A stretch of 49,058 nucleotides of DNA from Okeania hirsuta (lineage in GTDB: Bacteria; Cyanobacteriota; Cyanobacteriia; Cyanobacteriales; Microcoleaceae), in NCBI RefSeq assembly GCF_003838195.1, contig NZ_RCBY01000032.1, forward strand, positions 1 through 49,058, written 5' to 3'. The notes beneath the pieces are model-generated. The model was not told the DNA's origin, did not search any database, and saw only the letters and a list, made by a program, of their open reading frames with translations. Shown in pieces: positions 1 through 49,058 of this stretch (position 1 is the stretch's first letter; each line of letters starts with the position of its first letter). Both the position numbers and the translations under genes were made by a program.

Positions 1-319
1 GTACCATTGGTGGCCGAAAATTCAGGTTTAATTACTCCGATGCTACCGGATTTGATATAATTACTCCGATGCTACCGGATTTGATATCACTACTAAAAAT
101 AATTATCATTCTCATCAAAACCGTCAAATTTTGACAGAGTGGATATCCTTTAAATCCTGATCATACAATAGTTTTGAAGGGCTTGTCACCCCGTGAGCAA
201 ACGATGCTACCGGACATGATATGAGCCTTTATCTAGCAATAGTTTAGAGCTGCTTGTCACCCCGTGAGCTTTTAAACCCTTATCCCACAATACCTTTGAG
301 GTACTCACCCCATGAGCAT
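1..319. repeat. repeat-rich spacer downstream of the P450 gene
   Basis: No gene is seen here. A 29-bp unit beginning ATTACTCCGATGCTACCGGA occurs twice in tandem (31-59 and 60-88), and its core CGATGCTACCGGA returns near 204. The motif CTTGTCACCCCGTGAGC occurs at 182-198 and 253-269, with a degenerate copy ending at 317, so the last one nearly touches the P450 stop codon. No hairpin followed by a T-run that would terminate the minus-strand cluster is visible. Confidence 0.7.
86..198 (+). repeat. 113-bp direct repeat, left copy
   Basis: This stretch runs from ATCACTACTA to CCCCGTGAGC and matches 26541-26653 in the same orientation. By eye there are 5 mismatches in 113 positions and no gaps. 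The two copies sit just outside the two ends of the PKS-NRPS cluster. They may be members of a dispersed family rather than cluster boundaries. Confidence 0.85.
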
Positions 320-1699
320 TCACACACTTTGCTGATGCACTACCGTCATTTTTACACCTCTTGTTGGTGATAAGCCAAAGCCTCTTCTTTTTAATTTTTC
401 AGGTTTTTGTTCCTTTAACATTAATTGATGTTGAGAGAGAATGGTAGCAATCACTAACTTCATTTCAAATTGTGCTAATACTTCTCCTATACAACGACGA
501 CTACCACCACCAAAAGGAATGAATTGGAAAGGACTATATTTACGTTCTAAAAATCGCTCTGGTATAAATTGTTCATGATTAGGATAAATATCTTCGCGGT
601 GATGAGTTAAATATATACAACCAAAAATAATATCTCTTGGCTTAATCGTATATCCTGAAATATTAACGACCTCTTGAGCCATCCTTGGAAAGGTTGTCAT
701 GGCAGCAGGACAAATCCTAAGAGTTTCATTGCAAACAGCAGTGAGATAAGGCAAACGAAAAACTTCCATTGAAGTAGCTGTAGAAGAAAGTGTATTTAAT
801 TCTGCTAGCAATTTTTCCAGCACTTGTGGAGTACGATGAAGCCAGTATAAAGCCCAAGCCATGGATGAAGCAGTTGTTTCATGTCCAGCAATTAATAAAG
901 TTATTAATTCATCTCGTAATTCTTTTTCTGTCATTGCTTGTCCATCTTCGTATCTTGCCGACATTAAGAGAGACAATACATCAGAGTGTTTAAAATTGGG
1001 ACGATCGCGACGGTAATTGATTTCAGCATAGATGAGGTTATTTATTTCTTCTCGTATACGGATAAACTTTCCCCAGGGACTCCAGTTTCCCCAGTCTTTT
1101 TGTAAGGAAGGAAAAAAGAATAAAGAAGAAGTGAAAGGAGAAGCAAAAATCTCAGTAAACTTTTTCAGTAGTGCTATTAGTTTTTGATAGCGTTCTCCTT
1201 CAATAATTCCAAAAACTGCTTGCGCTATCACTTTTAATGAGATCTCTTGCATAATTTCCGTAGCTAAAAATGGATGGTTAATAGGTAAATTTTTCATCAC
1301 ATCTTCAGTAATCCGCCGAATTAATATTCCATATGCTTCGAGACGTTCTCCATGAAAGGATGGCATTATTAACTGACGACGTTGGCGATGGATATCGCCT
1401 TCTGTTGTAACTAGAGCATTATTTCCAACGAATTGTTCAAAAACAATAGCATTTAAGTTTCCAGGAGCAGTAAATTCTTTTCGATCATGAGTAAAAATAT
1501 ACTCTAATATTTTCGGATCGATAACAAACAAGGTATCACCATCACCTATAGGAAGAGGTTTAGCAATAAAAATATCAGGAAAACTCTTGATGTTTGCTTC
1601 CAGATAATCAACAGGGTTTAGGAACCATTGTAAAGTTTGTAAGATGATGGGCCTTTTCTCACAAGGAATATTTCTAACTAAGTTATCTGTTACACTCAT
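320..1699 (-). CDS. cytochrome P450 (CYP110-like)
   Basis: Haem-thiolate monooxygenase of 459 residues, a full length for a cyanobacterial class CYP110-like enzyme. The haem-binding loop FGGGSRRCIGE carries the ligand Cys403; the oxygen-activation motif AGHETTA lies near 271-277 and the ExxR motif (ETLR) near 325. No membrane anchor or fused reductase is visible, so it should depend on separate ferredoxin and reductase. It is the last gene of the minus-strand PKS-NRPS cluster, about 390 bp after the PEP-CTERM gene, and may oxidise the polyketide-peptide product; that role is inferred from position only. CYP110 enzymes often act on fatty acyl or terpene substrates, so an unrelated lipid oxidation is the main alternative. 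Start at 1699 is the first ATG and gives the normal N-terminus. Confidence 0.93.
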   Translation of the reverse strand: MSVTDNLVRNIPCEKRPIILQTLQWFLNPVDYLEANIKSFPDIFIAKPLPIGDGDTLFVIDPKILEYIFTHDRKEFTAPGNLNAIVFEQFVGNNALVTTEGDIHRQRRQLIMPSFHGERLEAYGILIRRITEDVMKNLPINHPFLATEIMQEISLKVIAQAVFGIIEGERYQKLIALLKKFTEIFASPFTSSLFFFPSLQKDWGNWSPWGKFIRIREEINNLIYAEINYRRDRPNFKHSDVLSLLMSARYEDGQAMTEKELRDELITLLIAGHETTASSMAWALYWLHRTPQVLEKLLAELNTLSSTATSMEVFRLPYLTAVCNETLRICPAAMTTFPRMAQEVVNISGYTIKPRDIIFGCIYLTHHREDIYPNHEQFIPERFLERKYSPFQFIPFGGGSRRCIGEVLAQFEMKLVIATILSQHQLMLKEQKPEKLKRRGFGLSPTRGVKMTVVHQQSV

Positions 1700-2089
1700 T
1701 TTTCAAAATAAAAAACTAAAAATCGGCATTTGTGATTTTGGCTGTGATTTTCTGGAAATGGTGATTACCTAAATCCTAATTAAAAAGCATTTTATATTTT
1801 ACAAATTTAGATTTCATAGCTTGATTCAGCAACGCCGATGAATCAAGGGATGAATCTTTTGGAGTCAGGTAAACTCAATCTTTATAATTTCTCTTTCTCC
1901 AAGCCTACAATTCATCCCGCATATGCAACGCCTGATTCATCAACGCCTAAAAATCAATCTACTATTGTACGCTTATCAAAACTTTAGAGTATGTGTAATT
2001 AATTTTGAATAACTACTTATCTATTTACTAAAGTGATAAAATTTTGTACCCCATTAACTCCGAAACTGCTGTAATCGCAGATTGTCAAA
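1700..2089. other. spacer between PEP-CTERM and P450 genes
   Basis: No ORF of note. It contains a short inverted repeat (CTTGATTCA near 1822 against TGAATCAAG) and further scattered GATTCATC/CAACGCC words near 1930-1950. The promoter of the P450 gene could lie here, but no convincing -35/-10 pair was recognised. Confidence 0.5.
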
Positions 2090-3310
2090 TCAGGTTTGAA
2101 GAGGTTTCCTGTTTATTTTACTTCTCCTAGAGTAACGAAAGAGAGCTATATTAATCCCAAAAATTAATAGACCCAATATCGAACTACTTTCAGGGACTGG
2201 AGTTGCTTCATTAGTAGACTTGAACCTAATGATTTCTCCTAATTCAGAGAAAGGGCCATTATTGGCAACATAGATAGCATTATCAGCTCCAACTGTGATG
2301 GCAGTTGGCAAGATTAATTGATCGCCACCAATGTTTCTTCTGGTTCCATCAGAGCTTATCTGAATAAGAGCACCAACAGGATTACCTGTCAATAGAGATT
2401 GAGCTGCATATTCTAAAACATACAAATTTCCTTGGTTATCAAAAGCAAGATCGATAATTTGTGTAAAGCCTTCAAGATAAACCTCTGGTTCATTACCAGG
2501 GACAACGCGGAATATACGAGCACCATCGTCTGGAAAAGGAAAACCAGTAAGCTCACCGACGTAGAAAGCGCCATCTGGGCCATTAGTAATTGAAGTTGGT
2601 ACAGATTGTACGGGAATTTCTAATCCTGAGAAAGGATTAATTGCAATTATCTCTTCAAATACTGCTTCTAATGCAGTTTCATTCTCGCTAAGGTCAACAC
2701 TAAGTAAATCATTTGCTCCTGCATCAATAATAAAAGCAATATTATCCTCAATCAAAAGACTGTAGGGATTACTAATAATATCAGTTTGGTCTGGATTATT
2801 GAGAAGTTCATAGTTTGATAGATCGGAAAGTTTTGTCCAAGTTCCTTGATTGAAATCCAGACTAATCAAAGAGCCAAAATCAGGAACTCCTACTATAGGA
2901 TCGCGATTAGCTGGATTGGTAGCAAAACCAACAACAACATAGCCTAAACCATTTGAATCGAAAGCTATATCATTAGCTCCATTTGCTTCACTTCCATCAG
3001 GTAATGCTAAAGAAGGTAAACCAGTAATTACTTGCTCTTGCACTCCATCTTTAATTCTGGTGATAGCACTTGTTGGACCATAACATATCTCTGCTCCTTG
3101 TACACTCGGAGATGGAACACAAGGTCCTGGTCCACCTTTACCTGCCTCTGTAACATAGAGTGCATCGTCTGGACCAAAAGCTAGACCTGATGGATTATCC
3201 AGACCACTAGCAAATATACTACTTGTAAACGTTATTGATTGTGCTGCTTCTGGAAAACCTAGCATTACGAATAATGAGGTAGCAGCAGTTATTGATATTT
3301 TTTTCAACAT
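2090..3310 (-). CDS. ScyD/ScyE-like beta-propeller protein with PEP-CTERM anchor
   Basis: Secreted protein of about 406 residues. It starts MLKKISITAATSLFVMLG, a classic signal peptide ending near AAQS. The body has repeated NGPDGAFYV/FDNQGNLYVLEY-type strands typical of NHL/SMP-30-like propellers of the ScyD/ScyE family. The C-terminus has VPESSS, a hydrophobic helix and an RRSK tail, which is the PEP-CTERM sorting signal processed by exosortase. The frame is open to an ATG at 3370, but the start at 3310 is preferred: AGGTGA lies 8 bases upstream and the signal peptide begins there. It lies between the NRPS and P450 genes on the same strand. ScyD/E homologues are known beside scytonemin genes; a role in this pathway is unproven. 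It could bind or export-process the product at the cell surface, or be a bystander. Confidence 0.85.
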   Translation of the reverse strand: MLKKISITAATSLFVMLGFPEAAQSITFTSSIFASGLDNPSGLAFGPDDALYVTEAGKGGPGPCVPSPSVQGAEICYGPTSAITRIKDGVQEQVITGLPSLALPDGSEANGANDIAFDSNGLGYVVVGFATNPANRDPIVGVPDFGSLISLDFNQGTWTKLSDLSNYELLNNPDQTDIISNPYSLLIEDNIAFIIDAGANDLLSVDLSENETALEAVFEEIIAINPFSGLEIPVQSVPTSITNGPDGAFYVGELTGFPFPDDGARIFRVVPGNEPEVYLEGFTQIIDLAFDNQGNLYVLEYAAQSLLTGNPVGALIQISSDGTRRNIGGDQLILPTAITVGADNAIYVANNGPFSELGEIIRFKSTNEATPVPESSSILGLLIFGINIALFRYSRRSKINRKPLQT

Positions 3311-3534
3311 TCTTAATTCACCTAGAAAAATCGGGAAGCTTGGAAACCTCGGTATTTTAATCAGAGTCATAAAAGCAACACGAGCGACTTTAGTTGCTGT
3401 TTCCTTACAGACCGGGGATTATTCCCAAATACCCCTAACTGGAGTAACTTTTGCCTTTGGGATAGGGGAACAGTCTACTTATATAAGTAAGAGTTCTTGA
3501 CTTTTTTGACTAGTTTTTACAGTTTATAACTGTA

Positions 3535-6500
3535 CTAAATTTTATCGAGAAAATCAAGACATTTTTGTAGCTTTTCAGATAGTGTTGGAAGATTAGTGTC
3601 ACTTAACATTGTTGTCCTATCACCTGGAACCCATATAACTTCAACTGGTTCAGTTGAAAAGTTATTCCAGTCATAAGACCAATCTTTGATTTCTTCAGCG
3701 TTTAGATCCCTCGCTGATTGAGGAATATCTTGCATCCCCCGAAATAGAGTAATGCGATCTGAATAAGTTTCCTGAGGGTTATACCTTAAAAGAGCTATGA
3801 GGTTTCCCCTACGGACTTCCATTAAACCTTTTGCCATTAAACGGTTAGCAACAGGGTCTAGTAGTGTAAATGTATTTGTGTTGGCTATCAAATTATCCAA
3901 TTGTTCATCTAGACTACTTATTTGCGTGAGTTCATCATAGGATGTTAACAACGGATTGTCATTAGGTCTTACTTGAGAAGCTCTTGTAGCAATTTTGATG
4001 AGCATTTGTGCATCATCGTCAATATCTTCATCAACTACTAGTGGATAATTATCACGAAGAGGGCCACTAATTCCTAAAATAGCGAGTAGTGCTATTTTAT
4101 GACCTTGCTTAGTTAACTGTAGAGCCATTTCAAATGTGACATAGCCACCAAAACAATGACCTACTAGGATATAAGGCCCTTCTGGTTGAACACTTTGTAT
4201 TGCCTTAATATATTTAGCTGCCATTTCCTCAACTCTAGTTTGAGGAGTTTGTATGCCATCAAGACCTTGTGCTTGCAGGACATAAAATGGGCGGTCTGGT
4301 TTAAGAAGACGGGCTAAATCTTGTAAGTAAAGAACATTACCACCTGCACCTGGAACACAGAATATAGGTGTTTTTGAACCATGGGAATGAATCTTGACTA
4401 AAGAGTCCCACTCTGATGAAGAACTTGGTCTGGAAAGAATTGCAGCCAGCGTTTCAATAGTTGGATTTCTAACAAGCATGGCTAGGGGTAGATTTTTGCT
4501 AAATTGTGCTTGTATCTGAGCCATCAAGCGTACCGCTAAAAGAGAATGACCGCCAAGATCAAAGAAGTTATCACGAACACCGATATGTTGTATTTCTAAG
4601 ACATCCCTCCAGATAGCCAGTAATTGCTCTTCTATCGGTGTAATTGCAGGATAGTAAGCTTCTTTTCGTTGAATTTTAGATGAATCAATTATTGGTAGTG
4701 CTTTACGATCTATTTTGCCATTTGGTGTTAATGGTAATGTGTCAAGATGTACAAAAACATTCGGTATCATGTACTCTGGTAATTTATGTTTGAGAAAACT
4801 TCGTAAATTGGTGATTTCAGATTCTTTTTCTTGATCGTAAACTACGTAAGCTACTAAAGTTTTACGATCGGGAATATCCTCTCTTGCCATGACTACAGCT
4901 TGCTCAATTTGGGGATGGGTGTTAAGCACAGCTTCAATTTCCCCTAGTTCAATTCGGAAACCACGAATTTTTACTTGGTTGTCAATTCGACCTAAAAATT
5001 CGATGTTGCCATCATTGAGGTAACGAGCTAGATCGCCAGTTTTGTAAAGGCAAGATGACTCATGATTAAAAGGGTTAAGGATGAACTTTTCACCAGTCAA
5101 TTGAGGACGATTGAGATATCCTCGAGCTAAACCGTCACCACCAATATATAATTCGCCAGGAACACCAGCGGGTAGTAACTTTAGGTTTGAGTCTAAAATA
5201 TAAATCTGCGTATTAGCAATTGGACGACCAATTGTTTCTAGTCCTTCGCTACTTCTGAGAGCAAATGTAGAATAGGTAGTTGCTTCTGATGGACCATACA
5301 AATCAAAAACAGACTTAATTGTGTCTTGCTTATACAGTTCTTTGACTAGCGATGTGTGCAGAGGTTCACCAGCTAAATTTACTGTTTTAACTGATTCTGG
5401 TATCCCATCAACTTTGAGTAACTCAGCTATGACTGAAGGAACAGTATTGATAAGAGTAATGTCTTTTGCTACAGGTAAATTAGTTATCTCTAGGGCATTT
5501 TCAGCAAGAATAGATTTACCTCCCCAACACAAAGCAACAAACAATTCAAAGACTGAAAGATCAAAGCAGATAGAAGTAGAAGCTAAAACACCTGCAAGAG
5601 ATTCTGGAGAAAATACTTCTTTTGCCCAATAGAGTAAATTGATAGTATTACGATGCTCTATAGCTACTCCTTTAGGTACTCCTGTAGAGCCTGATGTATA
5701 AATTACATAAGCAAGATGGTTTGGTTTTGCTTCATTTATAGGACAATCTTGCTTATGTTGAGCGATAATTTCCCAATCAGTATCTAAAAAGACTATATGA
5801 GCTTTGTTTTGGGGCCAAGATGTTTTCAATTGCTGTTGAGTTAACAGTACTGAAACTTGAGAATCTTCTAAAATCAATGAAAGACGCTCTTGGGGATAAT
5901 TTGGATCTAATGGTACATATGCTCCACCAGCTTTGAGAATGGCTAGTATTCCCACAACCATTTCTAAAGAACGTTCGACACAAATACCCACCAGTGTTTC
6001 CGATCCAATCCCTAAAGATTGCAGATAATTAGCAAGCTGATTTGCACGAATATTTAACTCGTGATAGGTTAGTTGCTTTTCTTTAAATACGATTGCTACA
6101 GCTTCTGGTGTTTTTTCTACTTGAGCTTCAAATAGATGATGGATACATTTATCTTGAGGGTAGTTTGCTTGTGTCTTATTCCACTCTACTAACTGTAACT
6201 GCTGCTCTGCTTCTGAAAGAGGAGAATAGGATAAATATTGTTCGTTTGGTTTGTTCACAATTGTAGCTAAAGTGTTAGCATAATAGTCTCCCAAACGGCT
6301 AATCTGATTCTCATCTAACTGAGCTGCGTTGTAGCTAAAGAACAGTTTAACCAAAGATGAATCAGGGTCTACCATAAAGTTAACCAAAAGGCTTAAATTA
6401 TTTGCTTCAAAAGTATTCCCACCTAATAACTCTATACCAGTCAGACCTGTTTCTTTTTTATATGCATCAAAATGAATAAAATTAAAAGCCGTTTCAAACA

Positions 6501-9500
6501 AAGGCTGCCCACCCAAAATTCTCTGCAATTCAGCCATAGGATACTCCCTAACAGGGAGTATCTCTAACTCATTCTCAAAAGTTTCACGAATTAAGTCTAT
6601 CCAAGTTCCCTCTTGTAGTTGGGAAGAGAAAGGTAAGGTATTTAGAAAAAGTCCCAAAACTTTCTCAACATCATCTGCTTCTGGTCTGCTGTTAGAGACC
6701 AACCCTGTTATTATATCTGACTGATTACTTAATACACTTAACACTTTTAAGTGTGCAGCTAACAAAACACTTTTGAGGGGAACGCTTAGAGAATAAGATA
6801 TCTGCTTCAAACCATCAGAAATATCATATGGCAAATCAACATCATAGTTACGATGTTGCCCAGCATCAGCTCCATCATAAGGATTAAAGGGGCGAGGAAG
6901 TTTTGTAAATGTTATTCCTTCAAGTTTTTTGAGCCAATACTCCTGATGTTCTAAATTACTGAGGATTCTTTGCTCTTGAGCCACAAAATCCCTGAACTCA
7001 AAAGCTAGTGAATCCTCGATAGCATAGGCTTTTCCTTCAAGCAAGAAAGAATATTTTTGAAGCAATTCAGAAAATAAAGAGGCTACGCTCCACCCATCAA
7101 GAATAGCATGGTGAAAGCTCAAACTTAGTTGAAATGTTTCTTCTGTACGAAGATGGATTTGAAAACGTATTAGGGGTGGACGACTTAAATCAAAATTTTG
7201 TTTCTTTTCAGTTTCCACCCATGTCGCTAAAGTCAATTCTTGCTCTTCTCCGGACAGATGGCGCAAGTCTTCTACCAGTAATGGAATATCAACTTTCTGA
7301 TGAACAAGTTGTATTGGTTCTTCAGAAGCAGCTAGGTCGAAAGATGTCCGTAGTATTGGATGACGCCTAACTAAATTTTGTATAGCTTCCTGAAAAACTT
7401 CCTGTTTAAAAATACTCCTTAGGTGATAGCTGAAAATGTCATGATATACCACACCATGATTATATTCACTGTGGAATATCATTCCTGCTTGAAGCCTTGC
7501 TAAAGGATAGGCATCTTCTATATCATCAGGTAGCTTCTGTCGCTCTGTATTTGAAATTAGACTAAAAGGCTCCGTTTTTATCTCAGAAAAACCAGGACTG
7601 AGCGTACTTACCTCTTTTGCTAGCTCGTGAATTGTTTGGTGCTGAAATATTTGCTCAATCGAAAAATCCAAACCAATTTTTTGCCCTAAGACACGAACTT
7701 GGATACTCCGAATCGAATCTCCTCCTAGTTCAAAGAAGTTATCATGGATACCAACTTTTTTGAGGTTAAGAACTTTAGCCCAGATATCTGCTAATTTTTG
7801 CTCTGTAGAAGTTTTGGGGGCTATATATGTATTCTGCAAATCGGGTCGTATTTGGTTGGGAGTAGGTAAAGCCCGACGGTCTAATTTTCCATTGGGAGTT
7901 AAAGGTAGAGTATCTATAAAAACAAAAGCTGAAGGAATGTTTTGACTTGGTAGTTTTGTTTTCAAAAAACTTCGTAGTTCCTGTGAAGTCAGTGCTTGTT
8001 CAGATTCTGGAACGATGTAGGCTACTAATTGCTTATCATTGGTTATGTCTTCCCGTACCACTACCACTGCTGTCTTGATAGCGGAGTGCTTGCTAAGAAT
8101 AGTCTCAATTTCTCCCAGTTCAATTCTGAAGCCACGAATTTTAACTTGATAGTCAATTCGACCTAAAAATTCAATGCTGCCATCATTGAGGTAACGAGCT
8201 AGATCGCCAGTTTTGTAAAGGCGAGACTCCGGATCTTCACTAAATGGATTATGAATGAACTTCTCACCAGTAAGTTTAGGACGATTGAGATAGCCACGAG
8301 CTAAATTTAACCCGCCAATATGGATTTCTCCTGGAACTCCAATTGGTACCAGTTGTAAATGAGAATCCAGTAAATAAATTTGCGTGTTGGCAATTGGACG
8401 ACCAATGGGAACAGTGTGTTGCTGACTTTGGTGAGTACACTCCCAAAATGTAACATCTATTGCAGCCTCAGTTGGGCCGTAAAGATTATGCAATTTAGCT
8501 TTAAGACGATTGAAAAATTTCTCTTGCAGTTGTAACGATAGCGCTTCTCCACTACAGAACACTTGCTTGAGAGAATCACAAGTTTCTAAGCCAATTTCTT
8601 CCAAGAAAACTTGCAGCATAGAGGGGACAAAATGGATCGTAGTTATCTTCTTCTCAGCAATTAGTTTAACTAGATATGCACTGTCTTTATGACCTTCTGG
8701 TTTTGCAAGAACTAAACAAGCTCCAGTTATAAGTGGCCAGAAAAACTCCCAAACTGATACATCAAAGCTGAAAGGTGTTTTCTGAAGAACACGATCTACT
8801 GTAGTGAGTTTATAAGTTTCTTGCATCCAACACAATCGATTACAAATACCTTGGTGAGTATTCATTGCTCCTTTTGGTTGACCAGTAGACCCGGAAGTGT
8901 AGATTGTATAAGCCAAGTTTTTAATAGTTACTTCGCTATTAGGATTATCTTGTTGGTATTGACCAATCTTTTCCCAATCAGTGTCAAGAAAAACTGACTG
9001 AGCTTGGTGTTGGGGCAAGGATTTTTCCAGTTGCTTTTGAGTTAACAATACTGATACTTGGGAATCTTCCAGTATGAAGGATAGTCGCTCTTGAGGATAG
9101 TTTGGGTCTAATGGTATGTATGCTCCACCTGCTTTAAGAATAGCTAGCAAACCTACTACCATGAGAGGCGATCGCTCCACACAAATACCAACAAGTTTTT
9201 CTGATCCAATACCTTTAGCTTGCAAATAATGTGCTAATTGATTAGCTTGCTCATTTAACTGTTGATAAGTTAGTTCCTCTGTTTCAAATACTAAAGCTAC
9301 ACTATTAGGACTTCTTTCAACCTGCTCCTCAAATAACTGATGAATACATTTGTCCAATAAATAGTCAGTTTTGGTATTATTCCATGTAACTAATAACTTA
9401 TGATGTTCTTCTGTTGTTAGCAAAGGTAATTGTCTTACCTTTTGTTCAGGATTAACAACAATACCTTCTAACAAAGTCTGAAAATGCCCAGCCATACGAC

Positions 9501-10929
9501 ATATTGTTGGCTCCTCAAAGAGATCGGCATTGTACTTGAAACATCCTACTAGAGATGAGTTACTTTCCACCATTTCTAGCTCCAAGTCAAACTGACCCTC
9601 TTGCTGAGGCATTGACCAAGATTTCAATTTGAGACCTTCTACTTCTACTATTTCTTGTCCTAAGAATAACTGTTGTAGTTTTTCAAATTGTTTAAAGTTT
9701 TGCAGAACAAAGCTAACTTGAAAAATTGGAGAATAACTTAAATCTCTATCTGGCTGCAATCGTTCTACTAACAGAGCAAAAGGAAAATCCTGATGAGCAA
9801 CTGCTTCTTTTACTGTTTGTTGCACCTGAGTTAAAAACTCAGAGAAACTCGGATTTCCTTCCAGATTTGCCCGCATAACCATTGGGTCAACAAAATAACC
9901 GACAATATTGGTGAATTCATACCTGGTTCTTCCCGAAGTTGGTGAACCTACTAAAATATCCTCTTGCCCTGTATAACGATGAAGAAGAACTTGAAATGTT
10001 GCTAGTAACATCATGTACAAAGTTACTCCTTCTCTTTTAGCTACTTCCCTAATTTCTTTAGTTAAATTTTCTGGTAATTGGAAGTAATAAGAAGCACCAT
10101 TGTAAGTTTGAATTTTAGGTCTAGGTTTATCAACTGGTAAATTTAGTACAGGTAATTCTCCTGATAATTTCTGTTGCCAATACTCCCAAAGTTCTTTTCC
10201 TTTGTCGCTTGCCAATAATTCTTTTTGCCAATGAACATAATCCAAGTAAGTATAGTCAATAGGAGTTAGGCTATTTTTAGTCCCTTCAATTAGTGACTGG
10301 TAAATACTGAGCCATTCTTGTACTACTATACCTATAGACCAAGCATCCCAATTAAGATGGTGAAGTACAAGCAAGAGGATATGTTCCTCATGAGAGTATG
10401 TAAATAATCTGATTCGCGCTACAGGTCCGTCTTCAAGATTAAAAGGATGTTGGTATTCTTGAACAACTTTAACATTGAGTTCGTTTTCATTCCAGTTAGA
10501 AGCATCAATTTGTCTAAAATCAATCTCTAAATTAGAATGTATCTTTTGGAATGGCTCTTGCTCTTGCTGAAGAAAAGTAGTACGCAGCAAAGAATGACGT
10601 TCACTTAATAATTGCCATGCCTTCTGTAAAGTATCAAGATTTACTTGAGAATAGATACGGCAGTTAAAGGCTACATTATAAGCTGAACTCTTAGGCGCTA
10701 ATCGCCACAAGAACCATAGTGCCCTTTGACCAAAGGAAAGGGGGTAAACGTTGAAAATATCTGGGCGTTCCCGCAGCAACTGTAAGATTTTGTCTTTGTG
10801 TTGTCTTAGTTGAGCGATTACATCAGCAGTCAACACTTCTTTAGAACCGCCACTGCGTAGCCGTTCTCCCTCAATCCACAACTTTACCCCTTTTAGGGAA
10901 AGGTCTTGTAAAAATTCAATCAAGTTCAT
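3535..10929 (-). CDS. two-module NRPS (dock-C-A-PCP-C-A-PCP-TE)
   Basis: About 2464 residues. Order: TubC-like N-terminal docking domain (1-55, MNLIEFLQDLSLKGVKLW); C1 (about 56-500; HHLNWDA, so DG is DA); A1 (about 537-1050; TSGSTGQPKG); PCP1 (GGDSIRS near 1071); C2 (1133-1560; HHAILDG); A2 (1600-2080; TSGSTGVPKG); PCP2 (GGHSLL near 2126); TE (2176-2464). The A1 pocket reads D-V-W-H-F-S-L-I-D-K, a serine code. A2 reads D-L-F-N-N-A-L-T-Y-K, which I associate with alanine (glycine possible). No epimerase or N-methyltransferase is seen. The TE has GHCFGG, LGIS and PGDRTT where the family has GHSFGG, LD and PGDH, so all three catalytic residues differ. The start at 10929 is preferred to the in-frame ATG at 10947: it gives the docking-domain start and an ATGA overlap with the stop of the repaired PKS2 frame. 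Confidence 0.93.
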   Translation of the reverse strand: MNLIEFLQDLSLKGVKLWIEGERLRSGGSKEVLTADVIAQLRQHKDKILQLLRERPDIFNVYPLSFGQRALWFLWRLAPKSSAYNVAFNCRIYSQVNLDTLQKAWQLLSERHSLLRTTFLQQEQEPFQKIHSNLEIDFRQIDASNWNENELNVKVVQEYQHPFNLEDGPVARIRLFTYSHEEHILLLVLHHLNWDAWSIGIVVQEWLSIYQSLIEGTKNSLTPIDYTYLDYVHWQKELLASDKGKELWEYWQQKLSGELPVLNLPVDKPRPKIQTYNGASYYFQLPENLTKEIREVAKREGVTLYMMLLATFQVLLHRYTGQEDILVGSPTSGRTRYEFTNIVGYFVDPMVMRANLEGNPSFSEFLTQVQQTVKEAVAHQDFPFALLVERLQPDRDLSYSPIFQVSFVLQNFKQFEKLQQLFLGQEIVEVEGLKLKSWSMPQQEGQFDLELEMVESNSSLVGCFKYNADLFEEPTICRMAGHFQTLLEGIVVNPEQKVRQLPLLTTEEHHKLLVTWNNTKTDYLLDKCIHQLFEEQVERSPNSVALVFETEELTYQQLNEQANQLAHYLQAKGIGSEKLVGICVERSPLMVVGLLAILKAGGAYIPLDPNYPQERLSFILEDSQVSVLLTQKQLEKSLPQHQAQSVFLDTDWEKIGQYQQDNPNSEVTIKNLAYTIYTSGSTGQPKGAMNTHQGICNRLCWMQETYKLTTVDRVLQKTPFSFDVSVWEFFWPLITGACLVLAKPEGHKDSAYLVKLIAEKKITTIHFVPSMLQVFLEEIGLETCDSLKQVFCSGEALSLQLQEKFFNRLKAKLHNLYGPTEAAIDVTFWECTHQSQQHTVPIGRPIANTQIYLLDSHLQLVPIGVPGEIHIGGLNLARGYLNRPKLTGEKFIHNPFSEDPESRLYKTGDLARYLNDGSIEFLGRIDYQVKIRGFRIELGEIETILSKHSAIKTAVVVVREDITNDKQLVAYIVPESEQALTSQELRSFLKTKLPSQNIPSAFVFIDTLPLTPNGKLDRRALPTPNQIRPDLQNTYIAPKTSTEQKLADIWAKVLNLKKVGIHDNFFELGGDSIRSIQVRVLGQKIGLDFSIEQIFQHQTIHELAKEVSTLSPGFSEIKTEPFSLISNTERQKLPDDIEDAYPLARLQAGMIFHSEYNHGVVYHDIFSYHLRSIFKQEVFQEAIQNLVRRHPILRTSFDLAASEEPIQLVHQKVDIPLLVEDLRHLSGEEQELTLATWVETEKKQNFDLSRPPLIRFQIHLRTEETFQLSLSFHHAILDGWSVASLFSELLQKYSFLLEGKAYAIEDSLAFEFRDFVAQEQRILSNLEHQEYWLKKLEGITFTKLPRPFNPYDGADAGQHRNYDVDLPYDISDGLKQISYSLSVPLKSVLLAAHLKVLSVLSNQSDIITGLVSNSRPEADDVEKVLGLFLNTLPFSSQLQEGTWIDLIRETFENELEILPVREYPMAELQRILGGQPLFETAFNFIHFDAYKKETGLTGIELLGGNTFEANNLSLLVNFMVDPDSSLVKLFFSYNAAQLDENQISRLGDYYANTLATIVNKPNEQYLSYSPLSEAEQQLQLVEWNKTQANYPQDKCIHHLFEAQVEKTPEAVAIVFKEKQLTYHELNIRANQLANYLQSLGIGSETLVGICVERSLEMVVGILAILKAGGAYVPLDPNYPQERLSLILEDSQVSVLLTQQQLKTSWPQNKAHIVFLDTDWEIIAQHKQDCPINEAKPNHLAYVIYTSGSTGVPKGVAIEHRNTINLLYWAKEVFSPESLAGVLASTSICFDLSVFELFVALCWGGKSILAENALEITNLPVAKDITLINTVPSVIAELLKVDGIPESVKTVNLAGEPLHTSLVKELYKQDTIKSVFDLYGPSEATTYSTFALRSSEGLETIGRPIANTQIYILDSNLKLLPAGVPGELYIGGDGLARGYLNRPQLTGEKFILNPFNHESSCLYKTGDLARYLNDGNIEFLGRIDNQVKIRGFRIELGEIEAVLNTHPQIEQAVVMAREDIPDRKTLVAYVVYDQEKESEITNLRSFLKHKLPEYMIPNVFVHLDTLPLTPNGKIDRKALPIIDSSKIQRKEAYYPAITPIEEQLLAIWRDVLEIQHIGVRDNFFDLGGHSLLAVRLMAQIQAQFSKNLPLAMLVRNPTIETLAAILSRPSSSSEWDSLVKIHSHGSKTPIFCVPGAGGNVLYLQDLARLLKPDRPFYVLQAQGLDGIQTPQTRVEEMAAKYIKAIQSVQPEGPYILVGHCFGGYVTFEMALQLTKQGHKIALLAILGISGPLRDNYPLVVDEDIDDDAQMLIKIATRASQVRPNDNPLLTSYDELTQISSLDEQLDNLIANTNTFTLLDPVANRLMAKGLMEVRRGNLIALLRYNPQETYSDRITLFRGMQDIPQSARDLNAEEIKDWSYDWNNFSTEPVEVIWVPGDRTTMLSDTNLPTLSEKLQKCLDFLDKI

Positions 10930-11129
10930 AGGTCTACCTCTATCCAATCATTATTTTTTACATTAGTTAACAAAGTTTGTTGATTATTTTTTAATTCAAC
11001 TCCAATTGTTGGATGGGTTTCCTTTAGTTGCTTTTGGATTTCTTTAGTTAGAGCAACTACAGTCAAGCCTTCCATAAATTGGCTCAAAGGAACTTCTATT
11101 CCTAGAGCTTTTTGTACCTGATTGCGTAA

Positions 11130-11132
11130 TTA
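11130..11132 (-). other. in-frame nonsense codon (TAA for GAA) in PKS2 ACP
   Basis: Coding strand reads GAT TCT TTG ATG GCG GTA TAA TTA CGC AAT, giving DSLMAV-stop-LRN where ACPs have DSLMAVELRN. One base change (GAA to TAA) explains it. The frame downstream stays open for 67 codons and ends with WIEVDL and TGA at 10926-10928, overlapping the NRPS start. Confidence 0.9.
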
Positions 11133-14100
11133 TACCGCCATCAAAGAATCTATTCCCATCATGGTCAATGGTTGTTCTAATTCGATTTTTTCAATTTTTA
11201 TTCCCAATACCTGAGCTATTTCCTCTAAAAGATAAGCTAATAAAATTTTTTCTGTTTCTTCATCGTTAGCTAGTTTTAATTGTGATAAAATTCTTTCTTG
11301 TTTTGCTTTTGTCGCTAGTTGATTTGAATCATTTAGCAATTGTGTTTGGCCTGGTTTTACCTCAATTTCTTCTAGAAGTAACCTGACTCTTCCTATCTCG
11401 TAAAGTTGTTTAAAGATACTCCAATCAACATTAGCTAAACCAGTTTGGATTTCACTACTATCTAACAATTGTTCTAAAGCGACTAGAGCTTGAGAAGGGG
11501 ATAAAGGTTTAATGCCTCTTTTCCTTAATTCTAATAGTTGTTCTGTATCAGCCATGCCTCCTCCCGTCCAAGGCCCCCAATTGATAGTTAATCCCGGTAA
11601 TCCTATGGAGGTACGATAATGAACAAGCCCATCAAGAAAATGGTTAGCTGCAGCATAATGAGCTTGACCAACTGAACCCCATAAAGCAGCAATTGAAGAA
11701 AAGCAGATAAAAAAGTCTATCTTTATATCTTTAGTTAGTTGATGAAGAAGCCATCCTCCTCTCACTTTTGGTTGTAAAATTGTACTCATTTGGCTTAGTC
11801 CCATCTGTGTTAGTGGTTCAAATTCTGCTACTCCAGCTGCATGAATAATCCCTTTAAGAGGAGGCATAGTTAGTTGGATTTGTTCAAGTACTGCCCTTAA
11901 TTCTTCCTGATGGGATACATCTGCTTGAGCAACTAAAACCCGCGTTCCTTGTTCTTCTAAATTAGCGATCGCTGCTTGCTTTGTTTGAGCAACTAAAACC
12001 CGCGTTCCTTGTTCTTCTAAATTAGCGATCGCTGCTTGCTTTGTTTGATCGGGAGAGCTACGACTGATGAAGACTATATTTCTTACTCCTTTTTCTACCA
12101 TCCACTTAGCAGTATGTAATCCTAAAGCTCCTAATCCTCCTGTAATCAGGTAAGTTCCCTCTGATTGCCATTGATAAGATTGAGATTTTCTTGGAGATTG
12201 CTTAACTAAACGAGCGACATAAGTCTTGTCTCCTCTAATAGAAAGATGATCTTCCGTTGAATTAGAAGTAATCTGATTCAATAGTATTTCTATTTGTTTT
12301 TCTCCACCAGTAGGTTCTAAATCGATTAATCCTCCCCAGAGCTGCGGATGTTCTAAAGATATTACTTTCCCTAATCCCCATAATGGAGTTTGAGCTATTG
12401 CTAATTCCTCTAGATTTAAAACTAATTGTGCTCCTTCAGTTACTAGCCACAGCTTAGGAATAGAATATTGATGATTTTTAGCTAAGGATTGAACTAAATG
12501 CAAGACACTGGCACATCCTAATTTTTCTGCTTGTTCTAGTCCTGTAATTGTTAATTGTTCTGAAGGCAAAGAGTCTAGACTCCACAAATGAATAACATAT
12601 TTTATCGGTGATTTAGTTTCTGTTAAGATTTGTTGGTATAAACTCTCAAAATCTTGAGAATTACTGGGATTAATTTGATAAACTCCACAGCTTAATTTTT
12701 GCCAACTCTCACCAGGATAGACTAGAGTAATTTCTTGACCTAATTGCTGTAAATGTGCTGCTAAAGATTTTCCTTTTCCTTTAGTATCCGTAAAAATTAG
12801 CCAATGACTTAATTCCATCTCCGGTATTATGTTTTGATACACCCCAGATACAGAATAAATAGGCTGCCATTGTAGTTGATAAAACCAATCTTGGAGTTCT
12901 TTTTGTCGTTGAGTTGAAATCAGATTAAGCAGAGCTTTACTACTAGTACGTTTAGAGGTAAGACCCTCAATTTCAGCTATTAATGCTCCCTCCTCATTAA
13001 ACAAGTTAAAATTTGAAGAAACAGTTTCTGGATCGAGTTCTTGAGGAGAGCTTAGTTGTACTTGACTCCAAAGTTGGGAGGTGAAGGGACGATATAATTT
13101 TAACCGTTTTAATTCTATGGGCAAATAAATATCTATATTTTTAGATAATTCATCTTTTTTTGCCAATCTCAAAGCGTATCCTGAATGAAGGCAGGAATCT
13201 AAGAGAATTGGATGTATTTGGTAAGATTGAGATTGTAGAGAGAGATGAGGTGGTAACTGGCTGAAACTAAGAGCTTTTTCTTGACTTACATAAAGTTTTT
13301 GTACTCCTTGAAAATTAGAACCATAATACATTCCAAACTCAGTTAAACTTTCATAGAAGGAAGAAATACTCATCTGTTTGCCATATTCTTGTTCAATAAG
13401 TGATAAGTCGAATCCTCTCTTTTCCTCTGGTATTTCTCCTCTAAGGAGTTTACCTGAAATATGAAGTGTCCACACAGGTGCTTGTTGTTCTTCAGCTATA
13501 TTTAAGCTAAAAATTTCAAAGGTATAACCATTTTTTTGATCGGGTTTCAATATTAACTGAAGAGTTTTTGCTTTTTTCTCAGATAAAATTAAAGCCTGGT
13601 AAATATTTACTTCTTCTAGTATTAGATTGGAATCTTGGAAAATAGCTACTCCTGCAGCTAAAGCCATCTCTAAGTATGCAGCAGCAGGTAAAACTGGTTG
13701 ACCAAAAACTTGATGATCGTTGAGATAAGAAGGCTCAGAAGCACTTAATTGAGTCTGGAATAAAATTTGATTTTCCAAGCCAACTATATGCAATCTTTCT
13801 CTCAGTAAAGGATGCAGAACAGCCTTTTTAGGTAAACAACTATTTGTCTCCACCCAATAGCGTTGCCGTTGGAAAGGATAAGTAGGCAATAGTACCTTGT
13901 TACATAAAGATTTTCGGTGAAATCCTGTCCAATCTATATCCACCCCCTGTACATACAATTTTCCTAAACTACACAGCATCTGTTCCCATGCACCTACTTC
14001 TTCACGCAAAGATGCTAACCATAAGTACTTGTTTTCTCCTACACATTGACTTCCCATTCCTAATAAGATCGGCTTTGGTCCTATTTCTATAAATATTCCA

Positions 14101-15239
14101 TAATCTTCTGTTTCTAATGTCTTGATACTATCTGCAAATCTGACTGGTTTCATTACATGATTCACCCAATACTCTGCTGTGGCTATACTAGGAGCGGCTC
14201 TTTCTCCTGTTACATTGGAAATTATGGGAATCTCTGGTGCATGGTAACTTATTTGTCTTGCTTGAGTTTCAAATGAGTTTAACATTTCTTGCATCACGGG
14301 TGAATGAAAACCGTGGGATACTTTCAGGGTTGTGGTTTTTATTCCTTTTGCTGTCAACAGGGACACTATTTCTGCGATTTCTGGAGTAGCTCCTGATATG
14401 ACTACATTTTCTGGTCCATTGATGGCTGCTATGGCTACTTGCTCTGAATCAGGTGCAATTATTGATTTAATTTCTGCTTCTGCTGCTCTGACTACTACCA
14501 TTTGACCACCAGAGGGTAATTGTTGCATTAACCTGCCTCTGTGAGCAATTAGTTTCAAGCCATCTTCTAAACTAAATATTCCGGCAATGCAAGCTGCTAC
14601 ATATTCTCCTACGCTATGCCCCATGAGTATATCTGGTTTGATGCCCCATGACTGCCATAGTTGACACAGAGCGTATTCTATGGCAAATAAGGCTGGTTGA
14701 GTGTAGGCTGTTTGGTTGATTAAATCTGAGTTTTGTGTTGTTTGTGTATCTGGATAAATTACGGAAAGTAAGGAATGTTCTAGATAGGGTTGCAAGAGCT
14801 GGGAACATTGGTCAACTGTGTGGCGAAATAGTGGCTGAGTTTGGTATAACTCTTTTCCCATATTCAGATATTGGGAACCCTGTCCTGTAAATAGGAACGC
14901 TTTTTTGGGTTGACTATTGTTGTCAGAAACTTTATTAGTGTATAATCCTGCTACTTTTGCTGCTTTTTGGTGATGAGCTAGTTTTGAGACTAACTCCTCT
15001 AAGTTGGAAGCAAGAATAGCAAGTCGATGGTGAAAATGGAATCGTCCACTATTTGCTGTGTAACATATATCTTCTAGTTTTAATTCTGAATGAATTTGCA
15101 GATGATTTTGATAACAACTGACTAATTCTGCTAAAGCTTTTTCTGTTTTTGCCGAGAGGGTTAACAAATGTTTTGGTCTCTCACTCTTAATTCTTAATTG
15201 TTGTTCTAATCCTCCTTGATTAAGGATAGGGGGGTGCAT
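11130..15239 (-). CDS. PKS2 fragment C: AT-DH-KR-truncated ACP
   Basis: A 1369-residue open frame that begins inside the duplicated linker. AT: FTGQGSQ, GHSVGEY (Ser codon 14613-14615) and a GFH variant of the malonyl-type HAFH motif, so malonyl-CoA is likely. DH: DHQVFGQPVLP (His codon 13713-13715) and LDSCLHS (Asp codon 13195-13197) keep the HxxxGxxxxP and DxxxH motifs, so it should be active. KR: GGLGALG, HAAG, then S, Y and N (SIAALWGSVGQAHYAAAN); a Trp before the Tyr loop and no LDD motif suggest an A-type reductase. A 20-residue unit is repeated between the Rossmann strands. The ACP ends at GIDSLMAV because the next codon is TAA rather than GAA, losing helices II-IV after the phosphopantetheine Ser. 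Confidence 0.85.
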   Translation of the reverse strand: MHPPILNQGGLEQQLRIKSERPKHLLTLSAKTEKALAELVSCYQNHLQIHSELKLEDICYTANSGRFHFHHRLAILASNLEELVSKLAHHQKAAKVAGLYTNKVSDNNSQPKKAFLFTGQGSQYLNMGKELYQTQPLFRHTVDQCSQLLQPYLEHSLLSVIYPDTQTTQNSDLINQTAYTQPALFAIEYALCQLWQSWGIKPDILMGHSVGEYVAACIAGIFSLEDGLKLIAHRGRLMQQLPSGGQMVVVRAAEAEIKSIIAPDSEQVAIAAINGPENVVISGATPEIAEIVSLLTAKGIKTTTLKVSHGFHSPVMQEMLNSFETQARQISYHAPEIPIISNVTGERAAPSIATAEYWVNHVMKPVRFADSIKTLETEDYGIFIEIGPKPILLGMGSQCVGENKYLWLASLREEVGAWEQMLCSLGKLYVQGVDIDWTGFHRKSLCNKVLLPTYPFQRQRYWVETNSCLPKKAVLHPLLRERLHIVGLENQILFQTQLSASEPSYLNDHQVFGQPVLPAAAYLEMALAAGVAIFQDSNLILEEVNIYQALILSEKKAKTLQLILKPDQKNGYTFEIFSLNIAEEQQAPVWTLHISGKLLRGEIPEEKRGFDLSLIEQEYGKQMSISSFYESLTEFGMYYGSNFQGVQKLYVSQEKALSFSQLPPHLSLQSQSYQIHPILLDSCLHSGYALRLAKKDELSKNIDIYLPIELKRLKLYRPFTSQLWSQVQLSSPQELDPETVSSNFNLFNEEGALIAEIEGLTSKRTSSKALLNLISTQRQKELQDWFYQLQWQPIYSVSGVYQNIIPEMELSHWLIFTDTKGKGKSLAAHLQQLGQEITLVYPGESWQKLSCGVYQINPSNSQDFESLYQQILTETKSPIKYVIHLWSLDSLPSEQLTITGLEQAEKLGCASVLHLVQSLAKNHQYSIPKLWLVTEGAQLVLNLEELAIAQTPLWGLGKVISLEHPQLWGGLIDLEPTGGEKQIEILLNQITSNSTEDHLSIRGDKTYVARLVKQSPRKSQSYQWQSEGTYLITGGLGALGLHTAKWMVEKGVRNIVFISRSSPDQTKQAAIANLEEQGTRVLVAQTKQAAIANLEEQGTRVLVAQADVSHQEELRAVLEQIQLTMPPLKGIIHAAGVAEFEPLTQMGLSQMSTILQPKVRGGWLLHQLTKDIKIDFFICFSSIAALWGSVGQAHYAAANHFLDGLVHYRTSIGLPGLTINWGPWTGGGMADTEQLLELRKRGIKPLSPSQALVALEQLLDSSEIQTGLANVDWSIFKQLYEIGRVRLLLEEIEVKPGQTQLLNDSNQLATKAKQERILSQLKLANDEETEKILLAYLLEEIAQVLGIKIEKIELEQPLTMMGIDSLMAV
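11925..12048. repeat. 60-bp tandem duplication inside KR
   Basis: Two perfect 60-bp units (11925-11984 and 11985-12044, identity continuing to 12048). On the coding strand each encodes the 20 residues TKQAAIANLEEQGTRVLVAQ. The unit includes a GCGATCGC site. The equivalent KR of PKS1 has the unit once, so PKS2 holds an extra helix-strand pair. Confidence 0.97.
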
Positions 15240-15340
15240 CTCGTCTTGAACAACAATTAATAATTTAGAGTGACTAAATTATTAATTGTTGTTCTAATCC
15301 TCCTTGATTAAGGATAGGGGGGTGCATCTCGTCTTGAACA
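15194..15340. repeat. 88-bp-period duplication with fold-back hairpin
   Basis: A 59-bp segment occurs twice (15194-15252 and 15282-15340). It encodes QDEMHPPILNQGGLEQQL. Between the copies is a perfect 20-bp inverted repeat, arms 15248-15267 and 15275-15294, loop GAGTGAC. The insertion of 88 bp is not a multiple of 3 and brings in TAG. Removing it restores a smooth KS-AT linker. Confidence 0.93.
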
Positions 15341-16125
15341 GGGGCTTCTTCTAAGATTAAATGAGCATTAGTTCCACTTGCACCAAAGGAGTTAATTCCC
15401 GCAATTCTTGTACCATCTTTAACTTGCCAAGAAGTTAATTCAGTGGGTACAACTAGAGGAAAATCTTTCCAGTTAAACTTAGGAGTTGGATTTTTAAAAT
15501 GTAGATGAGGAGCTATTTGTTGATGTTGCAATTGAAGTATTGCTTTGATTACTCCTGCTATTCCAGCGGCTGAACTCAAATGACCGATATTAGTTTTTAC
15601 CGACCCAATCATTAATGGTTTTTTCTTAGTTCTTTCTGCTCCAAATACCTCTGCCAAAGAATTTAGTTCAATAGGATCTCCCAAAGCTGTTCCTGTGCCA
15701 TGGGTCTCTATATAACTTACTTGAGAAGGTTCTATTTTTGCTGCTTTTAGAGCTTGATGTATTAACTGTTTCTGAGAATTCCCATTAGGAACTGTAAAAC
15801 CACTACTTGGTCCATCTTGATTCACAACTGAACCTCGGATCAGTGCCAAGATACGATCTCCTGATTCTAAAGCATCTGATAGACGTTTGAGAACTAATAC
15901 ACCACAGCCTTCACCCCAGGTAGTGCCATTAGCTGCTGCATCAAAAGTTTTACAGTAACCATCTGGTGAAAGCATTTTCGCTTTGGAAGCAACTATCATA
16001 CTATCTGGCAATAACATTAGATTGACACCCCCTGCTAAAGCCATCTGACATTCTTGTTGTCGTAGGCTTTGGCAAGCTTGATGAATAGTTACTAAAGAAG
16101 AGGAGCAGGCTGAATCTATAGTCAT
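15274..16125 (-). CDS. PKS2 fragment B: C-terminal KS
   Basis: A 283-residue open frame from MTIDSACSSS. It carries the ketosynthase active Cys (DSACSSS, codon at 16105-16107) and both histidine motifs (ETHGTGTALGDP and NIGHLSSAAG), and ends in the KS to AT linker (GTNAHLILEEAP). The homologous frame is open further upstream, to about 16240, encoding AKYDSSIEPYLLGGSFLN, so the ATG at 16125 is only the first Met after the frameshift and not a natural start. It stops in the hairpin made by the 88-bp duplication, just after GGLEQQL. Together with fragments A and C it makes a normal KS-AT boundary. Confidence 0.8.
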   Translation of the reverse strand: MTIDSACSSSLVTIHQACQSLRQQECQMALAGGVNLMLLPDSMIVASKAKMLSPDGYCKTFDAAANGTTWGEGCGVLVLKRLSDALESGDRILALIRGSVVNQDGPSSGFTVPNGNSQKQLIHQALKAAKIEPSQVSYIETHGTGTALGDPIELNSLAEVFGAERTKKKPLMIGSVKTNIGHLSSAAGIAGVIKAILQLQHQQIAPHLHFKNPTPKFNWKDFPLVVPTELTSWQVKDGTRIAGINSFGASGTNAHLILEEAPVQDEMHPPILNQGGLEQQLII

Positions 16126-16205
16126 AGAAGGACCAGTAAATCCTAAAATATAAGAAATACGGCCTGCAGCAAGATTTAAGAAAGATCCCCCTAACAGATA
16201 AGGTT

Positions 16206-16727
16206 CTATACTACTATCATATTTTGCGCGATGGGTAGCGCATAATCATAAGCGGTGATACCAACAAAAACCCCTGTAGGACTTCCCTCCGATCGTTGAG
16301 GAATTTGTCCAGCATTTTCGAGAGCTTGCCAACAAACTTCTAAAAATAAACGATGTTGGGGATCTATGGCGATCGCTTCGCGAGGTGAAATCCCAAAAAA
16401 ACCTGGATCGAATTGACTTACATCGAAATCATCTAAAAAACCACCTCGATGAGTATACATTTTTCCTGGGATTTCTGGATTAGGATCGTAGTAAGCATCG
16501 ACGTCCCACCTCTGAGGAGGAATTTCTGTGATTGCATCCACTCCTTTAGACAAAAGTTGCCAAAATTTTTCAGGGTCATTAGCACCACCTGGAAAACGAC
16601 ATGCCATCCCAACTATAGCAATCGGTTCTGTTTTGGCTCGCTCAATTGCTTCTAGTTTTGTTACTGCTTTATTAAGAGCTATAAATACTCGCTTAGAATC
16701 AGCTAGGTGATTTTCTTTTTCTTCCAT
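16206..16727 (-). CDS. PKS2 fragment A: docking helix and N-terminal KS
   Basis: A 173-residue open frame. Residues 1-33 form a charged helix (NHLADSKRVFIALNKAVTKL) typical of an N-terminal PKS docking coiled coil, matching the C-terminal docking-like tail of PKS1. Then the ketosynthase begins with EPIAIVGMACRFPGG and runs to VFVGITAYDYALPIAQ. The frame ends in a short nonsense tail (NMIVV); the expected continuation, AKYDSSIEPYLLGGSF, is in another frame, so this is the N-terminal part of a split KS rather than a complete protein. The start codon lies 10 bp after PKS1, with GGAGGAG inside the end of PKS1 as a likely ribosome site. Confidence 0.8.
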   Translation of the reverse strand: MEEKENHLADSKRVFIALNKAVTKLEAIERAKTEPIAIVGMACRFPGGANDPEKFWQLLSKGVDAITEIPPQRWDVDAYYDPNPEIPGKMYTHRGGFLDDFDVSQFDPGFFGISPREAIAIDPQHRLFLEVCWQALENAGQIPQRSEGSPTGVFVGITAYDYALPIAQNMIVV

Positions 16728-16737
16728 GTTTTCTATT

Positions 16738-19700
16738 TTAATTCTCCTCCAACAAAGTTTCTAACTTGGTAAGTTTTGTTGCGATTGAGAGTTGGATACT
16801 TTCTTCAGATAACTCTTCTACCTCTGACAATTCTTGAATTTTATTTGATTCAGCCTTGGAAAATTCAGAGCGTTCAATGTTTTCTAATTCCCATCCCAGT
16901 ATACTTGAGGCAATGTGATCGGCTAGACTAATAACGTTAGAAAAATTAAAAATCAAAGTCGTAGGTAAAGAGCAATTCAGGCTATCTTCTAGTCGATTTT
17001 TGAGTTCAACTGCCATTAGAGAGTCCATACCCATTTCAAAAAAACCTTGCTCTAAACTTGGCAATTGATCTATTTTTAATCCTAATATTTTTCCTATTTC
17101 TTTTTGAAGATATGTGATTAATAGATTTCTGCGTTCAGTTTTAGGAGCAGTCTCCATTTTTTTAATAATTTCGAGCTTTTGCTTGGAAGTTGAACGTTTT
17201 GTTTCAACTTGTTTGACATTAATTTCTTCTAGAAGTAATCGCTGTCTTCCTGTACTATAAAGTTGTTTGAATAAATCCCAATTAACATTAACTACAGTTG
17301 TTTGGACACTATGACTGTTCCATAGTAATTCTAAAGCAGCTATTCCTTGTTGAGGGGATAAAGACTCTATACCTTTTTCTTTTAATTCTCTCAAAAATTC
17401 TTCTGATGCCATACCACCTCCAGACCATGGTCCCCAATTAACAGTAAAACTTGGTAATCCCTGAGCTTGTCGATAAGAAGATAACACATCTAAAAAATGA
17501 TTGCCTGCACTATAGTGAGCTTGACCAACTGCTCCCCAAACAGAGGCAATGGAAGAAAAGCTGACAAAAAAATCTAACTCTCGATCTTTAGTAATTTGAT
17601 GAAGTATCCATCCACCAATAATTTTGGGACTCATTACTGCTAATAACTGTTCTACTTGCATCCGTTCGATCCGTTCACTTCTTTGTTTTCCTGCTGCATG
17701 AATAATTCCTTTTAAGGTAAACATATAACTATCTATTTTGTCAAGTACTTTCAACATTTCTTCCGGATTGCATACATCAGCTTGAACTGTAACAACTTCA
17801 GCTCCTAGCTGTTTCAAATCACTTAGATATTTTTGTTTGTCCTCCGAGAGAGACGATCTACTTATCAAAACCAAATATTTTGCTCCTTTGGATACCATCC
17901 ACTTAGCTACATGTAATCCTAAAGCACCAAGTCCTCCAGTAATAAGATAGGTAGCATTAGAAGAAAATGATATTGGAGCAGATAATTTAGGACATTGCTT
18001 GAATAAACGAGCTACATAAATCTGTTTTTCTCGTAAAGCTAGATGATCTTCTATTTGATTACTCGTCAAAATTTCTACAAGTGTTTCTATTTCATTTTGC
18101 GAACCTTGCAAATCTAAATCTATTAATCCTCCCCATAATTGTGGATGTTCGAGAGATATTACTCGACCTAAACCCCACAAAGGTGATGTTGCAACTGTTA
18201 GTTCTTCAATTTTAGATAATACAGGCTGAGATCCCCTTGTAACTATCCACAATTGAGGGGAACTGGATATGGAAATTTTAACCAAACTCTGTAACAGGTA
18301 CAGTAAGCTACCACATCCCCATATTTGTACTTGCTCTAACTGAGAAATGCTTAAATTTTCCGAAGTAGGAGCATCTAAACTCCACAAATGAATGACTCTC
18401 TGGCAAGATAATTGCTTTGAGGTTATTATTTCCTGACAAAGTTTTTCAAACTCATCAAAATTACATGGATTTAGTAGATAGGTTCCACTTTCAGGATTTT
18501 TGAAACTTTTTCCACGATAAACTAAAGTACATTTATGTCCTTGTTCTTTCAGTTTTGTTGCTAGTTTTTTCCCTACTCCTGTAGAATCAGCAAAAATTAA
18601 CCAATGGCTCAGTTGAATAGCAGAATTATCTTCGTTAGGTATTAAGGGTTGCCAAAGTAATTGATAAAAATAATCTTTAACTTGATTTTCGATAATTTCT
18701 TTTTGATGGGTTTTTGCTATTAATTCTAACAACTTTGGGATAAATTTTGACTCAATTTCTGATAGTTCATTCTTCTCTTTTAAATGCTGCGTTAAATACT
18801 CCACATTTCCATCAATAAGCATTTGATTGATCCTGGTTTCAATGGAAGTAATAAAACTTGAATCTTTACTGATATTTTCTTGTTTTTCTTTCTCTAATAA
18901 TTCTGTTTCTTCCGGTAAAAATATGATTGGTAATTTTACTTGATACTGTGGATAGTTTTGATAAAATTCATACCAATTTATCGGCATTCCTAGAACATAT
19001 AATTGAGATAAACTTTGCAACATTATTTGCCAGTTTGAATATTGTTCTCGAAGGCTAGAAAGCCAAATTCCTGCTTCTTCTCCCAGATGAGATCTCCCCA
19101 TTGACAAAGTAACTGCTTTTGGACCAATTTCAATAAAGATTTTACAACCCTGTTTATATGCAGTTTCTATAGCAGTAGAAAATTTTACAGGTTCTCCCCA
19201 TACCTTCCTCCAGTATGTAGAATCTACCTCTTCATTCAGTAATTCACCTGAGATAGCTGAAACAAAAGGAATTTTTGAACTAGAGTAATTTACACCTTGG
19301 TGAATTTGATCGACAAGTCCTAGTATCGGTTTAATTCTGTCAGTATGATATCCTTCGGCAAAAGGGAGTTCTTTTACTAATACACCCTCTTTTCTAAGCT
19401 TTTCAGCTACTAATTGAATTGTTTGAGGATCGCCGACTACAGTATTGCGATAACCACCATAAGAAATAATTTTAATTTCTTGAATGTAGGGTTCAATTGT
19501 TTCTTCAACATATTTTTCACTGGCTATAATACCAATAGCTTGACAATTTATTTCTAATTTACTATCCCAAAGCTTTCCAATAGAAACTAATAATTTTAAG
19601 CCTTCTTCTAAATTAAATATTTCTGCAATTAATGCTGCCGAGTACTCTCCAAAACTATGACCCATTACTAAGCTTGGCTCTACTCCCCAAGACTTCCACA

Positions 19701-22700
19701 ATTCGCTTAAAGCATATTGAATTGCAAACAACATTGGTAATCTGTAAATATGTTTTATTTCTGACAAATTATCAACTTTGTTTGAGTACAATAATTCCAG
19801 TAAAGACTGACCTGTATAATCACTAATAATTTTATGGCATTGGTCAATTGATTGACGGAATTTTGGTTGAGTTTCATATAGTTCTTTGCCCATATTTGGG
19901 TAAAAAGTACTGTAGGGGCTAAAAATAAAACCTACCTTCAAAAAATCACTATTTTTAATCCTGTCATTCCAAAGATTTTCTACATCTTTTCCAGCTACAA
20001 AATCTGTGAGTTTTGCAAGTACTTCTAAAGTAGATTGTGCTATAACTGCCAAACGATATTCTGACAATGATTGCTTAGTATTCACTAAGAAACAAAGCTC
20101 TGATAATTTAACTTCTGGATGTTGTTCTATACTAAGTATAGTATTTTTAGCTAAATGTAATAATTCCTGTTGACTAGAAGCAGACAAGCAAAAAATTTGA
20201 AGAGGAAAATCTATTTTTGGTACTGAATAAACATTACACGATGACTCAAATTGATGATTTTTGGTTTGTGCTGTTTCTATCCAGTAACGTTCTCGTTGGA
20301 ATGGATAAGTAGGCAATTCTACTTTCTGACAAGCATAATCTTGGTCAAACCCTAACCAATCTATTTTCGCACCCCGTACATACAACTGCCCTAAACTTAA
20401 TAGTATTTGTTGCCACTCATCCACTCCCGGTCGTAATGATGGTAACCATTCTCCTTCACTCTCTGGCAAACATTGCCTTCCCATGCCGAATAAGATTGGT
20501 TTCGGTCCGATTTCTAGAAATATTTTATATCCTTGCTGATGAAGAGTTTTCATACTTTGGGCAAATCTTACTGGTTCTCGTACATGACGAGTCCAATATT
20601 CAGGAATAGTTATTTCCGCACCTACTTTTTCACCAGTCACATTTGATATTAGTGGTATTTTAGGTTGACTATAGGTTACTTCTTTAGCTACTGCTGCAAA
20701 TTCTGCCAACATTGGTTCCATCAATGGTGAATGAAAAGCATGAGAAACTTGTAACTGCTTGGTTTTAACCCCCACTGCTTCTAACTTACTACAAATGGTA
20801 GCGATCGCTCCACTCTCACCTGAAATTACTATACTTTTTGGTCCATTTATCGCTGCTATTGTCACTTGGGAACTATATTCGCCTACGGCCTCTGTCACTT
20901 GAGATTCTGATGCCATAACAGATACCATCTCACCACCGGAGGGTAACTTTTGCATTAACCTGCCCCGCATAGCGATTAGTTTGAGACCATCTTCTAAACT
21001 GAAAACTCCTGCAACGCAAGCTGCTACATATTCTCCTACGCTGTGGCCCATTACCACATTTGGTTTTATTCCCCAAGATTCCCATAACTTGAACAAAGAG
21101 TATTCAATAGCAAACAGAGCTGGTTGAGTATAAGCAGTTTGATCTATTAAAGATGAACTTGAATTTTCAGCATCTTGATGATATAGAATTTCTAAGAGCG
21201 GATGTTCTAGATACGAACTTAGGATTTGGTTACATTCCTCTAAAGCTTGACGGAAAGTTGGCTGAGTTTCATATAGTTTTCTTCCCATATTCACATACTG
21301 GGAACCTTGACCTGTAAATAGGAAGGCTAATTTTGGATAACTACTATCACTTGATAGTTTTCCTGAAAATACTCCGACGACTTCCTCCCCTGCTTTGTGT
21401 TGCAAAAGTTTTTTCGTTAATTCTTGTGGGTTACTAGCAATGACTCCTAGTCGATGATTAAACTGAGCTCGCCCAGTGTTAGCTGTATAACATACATCTG
21501 CCAGTTCTAATTCTCTATTAGTTTCCAGATAATTTTGATAATGACTCACTAACTCATCCAAAGCTTTTTCTGTTTTTGCTGAGAGAGTTAACAAATGAGG
21601 TTGCTCCTCTAACTGTTGCGTTTTAACTTGAGTTGGTACTTCCTCAAGAATAACGTGAGCATTTGTTCCACTGAAACCAAAAGAACTTACCGCTCCTACA
21701 CAACTTTCATCTCCATCATATTTTTCCCATAGCTTACCCTCCATCGGAATTACACCAGGAATCCCTGTCAAACTCATATAAGGATTCAGCTCTTTCAAAT
21801 GTAAATGAGGTGGTATATATTTATTTTGCAGTGACAACACCACCTTGATTAACCCGGCAATACCCGCTGCCGCTTCAGTATGACCAATATTTGTCTTTAC
21901 TGAACCGATCGTTAAAGGGCGTTCCGAACCACGATTGTTTCCATACACCACTTCCAGAGCCTTAATTTCTACTGGATCTCCCAAAGAAGTACCCGTACCA
22001 TGGGCTTCTACATAAGATACTTGATTAGCTGATATTCCTGCTATAGACAACGCTTTCTGAATCACCGCTTCTTGAGCTGATTGATTTGGTGCAGTCATTC
22101 CATTACTAGCACCATCCTGATTAATTGCTGTGCCCCGCACCACTGCTAAAATTGGGTCTCTATCTTCTATGGCCTGTTTCAAAGACTTGAGAACTACAAC
22201 TCCACAACCTTCACTTCTTACATAACCGTTTGCAGAGGCATCAAAAGTCTTACAACGTCCATCTGGCGATAACATCCCTGCTTGAGAGAAACTAATACTC
22301 AACTCTGGAGACAACAATAAATTCACCCCTGATGCCAAAGCTAATTCACATTCACCATTCCGTATACTTTGACAAGCTAAATGAACAGCACTTAGAGATG
22401 ATGAACAGGCCGTATCTACTGTTATGGCTGGACCATTCAATTTCAAAAAGTAAGATAATCTTCCTGCACCGATAGCATTAGAACTACCTGTGGCAAAATA
22501 TAGGTTTAAATCTTGCTCCTGATTATGTTTGTTCTGTAGCTGTTCATAATCATGAAAAGCAATACCTACAAATACTCCTGTTTCTGTTCCTGAAAGAGAT
22601 TCTGGATTAATGCCAGCATTTTCTAGTGCCTTCCAGTTTTCTTCTAGTAATATACGTTGTTGTGGATCTATATATTTTGCTTCACGGGGGGAAATATGGA

Positions 22701-25302
22701 AAAAATCTGCATCAAATTTGTCAACTTCAGAAATAAAACCACCATAACGACTAGATATTTTTCCTGGTTGATTTTTATCGGGATTGTAATATTTTTCAAT
22801 ATCCCAACGATTCAGAGGTACTTCCGTAATTGCATCAATGCCATTACACAGCAGTGACCAATACTTTTGGGGGCTATCAGCATCTCCAGGAAACCGACAA
22901 GCCGTTCCTATAATTGCTATCCCATTTTCTAATTGAGCTGCCGAAAAACCTGAATCAGTTTTTTCGGCTTTTGGCTCTGGTTGTGCGATTTTTGGCAACA
23001 ACTCAGAAATATTCTTGTGTTTAGCCTGTGTTTCTCCCTTAAAATAACTAGCGATCGCCTTTGGAGTTCCATATTTAAAGAAGAAGTTCGGCTCGATTTT
23101 TACTTCCAGTTTTTTCTCCAATAAATATTTCAGTTCTAACAGTTCCAAAGATTCGATTCCCATTTCCATCAGTGGGCGATCTGAATCAAAAGAGCATTTC
23201 TTATTCATTACTGTCCGAACACAACCAGCCACAACTTCATCTACATCTTCTTCTATTTCTACTTTTTCCTGCTGATTTTTTTCAACTCCTACACCATCAA
23301 AACGTTGACGATTATGGATATCGTATTCTATCAGAACACCATAACCTTGATTTTCTATATCCTTGGGCCTATAACCAGGAAGAACTTTTTGAATTTTTGC
23401 CCCATGTATTTGATGAAAGCGCAAAATCTGGTCTACCAGTAGTCCTGATTCATTTTTTTTGTGGATATATTCTGCCATTGGTATTGGGGAATAGTCTGGA
23501 TAATTACGACAACGAGTTACTCCCACAACCCTTTCCACACCACCCATCACAGCACAATACTGAAGCATCCATTCCAGTAATTGATCCCCTAACCCTTGGT
23601 TTTGCAACTCTGGCAAAATATTCGTAGCTAGTAATTGTATCACTACTCCTGATTCAGTATGTAATGATGGCACTTCTACAAAGGTTCTATTCTCCAAAAC
23701 TTCTGTCCGTTCGATCCTTTGGGAATAGATAGCTCCAACAATCTTATCCTCAAGCTCCAAAACAAACTGCCCTTGTGGAAAATTCAAAATCCGCCTCTGA
23801 ATTTCTTCACTGTCAACCCGGAGATTTTCTGACCAACACAATTCCTCTAGTACTATTAGCTCTGGTAAATCCTTAATTGTAGGATGGCGCAACTTGTAAG
23901 GCTTTTTCTCAAAACAATTTAAGGTGATACGACTAAATGGAAAATTCTGAGGATATCGTTTCGAGAACTCCCACTTGGGGAATAAACCTACTTCAGCAGC
24001 ACAACTGAGAAACACATCAGCTTCCACCAGATGTTGACTTGAGAAAGCTTGTAAAGCATCAAAATGCAGGTTATTACTACTGTCTAAAAATTTGTTTACT
24101 ACTTCTGGTTCTAAACAATGAACTTCCAGAATCATCATCCCATTTTTAGTAACCACAGAAGACCATCTTTCCAGATGTTCTACCAAGCTTTGTATCATAA
24201 TCTGGGCCGGAATCAAACCGCCGTCTGAATCTACATAAACCCCTGAGTAAGAAAGTTGACTCCGCTTTTTTGCTGCTTCTAAGTTTTGGGGAGGGATAAA
24301 TGGGCGATCGTGGTCCAAAAAGGAGCGAATGTGGAGAATTTTTTCTGGCTCGTCAATTCCATGAGTTCTTAAGTCAGATATCATTTGTTGTGGGTTTCCA
24401 ATATCCCCCTTCATTAGCAAGTTAGGAATACCTGCTAAAGTTAATGCAGATTCTTGCAACGATGCTTGGTTATAATCTACTCCTATCATCTGCACTGGAT
24501 ATTTGTCTAGCACTTTTCCCCTAGCAGATTTTGTACTGATTACTTGATAAACCCGTTTGAGTAGTGTACCATCACCACAACCCATGTCTACAATATAGTT
24601 TGGTTGTTCGTAATAGGGTAATTGATTAAAAATACTCAGAATTAATTCGTCTACATCAGCAAAAAACTTCTGGTGTTGAAAACCATTGCTCATTACGTTC
24701 AATTTTCGATCGATGTGACTTTCACTTCCTTGTTCGTCTCTACAAAATACTGTTTGACTTTTTCCAAATAATACGTCTGAAATCTGCAACAACATGGGAG
24801 TATAGGAAGCGGTAACTCCCGTAATTAGTATTCTCTCTACTATAAATTTACCCAGAGCGGTCAGGCATAAATTATTTTCATAATCATTCGATTTTTGGCT
24901 ATGTTTTTGGACTGTTATCGAACTTTTCTCAGCCCATCCTTTAGCTATAAATAATGTTGATAATTCTTCTCGTATATGAGGACTTACACCAGAGAATAAA
25001 GGTTTTTCTTCCTGGTCTACTGCTAATAAATTATGCTTGTGAAGCGCTAGCATAATTGGTATTATTAGAACTCCATCTAAGAAATCTGCTATTGTTATAT
25101 CATTAATATGCCACTGCTGTTGAGAAAGCTCTATCCAACTTTTGAGAATACTAGGCTTTTCTTTTCCTAGTAAGTAGGATTCTATAGGTAGGTTGTATAA
25201 GTCTAATATTTTTTCAGGAATGGACAAGTAAGCTTGAGAATTTTCTGTGAGGGAGTATTCACCAACTTCATTTTTTGATAGCCAACCTAGGGATTGCATC
25301 AT
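16738..25302 (-). CDS. PKS1: AR-MT1-GNAT-ACP loading module plus KS-AT-AT*-KR-ACP
   Basis: 2854 residues as read from 25302; homology continues upstream to an ATG at 25469 in another frame. Order: adapter region (to about 190); MT1-type methyltransferase (190-450; DMGCGDGT near 239; LDHDRPF); GNAT-like decarboxylase/acyltransferase (466-660; Thr596 and His630, spaced like CurA Thr355/His389); ACP (GIESLELL, Ser718); KS (790-1215; DTACSSS Cys966, EAHGTGT, NIGHTEAAAG); AT (1320-1620; GHSVG Ser1421, HAFH, malonyl type); second linker plus AT-like domain (1720-2090; GHSFG Ser1883 kept, GQG lost); KR (2210-2720; GGLGALG, S-Y-N, Trp and no LDD, so A-type); ACP (GMDSLMAVEL, Ser2761); C-terminal docking-like helix. 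Known GphF and AprA loading modules methylate malonyl-ACP and, if GNAT is active, decarboxylate it, so isobutyryl or propionyl is the expected starter. No DH: the first extension should stay beta-hydroxy. Confidence 0.92.
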   Translation of the reverse strand: MMQSLGWLSKNEVGEYSLTENSQAYLSIPEKILDLYNLPIESYLLGKEKPSILKSWIELSQQQWHINDITIADFLDGVLIIPIMLALHKHNLLAVDQEEKPLFSGVSPHIREELSTLFIAKGWAEKSSITVQKHSQKSNDYENNLCLTALGKFIVERILITGVTASYTPMLLQISDVLFGKSQTVFCRDEQGSESHIDRKLNVMSNGFQHQKFFADVDELILSIFNQLPYYEQPNYIVDMGCGDGTLLKRVYQVISTKSARGKVLDKYPVQMIGVDYNQASLQESALTLAGIPNLLMKGDIGNPQQMISDLRTHGIDEPEKILHIRSFLDHDRPFIPPQNLEAAKKRSQLSYSGVYVDSDGGLIPAQIMIQSLVEHLERWSSVVTKNGMMILEVHCLEPEVVNKFLDSSNNLHFDALQAFSSQHLVEADVFLSCAAEVGLFPKWEFSKRYPQNFPFSRITLNCFEKKPYKLRHPTIKDLPELIVLEELCWSENLRVDSEEIQRRILNFPQGQFVLELEDKIVGAIYSQRIERTEVLENRTFVEVPSLHTESGVVIQLLATNILPELQNQGLGDQLLEWMLQYCAVMGGVERVVGVTRCRNYPDYSPIPMAEYIHKKNESGLLVDQILRFHQIHGAKIQKVLPGYRPKDIENQGYGVLIEYDIHNRQRFDGVGVEKNQQEKVEIEEDVDEVVAGCVRTVMNKKCSFDSDRPLMEMGIESLELLELKYLLEKKLEVKIEPNFFFKYGTPKAIASYFKGETQAKHKNISELLPKIAQPEPKAEKTDSGFSAAQLENGIAIIGTACRFPGDADSPQKYWSLLCNGIDAITEVPLNRWDIEKYYNPDKNQPGKISSRYGGFISEVDKFDADFFHISPREAKYIDPQQRILLEENWKALENAGINPESLSGTETGVFVGIAFHDYEQLQNKHNQEQDLNLYFATGSSNAIGAGRLSYFLKLNGPAITVDTACSSSLSAVHLACQSIRNGECELALASGVNLLLSPELSISFSQAGMLSPDGRCKTFDASANGYVRSEGCGVVVLKSLKQAIEDRDPILAVVRGTAINQDGASNGMTAPNQSAQEAVIQKALSIAGISANQVSYVEAHGTGTSLGDPVEIKALEVVYGNNRGSERPLTIGSVKTNIGHTEAAAGIAGLIKVVLSLQNKYIPPHLHLKELNPYMSLTGIPGVIPMEGKLWEKYDGDESCVGAVSSFGFSGTNAHVILEEVPTQVKTQQLEEQPHLLTLSAKTEKALDELVSHYQNYLETNRELELADVCYTANTGRAQFNHRLGVIASNPQELTKKLLQHKAGEEVVGVFSGKLSSDSSYPKLAFLFTGQGSQYVNMGRKLYETQPTFRQALEECNQILSSYLEHPLLEILYHQDAENSSSSLIDQTAYTQPALFAIEYSLFKLWESWGIKPNVVMGHSVGEYVAACVAGVFSLEDGLKLIAMRGRLMQKLPSGGEMVSVMASESQVTEAVGEYSSQVTIAAINGPKSIVISGESGAIATICSKLEAVGVKTKQLQVSHAFHSPLMEPMLAEFAAVAKEVTYSQPKIPLISNVTGEKVGAEITIPEYWTRHVREPVRFAQSMKTLHQQGYKIFLEIGPKPILFGMGRQCLPESEGEWLPSLRPGVDEWQQILLSLGQLYVRGAKIDWLGFDQDYACQKVELPTYPFQRERYWIETAQTKNHQFESSCNVYSVPKIDFPLQIFCLSASSQQELLHLAKNTILSIEQHPEVKLSELCFLVNTKQSLSEYRLAVIAQSTLEVLAKLTDFVAGKDVENLWNDRIKNSDFLKVGFIFSPYSTFYPNMGKELYETQPKFRQSIDQCHKIISDYTGQSLLELLYSNKVDNLSEIKHIYRLPMLFAIQYALSELWKSWGVEPSLVMGHSFGEYSAALIAEIFNLEEGLKLLVSIGKLWDSKLEINCQAIGIIASEKYVEETIEPYIQEIKIISYGGYRNTVVGDPQTIQLVAEKLRKEGVLVKELPFAEGYHTDRIKPILGLVDQIHQGVNYSSSKIPFVSAISGELLNEEVDSTYWRKVWGEPVKFSTAIETAYKQGCKIFIEIGPKAVTLSMGRSHLGEEAGIWLSSLREQYSNWQIMLQSLSQLYVLGMPINWYEFYQNYPQYQVKLPIIFLPEETELLEKEKQENISKDSSFITSIETRINQMLIDGNVEYLTQHLKEKNELSEIESKFIPKLLELIAKTHQKEIIENQVKDYFYQLLWQPLIPNEDNSAIQLSHWLIFADSTGVGKKLATKLKEQGHKCTLVYRGKSFKNPESGTYLLNPCNFDEFEKLCQEIITSKQLSCQRVIHLWSLDAPTSENLSISQLEQVQIWGCGSLLYLLQSLVKISISSSPQLWIVTRGSQPVLSKIEELTVATSPLWGLGRVISLEHPQLWGGLIDLDLQGSQNEIETLVEILTSNQIEDHLALREKQIYVARLFKQCPKLSAPISFSSNATYLITGGLGALGLHVAKWMVSKGAKYLVLISRSSLSEDKQKYLSDLKQLGAEVVTVQADVCNPEEMLKVLDKIDSYMFTLKGIIHAAGKQRSERIERMQVEQLLAVMSPKIIGGWILHQITKDRELDFFVSFSSIASVWGAVGQAHYSAGNHFLDVLSSYRQAQGLPSFTVNWGPWSGGGMASEEFLRELKEKGIESLSPQQGIAALELLWNSHSVQTTVVNVNWDLFKQLYSTGRQRLLLEEINVKQVETKRSTSKQKLEIIKKMETAPKTERRNLLITYLQKEIGKILGLKIDQLPSLEQGFFEMGMDSLMAVELKNRLEDSLNCSLPTTLIFNFSNVISLADHIASSILGWELENIERSEFSKAESNKIQELSEVEELSEESIQLSIATKLTKLETLLEEN

Positions 25303-25364
25303 TCTTAAGGCTACTTGCAGATGACCTGTGTTTGCTCCTAGGACTTTAGCTATTTGCTGGTGGG

Positions 25365-25469
25365 TTATTTTTTTTTTTTGATTAATTCAAATAATCCCTT
25401 TTCTCTACAGGCTAAAATTACAGGAATAGAAACAAAGCCGTGTTCGTAACGATTAATTAACTCTAACAT
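25365..25469 (-). CDS. out-of-frame N-terminus of PKS1 adapter region
   Basis: The ATG at 25469 opens a 34-codon frame (MLELINRYEHGFVSIPVI then LACREKGLFELI) ending in KKKK-stop at a run of 12 A. The frame of PKS1 takes up directly after the run with THQQIAKVLGANTGHLQV, which continues the same winged-helix-like adapter domain. One extra A, or two fewer, joins them into a protein of about 2,910 residues. This is therefore the real N-terminus of PKS1, not a separate peptide. No strong ribosome site is seen near the ATG; AAGGATGAG lies about 20 bases upstream. Confidence 0.75.
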   Translation of the reverse strand: MLELINRYEHGFVSIPVILACREKGLFELIKKKK

Positions 25470-25712
25470 TTTATCTTAATTGATTCTCATCCTTTCTTCT
25501 TAATTTGGTAGATTTTTGATAATCTTCTTTTATTTAAGTTTATAACTATAACTTGTAATCAGGAATTTTGGCAAGATAATTTTTGTTTGAAGTTTAGACT
25601 AAATAGTTAAATATATAGAACCCATTTGGTGCCTATTGGGAAATAAAAGTATTCTCAGGATTTAGACAAAGACACTACATACTCAAAACCATAGTTACTT
25701 TTTTTTATTTAT

Positions 25713-25740
25713 TTTTCCGATAGCAAATACTATCGGAAAA
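25713..25740. repeat. perfect 11-bp inverted repeat
   Basis: TTTTCCGATAG (25713-25723), loop CAAATA, CTATCGGAAAA (25730-25740). It lies 250 bp upstream of the PKS operon. Neither side continues in a T-run in the direction of reading, so it is not a standard terminator; it may be an operator or a processing site. Confidence 0.7.
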
Positions 25741-25804
25741 TGTGGTATCCAACCTTGAAACTGGAGCAATTGCTCTGTTCCATCACAGTCTTGTACTGCC
25801 TGTC

Positions 25805-26164
25805 TCAACAGCTTCCAAAACTTGTCCGAGTCAGCAAGGCTGACCACAAAACTGAATCTGCTTGAAATTGGAATGAAACTGCATACGCTTCAAGATCGAA
25901 AAACCACCGCCAAGCTTGATATTCATATTCCACCAGCTTCTCACCACTAGCAACCCTAGCTGTTCTATAATCTAATTCTTCAACATCATTTAAATCATAG
26001 GCATTACCTTGAAGAAACATTTCTGGTGGCTGGCCTTGAGCATTCAAAGCTGTAGGATTGGCATAAAGTTTTTTCTGAGTTGTGATCGCATTGATATATG
26101 TGGGTAAATCGGAATCTTCAAGTAATTGCAAGGTTATCAAGGGTTCAGGAACATTGATTAGCAA
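25805..26164 (-). pseudogene. possible PAS-like domain remnant
   Basis: A 119-codon frame. The middle (KKLYANPTALNAQGQPPEMF, then a DLNDVEELDYRTARVASG stretch and VEYEYQAWRW) has the look of a PAS fold: Asn-Pro-Ala/Thr, a G-x-P-E-E/M turn and an acidic helix. There is no partner domain (HTH, kinase, GGDEF) in frame on either side, and the ends look unrelated, so it is probably a fragment of a sensor or LuxR-type regulator. It is on the same strand as the PKS operon and upstream of it, so it might once have been its regulator. The call rests on pattern only. Confidence 0.35.
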
Positions 26165-26489
26165 TTCTGAACTTTCTGATGGTTCTTGTGGTGGTAGTGG
26201 TTCACTACTACGGCCACTTAAACTAAGTGAATTTTGGCTTGGTATATATGGTTATCTTTGGGGAATTGCCTGGGACTATTTAGTTGATATTGTTCAACAG
26301 ATAATTAACCTTAATCCTCACAAAAAGTCTCATTATCAAAGGGGATTAAAAGCTCTGTCAATGTTAGATAATATTTAATTATTTGCCCGAAACGTTTTAC
26401 CATTCATCTGATTATTAACAAATTTTAACAGGACTTACATAAATTTTCTAGGATTCATCTAATTGAACAATGAATCAACGTAATTGGTA

Positions 26490-26542
26490 ATGTGGGTTCG
26501 CGTTGGCGGAGCAAGTGCGGCAGCTATATCGCGAACCCACAT
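26490..26542. repeat. 53-bp element with 13-bp inverted ends
   Basis: ATGTGGGTTCGCG (26490-26502) and CGCGAACCCACAT (26530-26542) are perfect reverse complements. The inner part contains GCGTTGGCGGAGC, a word typical of small cyanobacterial repeats. It abuts the right 113-bp direct repeat, overlapping it by 2 bp. Confidence 0.85.
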
Positions 26543-26653
26543 CACTACTAAGAATAATTATTATTCTCATAAAAACCGTCAAATTTAGGCAGAGTGGATA
26601 TCCTTTAAATCCTGATCATACAATAGTTTTGAAGGGCTTGTCACCCCGTGAGC
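26541..26653 (+). repeat. 113-bp direct repeat, right copy
   Basis: Same sequence as 86-198 with 5 differences, same orientation, about 26.5 kb away. It marks the right side of the PKS-NRPS region. Confidence 0.85.
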
Positions 26654-27182
26654 GATGCGATACTTATTTCTGAAATTTGTTGGTAGTTAAATTTTCTTGG
26701 CTGAGGGTAAAGCTGATTTTTCTGGATTTTTTTCTACTATATATGAGCGCACCTTTTCCATTATGCTTATCATATCTTGTCAAGTATTGTATGTCAAGGT
26801 AGAGCTTCCGTTTTTTAAGATTTTTTTGATAAGGCTTTTAAGCAATGTGCCCATTAAAAAATAAACTTAGTTGCTGAGAAGTGGTAATTATTTTCGACTA
26901 GCTAATAGAAGGCAATAAAATTGGTTGGCCTCCTCATATTTATTAGTTAAAACTAGGGCAAAAAGATTCAAGATAACCAGAGGATAAAAAAACAGTCTTA
27001 TTCTTTTTTTCTTCATTCCGTCTAATATGTATTCAAAATCCCTGCCGTGGCTTCCTTCTTTCTGCCAATATACTATTGACATTCTGGAAGATAATATTTA
27101 AAATGCAAAAGATTCAAAACTTGTATATTTGCTAATTATCTGCTAATTCTGACTCTATCTAAATTAAAATTAATTATAAATT

Positions 27183-28301
27183 ATGAGAATATATCTATAT
27201 ATTCTATCAGGAATTACATCAGCATTAATCGGCTGGAGTATAGGGCAATTTATCCTCAGCGATTTAGGCTGGTTACAAAAGTTTCCTGAATTAACATTAT
27301 TTCCTTGCGTGGCAATTTCTCTAGCAGTTGGCATAGTTGCAACAGATATATTTTTAAGCAATCCCACTCGATTTAAACGCAACTTCAACAGAGGTTTAAT
27401 ACCCCTAAGTATTGCTGGGGGATTAGGATTATTAATTGGTATTGCTTCTGGGGGATTAGTACAAATATTGCTCAATCCACAACTACGAGATAAAGTTATA
27501 ACTGTACCCGATAAATTTGTCAGAATAGTCGGGTGGATTTTAATTGGTGGAGCAGTGGGTTTAGCTGAAGGATTGACTTGGCGCTGGCGTAGTATAGAAG
27601 CAGGAGATAAACGGCGTTTTTTGCAGCGACTTACCATTAGTTTAACTACCAGTATTTTGACTGCTTTAGTTGCAGCAATTATCTTTGAATGGATACGACA
27701 AAAAATGGATGGAATGCCCACAGCATTACAAGCTTGGGAAGACACAATAGGTTTTTCTTTATTAGGGAGTTTATTAGGTTTCGTCTTGAGTTTTTCTACC
27801 TCTCCTAGTCATCTAGTTGCCCTCAGAGCTGGAGCTGGTTTTGAATATATTGAAAATGTCAATTTTAATCAGTCTGAAACACCAGGGAATTATCCCCATA
27901 TTCAGAAAGAATTATCATCCAGAATTAAATTTGTGAGTAATGATTTGACCGATAAAATTGAGGAAGGATTATCAATTCAATTACCTGCAAGAGGTAAAAT
28001 TAAAATTGGTTCAGCTCAGTTGAAAATTATGGGCAGTCAACAATTTGGTGTAGATATTTGTATCCCTGGTTTGCCACTGCATATTGCTGACTTAGACTTA
28101 GCATCTAGCCAAACAATTTTAGTACCTAATCTCAAATTTTTTAATAGAATAGAATATCAAGGCGATCGCTTGAAGGAAAGTACGCCAATCAAACTTAAAC
28201 ATAACGATTTAATTGCATTTTATGCCGAAAATGAGGGCTATAATGGTAAAAAATTATTCAGATTTGTCTACTATAATCGCTTCTTGGACCCGCAAGGTTA
28301 G
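27183..28301 (+). CDS. multi-pass membrane protein with FHA-like C-terminus
   Basis: 372 residues. About six hydrophobic segments fill residues 3-210 (near 5-23, 37-58, 73-97, 112-132, 150-170 and 188-206), with a cytoplasmic-looking tail of about 160 residues. The tail (GKIKIGSAQLKIMG, then VDICIPGLPLHIADL and LKHNDLIAFYAENEG) resembles a degenerate FHA beta-sandwich: a glycine turn, a D-I-x-I-P segment, a His, and an L-x-x-N-D-x-I strand. The canonical Arg and Ser of phospho-Thr binding are not clear. It overlaps the next gene, a VWA protein, by about 60 bp, which argues for coupled translation and a joint membrane complex. I do not recognise a named family. ATG at 27183 is the first Met of the frame. 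Confidence 0.8.
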   Translation: MRIYLYILSGITSALIGWSIGQFILSDLGWLQKFPELTLFPCVAISLAVGIVATDIFLSNPTRFKRNFNRGLIPLSIAGGLGLLIGIASGGLVQILLNPQLRDKVITVPDKFVRIVGWILIGGAVGLAEGLTWRWRSIEAGDKRRFLQRLTISLTTSILTALVAAIIFEWIRQKMDGMPTALQAWEDTIGFSLLGSLLGFVLSFSTSPSHLVALRAGAGFEYIENVNFNQSETPGNYPHIQKELSSRIKFVSNDLTDKIEEGLSIQLPARGKIKIGSAQLKIMGSQQFGVDICIPGLPLHIADLDLASSQTILVPNLKFFNRIEYQGDRLKESTPIKLKHNDLIAFYAENEGYNGKKLFRFVYYNRFLDPQG

Positions 28302-29619
28302 TTTATCTTTGTTAATAGTAATTTCCTGCATTAATCCTAGCTTTGCTCAAGTAAAAAATGTAGAAATTATCGAAGCTATTCCTGAACGTAATGAAAGTAA
28401 AGTTACCCTGCGAATCAAAGCCTATGACCAAAACAATAAACCAGTAAGAGATCTACAAAAAGAGAATTTTAATTTAACAGTTTGCCCACCTAAAACAGAG
28501 CCAAAAACTGGAGAATGTCAAACTTTAAATCCAATAGATATTAATTGGAAAATTCCCCTACCCGAAGAATTACCTCCTGCTTGGGTAATTGTTTTATTAG
28601 ATTTTAGTGGCAGTATGAAGCAATTAGATAGTAGTGGGGAAAAAACCAAATTAGAAGGGGCGATCGCTGCAATTAGAAAATTTAATCAAGATTTAGCTGA
28701 CAAGGGAGAAAATACCAAAATTTCTATTGTACCTTTTGGCAAAGGAGGTAAAAATTGTCCGGGAAATCAAGTGACGAAAAAAGAACTAGATAATTTTGTT
28801 TTAGCAGGCAATAAAAAGGTTGAACAATCTCTCAAAAAAATAGAAAGTCAACTGGATAATCTTTGTGCAGCTACAGATATTTATGAACCTTTGCGTCAGG
28901 CAGTACAATTTTTTGGTAATTCCGAAGATACTCGTTTTAACCCACGCCCAAATTCTAATTTATCTCAACCAAGACGTTCGATAATTTTACTTTCTGATGG
29001 CTATCATAGTATTTATGGAAATAGAGAAAATGAACCAGAGTTAGAAGCACAAGACTTTGAAAAACTTGTGTTTATGTTGAAAAGTTATCCTAATATTACT
29101 GTGCATACTTTGGGTTATGGTTTGACTCCCCAACAGTTGCAGCAAAAATATGATTTAGAGGAACTTCCTACTATTAGAGATATTAGTGTAAGAGGAGGAA
29201 AAAAAAGTAATAATTATTCAGAATTAACGGAACTTGCTGCTGAAGAATTTGTTGACCAAAAACGACTACAACAAATAGCGGGAGTAACTAATGGTATTGC
29301 TGAATTTTCTGGTAATGCTGAGGATATTTCTAGTAGTTTAACTGAATTTTTAGAGGCTTTATTTGATGAGTATCAAATCAACTATATTCAGCCAATAAAT
29401 GCCGACCGTGGTTCGTTACATAATGTGCAAGTTAGTCTCAATTTACCCAATATTTCAGTAGACTCAGAACAACAACCTTATGTATTTCCTTGGGTGTCGC
29501 GCTCCCTACCTTTTTTGACCAGATTTATCATTTTCTTATTTACTTTAGCAGTATTATTAGGGGGTGGTGTAATACCATTTTTATTGTGGGCAAAATCAAT
29601 TAAGCGAGAGTATCAATAA
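28243..29619 (+). CDS. secreted, membrane-anchored VWA-domain protein
   Basis: About 458 residues from the ATG at 28243 (the frame is open from 28213, but the signal peptide VSLSLLIVISCINPSFAQ and GAGG upstream fit 28243 better). A VWA domain begins near residue 112; the MIDAS motif DFSGSM starts at Asp120, and a second Asp lies in ILLSDGYHS, so a metal ion should bind. A single C-terminal helix (FIIFLFTLAVLLGGG) with a basic tail anchors it, leaving the VWA domain outside the cytoplasm. It overlaps the FHA-like membrane protein upstream. VWA/FHA-type pairs occur in signalling and secretion complexes; the exact job is unknown. Confidence 0.85.
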   Translation: MVKNYSDLSTIIASWTRKVSLSLLIVISCINPSFAQVKNVEIIEAIPERNESKVTLRIKAYDQNNKPVRDLQKENFNLTVCPPKTEPKTGECQTLNPIDINWKIPLPEELPPAWVIVLLDFSGSMKQLDSSGEKTKLEGAIAAIRKFNQDLADKGENTKISIVPFGKGGKNCPGNQVTKKELDNFVLAGNKKVEQSLKKIESQLDNLCAATDIYEPLRQAVQFFGNSEDTRFNPRPNSNLSQPRRSIILLSDGYHSIYGNRENEPELEAQDFEKLVFMLKSYPNITVHTLGYGLTPQQLQQKYDLEELPTIRDISVRGGKKSNNYSELTELAAEEFVDQKRLQQIAGVTNGIAEFSGNAEDISSSLTEFLEALFDEYQINYIQPINADRGSLHNVQVSLNLPNISVDSEQQPYVFPWVSRSLPFLTRFIIFLFTLAVLLGGGVIPFLLWAKSIKREYQ

Positions 29620-29623
29620 AAGG

Positions 29624-29820
29624 TAAGCATTTCCTGCGGAATGCTGCGCAAACAGCTATTAGCGGTCAGCTATCAGCTTTTAGAGCTAGGGTTTAATCTG
29701 GCTGACTGGTGACTCTTAACCGCTTCTTTAAGTGATAATTTGAAGCACAGCAACGACAAGTTTAAGTTTTGAACTCATAGAATTCAAGCTAATAGCTGAG
29801 AGCTGACAGCTAAATGCTTA
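29624..29820. mobile_element. MITE-like element, copy 1
   Basis: 197 bp bounded by TAAGCATT and AATGCTTA, with inner parts that also pair (AGCTATTAGCGGTCAGCTAT against AGCTAATAGCTGAGAGCTGA read on the other strand). It starts TAAGCATTTCCTGCGGAATG, nearly the same as the element at 42029-42247. No ORF. It fills the gap between the VWA and TPR genes. Confidence 0.75.
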
Positions 29821-29845
29821 TAATAAAAGTATAAGTTGAGTAATT

Positions 29846-31831
29846 ATGAATATACAAATTAAATTGAAAGAGAAGCTAGAAATTGGGGAACAACTTATAA
29901 ATCTAGGGAAGATATCGGAAGCAATAGAGCAATATTCTTTAGCTCTAGAATTACAACCAAACTGTACCGATGCTCTTATAGCATTAGCAAATATTTACGA
30001 GAAAAATCAAGAACTAGATAAAGCTATTAACTACCAAGAGCAGGTGGTAAAATTAATGCCAAAAAATAGTGATGCCAAAGTCAAATTAGGATCATTAATG
30101 TTAGCTGTGGGAAAAGCGGAAGAAGCCATATATTATTATCAGCAAGTCATAGCCATCAACCCAGAGCAACCAGCAGAAATATATTCTCAATTAGGGTCTG
30201 CTTTAAACAAAATTGGGAAAGCAAAAGAGTCAATAGTAGCTTACCAAAAAGCTTTAAATATCTCTGAAAAAAAACTTTCATATTTCCGAAAACAGCTAAG
30301 GAAAAAAGAAGAGCAAAAAGTTGTAGGAAATGTTGAAACAACAGGAAAACTAGCTCAGAAGTTAATGCAGGAAGGAAATATTACTGAGGCGATAGAAACA
30401 TATCAACAAGCTTTAATTATTCCTGGAGAAAAACCTGCATGGATTTATCGGGAACTTGCAGATGCTTACCAGAAAAATGCGCAGGGAGAAAAAATAGAAA
30501 CACTATACCGGGAAGCTATTTCAGTAAATATCCAAGAACCTTATTTTTACTTAAAATTAGCACAAATATATTCTCAACAAAATCGGTTAGAGGAAGCAAC
30601 TTATGAATATGAACAGGTACTTTTTTTGAATCCCAATCATCTTGCAGCACTTAATCAATTAGGGGGGATAAAAAAGAAAATGCAAAAATATCAGGAGGCA
30701 GAAACTTACTATCAACGACTAGCTAAACTTAATCCCAAAAATCCTGGAGTTAGACTAGAATTAGGAGATGTTTTAACTAAGCAAAAAAAATGGGAAGAGG
30801 CAACAAAAGCTTATCATCAGGTAATAGATTTGAAACATAAACTTTCAGAAGCTTATCTAGGTTTAGCAAATGTTCTTATGCTCAAGGGAGACTCTTTACA
30901 ACAACAGGAAAAATCTTCAGAGGCGATCGCTTCATATAACCAAGCATTGGATATTCCTACCAATATTCACATAGAAAAACAAATACATTCTAAGTTGATG
31001 TCAATTTATCTCAAGCAAGGAAAACTAGAAGAAGCAGAATTAAGTTACCAGAAATCAATTATTAATAGATACTTAATTAATCACAAGTTAAAAATTATCT
31101 ATTGCCCCATTCCCAAAAATGCTTGTACTATGTTCAATACTATAATGGTTGAACACAGTGATTATGCTCAACAATACAAAGAGTCTTCTCAAGATATTCA
31201 TGAATATATTGGCAGACTAGAGGTAGAAATGAGACTTACTGATCCATCCTATATGCAAAATCCAGACTACTTTAAATTCGTTATTTTGAGAAACCCTTTT
31301 AAAAGATTAGTGAGTGCTTATTTAAACTTAATTGTTAAAAGAGCAAAACCAATAAGTTTTGCCTATAAGCTAGTTATGGATGTATATAGAGATTTAGGGA
31401 TGGAGCCTGATATTTATAAGTCTATTACTTTTAGTCAGTTTATTAATTATCTAGCCAACACAGATAATGATCGTTTAAATGCACACTGGCGTCCACAATA
31501 CACATTTTTGTGCTTAGGGCGATTTCAGTTTGACTATATTGGACAGTTTGAAAATCTCAATCGAGTAAAAAAAGACTTAAATCAAAAATCTCAACTGAAA
31601 ATCCCGGAAAATATCTTTGAATATAAAAGAACTAATTATAGTAATTATAAATTTGAAAATAAGTTACATAAAAAACATCCCGATGAGTTAAGAAAACTGA
31701 TTAAAAAGGTAGGTGGATTTCCTAAGTATGAGGTTTTCTATACACCGGAACTAGAAGTAATGGTAAGGGAAAAATATGCGGAAGATATAAAAATATATGA
31801 GCGTGAATTTAACCAGGTAGTGGAATTTTAG
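29846..31831 (+). CDS. TPR-repeat protein fused to a family 2 sulfotransferase
   Basis: 661 residues. Residues 1-400 are about ten TPR-like repeats (LGKISEAIEQYSLALELQPN and similar), a protein-interaction superhelix. Residues 415-650 are a sulfotransferase: IPKNACTMFNTIM is the 5'-phosphosulfate loop and RNPFKRLVSAYLN the 3'-phosphate loop of PAPS-dependent carbohydrate sulfotransferases (Sulfotransfer_2 type). The enzyme should move sulfate from PAPS to a glycan or protein target, with the TPR part choosing the target. No signal peptide or membrane helix is seen, so it acts in the cytoplasm. Such TPR-sulfotransferase fusions are common in filamentous cyanobacteria. ATG at 29846; the spacer before it is the MITE-like element. 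Confidence 0.9.
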   Translation: MNIQIKLKEKLEIGEQLINLGKISEAIEQYSLALELQPNCTDALIALANIYEKNQELDKAINYQEQVVKLMPKNSDAKVKLGSLMLAVGKAEEAIYYYQQVIAINPEQPAEIYSQLGSALNKIGKAKESIVAYQKALNISEKKLSYFRKQLRKKEEQKVVGNVETTGKLAQKLMQEGNITEAIETYQQALIIPGEKPAWIYRELADAYQKNAQGEKIETLYREAISVNIQEPYFYLKLAQIYSQQNRLEEATYEYEQVLFLNPNHLAALNQLGGIKKKMQKYQEAETYYQRLAKLNPKNPGVRLELGDVLTKQKKWEEATKAYHQVIDLKHKLSEAYLGLANVLMLKGDSLQQQEKSSEAIASYNQALDIPTNIHIEKQIHSKLMSIYLKQGKLEEAELSYQKSIINRYLINHKLKIIYCPIPKNACTMFNTIMVEHSDYAQQYKESSQDIHEYIGRLEVEMRLTDPSYMQNPDYFKFVILRNPFKRLVSAYLNLIVKRAKPISFAYKLVMDVYRDLGMEPDIYKSITFSQFINYLANTDNDRLNAHWRPQYTFLCLGRFQFDYIGQFENLNRVKKDLNQKSQLKIPENIFEYKRTNYSNYKFENKLHKKHPDELRKLIKKVGGFPKYEVFYTPELEVMVREKYAEDIKIYEREFNQVVEF

Positions 31832-31970
31832 TCAGGGTAAAACTAGCTCATTAATAGATATCTCCGAGGGGGAAAGTATTCATAGTCATAAAAAAAGTTC
31901 CCAGAGAATTTTTCGGAGTGATATAGGTGATAGTAGTTTTCAAAATTGTAATTTTTCAGATTATTTAAAG

Positions 31971-32207
31971 TTGAATTATTACCCGGAAGATATATTAAAT
32001 TATTTTGGTTATCAATTAATAGATGAAAACCTAGAAAGAGGCTTTAAGCAATTGGCGGTTGAGTTAATTGCTCTCGATAAAGGAATAGGAATAGAAGCAG
32101 AAGAAGCAGAACAAAATTTATTATATGGAGCTGTTTATATCGGAAATATTTTGCAATTTGCGCTGTTGAAACCACAAGAAAAGCAAGTTAAGCAAGACCT
32201 AAGCTGA
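31971..32207 (+). CDS. small ORF of unknown function, start uncertain
   Basis: 78 residues from a TTG codon (reads YYPEDILNYFGYQLIDEN, then GFKQLAVELIALDKG). The composition is protein-like and acidic. The frame stays open upstream, without ATG, right through the end of the TPR-sulfotransferase gene, encoding DISEGESIHSHKKSSQRIF, so it may be the tail of a longer gene that lost its start or whose start is non-ATG. No family recognised. Confidence 0.4.
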   Translation: MNYYPEDILNYFGYQLIDENLERGFKQLAVELIALDKGIGIEAEEAEQNLLYGAVYIGNILQFALLKPQEKQVKQDLS

Positions 32208-32402
32208 TATCGAGTACCTAATGATTTAGAAGACTTAATAACAATTTCAGTAGCAATTATCACTGGAGTTAAAGAAGAGAATGAAGAGTAGATAAATAGA
32301 AAAACAATCACATTACTCTGTGTGATATAATTTATCAGGAAAGGCAAAAGAAAATTCTCATTGTTCCTTCTGCCTTCTGCCCTCTGCCTTCTGCCTTCGT
32401 TT

Positions 32403-33536
32403 ATGAATAGACGATTTTTTCTCCAGTTAATATCGACAACATCAAGCTATATTTTTCTCAATAATTTAGCCAGCTTTGCCACAACTAATCCTCAATTATT
32501 AAATCAAACATCATCTTCTATGTCATCAAATTCCTCGTTTTATATGCCAGATGAAACCGAACCTCATTTGTGTACTTGGATGGCATTTAGCGCAAGTAAA
32601 GATATTTGGGGACGTAAATACTATTCTGGAGTACAAGATAATCTAGCAAACATCGCTAGAGCGATCGCCAAATATGAACCCGTAAAAATGTTAGTTCGTG
32701 AGGCAGACTATGATGTGGCAGCAGCTAAATGTAGCTCTAGTGTAGAGTTGATTGTTTGCCCTATAGATGACCTTTGGATTAGGGATACAGGACCAGTTTT
32801 TGTGGTGAATGAAGCAGGTCAGAAAGCAGCCATTGATTTTAATTTTAATGGTTGGGGAAACAAGCAATATCACAACCGCGATGCTGAGGTAGCTCGCTTT
32901 GTGGCACAAAAATCTGGAGTACCGTTAGTTAATACAAAACTTGTATTTGAAGGAGGTGGTATTGAAGTTGATGGTCGCGGCACAGCGATCGTGACTGAAA
33001 GTTGTATTATCAATAATAATCGCAATCCTGGTTGGAGCAAAATTGATTGCGAAACAGAATTGAAGTCTTTATTGGGGTTGCGTAAAATCATCTGGTTACC
33101 AGGTATCAGAGGTTATGATATTACCGATGGACATACAGATTTTTATGCCCGTTTTGTTCGTCCCAGTGTTGTTGTTGCTGGATACGATCCAGACCCTGAA
33201 TCTTTTGACCATGCTGTTACCAAAAAACATTTAGAAATTTTGCGGTCCTCAACAGATGCGGATGGGAAAAAACTAGAAGTTGTTGTGCTGGAAGCACCGA
33301 AAAGAATACGACCGGGATACGAAAGTGATGACTTTGCAGCAGGATATATTAATTTTTATGTGATTAACGGTGCTGTTATTGCCCCAGAATTTGGCGATCG
33401 TCAGACTGACCGTCGTGCCAAAGAAACTCTAGCAGAACTTTTTCCCAGTCGAGATATTGTACAAATTAATATTGATGAAATTGCGGCAGGAGGGGGAGGA
33501 ATACATTGCACAACTCAGCAAGAACCATTAGTTTAG
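32403..33536 (+). CDS. aguA: agmatine deiminase family protein with Tat signal
   Basis: 377 residues from the ATG at 32403; the frame is open from 32361, but that part is CTGCCTTC simple repeat. Porphyromonas-type peptidylarginine/agmatine deiminase fold: IRDTGPVF, VFEGGGIEVDG, DGHTDFYARF and the catalytic Cys369 in GGIHCTTQQ. The reaction is agmatine + water to N-carbamoylputrescine + ammonia. Unusually, it starts MNRRFFLQLISTTSSYIF, a twin-arginine plus hydrophobic segment, so export to the periplasm or lumen is likely. A polyamine ABC transporter lies 5 kb downstream, which fits a role in polyamine supply. Substrate identity (agmatine or peptidyl-arginine) cannot be settled from sequence alone. 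Confidence 0.88.
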   Translation: MNRRFFLQLISTTSSYIFLNNLASFATTNPQLLNQTSSSMSSNSSFYMPDETEPHLCTWMAFSASKDIWGRKYYSGVQDNLANIARAIAKYEPVKMLVREADYDVAAAKCSSSVELIVCPIDDLWIRDTGPVFVVNEAGQKAAIDFNFNGWGNKQYHNRDAEVARFVAQKSGVPLVNTKLVFEGGGIEVDGRGTAIVTESCIINNNRNPGWSKIDCETELKSLLGLRKIIWLPGIRGYDITDGHTDFYARFVRPSVVVAGYDPDPESFDHAVTKKHLEILRSSTDADGKKLEVVVLEAPKRIRPGYESDDFAAGYINFYVINGAVIAPEFGDRQTDRRAKETLAELFPSRDIVQINIDEIAAGGGGIHCTTQQEPLV

Positions 33537-34179
33537 TTAGGTATCGGTTAAATACTTAGGGTCTGCTGAAAAAATTGGTTGGTGGGGGTAGGACACGGGG
33601 ACACGGGGACGCACCAGACGCGGGGACGGGTCGATTTGTGGGGGAACAGACAACGGTTTCGGCCATTTTATGTGAAGGAATTTTCTTGAATTTCAGCAGA
33701 AAATTTCAGTAAATTGATGCAAATAAGAGCCATAAACTTGGAGATCAACTGAATATAAAAAGCTCCATTACTGTAAGCTTTCCTGACTTTTAGCTTTATT
33801 CAGTAAGTCCTACTTATAGAACCCCTAAGCGTATCTTCATAAATATGCGCGTTTTTTTAGCTAGGAGACAGGAGACAGGAGACAGGAGGTAAGAGGGAAG
33901 AAGGAAGAGGGAAGATGTGGGGAGAAATAATACAAAAAATTCAACACTCCTTCAGATGATTTTTCTTCAAAATTGATGCGCGAAAAGACTTGACTAGCAT
34001 AATTATATAGATATCAAATGGGTTCTATAAATAAATGACTCAGGAGTCATGACTCAGGAGTCAGGAGGAAATAAAGAAGAAGAAATGAAGGAAGAAGGAA
34101 AAAACAAGAGCAGAAAAAGGAGAAAGTTTTTTATCACTAATTATCCGGACGTAATATAAGTATTCAACCGGACATAATG
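33537..34179. other. repeat-rich spacer
   Basis: No gene. It contains GGGGACAC tandem words (33591-33635), AGGAGAC tandem words (33864-33890), AGTCATGACTCAGG words (34037-34065), and one member of a dispersed repeat with AATTATCCGGAC (34121-34157). The words are variants of short tandem repeats common in filamentous cyanobacteria. Confidence 0.7.
34121..34157 (+). repeat. dispersed repeat family, copy 1 of 4
   Basis: AGAAAG, a T-run, ATCACTAATTATCCGGAC and GTAATAT. Other copies: 42898-42936 (plus), 44462-44500 (minus, shortened) and 47914-47955 (plus, diverged). All lie in spacers beside purine-rich simple repeats. Confidence 0.75.
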
Positions 34180-34674
34180 TCACTCTTCTGTTACTACTTC
34201 AGGACGACCCCACAAAGTTGACTCGCAATTCAGTTCGGGGGGAAAATCTCCTGTTTCTACCTGTCCTCGCACATCCTCTACGTTTTTCCAAGCTAATAAC
34301 TCAATATATCGTCGCGCCGCACCCAGGAGATTTCCATCCAAATCATAAGCTTCCAACCAACCATCATCACCGTCGGTAACGACATAAATAATCTCGATCG
34401 CTTCTTCTTCTACTTCCATCCTATAAACTATTACCGATCCCCAGTCTCCCATTTCCACCGTTCCTCTATAAAATTGATAGGCAGCATAAGCGTTTTCAGA
34501 CAACTCTTGGGGGTTAAGTCCGCCATCGTCCCAAATTTGTTCATCAGTCTCTCGATCTTCAATATATTCTGTATAGCGCTTTTGCCAATAATCTAACAAT
34601 TCAGTTGCTATTGCCTGTCGAATTTTAGTTTCGCGGTCTTCAAGAGGCAACCCAGAAGAATTATCAAATGTCAT
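34180..34674 (-). CDS. conserved-looking hypothetical protein
   Basis: 164 residues, acidic, no signal peptide or membrane helix. N-terminal half is helical (RQAIATELLDYWQKRYTEYI); the C-terminal half has strands (SVIVYRMEVEEEAIEIIYVV) and ends VVTEE. No family recognised. It lies 70 bp downstream of the HTH-AAA gene on the same strand and may be co-transcribed with it. ATG at 34674 is the only good start. Confidence 0.7.
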   Translation of the reverse strand: MTFDNSSGLPLEDRETKIRQAIATELLDYWQKRYTEYIEDRETDEQIWDDGGLNPQELSENAYAAYQFYRGTVEMGDWGSVIVYRMEVEEEAIEIIYVVTDGDDGWLEAYDLDGNLLGAARRYIELLAWKNVEDVRGQVETGDFPPELNCESTLWGRPEVVTEE

Positions 34675-34744
34675 AATTACCTTCCTTATTCAAGTTAAAA
34701 AATTAACTAATATTTTCTACTACCTAAACCCCTAAACTTCCCAA

Positions 34745-36115
34745 CTATACACCAACAAATACATCATAAAAGTATCGCCTGTATAAGTCACAACTAGGCA
34801 TAACTAAATTATCTTCTAATTGTACAACCAAGCCCATACTTTTTAACTTAAATGCCAGTACCTGTTTTAACTCTACAGGAGTTATAGCTCGCAATACCTG
34901 TTCAAAAGCTGTTTTAAGTTCTGGATATTGTTGCAGATTTTGTAAATGTTGATGCAAATGGTTACTATAAATACCTGTGTCTGTAGCTGCTGTTTTGATT
35001 AAGCTTTCTAAACTGGCATGATGACATTTAATATGATAAAAAGTAGTATTAATTAGATAGGGATGACCACCCACTAATCGCATTAATTGATTTTGTTCTT
35101 GTGGTAATAGCTCTATTTGATAACGATGTGCTAATTCCTGGATTTGTTCGAGAGTAAATGGGGATAAATCTATAGCTATTCCCATATTAAAAGGTGATTT
35201 ATTAATATTCATTGCAATATAAACTTCTGTGGATTTTACTAAAACTATCCGCAGTTTTTGCCAGAGTTTAACTTCCTTTGTTTCTCCATACCAAGAATGC
35301 AGCATTGACAGAAAATCATTAGCTATTTCTGGAGACTGAAAAATATAATCTACTTCATCTATTGCTAAAACTATAGGATCATCTATGATAGAAAGCAAAT
35401 AATCTTGAAAATATAAAGTGCAGCTTTCTATACTACCAATATCTTCGTCCCAATATTCATTCAATTTAGATTCTAGCTGTAATTTTCTTGTTACACTAGC
35501 ACAAAACCATCTTAAAAACTTATTGATATCTTTGATAACTGTACTATCAACTCTTCGTAAACTTAATCGTACTGTCTGATATTGTTGTTTGATAGCATAA
35601 CCAATAGTTCTCATTAATAGAGAAGTTTTTCCCATTTGTCTGGGTGCTTTTATACGCAGAAATGATCCTGGTTTATTAATTTCTGAATAACAGATTAATT
35701 GTTCCTTACGTTCTATATAATATGGAGAACCCATAGGGATTCTACCATCTAGTAATTTACAATCATTAATTTCGGAAATTTCTGAATATTGGATTATATT
35801 TGTATTAATTAAGCTGGTTTGTGCAGCTTGCTTTCTATTTGCTTGATAAATCAATAGTTGTCTTTCTAATACAGAAAGGCAGTTAGTTTTGCTAATTCTT
35901 TCTTTGAGAATATTACTTAGTAACTTCCATAATTTAGGAGCCACATTTTGGCTAATATAATCTCGAGAGTAATCTGATTTGGAGGCTATTTGACTATAGG
36001 TTTTTCCAGACAAAGATAGTCGTAGAACTTCTCTTTCAATGTCTGACAGAGATTTACCTGTTTTAGCTGTTACTAACTGTTCAGTAAATAATGATATTGA
36101 TTCGATGGCTGTCAT
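34745..36115 (-). CDS. HTH plus AAA-like ATPase protein
   Basis: 456 residues. Residues 1-80 hold a LuxR/sigma-like helix-turn-helix (LSDIEREVLRLSLSGKTYSQ), as in the N-terminal vMAP-type domains of cyanobacterial effector proteins. Residues 130-440 are an AAA-35-type ATPase: Walker A in APRQMGKTSL near 153 and Walker B in LAIDEVDYIF near 246, with a sensor-like VKSTEVYIAMN. Such proteins are thought to act as signal-dependent ATPases in conflict or regulatory systems; no effector domain is fused here. The neighbour 34180-34674 may be its partner. Start at 36115 is ATG, close to the HTH. Confidence 0.83.
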   Translation of the reverse strand: MTAIESISLFTEQLVTAKTGKSLSDIEREVLRLSLSGKTYSQIASKSDYSRDYISQNVAPKLWKLLSNILKERISKTNCLSVLERQLLIYQANRKQAAQTSLINTNIIQYSEISEINDCKLLDGRIPMGSPYYIERKEQLICYSEINKPGSFLRIKAPRQMGKTSLLMRTIGYAIKQQYQTVRLSLRRVDSTVIKDINKFLRWFCASVTRKLQLESKLNEYWDEDIGSIESCTLYFQDYLLSIIDDPIVLAIDEVDYIFQSPEIANDFLSMLHSWYGETKEVKLWQKLRIVLVKSTEVYIAMNINKSPFNMGIAIDLSPFTLEQIQELAHRYQIELLPQEQNQLMRLVGGHPYLINTTFYHIKCHHASLESLIKTAATDTGIYSNHLHQHLQNLQQYPELKTAFEQVLRAITPVELKQVLAFKLKSMGLVVQLEDNLVMPSCDLYRRYFYDVFVGV

Positions 36116-36279
36116 GCTGACTCTGACCCTCCACTTGATGAGGGTATAGAGTGATTTTCCTAAAAATAATCAGAATTCATTTATGATCATAATTATAACA
36201 TACTATTTCTTCTCTCACGCTTTTTAATTTACACTTTTACACACAAAAATATAATTATAGCAGTCATAAATAAGTTATG

Positions 36280-36383
36280 ATACCATTTCTCTGTAATAAT
36301 GCGCTTAATAATTCTTACCCAAACCTGAATTTTACTAATAGCTTTTACCTTTTATTAAGGGCAACTTCATGGAGAAATGGTAT
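36280..36383. mobile_element. short element with 12-bp inverted ends
   Basis: ATACCATTTCTC at 36280-36291 and GAGAAATGGTAT at 36372-36383 are perfect reverse complements 80 bp apart. No ORF. A degenerate further CTCATACCA occurs near 36528. Confidence 0.55.
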
Positions 36384-36602
36384 GAGATAGATATTGTCTC
36401 CTCTACTCGGTTATCATCTTCATCAGTGTCATCAATTATTCGGTGATTGGTATGGATATTTTGAAAATAGTTTTGATTTTTTGTATATACAGCAATTGCC
36501 ATTACTACTCTTGACTTATGGAATATCTCATACCAAATTCACGCATTTGATGATATTTTGTTAATACTAATCAAGTTCTAGTTCCTTAAAAAACTAATTG
36601 AA

Positions 36603-36637
36603 TAAAAAAAGTTTCCAAATTTTTAATTTTTGGAAAC
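36603..36637 (-). terminator. intrinsic terminator, minus strand
   Basis: GTTTCCAAA (36611-36619) pairs with TTTGGAAAC (36629-36637). Read on the minus strand, the hairpin is followed directly by a run of seven T (36604-36610). It is about 80 bp downstream of the minus-strand ORF 36718-36951, the only candidate gene it could serve. Confidence 0.7.
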
Positions 36638-36717
36638 CCTTATACTTATTAATATTTGATTAATATTTGTACCATTGCCAGTTTTTTCAAACAAGCGGAT
36701 CGATACAGATATTATGT

Positions 36718-36951
36718 TTACAAAGAGCTAGAAACTACCCAAACCTTTGATGTAAATGATTTTGATCTTGATGGTTCAAGACCCATGTTTGCTACTTTAG
36801 CTACAACTTTTACTTCCTGTATATTTCGGAAATATCCTTTTCTCTTGGTTTTAACTATATGTTTTTTCCAAATACTTTCTTGATTAATTTGAGCTAAATT
36901 TTTCATATTTTTTATTGAAGATAGAGTATCTTTTATTTCTAGAGAAAGCAT
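36718..36951 (-). CDS. possible small protein of unknown function
   Basis: 77 residues from the ATG at 36951 (frame open to a TTG at 36969). Sequence is basic in the middle (IWKKHIVKTKRKGYF) and ends TSKVWVVSSSL. No family or signal recognised and no clear ribosome site. The reason to keep it is the good terminator just downstream on the same strand. An overlapping plus-strand frame (36656-36883) exists but has no such support. Confidence 0.35.
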   Translation of the reverse strand: MLSLEIKDTLSSIKNMKNLAQINQESIWKKHIVKTKRKGYFRNIQEVKVVAKVANMGLEPSRSKSFTSKVWVVSSSL

Positions 36952-37137
36952 TGATTTTTTCTTATTCAATTATGCCAATTACTGCTCAAGATGAAAATAT
37001 ATAAAAGTTGATATCTTCGATTTTTTAAGATACTTTATACCTTCATTAAATCTTTAAAAAAATCTCTATAATTTTACAGACTCTTTACATAGCATGGTTG
37101 CTTTGATTCGTAAAATTACTGATTATTTTTATTTCAC

Positions 37138-37256
37138 AAAAATGTTAATTTGTCAATATATAAAAGTTGATAATATTTAATACTTTTAGCTCTACAATAT
37201 TTAGATTGCAGTATCTAATCATAAAAATGTTAATTTGTCAATATATAAAAGTTGAT
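37138..37256. repeat. 33-bp direct repeat pair
   Basis: The sequence AAAAATGTTAATTTGTCAAT followed by ATATAAAAGTTGAT occurs at about 37138-37171 and 37223-37256. The last 15 bases appear once more near 37000. It may be a set of binding sites or the edge of a mobile element. Confidence 0.8.
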
Positions 37257-37339
37257 TTATATTGATAATCGTCACTATCCGATAGTATTGTTCAGGTATA
37301 ACAAAGAAAGAGTTGGTCAGGAAATGGACTGTAATGAAA

Positions 37340-37448
37340 TTTACAGCGGTTTTCATTTGGGTAGACCACAGTAGGAACTTTCCATGGAACGTCCCTACAA
37401 AGTTTTGTTTGTGAAGATGTGGTTCATCAATTTGAAAAGCGCTGTAAA
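37340..37448. mobile_element. MITE-like element with TTTACAGC ends, copy 1
   Basis: 109 bp starting TTTACAGCGGTTTTCA and ending TGAAAAGCGCTGTAAA, so the ends are near-perfect inverted repeats. The centre has TAGACCACAGTAGGAACT and TTCCATGGAA. It overlaps an apparent minus-strand ORF (37219-37467) that is therefore not believed. Confidence 0.75.
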
Positions 37449-37563
37449 AAGGGAGATTTTTTCCCACTGTTGCCTTCTGGAGATGTTTTCTGCTATGGAA
37501 GATATTTTGACGATCGCGTAGAATACTGATAGTGGTATCTCAGTTCTACCTATCAATTAAGAA

Positions 37564-37674
37564 TTATAGTAGTTTTTACTTAAGTAGACTACGGTAGGAA
37601 GGTTCCATGGAAGGTCTATACAAAGGTTTTTATTCTTTAGGAGTGCGTTCCATCTTTCTGAAAACTGCTGTAAA
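37564..37674. mobile_element. MITE-like element with TTTACAGC ends, copy 2
   Basis: Same layout as 37340-37448, same orientation: TAGACTACGGTAGGAAGGTT, CCATGGAA, and the right end GAAAACTGCTGTAAA. The left end has diverged. Confidence 0.7.
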
Positions 37675-37816
37675 TGCAAAGCAAAAAACTCTAACATTTA
37701 CATTTGAGCTGTAAATATACTTTTAAGGGAAAGGAAATAGCTAATCTGGCAACAGTGGTAATAGTTTCAGGTTTTTGATCTATAGAAATTTTTTGTACTC
37801 GAAAATACTAATTTTT

Positions 37817-37910
37817 ACAGGACTTACGGAGATACACCATATATAGTATGAGTTAACGGCAGTTAACCCCTACAGGTGGTGTATATTTTCATATTTTGCG
37901 TAAGTCCTGT
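37817..37910. mobile_element. 94-bp MITE-like element with ACAGGACTTACG ends
   Basis: ACAGGACTTACG at 37817-37828 and CGTAAGTCCTGT at 37899-37910 are perfect 12-bp inverted repeats. An inner pair (TACACCA / TGGTGTA) and GTTAACGGCAGTTAAC make it able to fold fully. A solo end-like fragment is near 26428. Confidence 0.85.
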
Positions 37911-38152
37911 TTTATATAAAGGCTATATACAGCAGATTCCATCAGGGGTGAGATACATCCAATAGCGGGCAAGATACCCGCACTGGGAACATTTAATCGT
38001 TAATATCTGTACTTCATATACTTGGAATATGCTGTATTTAACTGATACTAATTTGCTCTGGTTAAGTGGAAAGATTATTAGTATACATATTAACCTTCTT
38101 GTTCAACCTAGAATTAACTTAGTAATAACCGCCATAATTTTAATTTTACTAA

Positions 38153-38185
38153 TTGACAAGCAAGCATAAATCTGATAGCTATAAT
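38153..38185 (+). promoter_or_regulatory. possible sigma-70 promoter of potB
   Basis: TTGACA at 38153-38158 and TATAAT at 38180-38185 match both consensus hexamers, but the 21-bp spacer is longer than the ideal 17. It lies 24 bp before the potB ATG, leaving a short leader. Confidence 0.4.
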
Positions 38186-38208
38186 CTCCTGGTCTTCAAC
38201 TAATTAAT

Positions 38209-39096
38209 ATGTGGCAACCTCATAAAAAACAATCAAAATCAACCATTGAAACTCGGAAATTAACCAATTTACTCATTCTGTTATCTCCCGCAACTATATG
38301 GATCTTAATTTTCTTCATCATCCCTTTAATAATTGTACTTATTTATAGCTTCTTAGAAAGAGGTACTTACGGTGGGGTTGTTTGGCAATTCACCCTAGAT
38401 AATTATCAACAACTAGCTCAAGGAATATACTGGGGAATATTTGGGCGGTCTTTCTTTTTAGCTTTAATTACAACTATTATTTGCTTACTAATTGGCTATC
38501 CTTTAGCATATTTTATTGCTACCCGTAGACCACCTTGGCGTAATGTCTTACTAATGCTAATAATCATCCCTTTTTGGACGAATTTTTTAGTTCGTACTTA
38601 TGCTTGGATTGTATTACTTCGTACCGAAGGAGTATTTAATATTGCTCTACAAAGTTTACAGCTAATAAATGAACCTTTGACTCTTCTTTTCACCCCATTT
38701 GCTGTAATTATTGGCTTAGTTTATGGTTATTTACCATTTATGATTTTACCCTTGTATGTCACAATTGAACGTTTTAATTTTTCTTTGTTAGAAGCTGCTC
38801 AAGATTTGGGAGCAAATGATTTACGAACTTTTTTTCGTGTAGTTTTACCATTGACAATCAAAGGAATAGTTGCTGGTTCGTTACTCGTTTTTATTCCAGC
38901 ATTTGGTGCTTTTATTACTCCTGATATTTTAGGCGGTGCCAAAACTATGATGGTGGGAAATCTCATTCAAAATCAGTTTATTAAAGCGAGAAATTGGCCG
39001 TTTGGTTCGGCATTATCAATTTTATTAATGGTAATCGTATTAATCCCAGTTATTATATATTTCCGGATTTCAGAAGACAAAAAAATTTCACTTTAA
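38209..39096 (+). CDS. potB: polyamine ABC transporter permease PotB
   Basis: 295 residues, six membrane helices. It starts with a basic cytoplasmic segment, then LLILLSPATIWILIFFIIP. The cytoplasmic EAA loop (EAAQDLGANDLRTFFRVVLP) that contacts the ATPase is intact near residues 193-212. It should form the inner-membrane channel with PotC for spermidine/putrescine uptake. potC follows 8 bp downstream, so the two are co-transcribed. Note potA is not upstream as in the E. coli order but lies 5.5 kb downstream. Confidence 0.9.
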   Translation: MWQPHKKQSKSTIETRKLTNLLILLSPATIWILIFFIIPLIIVLIYSFLERGTYGGVVWQFTLDNYQQLAQGIYWGIFGRSFFLALITTIICLLIGYPLAYFIATRRPPWRNVLLMLIIIPFWTNFLVRTYAWIVLLRTEGVFNIALQSLQLINEPLTLLFTPFAVIIGLVYGYLPFMILPLYVTIERFNFSLLEAAQDLGANDLRTFFRVVLPLTIKGIVAGSLLVFIPAFGAFITPDILGGAKTMMVGNLIQNQFIKARNWPFGSALSILLMVIVLIPVIIYFRISEDKKISL

Positions 39097-39104
39097 AAGC
39101 TAGA

Positions 39105-40013
39105 ATGAAACAATTAGATTTACTCATTCGTTCTCTTGGTAAGTTTGGGTTATGGCTAAATGCTGCTCTGGGTTTTGCCTTTCTCTATTTACCAATTTTT
39201 ATATTAGTAATTTACTCTTTTAATAATTCTCGTTTTAATGCTATTTGGCGAGGCTTCACTTTAGATTGGTATCGGAATTTATTACAAGGAGCAACTAATG
39301 ACACTATTACAGATGTGATGATTTGGGAAGCTTTAAAAAACAGTCTTTTCGTAGCAGTAATTTCGACAATCATCGCCACAATTTTTGGTACTATGATTGC
39401 CTTAGCATTAGAACGTTTTCGTTTTCCCGGACGGACTGTATTGGAGGCAATACTTTTTCTACCAATCATTATTCCAGAAATTACTATAGGACTTTCTTTA
39501 TTAGTTTTCTTTTCTCTAAGTTTTCAACTAATAGAAAATTTTTTAGGCATTCGTCTAGTGCTAGGTTTACCGACAGTAATTATTGGTCATATAGCATTTT
39601 GTATCTCTTTTGTTGTGGTAACTGTGAGAGCGCGGGTAGCTGAACTTGACCCAGCTTTAGAGGAAGCAGCTTTAGACTTAGGTGCTAATGAATGGCGAAC
39701 TTTTTTTCGTATTACTTTACCTTTGATTTGGCCGGGAATTTTTAGTGCTGCTTTATTAGCTTTTACTTTGTCACTAGATGATTTTGTGATAACTTTTTTT
39801 ACTGCAGGAGTAGGTTCGACGACATTACCATTATTTGTTTATGGTATGATTAAATTTTCCGTAACACCAGCAATTAATGCTATATCTACTTTGATGTTAA
39901 TAGCTTCTTTGATGTTGGTAATATCTGTCCTTTTTCTTGAGGAATTAGGGAATCAAAAAAAACACCTAATATTCAATCCAGTTAAATACTTATTATATGA
40001 GATGGGGAGGTAG
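39105..40013 (+). CDS. potC: polyamine ABC transporter permease PotC
   Basis: About 302 residues from the ATG at 39105; the frame is open from 38994, but that part overlaps potB and adds a non-homologous tail. Six membrane helices; EAA loop EAALDLGANEWRTFFRITLP intact. The last 44 codons (from STLMLIASLMLVISVLF) lie inside the first of three tandem copies of a 157-173-bp unit, so the stop and C-terminus (KYLLYEMGR) are repeated twice more downstream without the rest of the gene. The true C-terminus may have been longer or different before the amplification. Confidence 0.9.
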   Translation: MKQLDLLIRSLGKFGLWLNAALGFAFLYLPIFILVIYSFNNSRFNAIWRGFTLDWYRNLLQGATNDTITDVMIWEALKNSLFVAVISTIIATIFGTMIALALERFRFPGRTVLEAILFLPIIIPEITIGLSLLVFFSLSFQLIENFLGIRLVLGLPTVIIGHIAFCISFVVVTVRARVAELDPALEEAALDLGANEWRTFFRITLPLIWPGIFSAALLAFTLSLDDFVITFFTAGVGSTTLPLFVYGMIKFSVTPAINAISTLMLIASLMLVISVLFLEELGNQKKHLIFNPVKYLLYEMGR

Positions 40014-40381
40014 AGAGATGGGGAGATGAGGGGATGGGGAAATTTAATAATGGGATATCTACTTTGATGTTAATAGCTTCTTTGATGTTGGTAATATCTG
40101 CCCTTTTTCTTGAGGAATTAGGGAATCAAAAAAAACACCTAATATTCAATCCAGTTAAATACTTATTATATGAGATGGGGAGGTAGAGAGATGGGGAGAT
40201 TTAATAATGCTATATCTACTTTGATGTTAATAGCTTCTTTGATGTTGGTAATATCTGTCCTTTTTCTTGAGGAATTAGGGAATCAAAAAAACACCTAATA
40301 TTCAATCCAGTTAAATACTTATTATATGAGATGGGGAGGTAGGAAGATGGGGAGATTAGGGGATGGAGAAATTTAATAATG
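39882..40381. repeat. three tandem copies of the 3' end of potC
   Basis: Units start at 39882, 40055 and 40212 (ATATCTACTTTGATGTTAAT). They are nearly identical; differences are lengths of the GGGGAGAT tail, one A less in the A-run of copy 3, and TGTCC/TGCCC. Only copy 1 is joined to the gene. The tail of each unit is a GATGGGGAG simple repeat, a likely slippage or recombination point. Confidence 0.97.
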
Positions 40382-40836
40382 AAGTGTGGATAGAATTATA
40401 AACATATACTGTATAATACCAATTTAGAAAAAGAATGTTACAAATAATTTGGGGGATTAAAAGACAAGTGCAGGAAAAGCCCTTTTGACTAAAAAGATAA
40501 ATTCAGACCTAATAAATGATATAAAAGCTATTCGTTATGACTCCTGACACCTGACTCCTGACTCCTAAGAAATAACCTAACTATTTGTGGCAAAAATTTA
40601 TCAAATTGGTATAATACCAATTCCCAAAAATAATGCTATACTTCCGATGCAACTTCAGTTATTAAGTAATAATAGTGGTTCAATAATTTTTGTAAGGATT
40701 ATTGGCATTAAGCCAAAATATATTATGTTTTTGAACCCTACTCCCTACTCCCTACTCTCAAGGAGATGTAGCAAGAATGCCTGAGATTTGGTCTAACCGG
40801 ATTCTATATAAAATGATTAAATAAATATCTGTAAAT
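40014..40836. other. spacer between potC and potD
   Basis: After the tandem copies (to 40381) there is AT-rich DNA with TGACTCCTGACACC-type simple repeat near 40536-40570 and CTACTCCCTACTCCC near 40740. No gene is believed here. TATATAAAAT near 40806 may be part of the potD promoter. Confidence 0.6.
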
Positions 40837-41913
40837 ATGAAAAAACTGATGACTTTTCTGCTGCTATTTACTATGGCTGTAATTTTACCAATTGGTTGTA
40901 GCAATAATAGCCCTAATACTTCAGAAATTAGCAATAATAACATCCTGAGTATTTATAATTGGTCAACATATATTGCTCCTGAAGTAATTACTGAATTTGA
41001 AAATAAATTTAATGTCAAAATTCAATACGATACCTACGAAAGTAATGAAGACCTCTATGCCAAAATCAAGCCAGGAAATCCTGGTTATGATGTAGCTTTT
41101 CCGGCTGATTATATGGTAAAAATTCTGGTAGCTGAAGGATTGCTAGAAGAACTGAATCAGGAAAATATTCCTAATATTAAAAATCTCAATGAAAAATTTA
41201 TTAATCCTCCTTACGACCCTGGAAATAAATATAGTATGGCTTACCAATGGGGCACAATGGGAATAGGCTATAACATCAAAGCTACTGAAGGTGAAATTAA
41301 TAGTTGGTCAACTATGTTTGACCCTAAATTTAAAGGCAGAGTTGCTCTATTAGATGATATGCGAAGTAGCTTTTCAATTGCCTTAATTTCCCTTGGTTAT
41401 GACCCCAATACAACTAACCCTAAAGAAATTAATGAAGCTAGAGATTTTCTAATTAAAAATAAAGAGGCGATCGCTGCTTTTGCGCCCGACACAGGTCAAA
41501 ATTTATTAGACCAAGGAGAAGTAGATTTAACCTGTGAATGGAGCGGAGATATTTTTCAGATTATGAAAGAAAATCCCAACCTTCGTTACGCTATTCCCAA
41601 AGAAGGAAGTATTCTCTTAACTGATAATATGGTTATTCTTAAAGGAAGTAATAATAAAGAGCTTGCAGAAAAATTTATTAACTTCATTCTCGAACCAGAA
41701 ATAGGGGCAAAAATTTCCAATTTCATTAAGTACGCGACCCCAAACCAAACTGCAAAAGATTTAGGTTTAATCGAAGCTGCTGATTTGAATAATCCTACCA
41801 TTTATCCCCCACCAGAATTATTTGCAAAACTTGATTATATTCAAGATGTTGGTCAAGCCACAATTCTATATGATGAAGCTTGGACAGAAGTTAAATTAGG
41901 AGTTGGTACTTAG
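40837..41913 (+). CDS. potD: polyamine-binding lipoprotein PotD
   Basis: 358 residues. Lipoprotein signal MKKLMTFLLLFTMAVILPIGC with lipobox Cys near 21. The mature part is a PotD/PotF-type periplasmic binding protein: SIYNWSTYIAPEVITEFENK, PADYMVKILVAEGLLEEL, YQWGTMGIGYN, EGSILLTDNMVI. It catches spermidine or putrescine in the periplasm and hands it to PotBC. It follows potC after an 820-bp repeat-filled gap, so it may have its own promoter. A second binding protein of this type is encoded at 46617-47768. Confidence 0.92.
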   Translation: MKKLMTFLLLFTMAVILPIGCSNNSPNTSEISNNNILSIYNWSTYIAPEVITEFENKFNVKIQYDTYESNEDLYAKIKPGNPGYDVAFPADYMVKILVAEGLLEELNQENIPNIKNLNEKFINPPYDPGNKYSMAYQWGTMGIGYNIKATEGEINSWSTMFDPKFKGRVALLDDMRSSFSIALISLGYDPNTTNPKEINEARDFLIKNKEAIAAFAPDTGQNLLDQGEVDLTCEWSGDIFQIMKENPNLRYAIPKEGSILLTDNMVILKGSNNKELAEKFINFILEPEIGAKISNFIKYATPNQTAKDLGLIEAADLNNPTIYPPPELFAKLDYIQDVGQATILYDEAWTEVKLGVGT

Positions 41914-42028
41914 TAATTTTTAGCTCAACTTTAGAGAGAGATTTATATTAAAAATAGCAGGGAATAGGGAATAGGGAACAGGGAACAGGGAACAGTAGGA
42001 AAAACATTTCCCTGTCTAAAAAATTATG

Positions 42029-42247
42029 TAAGCATTTCCTCCGGAATGCTGCGCAAACAGCAGTCAGCTATCAGCTATCAGCTTTATTACCTTTAAAGAA
42101 GAAAAAAGCAATTTTATCAAAGCTTCAGAGTACGAATCTTTAGGTTAAGAATGTAGTAGAAATTAAACGAATACTTGCTTTATTCATTAAAAGTCTGTTT
42201 GTGCAACATGGCCTAAGAATAGCTGACCGCTAATAGCTGAATGCTTA
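42029..42247. mobile_element. MITE-like element, copy 2
   Basis: 219 bp from TAAGCATTTCCTCCGGAATG to GCTGAATGCTTA, matching the ends of 29624-29820. Both copies carry CAGCTATCAGCT words. The middle differs. Confidence 0.75.
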
Positions 42248-42344
42248 CAAAATTATTATCAAAATAATTGGATCTAAAACCCCGCTTTTTAAGGCGAAAT
42301 ATTTTTGGAGGGAGGCTTAAATCCCCGTTACAAAAATAACTTCT

Positions 42345-42372
42345 GTAGGAGCGAATGGCCATTCGCTCCTAC
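42345..42372. repeat. 28-nt perfect palindrome
   Basis: Half-site GTAGGAGCGAATGG followed directly by its reverse complement. It resembles the GTAGGGGCGAAC-type palindromes spread through cyanobacterial genomes; a decayed relative (GTAAACGGCCGTTTGCCCCT) is at 47984-48005. Confidence 0.9.
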
Positions 42373-42701
42373 TGACTTCTGACTTCTGACTTCGTTAACA
42401 ATCTATGTCCTAACCTATCTATTTATTGCTATAAATTTGTGTTCCCGTAGCGTTGCGCCAGCAAAACAAAAATCCCCCGTTATAATCTTTGATTTGACCA
42501 AAAAATTTGGGTAGTTACGCCTCCTCTTTTAAGAGGATAAAAAAAAGAAGATTCCGTATTTCCTTGCCTCCTTATTGCAGAGGTACTGATAACTGATAAC
42601 TGATAATTGAAATGACGGTGGGAGTGTCAAATAACTTTCTCTCTGTTCCAGTCCTGTTATTAACAAAAATCAGGTACTAAACCCTACTTTAATTATAGAT
42701 A

Positions 42702-43096
42702 TATAGCGTTTCTCAAATTAGTGCGATACAGTTGTTTTTCTTTGTTTCTATCCCCTGTTTCCCGAATTACTACTCCCTAAGCTGTTGTGTATTTAAACCA
42801 CTTATATCATCTCCGGTTGAATAGTTATAAATAAACGACAGAGGAGTCAGTCCTCAGGAGTCAGGAGAACAGAAAGAAGGAAGAAGCAAGAAAAAAGAGA
42901 AAGTTTTTTTTATCACTAATTATCCGGACATAATATTATTTGTTGTGTACCTAATTAAAAGTACAACCCCCTATTACTTCTGACTTCTGACTTCTAACTT
43001 CTGACTTGCTAAGGCGCATTTTAAATGCGTCTTAGCCTACTCCCTACTCCCTAAAAAAAAGGAATTTTGTACCTCACGCTTCTTGGGAATTATATA
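42702..43096. mobile_element. element with TATAGCG...GATACA ends, enlarged
   Basis: The left end TATAGCGTTTCTCAAATTAG and right end TGTACCTCACGCTTC...AATTATA are imperfect inverted repeats of about 27-29 bp. The same ends, 127 bp apart, occur at 48298-48424. Here the inside is about 395 bp and contains dispersed repeat copy 2, suggesting one element inside another. Confidence 0.55.
42898..42936 (+). repeat. dispersed repeat family, copy 2 of 4
   Basis: Same as 34121-34157 (AGAAAG, T-run, ATCACTAATTATCCGGACAT, AATAT) with a longer T-run. Confidence 0.75.
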
Positions 43097-43149
43097 GCAA
43101 TGATATAATTGAGTAGTTCAATAACTATATTTATGAAGGCAAAACTATA

Positions 43150-44244
43150 ATGACTTTCAAAATCCTTAGTTTAGACGGTGGTGGAATTCGTGGAGTAATT
43201 GCAGCACGAATTCTGATAGAAATTGAAAAACAAATTAAAGAACAAAAAGGTCAATCTTTACATGAATATTTTGACTTAGTAGCTGGTACTTCCACTGGCT
43301 CAATTATCGCAGCGCTAGTTGCTACAGGAACAGACAGCGCTAATATTCTCAAACTATATCAGGAAGAAGGAATCAATATTTTTCCATATCAAAGTCGCTT
43401 GTCGCCCAAAAGATTACCCTTAATTTTGAAATATGGAATTTCTGCTCCTAAGTTTTCCAATGAAGGCTTAATTAAAGTCTTGAAAAAATACCTTTTACGA
43501 CAAGATGGAACGGCAATTAGACTTGAGGAAATTAGTGAAATAAACTTATTAATTGTAGCTTACAATATGTTTTTGGAATCTCCGACTATTTTTGTAAATT
43601 ATCATCCGGAAATACCTAAACAGACGATTTGGTATGACAATCTCCCTCTGTGGGAAATTTGTGCTAGTTCTTCATCAGCTCCTACTTATTTTCCAGCTTA
43701 TGAATTGAAAAATGGAGATTTGAGTCTACCACATATAGATGGAGGAATAGCAGCGAATAATCCCACATTAGCAGCAATAAGCTATGCAATTAAACTAGGT
43801 CATAAACTAGAAGATATTTCGATAATTTCTATTGGCACAGGTGAAACTAGCCAGCCATATAGTTATAAGCAAATAGTAGAATGGGGGCTAGCTGAATGGG
43901 CAATCAAACTAATTAATATATTGATGAATTCTCAGTCTTCAGCTAATAGCCTTGTAGCAGAACAAATCATGTCTACAAAGAATCCTGAAGGTTACTTACG
44001 TTTACAGTTTGAATTAAATAATATTTTTCAGCAAGGAACAACTGAGAAAAAGGTAATTAACTCTTATATAAATGAAAAAGTAAGTGAAGCAATAGATGAT
44101 GCTAGAGAACCTCAAATTAATCAATTAATCAGAGTCACAGAAGCATTTATTGAGCAAAGTAAAGTTCCTTATGTAGACTTAGAAAATCAAGTAAATTATC
44201 CCTTAGTTAAAGAAGCGATCGCTCGTTTTATTAATCTTAATTAG
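43150..44244 (+). CDS. patatin-like phospholipase
   Basis: 364 residues. Patatin fold: oxyanion loop DGGGIRG (9-15), nucleophile Ser48 in GTSTG, and catalytic Asp197 in DGGIAANNP, so the Ser-Asp dyad is complete. It should hydrolyse acyl chains of phospho- or galactolipids in the cytoplasm; no signal peptide or membrane helix is seen. It sits between potD and potA on the same strand but with gaps of 1.2 kb and 0.37 kb filled by repeats, so it is probably not part of the transporter operon. CapV-like effectors of anti-phage systems share this fold, but no cyclase gene is nearby, so a housekeeping lipase is the simpler reading. Confidence 0.9.
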   Translation: MTFKILSLDGGGIRGVIAARILIEIEKQIKEQKGQSLHEYFDLVAGTSTGSIIAALVATGTDSANILKLYQEEGINIFPYQSRLSPKRLPLILKYGISAPKFSNEGLIKVLKKYLLRQDGTAIRLEEISEINLLIVAYNMFLESPTIFVNYHPEIPKQTIWYDNLPLWEICASSSSAPTYFPAYELKNGDLSLPHIDGGIAANNPTLAAISYAIKLGHKLEDISIISIGTGETSQPYSYKQIVEWGLAEWAIKLINILMNSQSSANSLVAEQIMSTKNPEGYLRLQFELNNIFQQGTTEKKVINSYINEKVSEAIDDAREPQINQLIRVTEAFIEQSKVPYVDLENQVNYPLVKEAIARFINLN

Positions 44245-44610
<366 letters not shown>

Positions 44611-45750
44611 ATGCTATCTCAGACCGTCAAACTCATCAACATTTCCAAAGTATTCAAAAGTCAAAATCAAAAAAAATTTATCGCTGTAAATAACATCAAT
44701 ATCCAGATAGAAAAATCAGAATTTTTTTCTATACTAGGTCCTTCTGGATGTGGTAAAACTACGACATTAAGAATGATAGCTGGTTTTGAAGTGCCTACAT
44801 CGGGAGAAATTTATATTCAAGGCAAACTAATGGGAAATAGTCCGCCATTTCATCGCCCAGTCAATACAGTTTTTCAAAATTATGCTTTATTTCCCCATCT
44901 CACAGTGGCAGAAAACATTGCCTTTGGATTAGAAATGGAAAATATTTCGCGCCCAGAAATAAATCGTCGGGTAACTGATACTTTAACTCAAGTAAAATTA
45001 ACAGATATGGAAAAGCGTTATCCCCGACAATTATCTGGTGGGCAACAACAAAGAGTCGCCTTAGCAAGAGCATTAATTAAACAACCAGCAGTGCTATTAT
45101 TTGATGAACCTTTGGGTGCTTTAGACTTGAAATTACGCAAAGAAATGCAGTTAGAATTAAAACAAATGCAGCAAAGGTTGGGTATTACTTTTATATATGT
45201 TACTCACGACCAAGAAGAAGCTTTAACTATGTCTGACCGAATAGCAGTTATGTACCAAGGAGAAGTTTTACAAGTGGGAACTCCGGTGGAAATTTATGAA
45301 CAACCAAAAACTCGTTTTGTGGCTGAGTTTATCGGGGAAAGTAACTTTTTAACTGGGCGAATAACTGCACATCAAGAGGATAAAAGTTTGGTGTTAGTAG
45401 ATGAAGATTTGCCTTTATTAATACCCTCTGCTAATCATCTGCCAATAGATACAATTATTACCTTAGTTGTCAGACCGGAAAAAATAGAAATTTATCCATC
45501 AACTTATACAGAAGAAGCAGATTTTTCAGCGATAGTAGAAAATATTGTTTATATTGGTACGGATACTCGTTATGTTGTGCGTTTAACTTACAAAACTAAG
45601 ATAGTTATCCGCAGGCAAAATATTAATCGTTTTCATCTCAATCAATATGCTATTGGTGAGGCAGTTAAAGTTAATATTCCTGTGGAAAATATTAGTATGC
45701 TGGAAGAAAATTTATCAGAAAAAGAAAGGTTGAAGTTGGGAAAAAATTAG
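44611..45750 (+). CDS. potA: polyamine ABC transporter ATPase PotA
   Basis: 379 residues, full length. Walker A GPSGCGKTT (44-52), Q-loop FQNYALFPHL, signature LSGGQQQR near 142, Walker B LLFDEPLGALD near 165, switch His in YVTHDQEEAL, and a C-terminal TOBE domain (about 280-370; VVRPEKIEI) for regulation by substrate. It drives uptake by PotB, PotC and PotD. Its distance from potBCD (gap of 2.7 kb with a lipase gene between) is unusual and suggests the operon was split by insertions. The same ATPase might also serve the second binding protein at 46617. Confidence 0.93.
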   Translation: MLSQTVKLINISKVFKSQNQKKFIAVNNINIQIEKSEFFSILGPSGCGKTTTLRMIAGFEVPTSGEIYIQGKLMGNSPPFHRPVNTVFQNYALFPHLTVAENIAFGLEMENISRPEINRRVTDTLTQVKLTDMEKRYPRQLSGGQQQRVALARALIKQPAVLLFDEPLGALDLKLRKEMQLELKQMQQRLGITFIYVTHDQEEALTMSDRIAVMYQGEVLQVGTPVEIYEQPKTRFVAEFIGESNFLTGRITAHQEDKSLVLVDEDLPLLIPSANHLPIDTIITLVVRPEKIEIYPSTYTEEADFSAIVENIVYIGTDTRYVVRLTYKTKIVIRRQNINRFHLNQYAIGEAVKVNIPVENISMLEENLSEKERLKLGKN

Positions 45751-46053
45751 CATTTTGGTTGAAGTTTCAATCTCTAATAGGGATTTACTAAATTGCGACG
45801 ATCACCTATACTCCTCCACAAAGCTCTAAACCTTGCCCAAACTTAACTTCAGCAATTTTTTTTCACCCTTGATCTTGTACAGCTACCCATCCGCGCAAAT
45901 CAACCCCTCCTGTCAAACTAAGCATCAACCAGATGGCCAGTCCGGAAACTATTAAAAAAAACAGGATATATTAATAGGAGTAACAAATTAAACAAAACTC
46001 TTGACAAATCACAGTTAGTTTGATACAAAAGAAAACCCAGAGGATAAAATTAA
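45751..46053. other. spacer between potA and the lyase gene
   Basis: No plus-strand gene. On the minus strand 45863-45970 is open without a clear start and reads FFLIVSGLAIWLMLSLTGG then VDLRGWVAVQDQG, one membrane-helix-like segment; see the findings. Confidence 0.5.
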
Positions 46054-46620
46054 ATGGAATTAGGCGTAAAGAATACCACACAAGTATTAGAAGTTGCAGA
46101 TTCAAGAATTACTGAATATTTTCAACGCTCCGAAGGTCAATGGCATTCAGAAAGACGTTACTATACTTTACCCGAAGGAAATACCCAAGAAATAGTCAGT
46201 CATTTAACAATTAAATTTCTCGAGCTAGGAAGTCCAGAACTTATAGAATTAGCCAAACTCCATAAACTACATAATCCTGAAACAGCTATGATTTGTGGTT
46301 CATTAGTCAGTTGGCTTAGTCAAGATTCCGTATCAGGTAAGAAACAATCTGAAGGTTCAACAATATTCGGAGTTCGAGGCTTAATTTTGTATCGCGATCG
46401 CGGTTTTGCTACAAGTAACCCCATCATAGCTGGATATCATCTATCTGACCCTAACACATTATGTCTCAGAACAGAGTACAATGGGTCTGTATTTGAGGAA
46501 GAAATTAAACAAATCGGCCATAAATACCGGACACGGCAAACTATTATTTCCCGTGCGGGCGAACAAAAAATGATTGGTCAATATCTAGAAAAGCGTATAT
46601 TAAATAATCAGAAAAAGTGA
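46054..46620 (+). CDS. CpcS/CpeS-type phycobiliprotein lyase
   Basis: 188 residues. Lipocalin-like bilin lyase of the S/U family: ITEYFQRSEGQWHSERRYYT is the family's opening motif (FFxxSxGxWxSxR), and TEYNGSVFEEEI the following strand. These enzymes attach phycocyanobilin to a Cys of phycocyanin or allophycocyanin subunits, usually Cys-84. Its presence identifies the host as a phycobilisome-bearing cyanobacterium. The stop TGA overlaps the GTG start of the next gene (GTGA), so both are translated together. Which paralogue (CpcS, CpcU or CpeS) cannot be told from sequence reading. Confidence 0.85.
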   Translation: MELGVKNTTQVLEVADSRITEYFQRSEGQWHSERRYYTLPEGNTQEIVSHLTIKFLELGSPELIELAKLHKLHNPETAMICGSLVSWLSQDSVSGKKQSEGSTIFGVRGLILYRDRGFATSNPIIAGYHLSDPNTLCLRTEYNGSVFEEEIKQIGHKYRTRQTIISRAGEQKMIGQYLEKRILNNQKK

Positions 46621-47768
46621 AGCGACGGAATTTTTTAATCGGAGCTACAGCAATAACTTTAGCTGAATTTTTAGCAGGATGTGAAGGTCAGGGAGATTTA
46701 AATATTCAACTGTTAAAAAACACTATTCCTGCTCAAATGGTGTCAAAGTTTAAGAGGGAATTAACATCTCAGCCTAAATTAAACTTTAATCCTCAAGAAA
46801 ATTTAACAGAATTATTTTCTCTGTTGCAAAGTTGGCAGAGAAAACTTTTATTAGAAGAGCAAAAATCATCTACAGAACAAACAAATATAAATATTGCTAA
46901 TCTCGTTACTTTAGGAGATTATTGGTTAGCAAATGCTATTAAACAAGAATTAATTCAACCTCTTAATTCTGAAGCTTTACAAAATTGGAATAAATTGCCG
47001 GAAAAATGGCAAAAGTTAGTGAAGCGTAATAATCAAGGTTATGCAGACCCCCAAGGAAAAATTTGGGCAGCACCTTATCAGTGGGGTACAACATTAATTG
47101 CTTATCGAGTTGATAAATTTAAAACTTTGGGATGGCAACCTAAAGACTGGAACGATCTATGGAGAGAGGAGTTACGCCATAGATTTTCTTTGTTAAATCA
47201 ACCTAGAGAAGTTATTGGTTTAACTCTGAAAAAATTGGGTAAATCTTATAATGCTAAAAATCTTAGTAAAGTTGAAAATTTAAAATCGGAACTGGTTAAA
47301 CTAAATCAACAAGTTAAATATTACGCTTCCAATAATTATTTACAATCTCTAATTACTGGAGATACTTGGTTAGCTGTTGGTTGGTCTAACGATATTTTAC
47401 CATTGGTTAAAACACGGAAAGATATTGCTGCGGTAATACCTACATCTGGTACAGCTTTATGGTCTAATTTATGGGTAAAACCTGCTGCTACTGTGGAGAC
47501 TTCCTTAACAGAAAAATGGATTGATTTTTGTTGGGAACCTCAGATAGCAGAACAAATGTCTCTGATAACTCAGACTACCTCTCCAATTATACCAGGGATA
47601 AATCCAACTGAATTAACTTCAGAAATTAAAGATAATTCTTTGCTATTACCTCCAGAAGATATTCTAGAAAAAAGTGATTTTCTCTACCCACTGGCAGATA
47701 GTACTATTCAACAATATAGCCAATTATGGCAAGAAATTCGTCTATCTGTTGAGATGAAATCTGGTTAA
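46617..47768 (+). CDS. second PotD-like binding lipoprotein with Tat-type signal
   Basis: 383 residues from a GTG that overlaps the lyase stop (GTGA). N-terminus MKRRNFLIGATAITLAEFLAGC: a twin-arginine motif and a lipobox Cys near 22 in one signal. The mature part resembles a spermidine/putrescine-binding protein (YADPQGKIWAAPYQWGTTLI, NDLWREELRHRFSL, TEKWIDFCWEP), more distant than PotD. It would be folded before export, then tethered at the membrane. No permease is next to it; it may use PotABC or have another role. GTG start is chosen because the signal begins there. Confidence 0.85.
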   Translation: MKRRNFLIGATAITLAEFLAGCEGQGDLNIQLLKNTIPAQMVSKFKRELTSQPKLNFNPQENLTELFSLLQSWQRKLLLEEQKSSTEQTNINIANLVTLGDYWLANAIKQELIQPLNSEALQNWNKLPEKWQKLVKRNNQGYADPQGKIWAAPYQWGTTLIAYRVDKFKTLGWQPKDWNDLWREELRHRFSLLNQPREVIGLTLKKLGKSYNAKNLSKVENLKSELVKLNQQVKYYASNNYLQSLITGDTWLAVGWSNDILPLVKTRKDIAAVIPTSGTALWSNLWVKPAATVETSLTEKWIDFCWEPQIAEQMSLITQTTSPIIPGINPTELTSEIKDNSLLLPPEDILEKSDFLYPLADSTIQQYSQLWQEIRLSVEMKSG

Positions 47769-48482
47769 ATATTTTAATGACTTCTTGTAATATTAAATAT
47801 AATTTTATGTTTTTGATTTTTTGTACCTATATCATTTCTGTTTGAATACTGAATAAACGAAATTTGGAGAAGATGAAAAAAGGAATAAAGGGAAAAAATG
47901 CCAAAAATGAGAGAGAGGAAAAAGTTTTTTCTGACTAATTAAGCGGACATAATATTACCGAGTAATATAATTTCTAGTATCAGTAGAGGTAAACGGCCGT
48001 TTGCCCCTAAAATTTTCACCTTATTGCTATAGCAGTCGAAGGAAAGGTTAAGACAGATAAAAAGCTTAAAACCCAGATAACGTAAGATTTTTCCTTCTTC
48101 CTTCTTCCTTGTGCTATGTATCCTAAATAATGCCAATACTATCGAATTTAATATTATTACTTAGGGAGCGATCGCTTGTTTACATCTGATAATTTTCACG
48201 ACAAAAATAAACAAAGATATTCGTTATTACCACAACATCTATTTATCGGATTTATCTGTAGATCATAGCGTACTTTTACTGTATGAATAATTGATAGTAT
48301 AGCGTTTCTCAAGCTCGTGAGGTACAGTGATCTTTTCGTATTTTTATTCCCTGTTCCCCGTTCCCAGATCCGGTGTTCCCTCAAACCTAAAATTTTGTAC
48401 CTCGCCAGTATGGAAATTGCTATAATTCTTCTAAAAATTGTTTGAAAAATTGGGAATAAAGAAATCTAGTCATGATAAATAT
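47769..48482. other. spacer with repeats
   Basis: No gene believed. It includes dispersed repeat copy 4 (47914-47955), a decayed palindrome (47984-48005), a GCGATCGC site near 48168 and the 127-bp element at 48298-48424. Confidence 0.65.
48298..48424. mobile_element. 127-bp MITE-like element with TATAGC ends
   Basis: Left TATAGCGTTTCTCAAGCTCG plus TGAGGTACA; right TGTACCTCGCC...GGAAATTGCTATA, imperfect 29-bp inverted repeats. It is the compact relative of 42702-43096. Confidence 0.65.
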
Positions 48483-49007
48483 TCACTCTACTGTGGGAGG
48501 AAATGTAAAGCCTTTAGGTGAACGAAATAAACTTCTACCAAATCTATAATCAATTTCTACATTACAATTTAATGGAGCAGTTTCAAAGTCACAAAAATAG
48601 GCAGCAATTGGTTTTTTATTACGAGGTTCGCATACTTGTAAGTTATAGCCATATTCTCTAGCTACATTACCAAAATGGTTAATAAATTTATAACGTTCTA
48701 GGTAGCCTTTTTTATCCCAAATTAATTTTCTGACTACCAACATTACCCAAATATCATCTGAGTCAACAAACCAAGTATAAATAAGTTCTTCACCAAAGAA
48801 ATCTTGGGTTAACCACAGACTAGGAATACTTGGTTGAGTTTGAGATAAAGGAGGTTGAGGTAGCTTAGAAATTTCATTTCTAGGGCAGGTGGGAAAAATA
48901 ATTTTCGGTGTGGCAGTAGCACTCAGAAGGAAGAGGGAAGAAGGAAGAAGGAAGAAGGAAGAAATAATCAAGAACAGGGAAGAAGGTAGAAGGAAAAATT
49001 TAGTCAT
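48483..49007 (-). CDS. hypothetical secreted-type protein with repeat-encoded N-terminus
   Basis: 174 residues. The first 28 are hydrophobic (MTKFFLLPSSLFLIISSFFL then LPSSLFLLS) and look like a signal peptide, but they are encoded by the GAAGAAGGAAGAGG simple repeat that continues upstream to the window end. The following body (FPTCPRNEISKLPQ, WFVDSDDIWVMLVVRKLIWD, CDFETAPLNCNVEIDYRFG) looks like a real protein, with several Cys suggesting a periplasmic home. No family recognised. The true start may be in the repeat or just after it. Confidence 0.6.
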   Translation of the reverse strand: MTKFFLLPSSLFLIISSFFLLPSSLFLLSATATPKIIFPTCPRNEISKLPQPPLSQTQPSIPSLWLTQDFFGEELIYTWFVDSDDIWVMLVVRKLIWDKKGYLERYKFINHFGNVAREYGYNLQVCEPRNKKPIAAYFCDFETAPLNCNVEIDYRFGRSLFRSPKGFTFPPTVE

Positions 49008-49058
49008 TATTCAGAAGTAAGAAGTAAGAAGGAAGAGGGAAGAAGGAAGAAGGAAGAA
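48924..49058. repeat. purine-rich simple repeat at window end
   Basis: Imperfect tandem GAAGAAG/GAAGAGG words over about 130 bp, running off the window end. It covers the 5' end of the minus-strand gene 48483-49007. Confidence 0.9.

Follow-up and report, generated by a model that had tools for sequence, protein, structure and literature searches.

The polyketide synthase gene PKS1 is located in the window, the whole 49,058-nucleotide stretch of Okeania hirsuta contig NZ_RCBY01000032.1 analysed here, and it opens with a methyltransferase-containing loading module. In many metabolites of marine cyanobacteria, the starter unit depends on whether the MT1 domain of such a module methylates once or twice. 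This locus raises the question of which starter unit its module would supply and whether the copy in this genome still works.

Domains and residues of the loading module

The main open reading frame of PKS1 encodes 2854 residues when counted from its first ATG (16738-25302, on the minus strand, as are all features given below). A winged-helix lid (PF23589, domain profile match, residues 76-181) was found at 24760..25077 and is followed by an MT1 core (PF23525, 368.3 bits, residues 194-462) at 23917..24723, a GNAT-type decarboxylase domain at 23263..23916 and a loading ACP at approximately 23017..23235 with Ser718 in GIESLEL. The MT1 core contains the SAM motif DMGCGDGT (residues 239-246), LDHDRPF (residues 329-335), His395, Gln418 and Gln423, where the core together with the SAM motif indicates membership of the MT1-GNAT-ACP class. 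The candidate metal-site residues His331, His395, Gln418 and Gln423 are located in conserved or nearly conserved alignment columns. The MT1 motifs were observed to be invariant across five aligned copies, and pairwise dN/dS was low, with values of 0.12-0.23 across the MT1 and GNAT domains and of 0.12-0.17 for MT1. The first-pass annotation had described an AR-MT1-GNAT-ACP loading module, and both the domain profiles and the matches to solved relatives bear this out; the two motifs it had named are present in the 2854-residue frame, as are Thr596 and His630.

The closest solved relative of the methyltransferase, absent from the first-pass annotation, is 7uci, which together with 7ucl we take to be the SxtA MT-GNAT didomain of the saxitoxin starter enzyme. 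The match scores 843.8 bits over residues 1-664 with a common lid-MT-GNAT order, but SxtA ends in an ACP and an aminotransferase-type condensing domain whereas the window module leads into ACP-KS-AT. The MT1-pseudoGNAT of AprA from the apratoxin pathway (6b39, 546.9 bits) shares the lid and the MT1 core, with identical SAM and LDHDRPF motifs, but its match stops at query residue 563 within the GNAT whereas the GNAT of the window is a full domain. This domain is closest to the CurA GNAT of the curacin AR-GNAT-ACP module (2ree, 372.7 bits), with 165 of 223 residues identical. Unlike CurA, which presumably lacks an MT core, the window module has one. The GphF GNAT of the gephyronic acid pathway (6mfc, 130.3 bits), compared by its GNAT alone, belongs to the same family and is more distant. 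These four scores rule out a chance match and, judged by sequence, the module is one of the established loading modules of the AprA/SxtA/CurA/GphF kind.

In the alignment to 2ree, the Trp/Thr/His/Arg set of the CurA GNAT is matched by Trp490, Thr596, His630 and Arg645. The Thr596/His630 pair aligns without gaps to chain positions 140 and 174, which we assume to be CurA Thr355 and His389 within a set numbered 249/355/389/404. The spacing proposed earlier thus holds in this numbering, and so does the claim that the GNAT keeps residues missing in AprA-type pseudo-GNATs, as the domain is complete with all four residues. Two reports state that the CurA and GphF GNATs decarboxylate malonyl-type substrates (PMC10127204) and that the GNAT Arg and Thr are needed for decarboxylation (PMC10100342). 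An AlphaFold model of residues 1-680, built from five near-identical rows, had a mean pLDDT of 34.2 and a pTM of 0.23 and supports no structural claim.

A shared loader-KS-AT block and its relatives

The loading module is followed in PKS1 by a KS with its catalytic Cys/His motifs (21796..22923, residues 794-1169) and an AT (20371..21324, residues 1327-1644) with a HAFH motif, which is typical of malonyl specificity. A 5.2-kb block comprising the loader, KS and AT (20265..25472) was found to be 88-92% identical at the DNA level to four clusters, from Okeania SIO1I7, SIO2B3 and SIO2C9 and Moorena SIO3H5 (loaders L002-L005). Their loaders are 88-94% identical to that of the window over the loading module and share its GNAT set and its four active-site residues, but they differ in their downstream modules. 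The cassette is common to several Okeania and Moorena assembly lines. Because the near-identical block precedes differing downstream domains, it behaves like an exchanged cassette as judged from these alignments.

Beyond the block, PKS1 continues with a second, divergent AT that has its own upstream linker (18649..20232), a KR (17422..17955, residues 2450-2627) and an ACP (16912..17112, residues 2731-2797). The second AT retains Ser/His and has lost GQGSQ and the Arg position, where we assume the roles of these residues. No close relative of this AT (550 residues with linkers) was found in 61 genomes of the family; with the self-match excluded, the best-scoring match had 37% identity and none among the matches listed exceeded 41%.

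Two assembly lines of Okeania (G388 and G387) start with loaders that are 93% identical to that of the window and share its four active-site residues. Both begin with MT1-GNAT-ACP-KS-AT-ACP-cMT-AMT, C-A-KR, Gly, Leu-like with NMT, Gly and Val with NMT. G388 continues with Phe and NMT where G387 has a Tyr-like module with NMT and an extra MT-like domain, and both end in Ala, KS-AT-cMT-ACP and Ala with NMT-TE, the adenylation codes having been read by eye. The NMT in both Gly modules of each line carries the SAM motif EIGCKTG and not EVGCGTG or EIGCGTG, which fits an unmethylated Gly. Matched against what we take to be the residue orders of dolastatin 12 and lyngbyastatin 1, the module order and adenylation codes fit these two compounds, which makes the two lines their candidate clusters. 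One apparent frame break in G388 and two in G387 were discarded as assembly joins, since each is a scaffold gap of 100 N with a flanking 127-base repeat; a module interrupted in one of the two lines always runs through without a break in its counterpart.

According to PMC7600079, dolastatin 12 contains 3-amino-2-methylpentanoate (MAP) along with Ibu and an Hmp ester. MAP, a unit of the compound family of dolastatin 12 and lyngbyastatin 1, needs a propionyl start, and clusters that fit MAP-containing products therefore favour a propionyl loader. As a point against the assignment, PMC7825088 lists lyngbyastatin 3 for Symploca and reports that dolastatin 12, although in the spectral library, was undetected by LC-MS/MS in ten of 24 samples, among which SIO1I7 and SIO2B3 are not known to be. 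PMC8225149 describes the gene clusters behind dolastatin 12 and behind one lyngbyastatin analogue of Leptothoe as unstudied. In our literature search, which covered few subscription journals, none of the papers listed announced in its title or the opening of its abstract a gene cluster for MAP, for majusculamide C/dolastatin 11 or for lagunamide/dolastatin 12. Separately, the SIO2C9 cluster (L004, G386:C300) has four PKS modules followed by C-A-KR, with one scaffold gap, and matches the aurilide family in outline; this assignment was left as a lead, and the parts of PMC7911808 and PMC6410412 consulted hold nothing that decides the aurilide-family starter.

The predicted starter unit

Four alignment columns (163/164/417/418) were compared among the loaders. 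The window and its four close kin have V,T,L,Q, whereas AprA and three other rows (L018, L019 and L029) have T,T,Y,H and both rows with the SxtA architecture (L024 and L025, of the MT-GNAT-ACP-aminotransferase type) have I or V,V,F,Q. Column 163 was the sole SxtA-Ile/AprA-Thr column that came up when the printed alignments were inspected by eye, and it best fits the reported Ile-to-Thr switch; the window would have Val at this switch. The AprA-type dimethylating set of Thr163 and His418 is absent from the window, where these columns hold Val and Gln. SxtA shares Gln at column 418, and its likeness would lead one to expect a propionyl product, although it carries Ile/Val/Phe where the window has Val163/Thr164/Leu417. 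As a counter-point to propionyl, Thr164 is the residue of AprA and not of SxtA, and Leu417 is smaller than the SxtA Phe so that a second methyl could fit.

Because column 418 is Gln and not His, column 163 is Val and not Thr, and near-identical loaders head clusters that fit a propionyl start, the starter is more likely to be propionyl than isobutyryl. We infer both the extent of methylation and the propionyl product from these residues and clusters. The metal- and SAM-dependent MT1 would add a single C-methyl group to malonyl on the loading ACP, giving methylmalonyl-ACP, the CurA-like GNAT would decarboxylate this to propionyl-ACP, and the KS would extend the propionyl starter with malonate; the cassette heads a small PKS-NRPS line that was apparently broken recently. 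We consider this reading probable as a whole, with an AprA/SxtA-type MT1-GNAT-ACP loader making propionyl by single methylation, in a shared loader-KS-AT cassette, on a line broken in the window genome. The conserved MT1 and GNAT residues agree with the methylation of malonyl-ACP and subsequent decarboxylation predicted by the first-pass annotation, which had put isobutyryl ahead of propionyl; its propionyl option is the one favoured by the active-site columns and the related clusters.

Two other products have to be weighed. If MT1 methylates twice, the GNAT would yield an isobutyryl starter as in GphF, where the isobutyryl group of gephyronic acid derives from dimethylmalonyl-ACP (PMC10100342); AprA is also termed dimethylating in PMC10784701. 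Val163 is isosteric with the AprA Thr, which adds to the shared Thr164 and the room left by Leu417, and the window clade adjoins L029, the nearest non-kin row of the tree and a carrier of T,T,Y,H, with weak support (83/80). We nevertheless regard double methylation as unlikely given Gln418 in place of the AprA His, the presence of Val163 also in L025 with its SxtA architecture, and the place of near-identical loaders at the head of clusters whose expected products contain MAP. An acetyl starter would result if MT1 were inactive in practice and the GNAT merely decarboxylated malonyl as in CurA. The high identity to the CurA GNAT and a loader of the same genus that has AR and GNAT-ACP without an MT core (G387:C175) speak for this, but the complete MT1 with its invariant motifs and low dN/dS makes it highly improbable.

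Integrity of the line and a possible cassette fusion

The loader of the window was found to be split at its N-terminus. The start MLELINRY... reads from 25469 downwards and reaches a stop at 25365, so that the first 34 codons (25365..25469, the N-terminal part of the AprA_N/lid region) lie in another frame. The main frame, whose first ATG is at 25302, opens no earlier than 25386 when read in this direction. A tract of 12 A on the coding strand (25368..25379) is located at the break and is the sole run of at least nine A/T or at least eight G/C within the window. AprA_N (PF23526) occurs near residues 1-65 (6-70 in L005) in all four relatives scanned, each of which has its N-terminus in one open frame, but is missing from the domain list of the window frame (E <= 0.001). 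The module extent given earlier (22960..25469) holds for the domains and not for a single reading frame. The split concerns the function of the window copy and not its kinship.

Downstream, PKS2 (11130..16727) is interrupted by three frame- or stop-type lesions. Its KS is split over two frames (16206-16727 and 15274-16125), a 67-nt repeat carrying a stop lies between KS and AT (15186-15252/15274-15340), and the ACP has an in-frame stop; the KR also has an in-frame 60-nt duplication (11922-12041). An NRPS follows with the order C-A-PCP-C-A-PCP-TE (3535..10947), and inspection of its A codes by eye gave DVWHFSLIDK and DLFNNALTYK, which are presumably Ser-like and Ala-like. With catalytic residues intact, AprA_N split and PKS2 interrupted, the PKS-NRPS line of the window appears recently broken and would have lost its function. 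The earlier description of the module as fully active is unsupported for this copy, given its frame break and the interrupted next PKS gene.

The frame break would be no lesion if the A tract was miscounted in the assembly or if transcript slippage gives some full-length protein, in which case the module would work. Tracts such as this one are typical for miscounting or slippage, the remainder of PKS1 is open across 2854 codons with MT1 and GNAT conserved, and related drafts do hold assembly faults, namely the three scaffold gaps in the G388 and G387 clusters. We find this rather doubtful, however, since the PKS2 lesions and the 60-nt duplication all lie away from homopolymers of at least nine and from runs of N, and since seven of the eight listed AT matches outside the contig are in frames free of inner stops (12 matches in the host genome, three of them on the window contig and eight of the remaining nine listed).

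Taking the line as broken, we tentatively suggest a history that is possible but short of probable. A propionyl cassette of about 5.2 kb ending just past the AT may move as a unit between unrelated Okeania and Moorena lines, among them the candidate dolastatin 12 and lyngbyastatin 1 lines that it heads; in the window it may have been fused onto an older module whose AT stayed as the degenerate second AT, and the line may then have been silenced. The locus would thus offer a case of starter-cassette exchange with its boundary just after the AT. The window gene serves as a warning that conserved residues are no proof of an active gene. Specific candidate clusters for dolastatin 12 and for lyngbyastatin 1 come out of the analysis, and the propionyl prediction made from sequence lends itself to a check against the products of clusters with this loader.

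Loading module and its catalytic residues

The window carries an AR-MT1-GNAT-ACP loading module at the N-terminal part of PKS1, whose main ORF (16738-25302, minus strand) encodes 2854 residues. Pfam located the AprA winged-helix lid at residues 76-181 and an AprA-type methyltransferase (PF23525) at residues 194-462, together with KS, AT, KR and ACP domains, while the generic GNAT match was weak (21.7 bits vs a cut-off of 20.7). When residues 1-781 were searched against solved structures, 7uci scored 843.8 bits, AprA MT1 (6b39) 546.9 bits, CurA GNAT (2ree) 372.7 bits and GphF GNAT (6mfc) 130.3 bits. The structure listing names 7uci/7ucl "polyketide synthase-related protein", which we take, in the light of the RedM paper, to be the SxtA MT-GNAT. 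The motifs described in the first-pass annotation were found at their residues of the PKS1 ORF, among them Thr596 and His630, which are aligned with chain positions 140 and 174 of CurA (2ree). Trp490 and Arg645 also align with CurA GNAT residues of this structure, W249 and R404 in CurA numbering. The module adds a further member to an already known family of loaders and is the one loader match in its genome, which is placed by its kin in the genus Okeania. Another Okeania contig, G387:C175 (37352-38869; L020, L021), was observed to hold a CurA-like loader with AR and GNAT-ACP but without the MT core, which fits loss of this core from an MT1-GNAT ancestor.

Interruption of the assembly line

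The start MLELINRY... at 25469 lies in a frame that ends in a stop at 25365, and the main frame of PKS1 is open from 25386. The two frames join in a tract of 12 A; runs of nine or more A/T, or of eight or more G/C, occur nowhere else in the 49 kb window. This start is present in all four relatives inspected (L002, L003 and L004 from Okeania SIO1I7, SIO2B3 and SIO2C9, and L005 from Moorena SIO3H5), where the N-terminus and the module form one open frame with AprA_N found by Pfam at the N-terminus. AprA_N was not in the Pfam list for the window PKS1 ORF, and translation from an internal ATG would yield a protein without it. PKS2 (11130-16727, minus strand) carries several lesions: its KS is split over two frames, a 67-nt segment with a stop is repeated 88 nt apart between KS and AT, the KR has an in-frame duplication of 60 nt and the ACP reading stops at an in-frame TAA directly after DSLMAV. 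The gene cluster is interrupted in this assembly. A fully active module, as read in the first-pass annotation, is not supported for this copy, and the first-pass finding as a whole is supported in part. Our reading is that the assembly line may have been silenced recently. Nearby, an NRPS with two modules and a TE (3535-10947, minus strand) is predicted to use Ser and then Ala, which points to a short acyl-Ser-Ala as its intended product; the ORF beside it (320-1699, minus strand) was judged P450-like by eye and is a possible tailoring gene.

Possible exchange of the loader

The DNA of positions 20265-25472 is 88-92% identical to L002-L005, and the long match ends at 20265-20281 in each, directly past the first AT. 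The domains that follow are ACP-cMT-AMT in L002 and L003, DH-cMT-KR-ACP in L004 and cMT-KR-ACP in L005; the window continues with a second AT and then KR-ACP. This second, divergent AT (18649-20232, minus strand) has its own upstream linker and keeps the GHSFG nucleophile motif and a His, with GQGSQ and the Arg position lost. It had no close relative among the matches listed from 61 family genomes (best other score at 37% identity), and may be a remnant of the recipient module.

In pairwise comparisons with the four relatives, MT1 and GNAT gave dN/dS values of 0.12-0.23, and therefore both were under selection. Branch-wise counts (nonsynonymous/synonymous, window side v relative, outgroup L005) gave relatively more amino-acid changes on the window side for KS in all three comparisons (11/16 v 8/26, 12/18 v 9/38 and 12/20 v 12/46) and, against L004, for MT1 (9/12 v 5/14) and GNAT (10/10 v 5/14). 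Against L002, MT1 showed no such relative excess (6/9 v 6/8) and the lid had fewer changes on the window side (2/7 v 20/14). Taken together, the counts are mixed. The dS of MT1/GNAT (0.05-0.26) is lower than that of AT (0.53-0.67), which suggests exchange among the window and related loaders.

Extent of methylation and related Okeania clusters

Residues at MT1 active-site columns 163/164/417/418 were compared between the window and 14 other rows with full-length MT1. Column 163, picked by eye in the structure alignments as the best fit to the reported Ile-to-Thr switch, is Ile in SxtA, Thr in AprA and Val in the window. The four close kin have V,T,L,Q like the window; L018, L019 and L029 have T,T,Y,H as in AprA; and single rows have I,T,Y,H (L017), I,V,F,Q (L024), V,V,F,Q (L025), V,V,V,Q (L026), T,T,Y,Q (L027), V,T,C,Q (L028) and V,A,L,Q (L030). 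The count left out L013 (the window itself), rows missing one or both column pairs (L020, L031-L035, L037 and L041, of which L031 has Y,H at 417/418 and L041 has E,T at 163/164) and the distant MT-only rows L036 and L038-L040 (V,T,T,H). L024 and L025 have the SxtA domain order with an aminotransferase-type domain last, and Val163 co-occurs with this architecture in L025. A review gives this order for SxtA itself, with a propionyl-ACP intermediate (PMC2885083). Judged by residue identity, the window is grouped with SxtA rows at 418 and is intermediate at 163. The closest non-kin row in the tree is L029, with weak support, and the tree does not settle the extent of methylation.

The L002 and L003 loaders are 93% identical to that of the window, have the same four active-site residues and are both followed by KS-AT-ACP-cMT-aminotransferase, the domain order for building an alpha-methyl beta-amino acid. 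Domain searches of the following ~42 kb of G388 and the matching G387 stretch gave C-A-KR-PCP, five C-A-NMT-PCP, C-A-PCP, KS-AT-cMT-ACP and C-A-NMT-PCP-TE. The 100-N scaffold gaps (one in the G388 cluster, two in G387) are each flanked by a 127-base repeat, and modules cut by a gap in one cluster are continuous in the other. Adenylation codes, as interpreted by eye, are in order Gly, Leu-like, Gly, Val, Phe (G388) or Tyr-like (G387), Ala and Ala. In the Tyr-like module of G387, an additional segment gives a PRMT5-like match (E 2.4e-7). Both Gly-module NMTs in each cluster read EIGCKTG; the other NMTs read E[VI]GCGTG.

The order of dolastatin 12/lyngbyastatin 1 is 3-amino-2-methylpentanoate (MAP), Hmp, Gly, N-MeLeu, Gly, N-MeVal, N-MePhe or N,O-diMeTyr, Ibu and N-MeAla, which the module order and adenylation codes appear to match. 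On these grounds G388:C44 (~219.7-270.5 kb; L002/L059/L060/L064; Okeania SIO1I7), with the Phe-type module, is a candidate dolastatin 12 line, and G387:C101 (~2.4-54.3 kb; L003/L062/L063/L065; Okeania SIO2B3), with the Tyr-type module and extra methyltransferase-like domain, a candidate lyngbyastatin 1 line. In Okeania SIO2C9, the same loader heads four PKS modules and then C-A-KR (G386:C300; L004/L066/L067), with an aurilide-like outline.

Dolastatin 12 holds MAP, Ibu and an Hmp ester (PMC7600079), and its close relation to lyngbyastatin 1 is described in a paper that also defines Ibu (PMC2901827). As possible counter-evidence, PMC7825088 reports dolastatin 12 as not detected by LC-MS/MS in 10 of its 24 samples. 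Since MAP needs a C3 start, the L002 and L003 loaders should give propionyl, and the window loader, which shares their active-site columns, should do so too. The isobutyryl (or propionyl) starter of the first-pass annotation is narrowed to a predicted propionyl, which the window loader probably forms. The new value lies in this starter assignment and in the related clusters.
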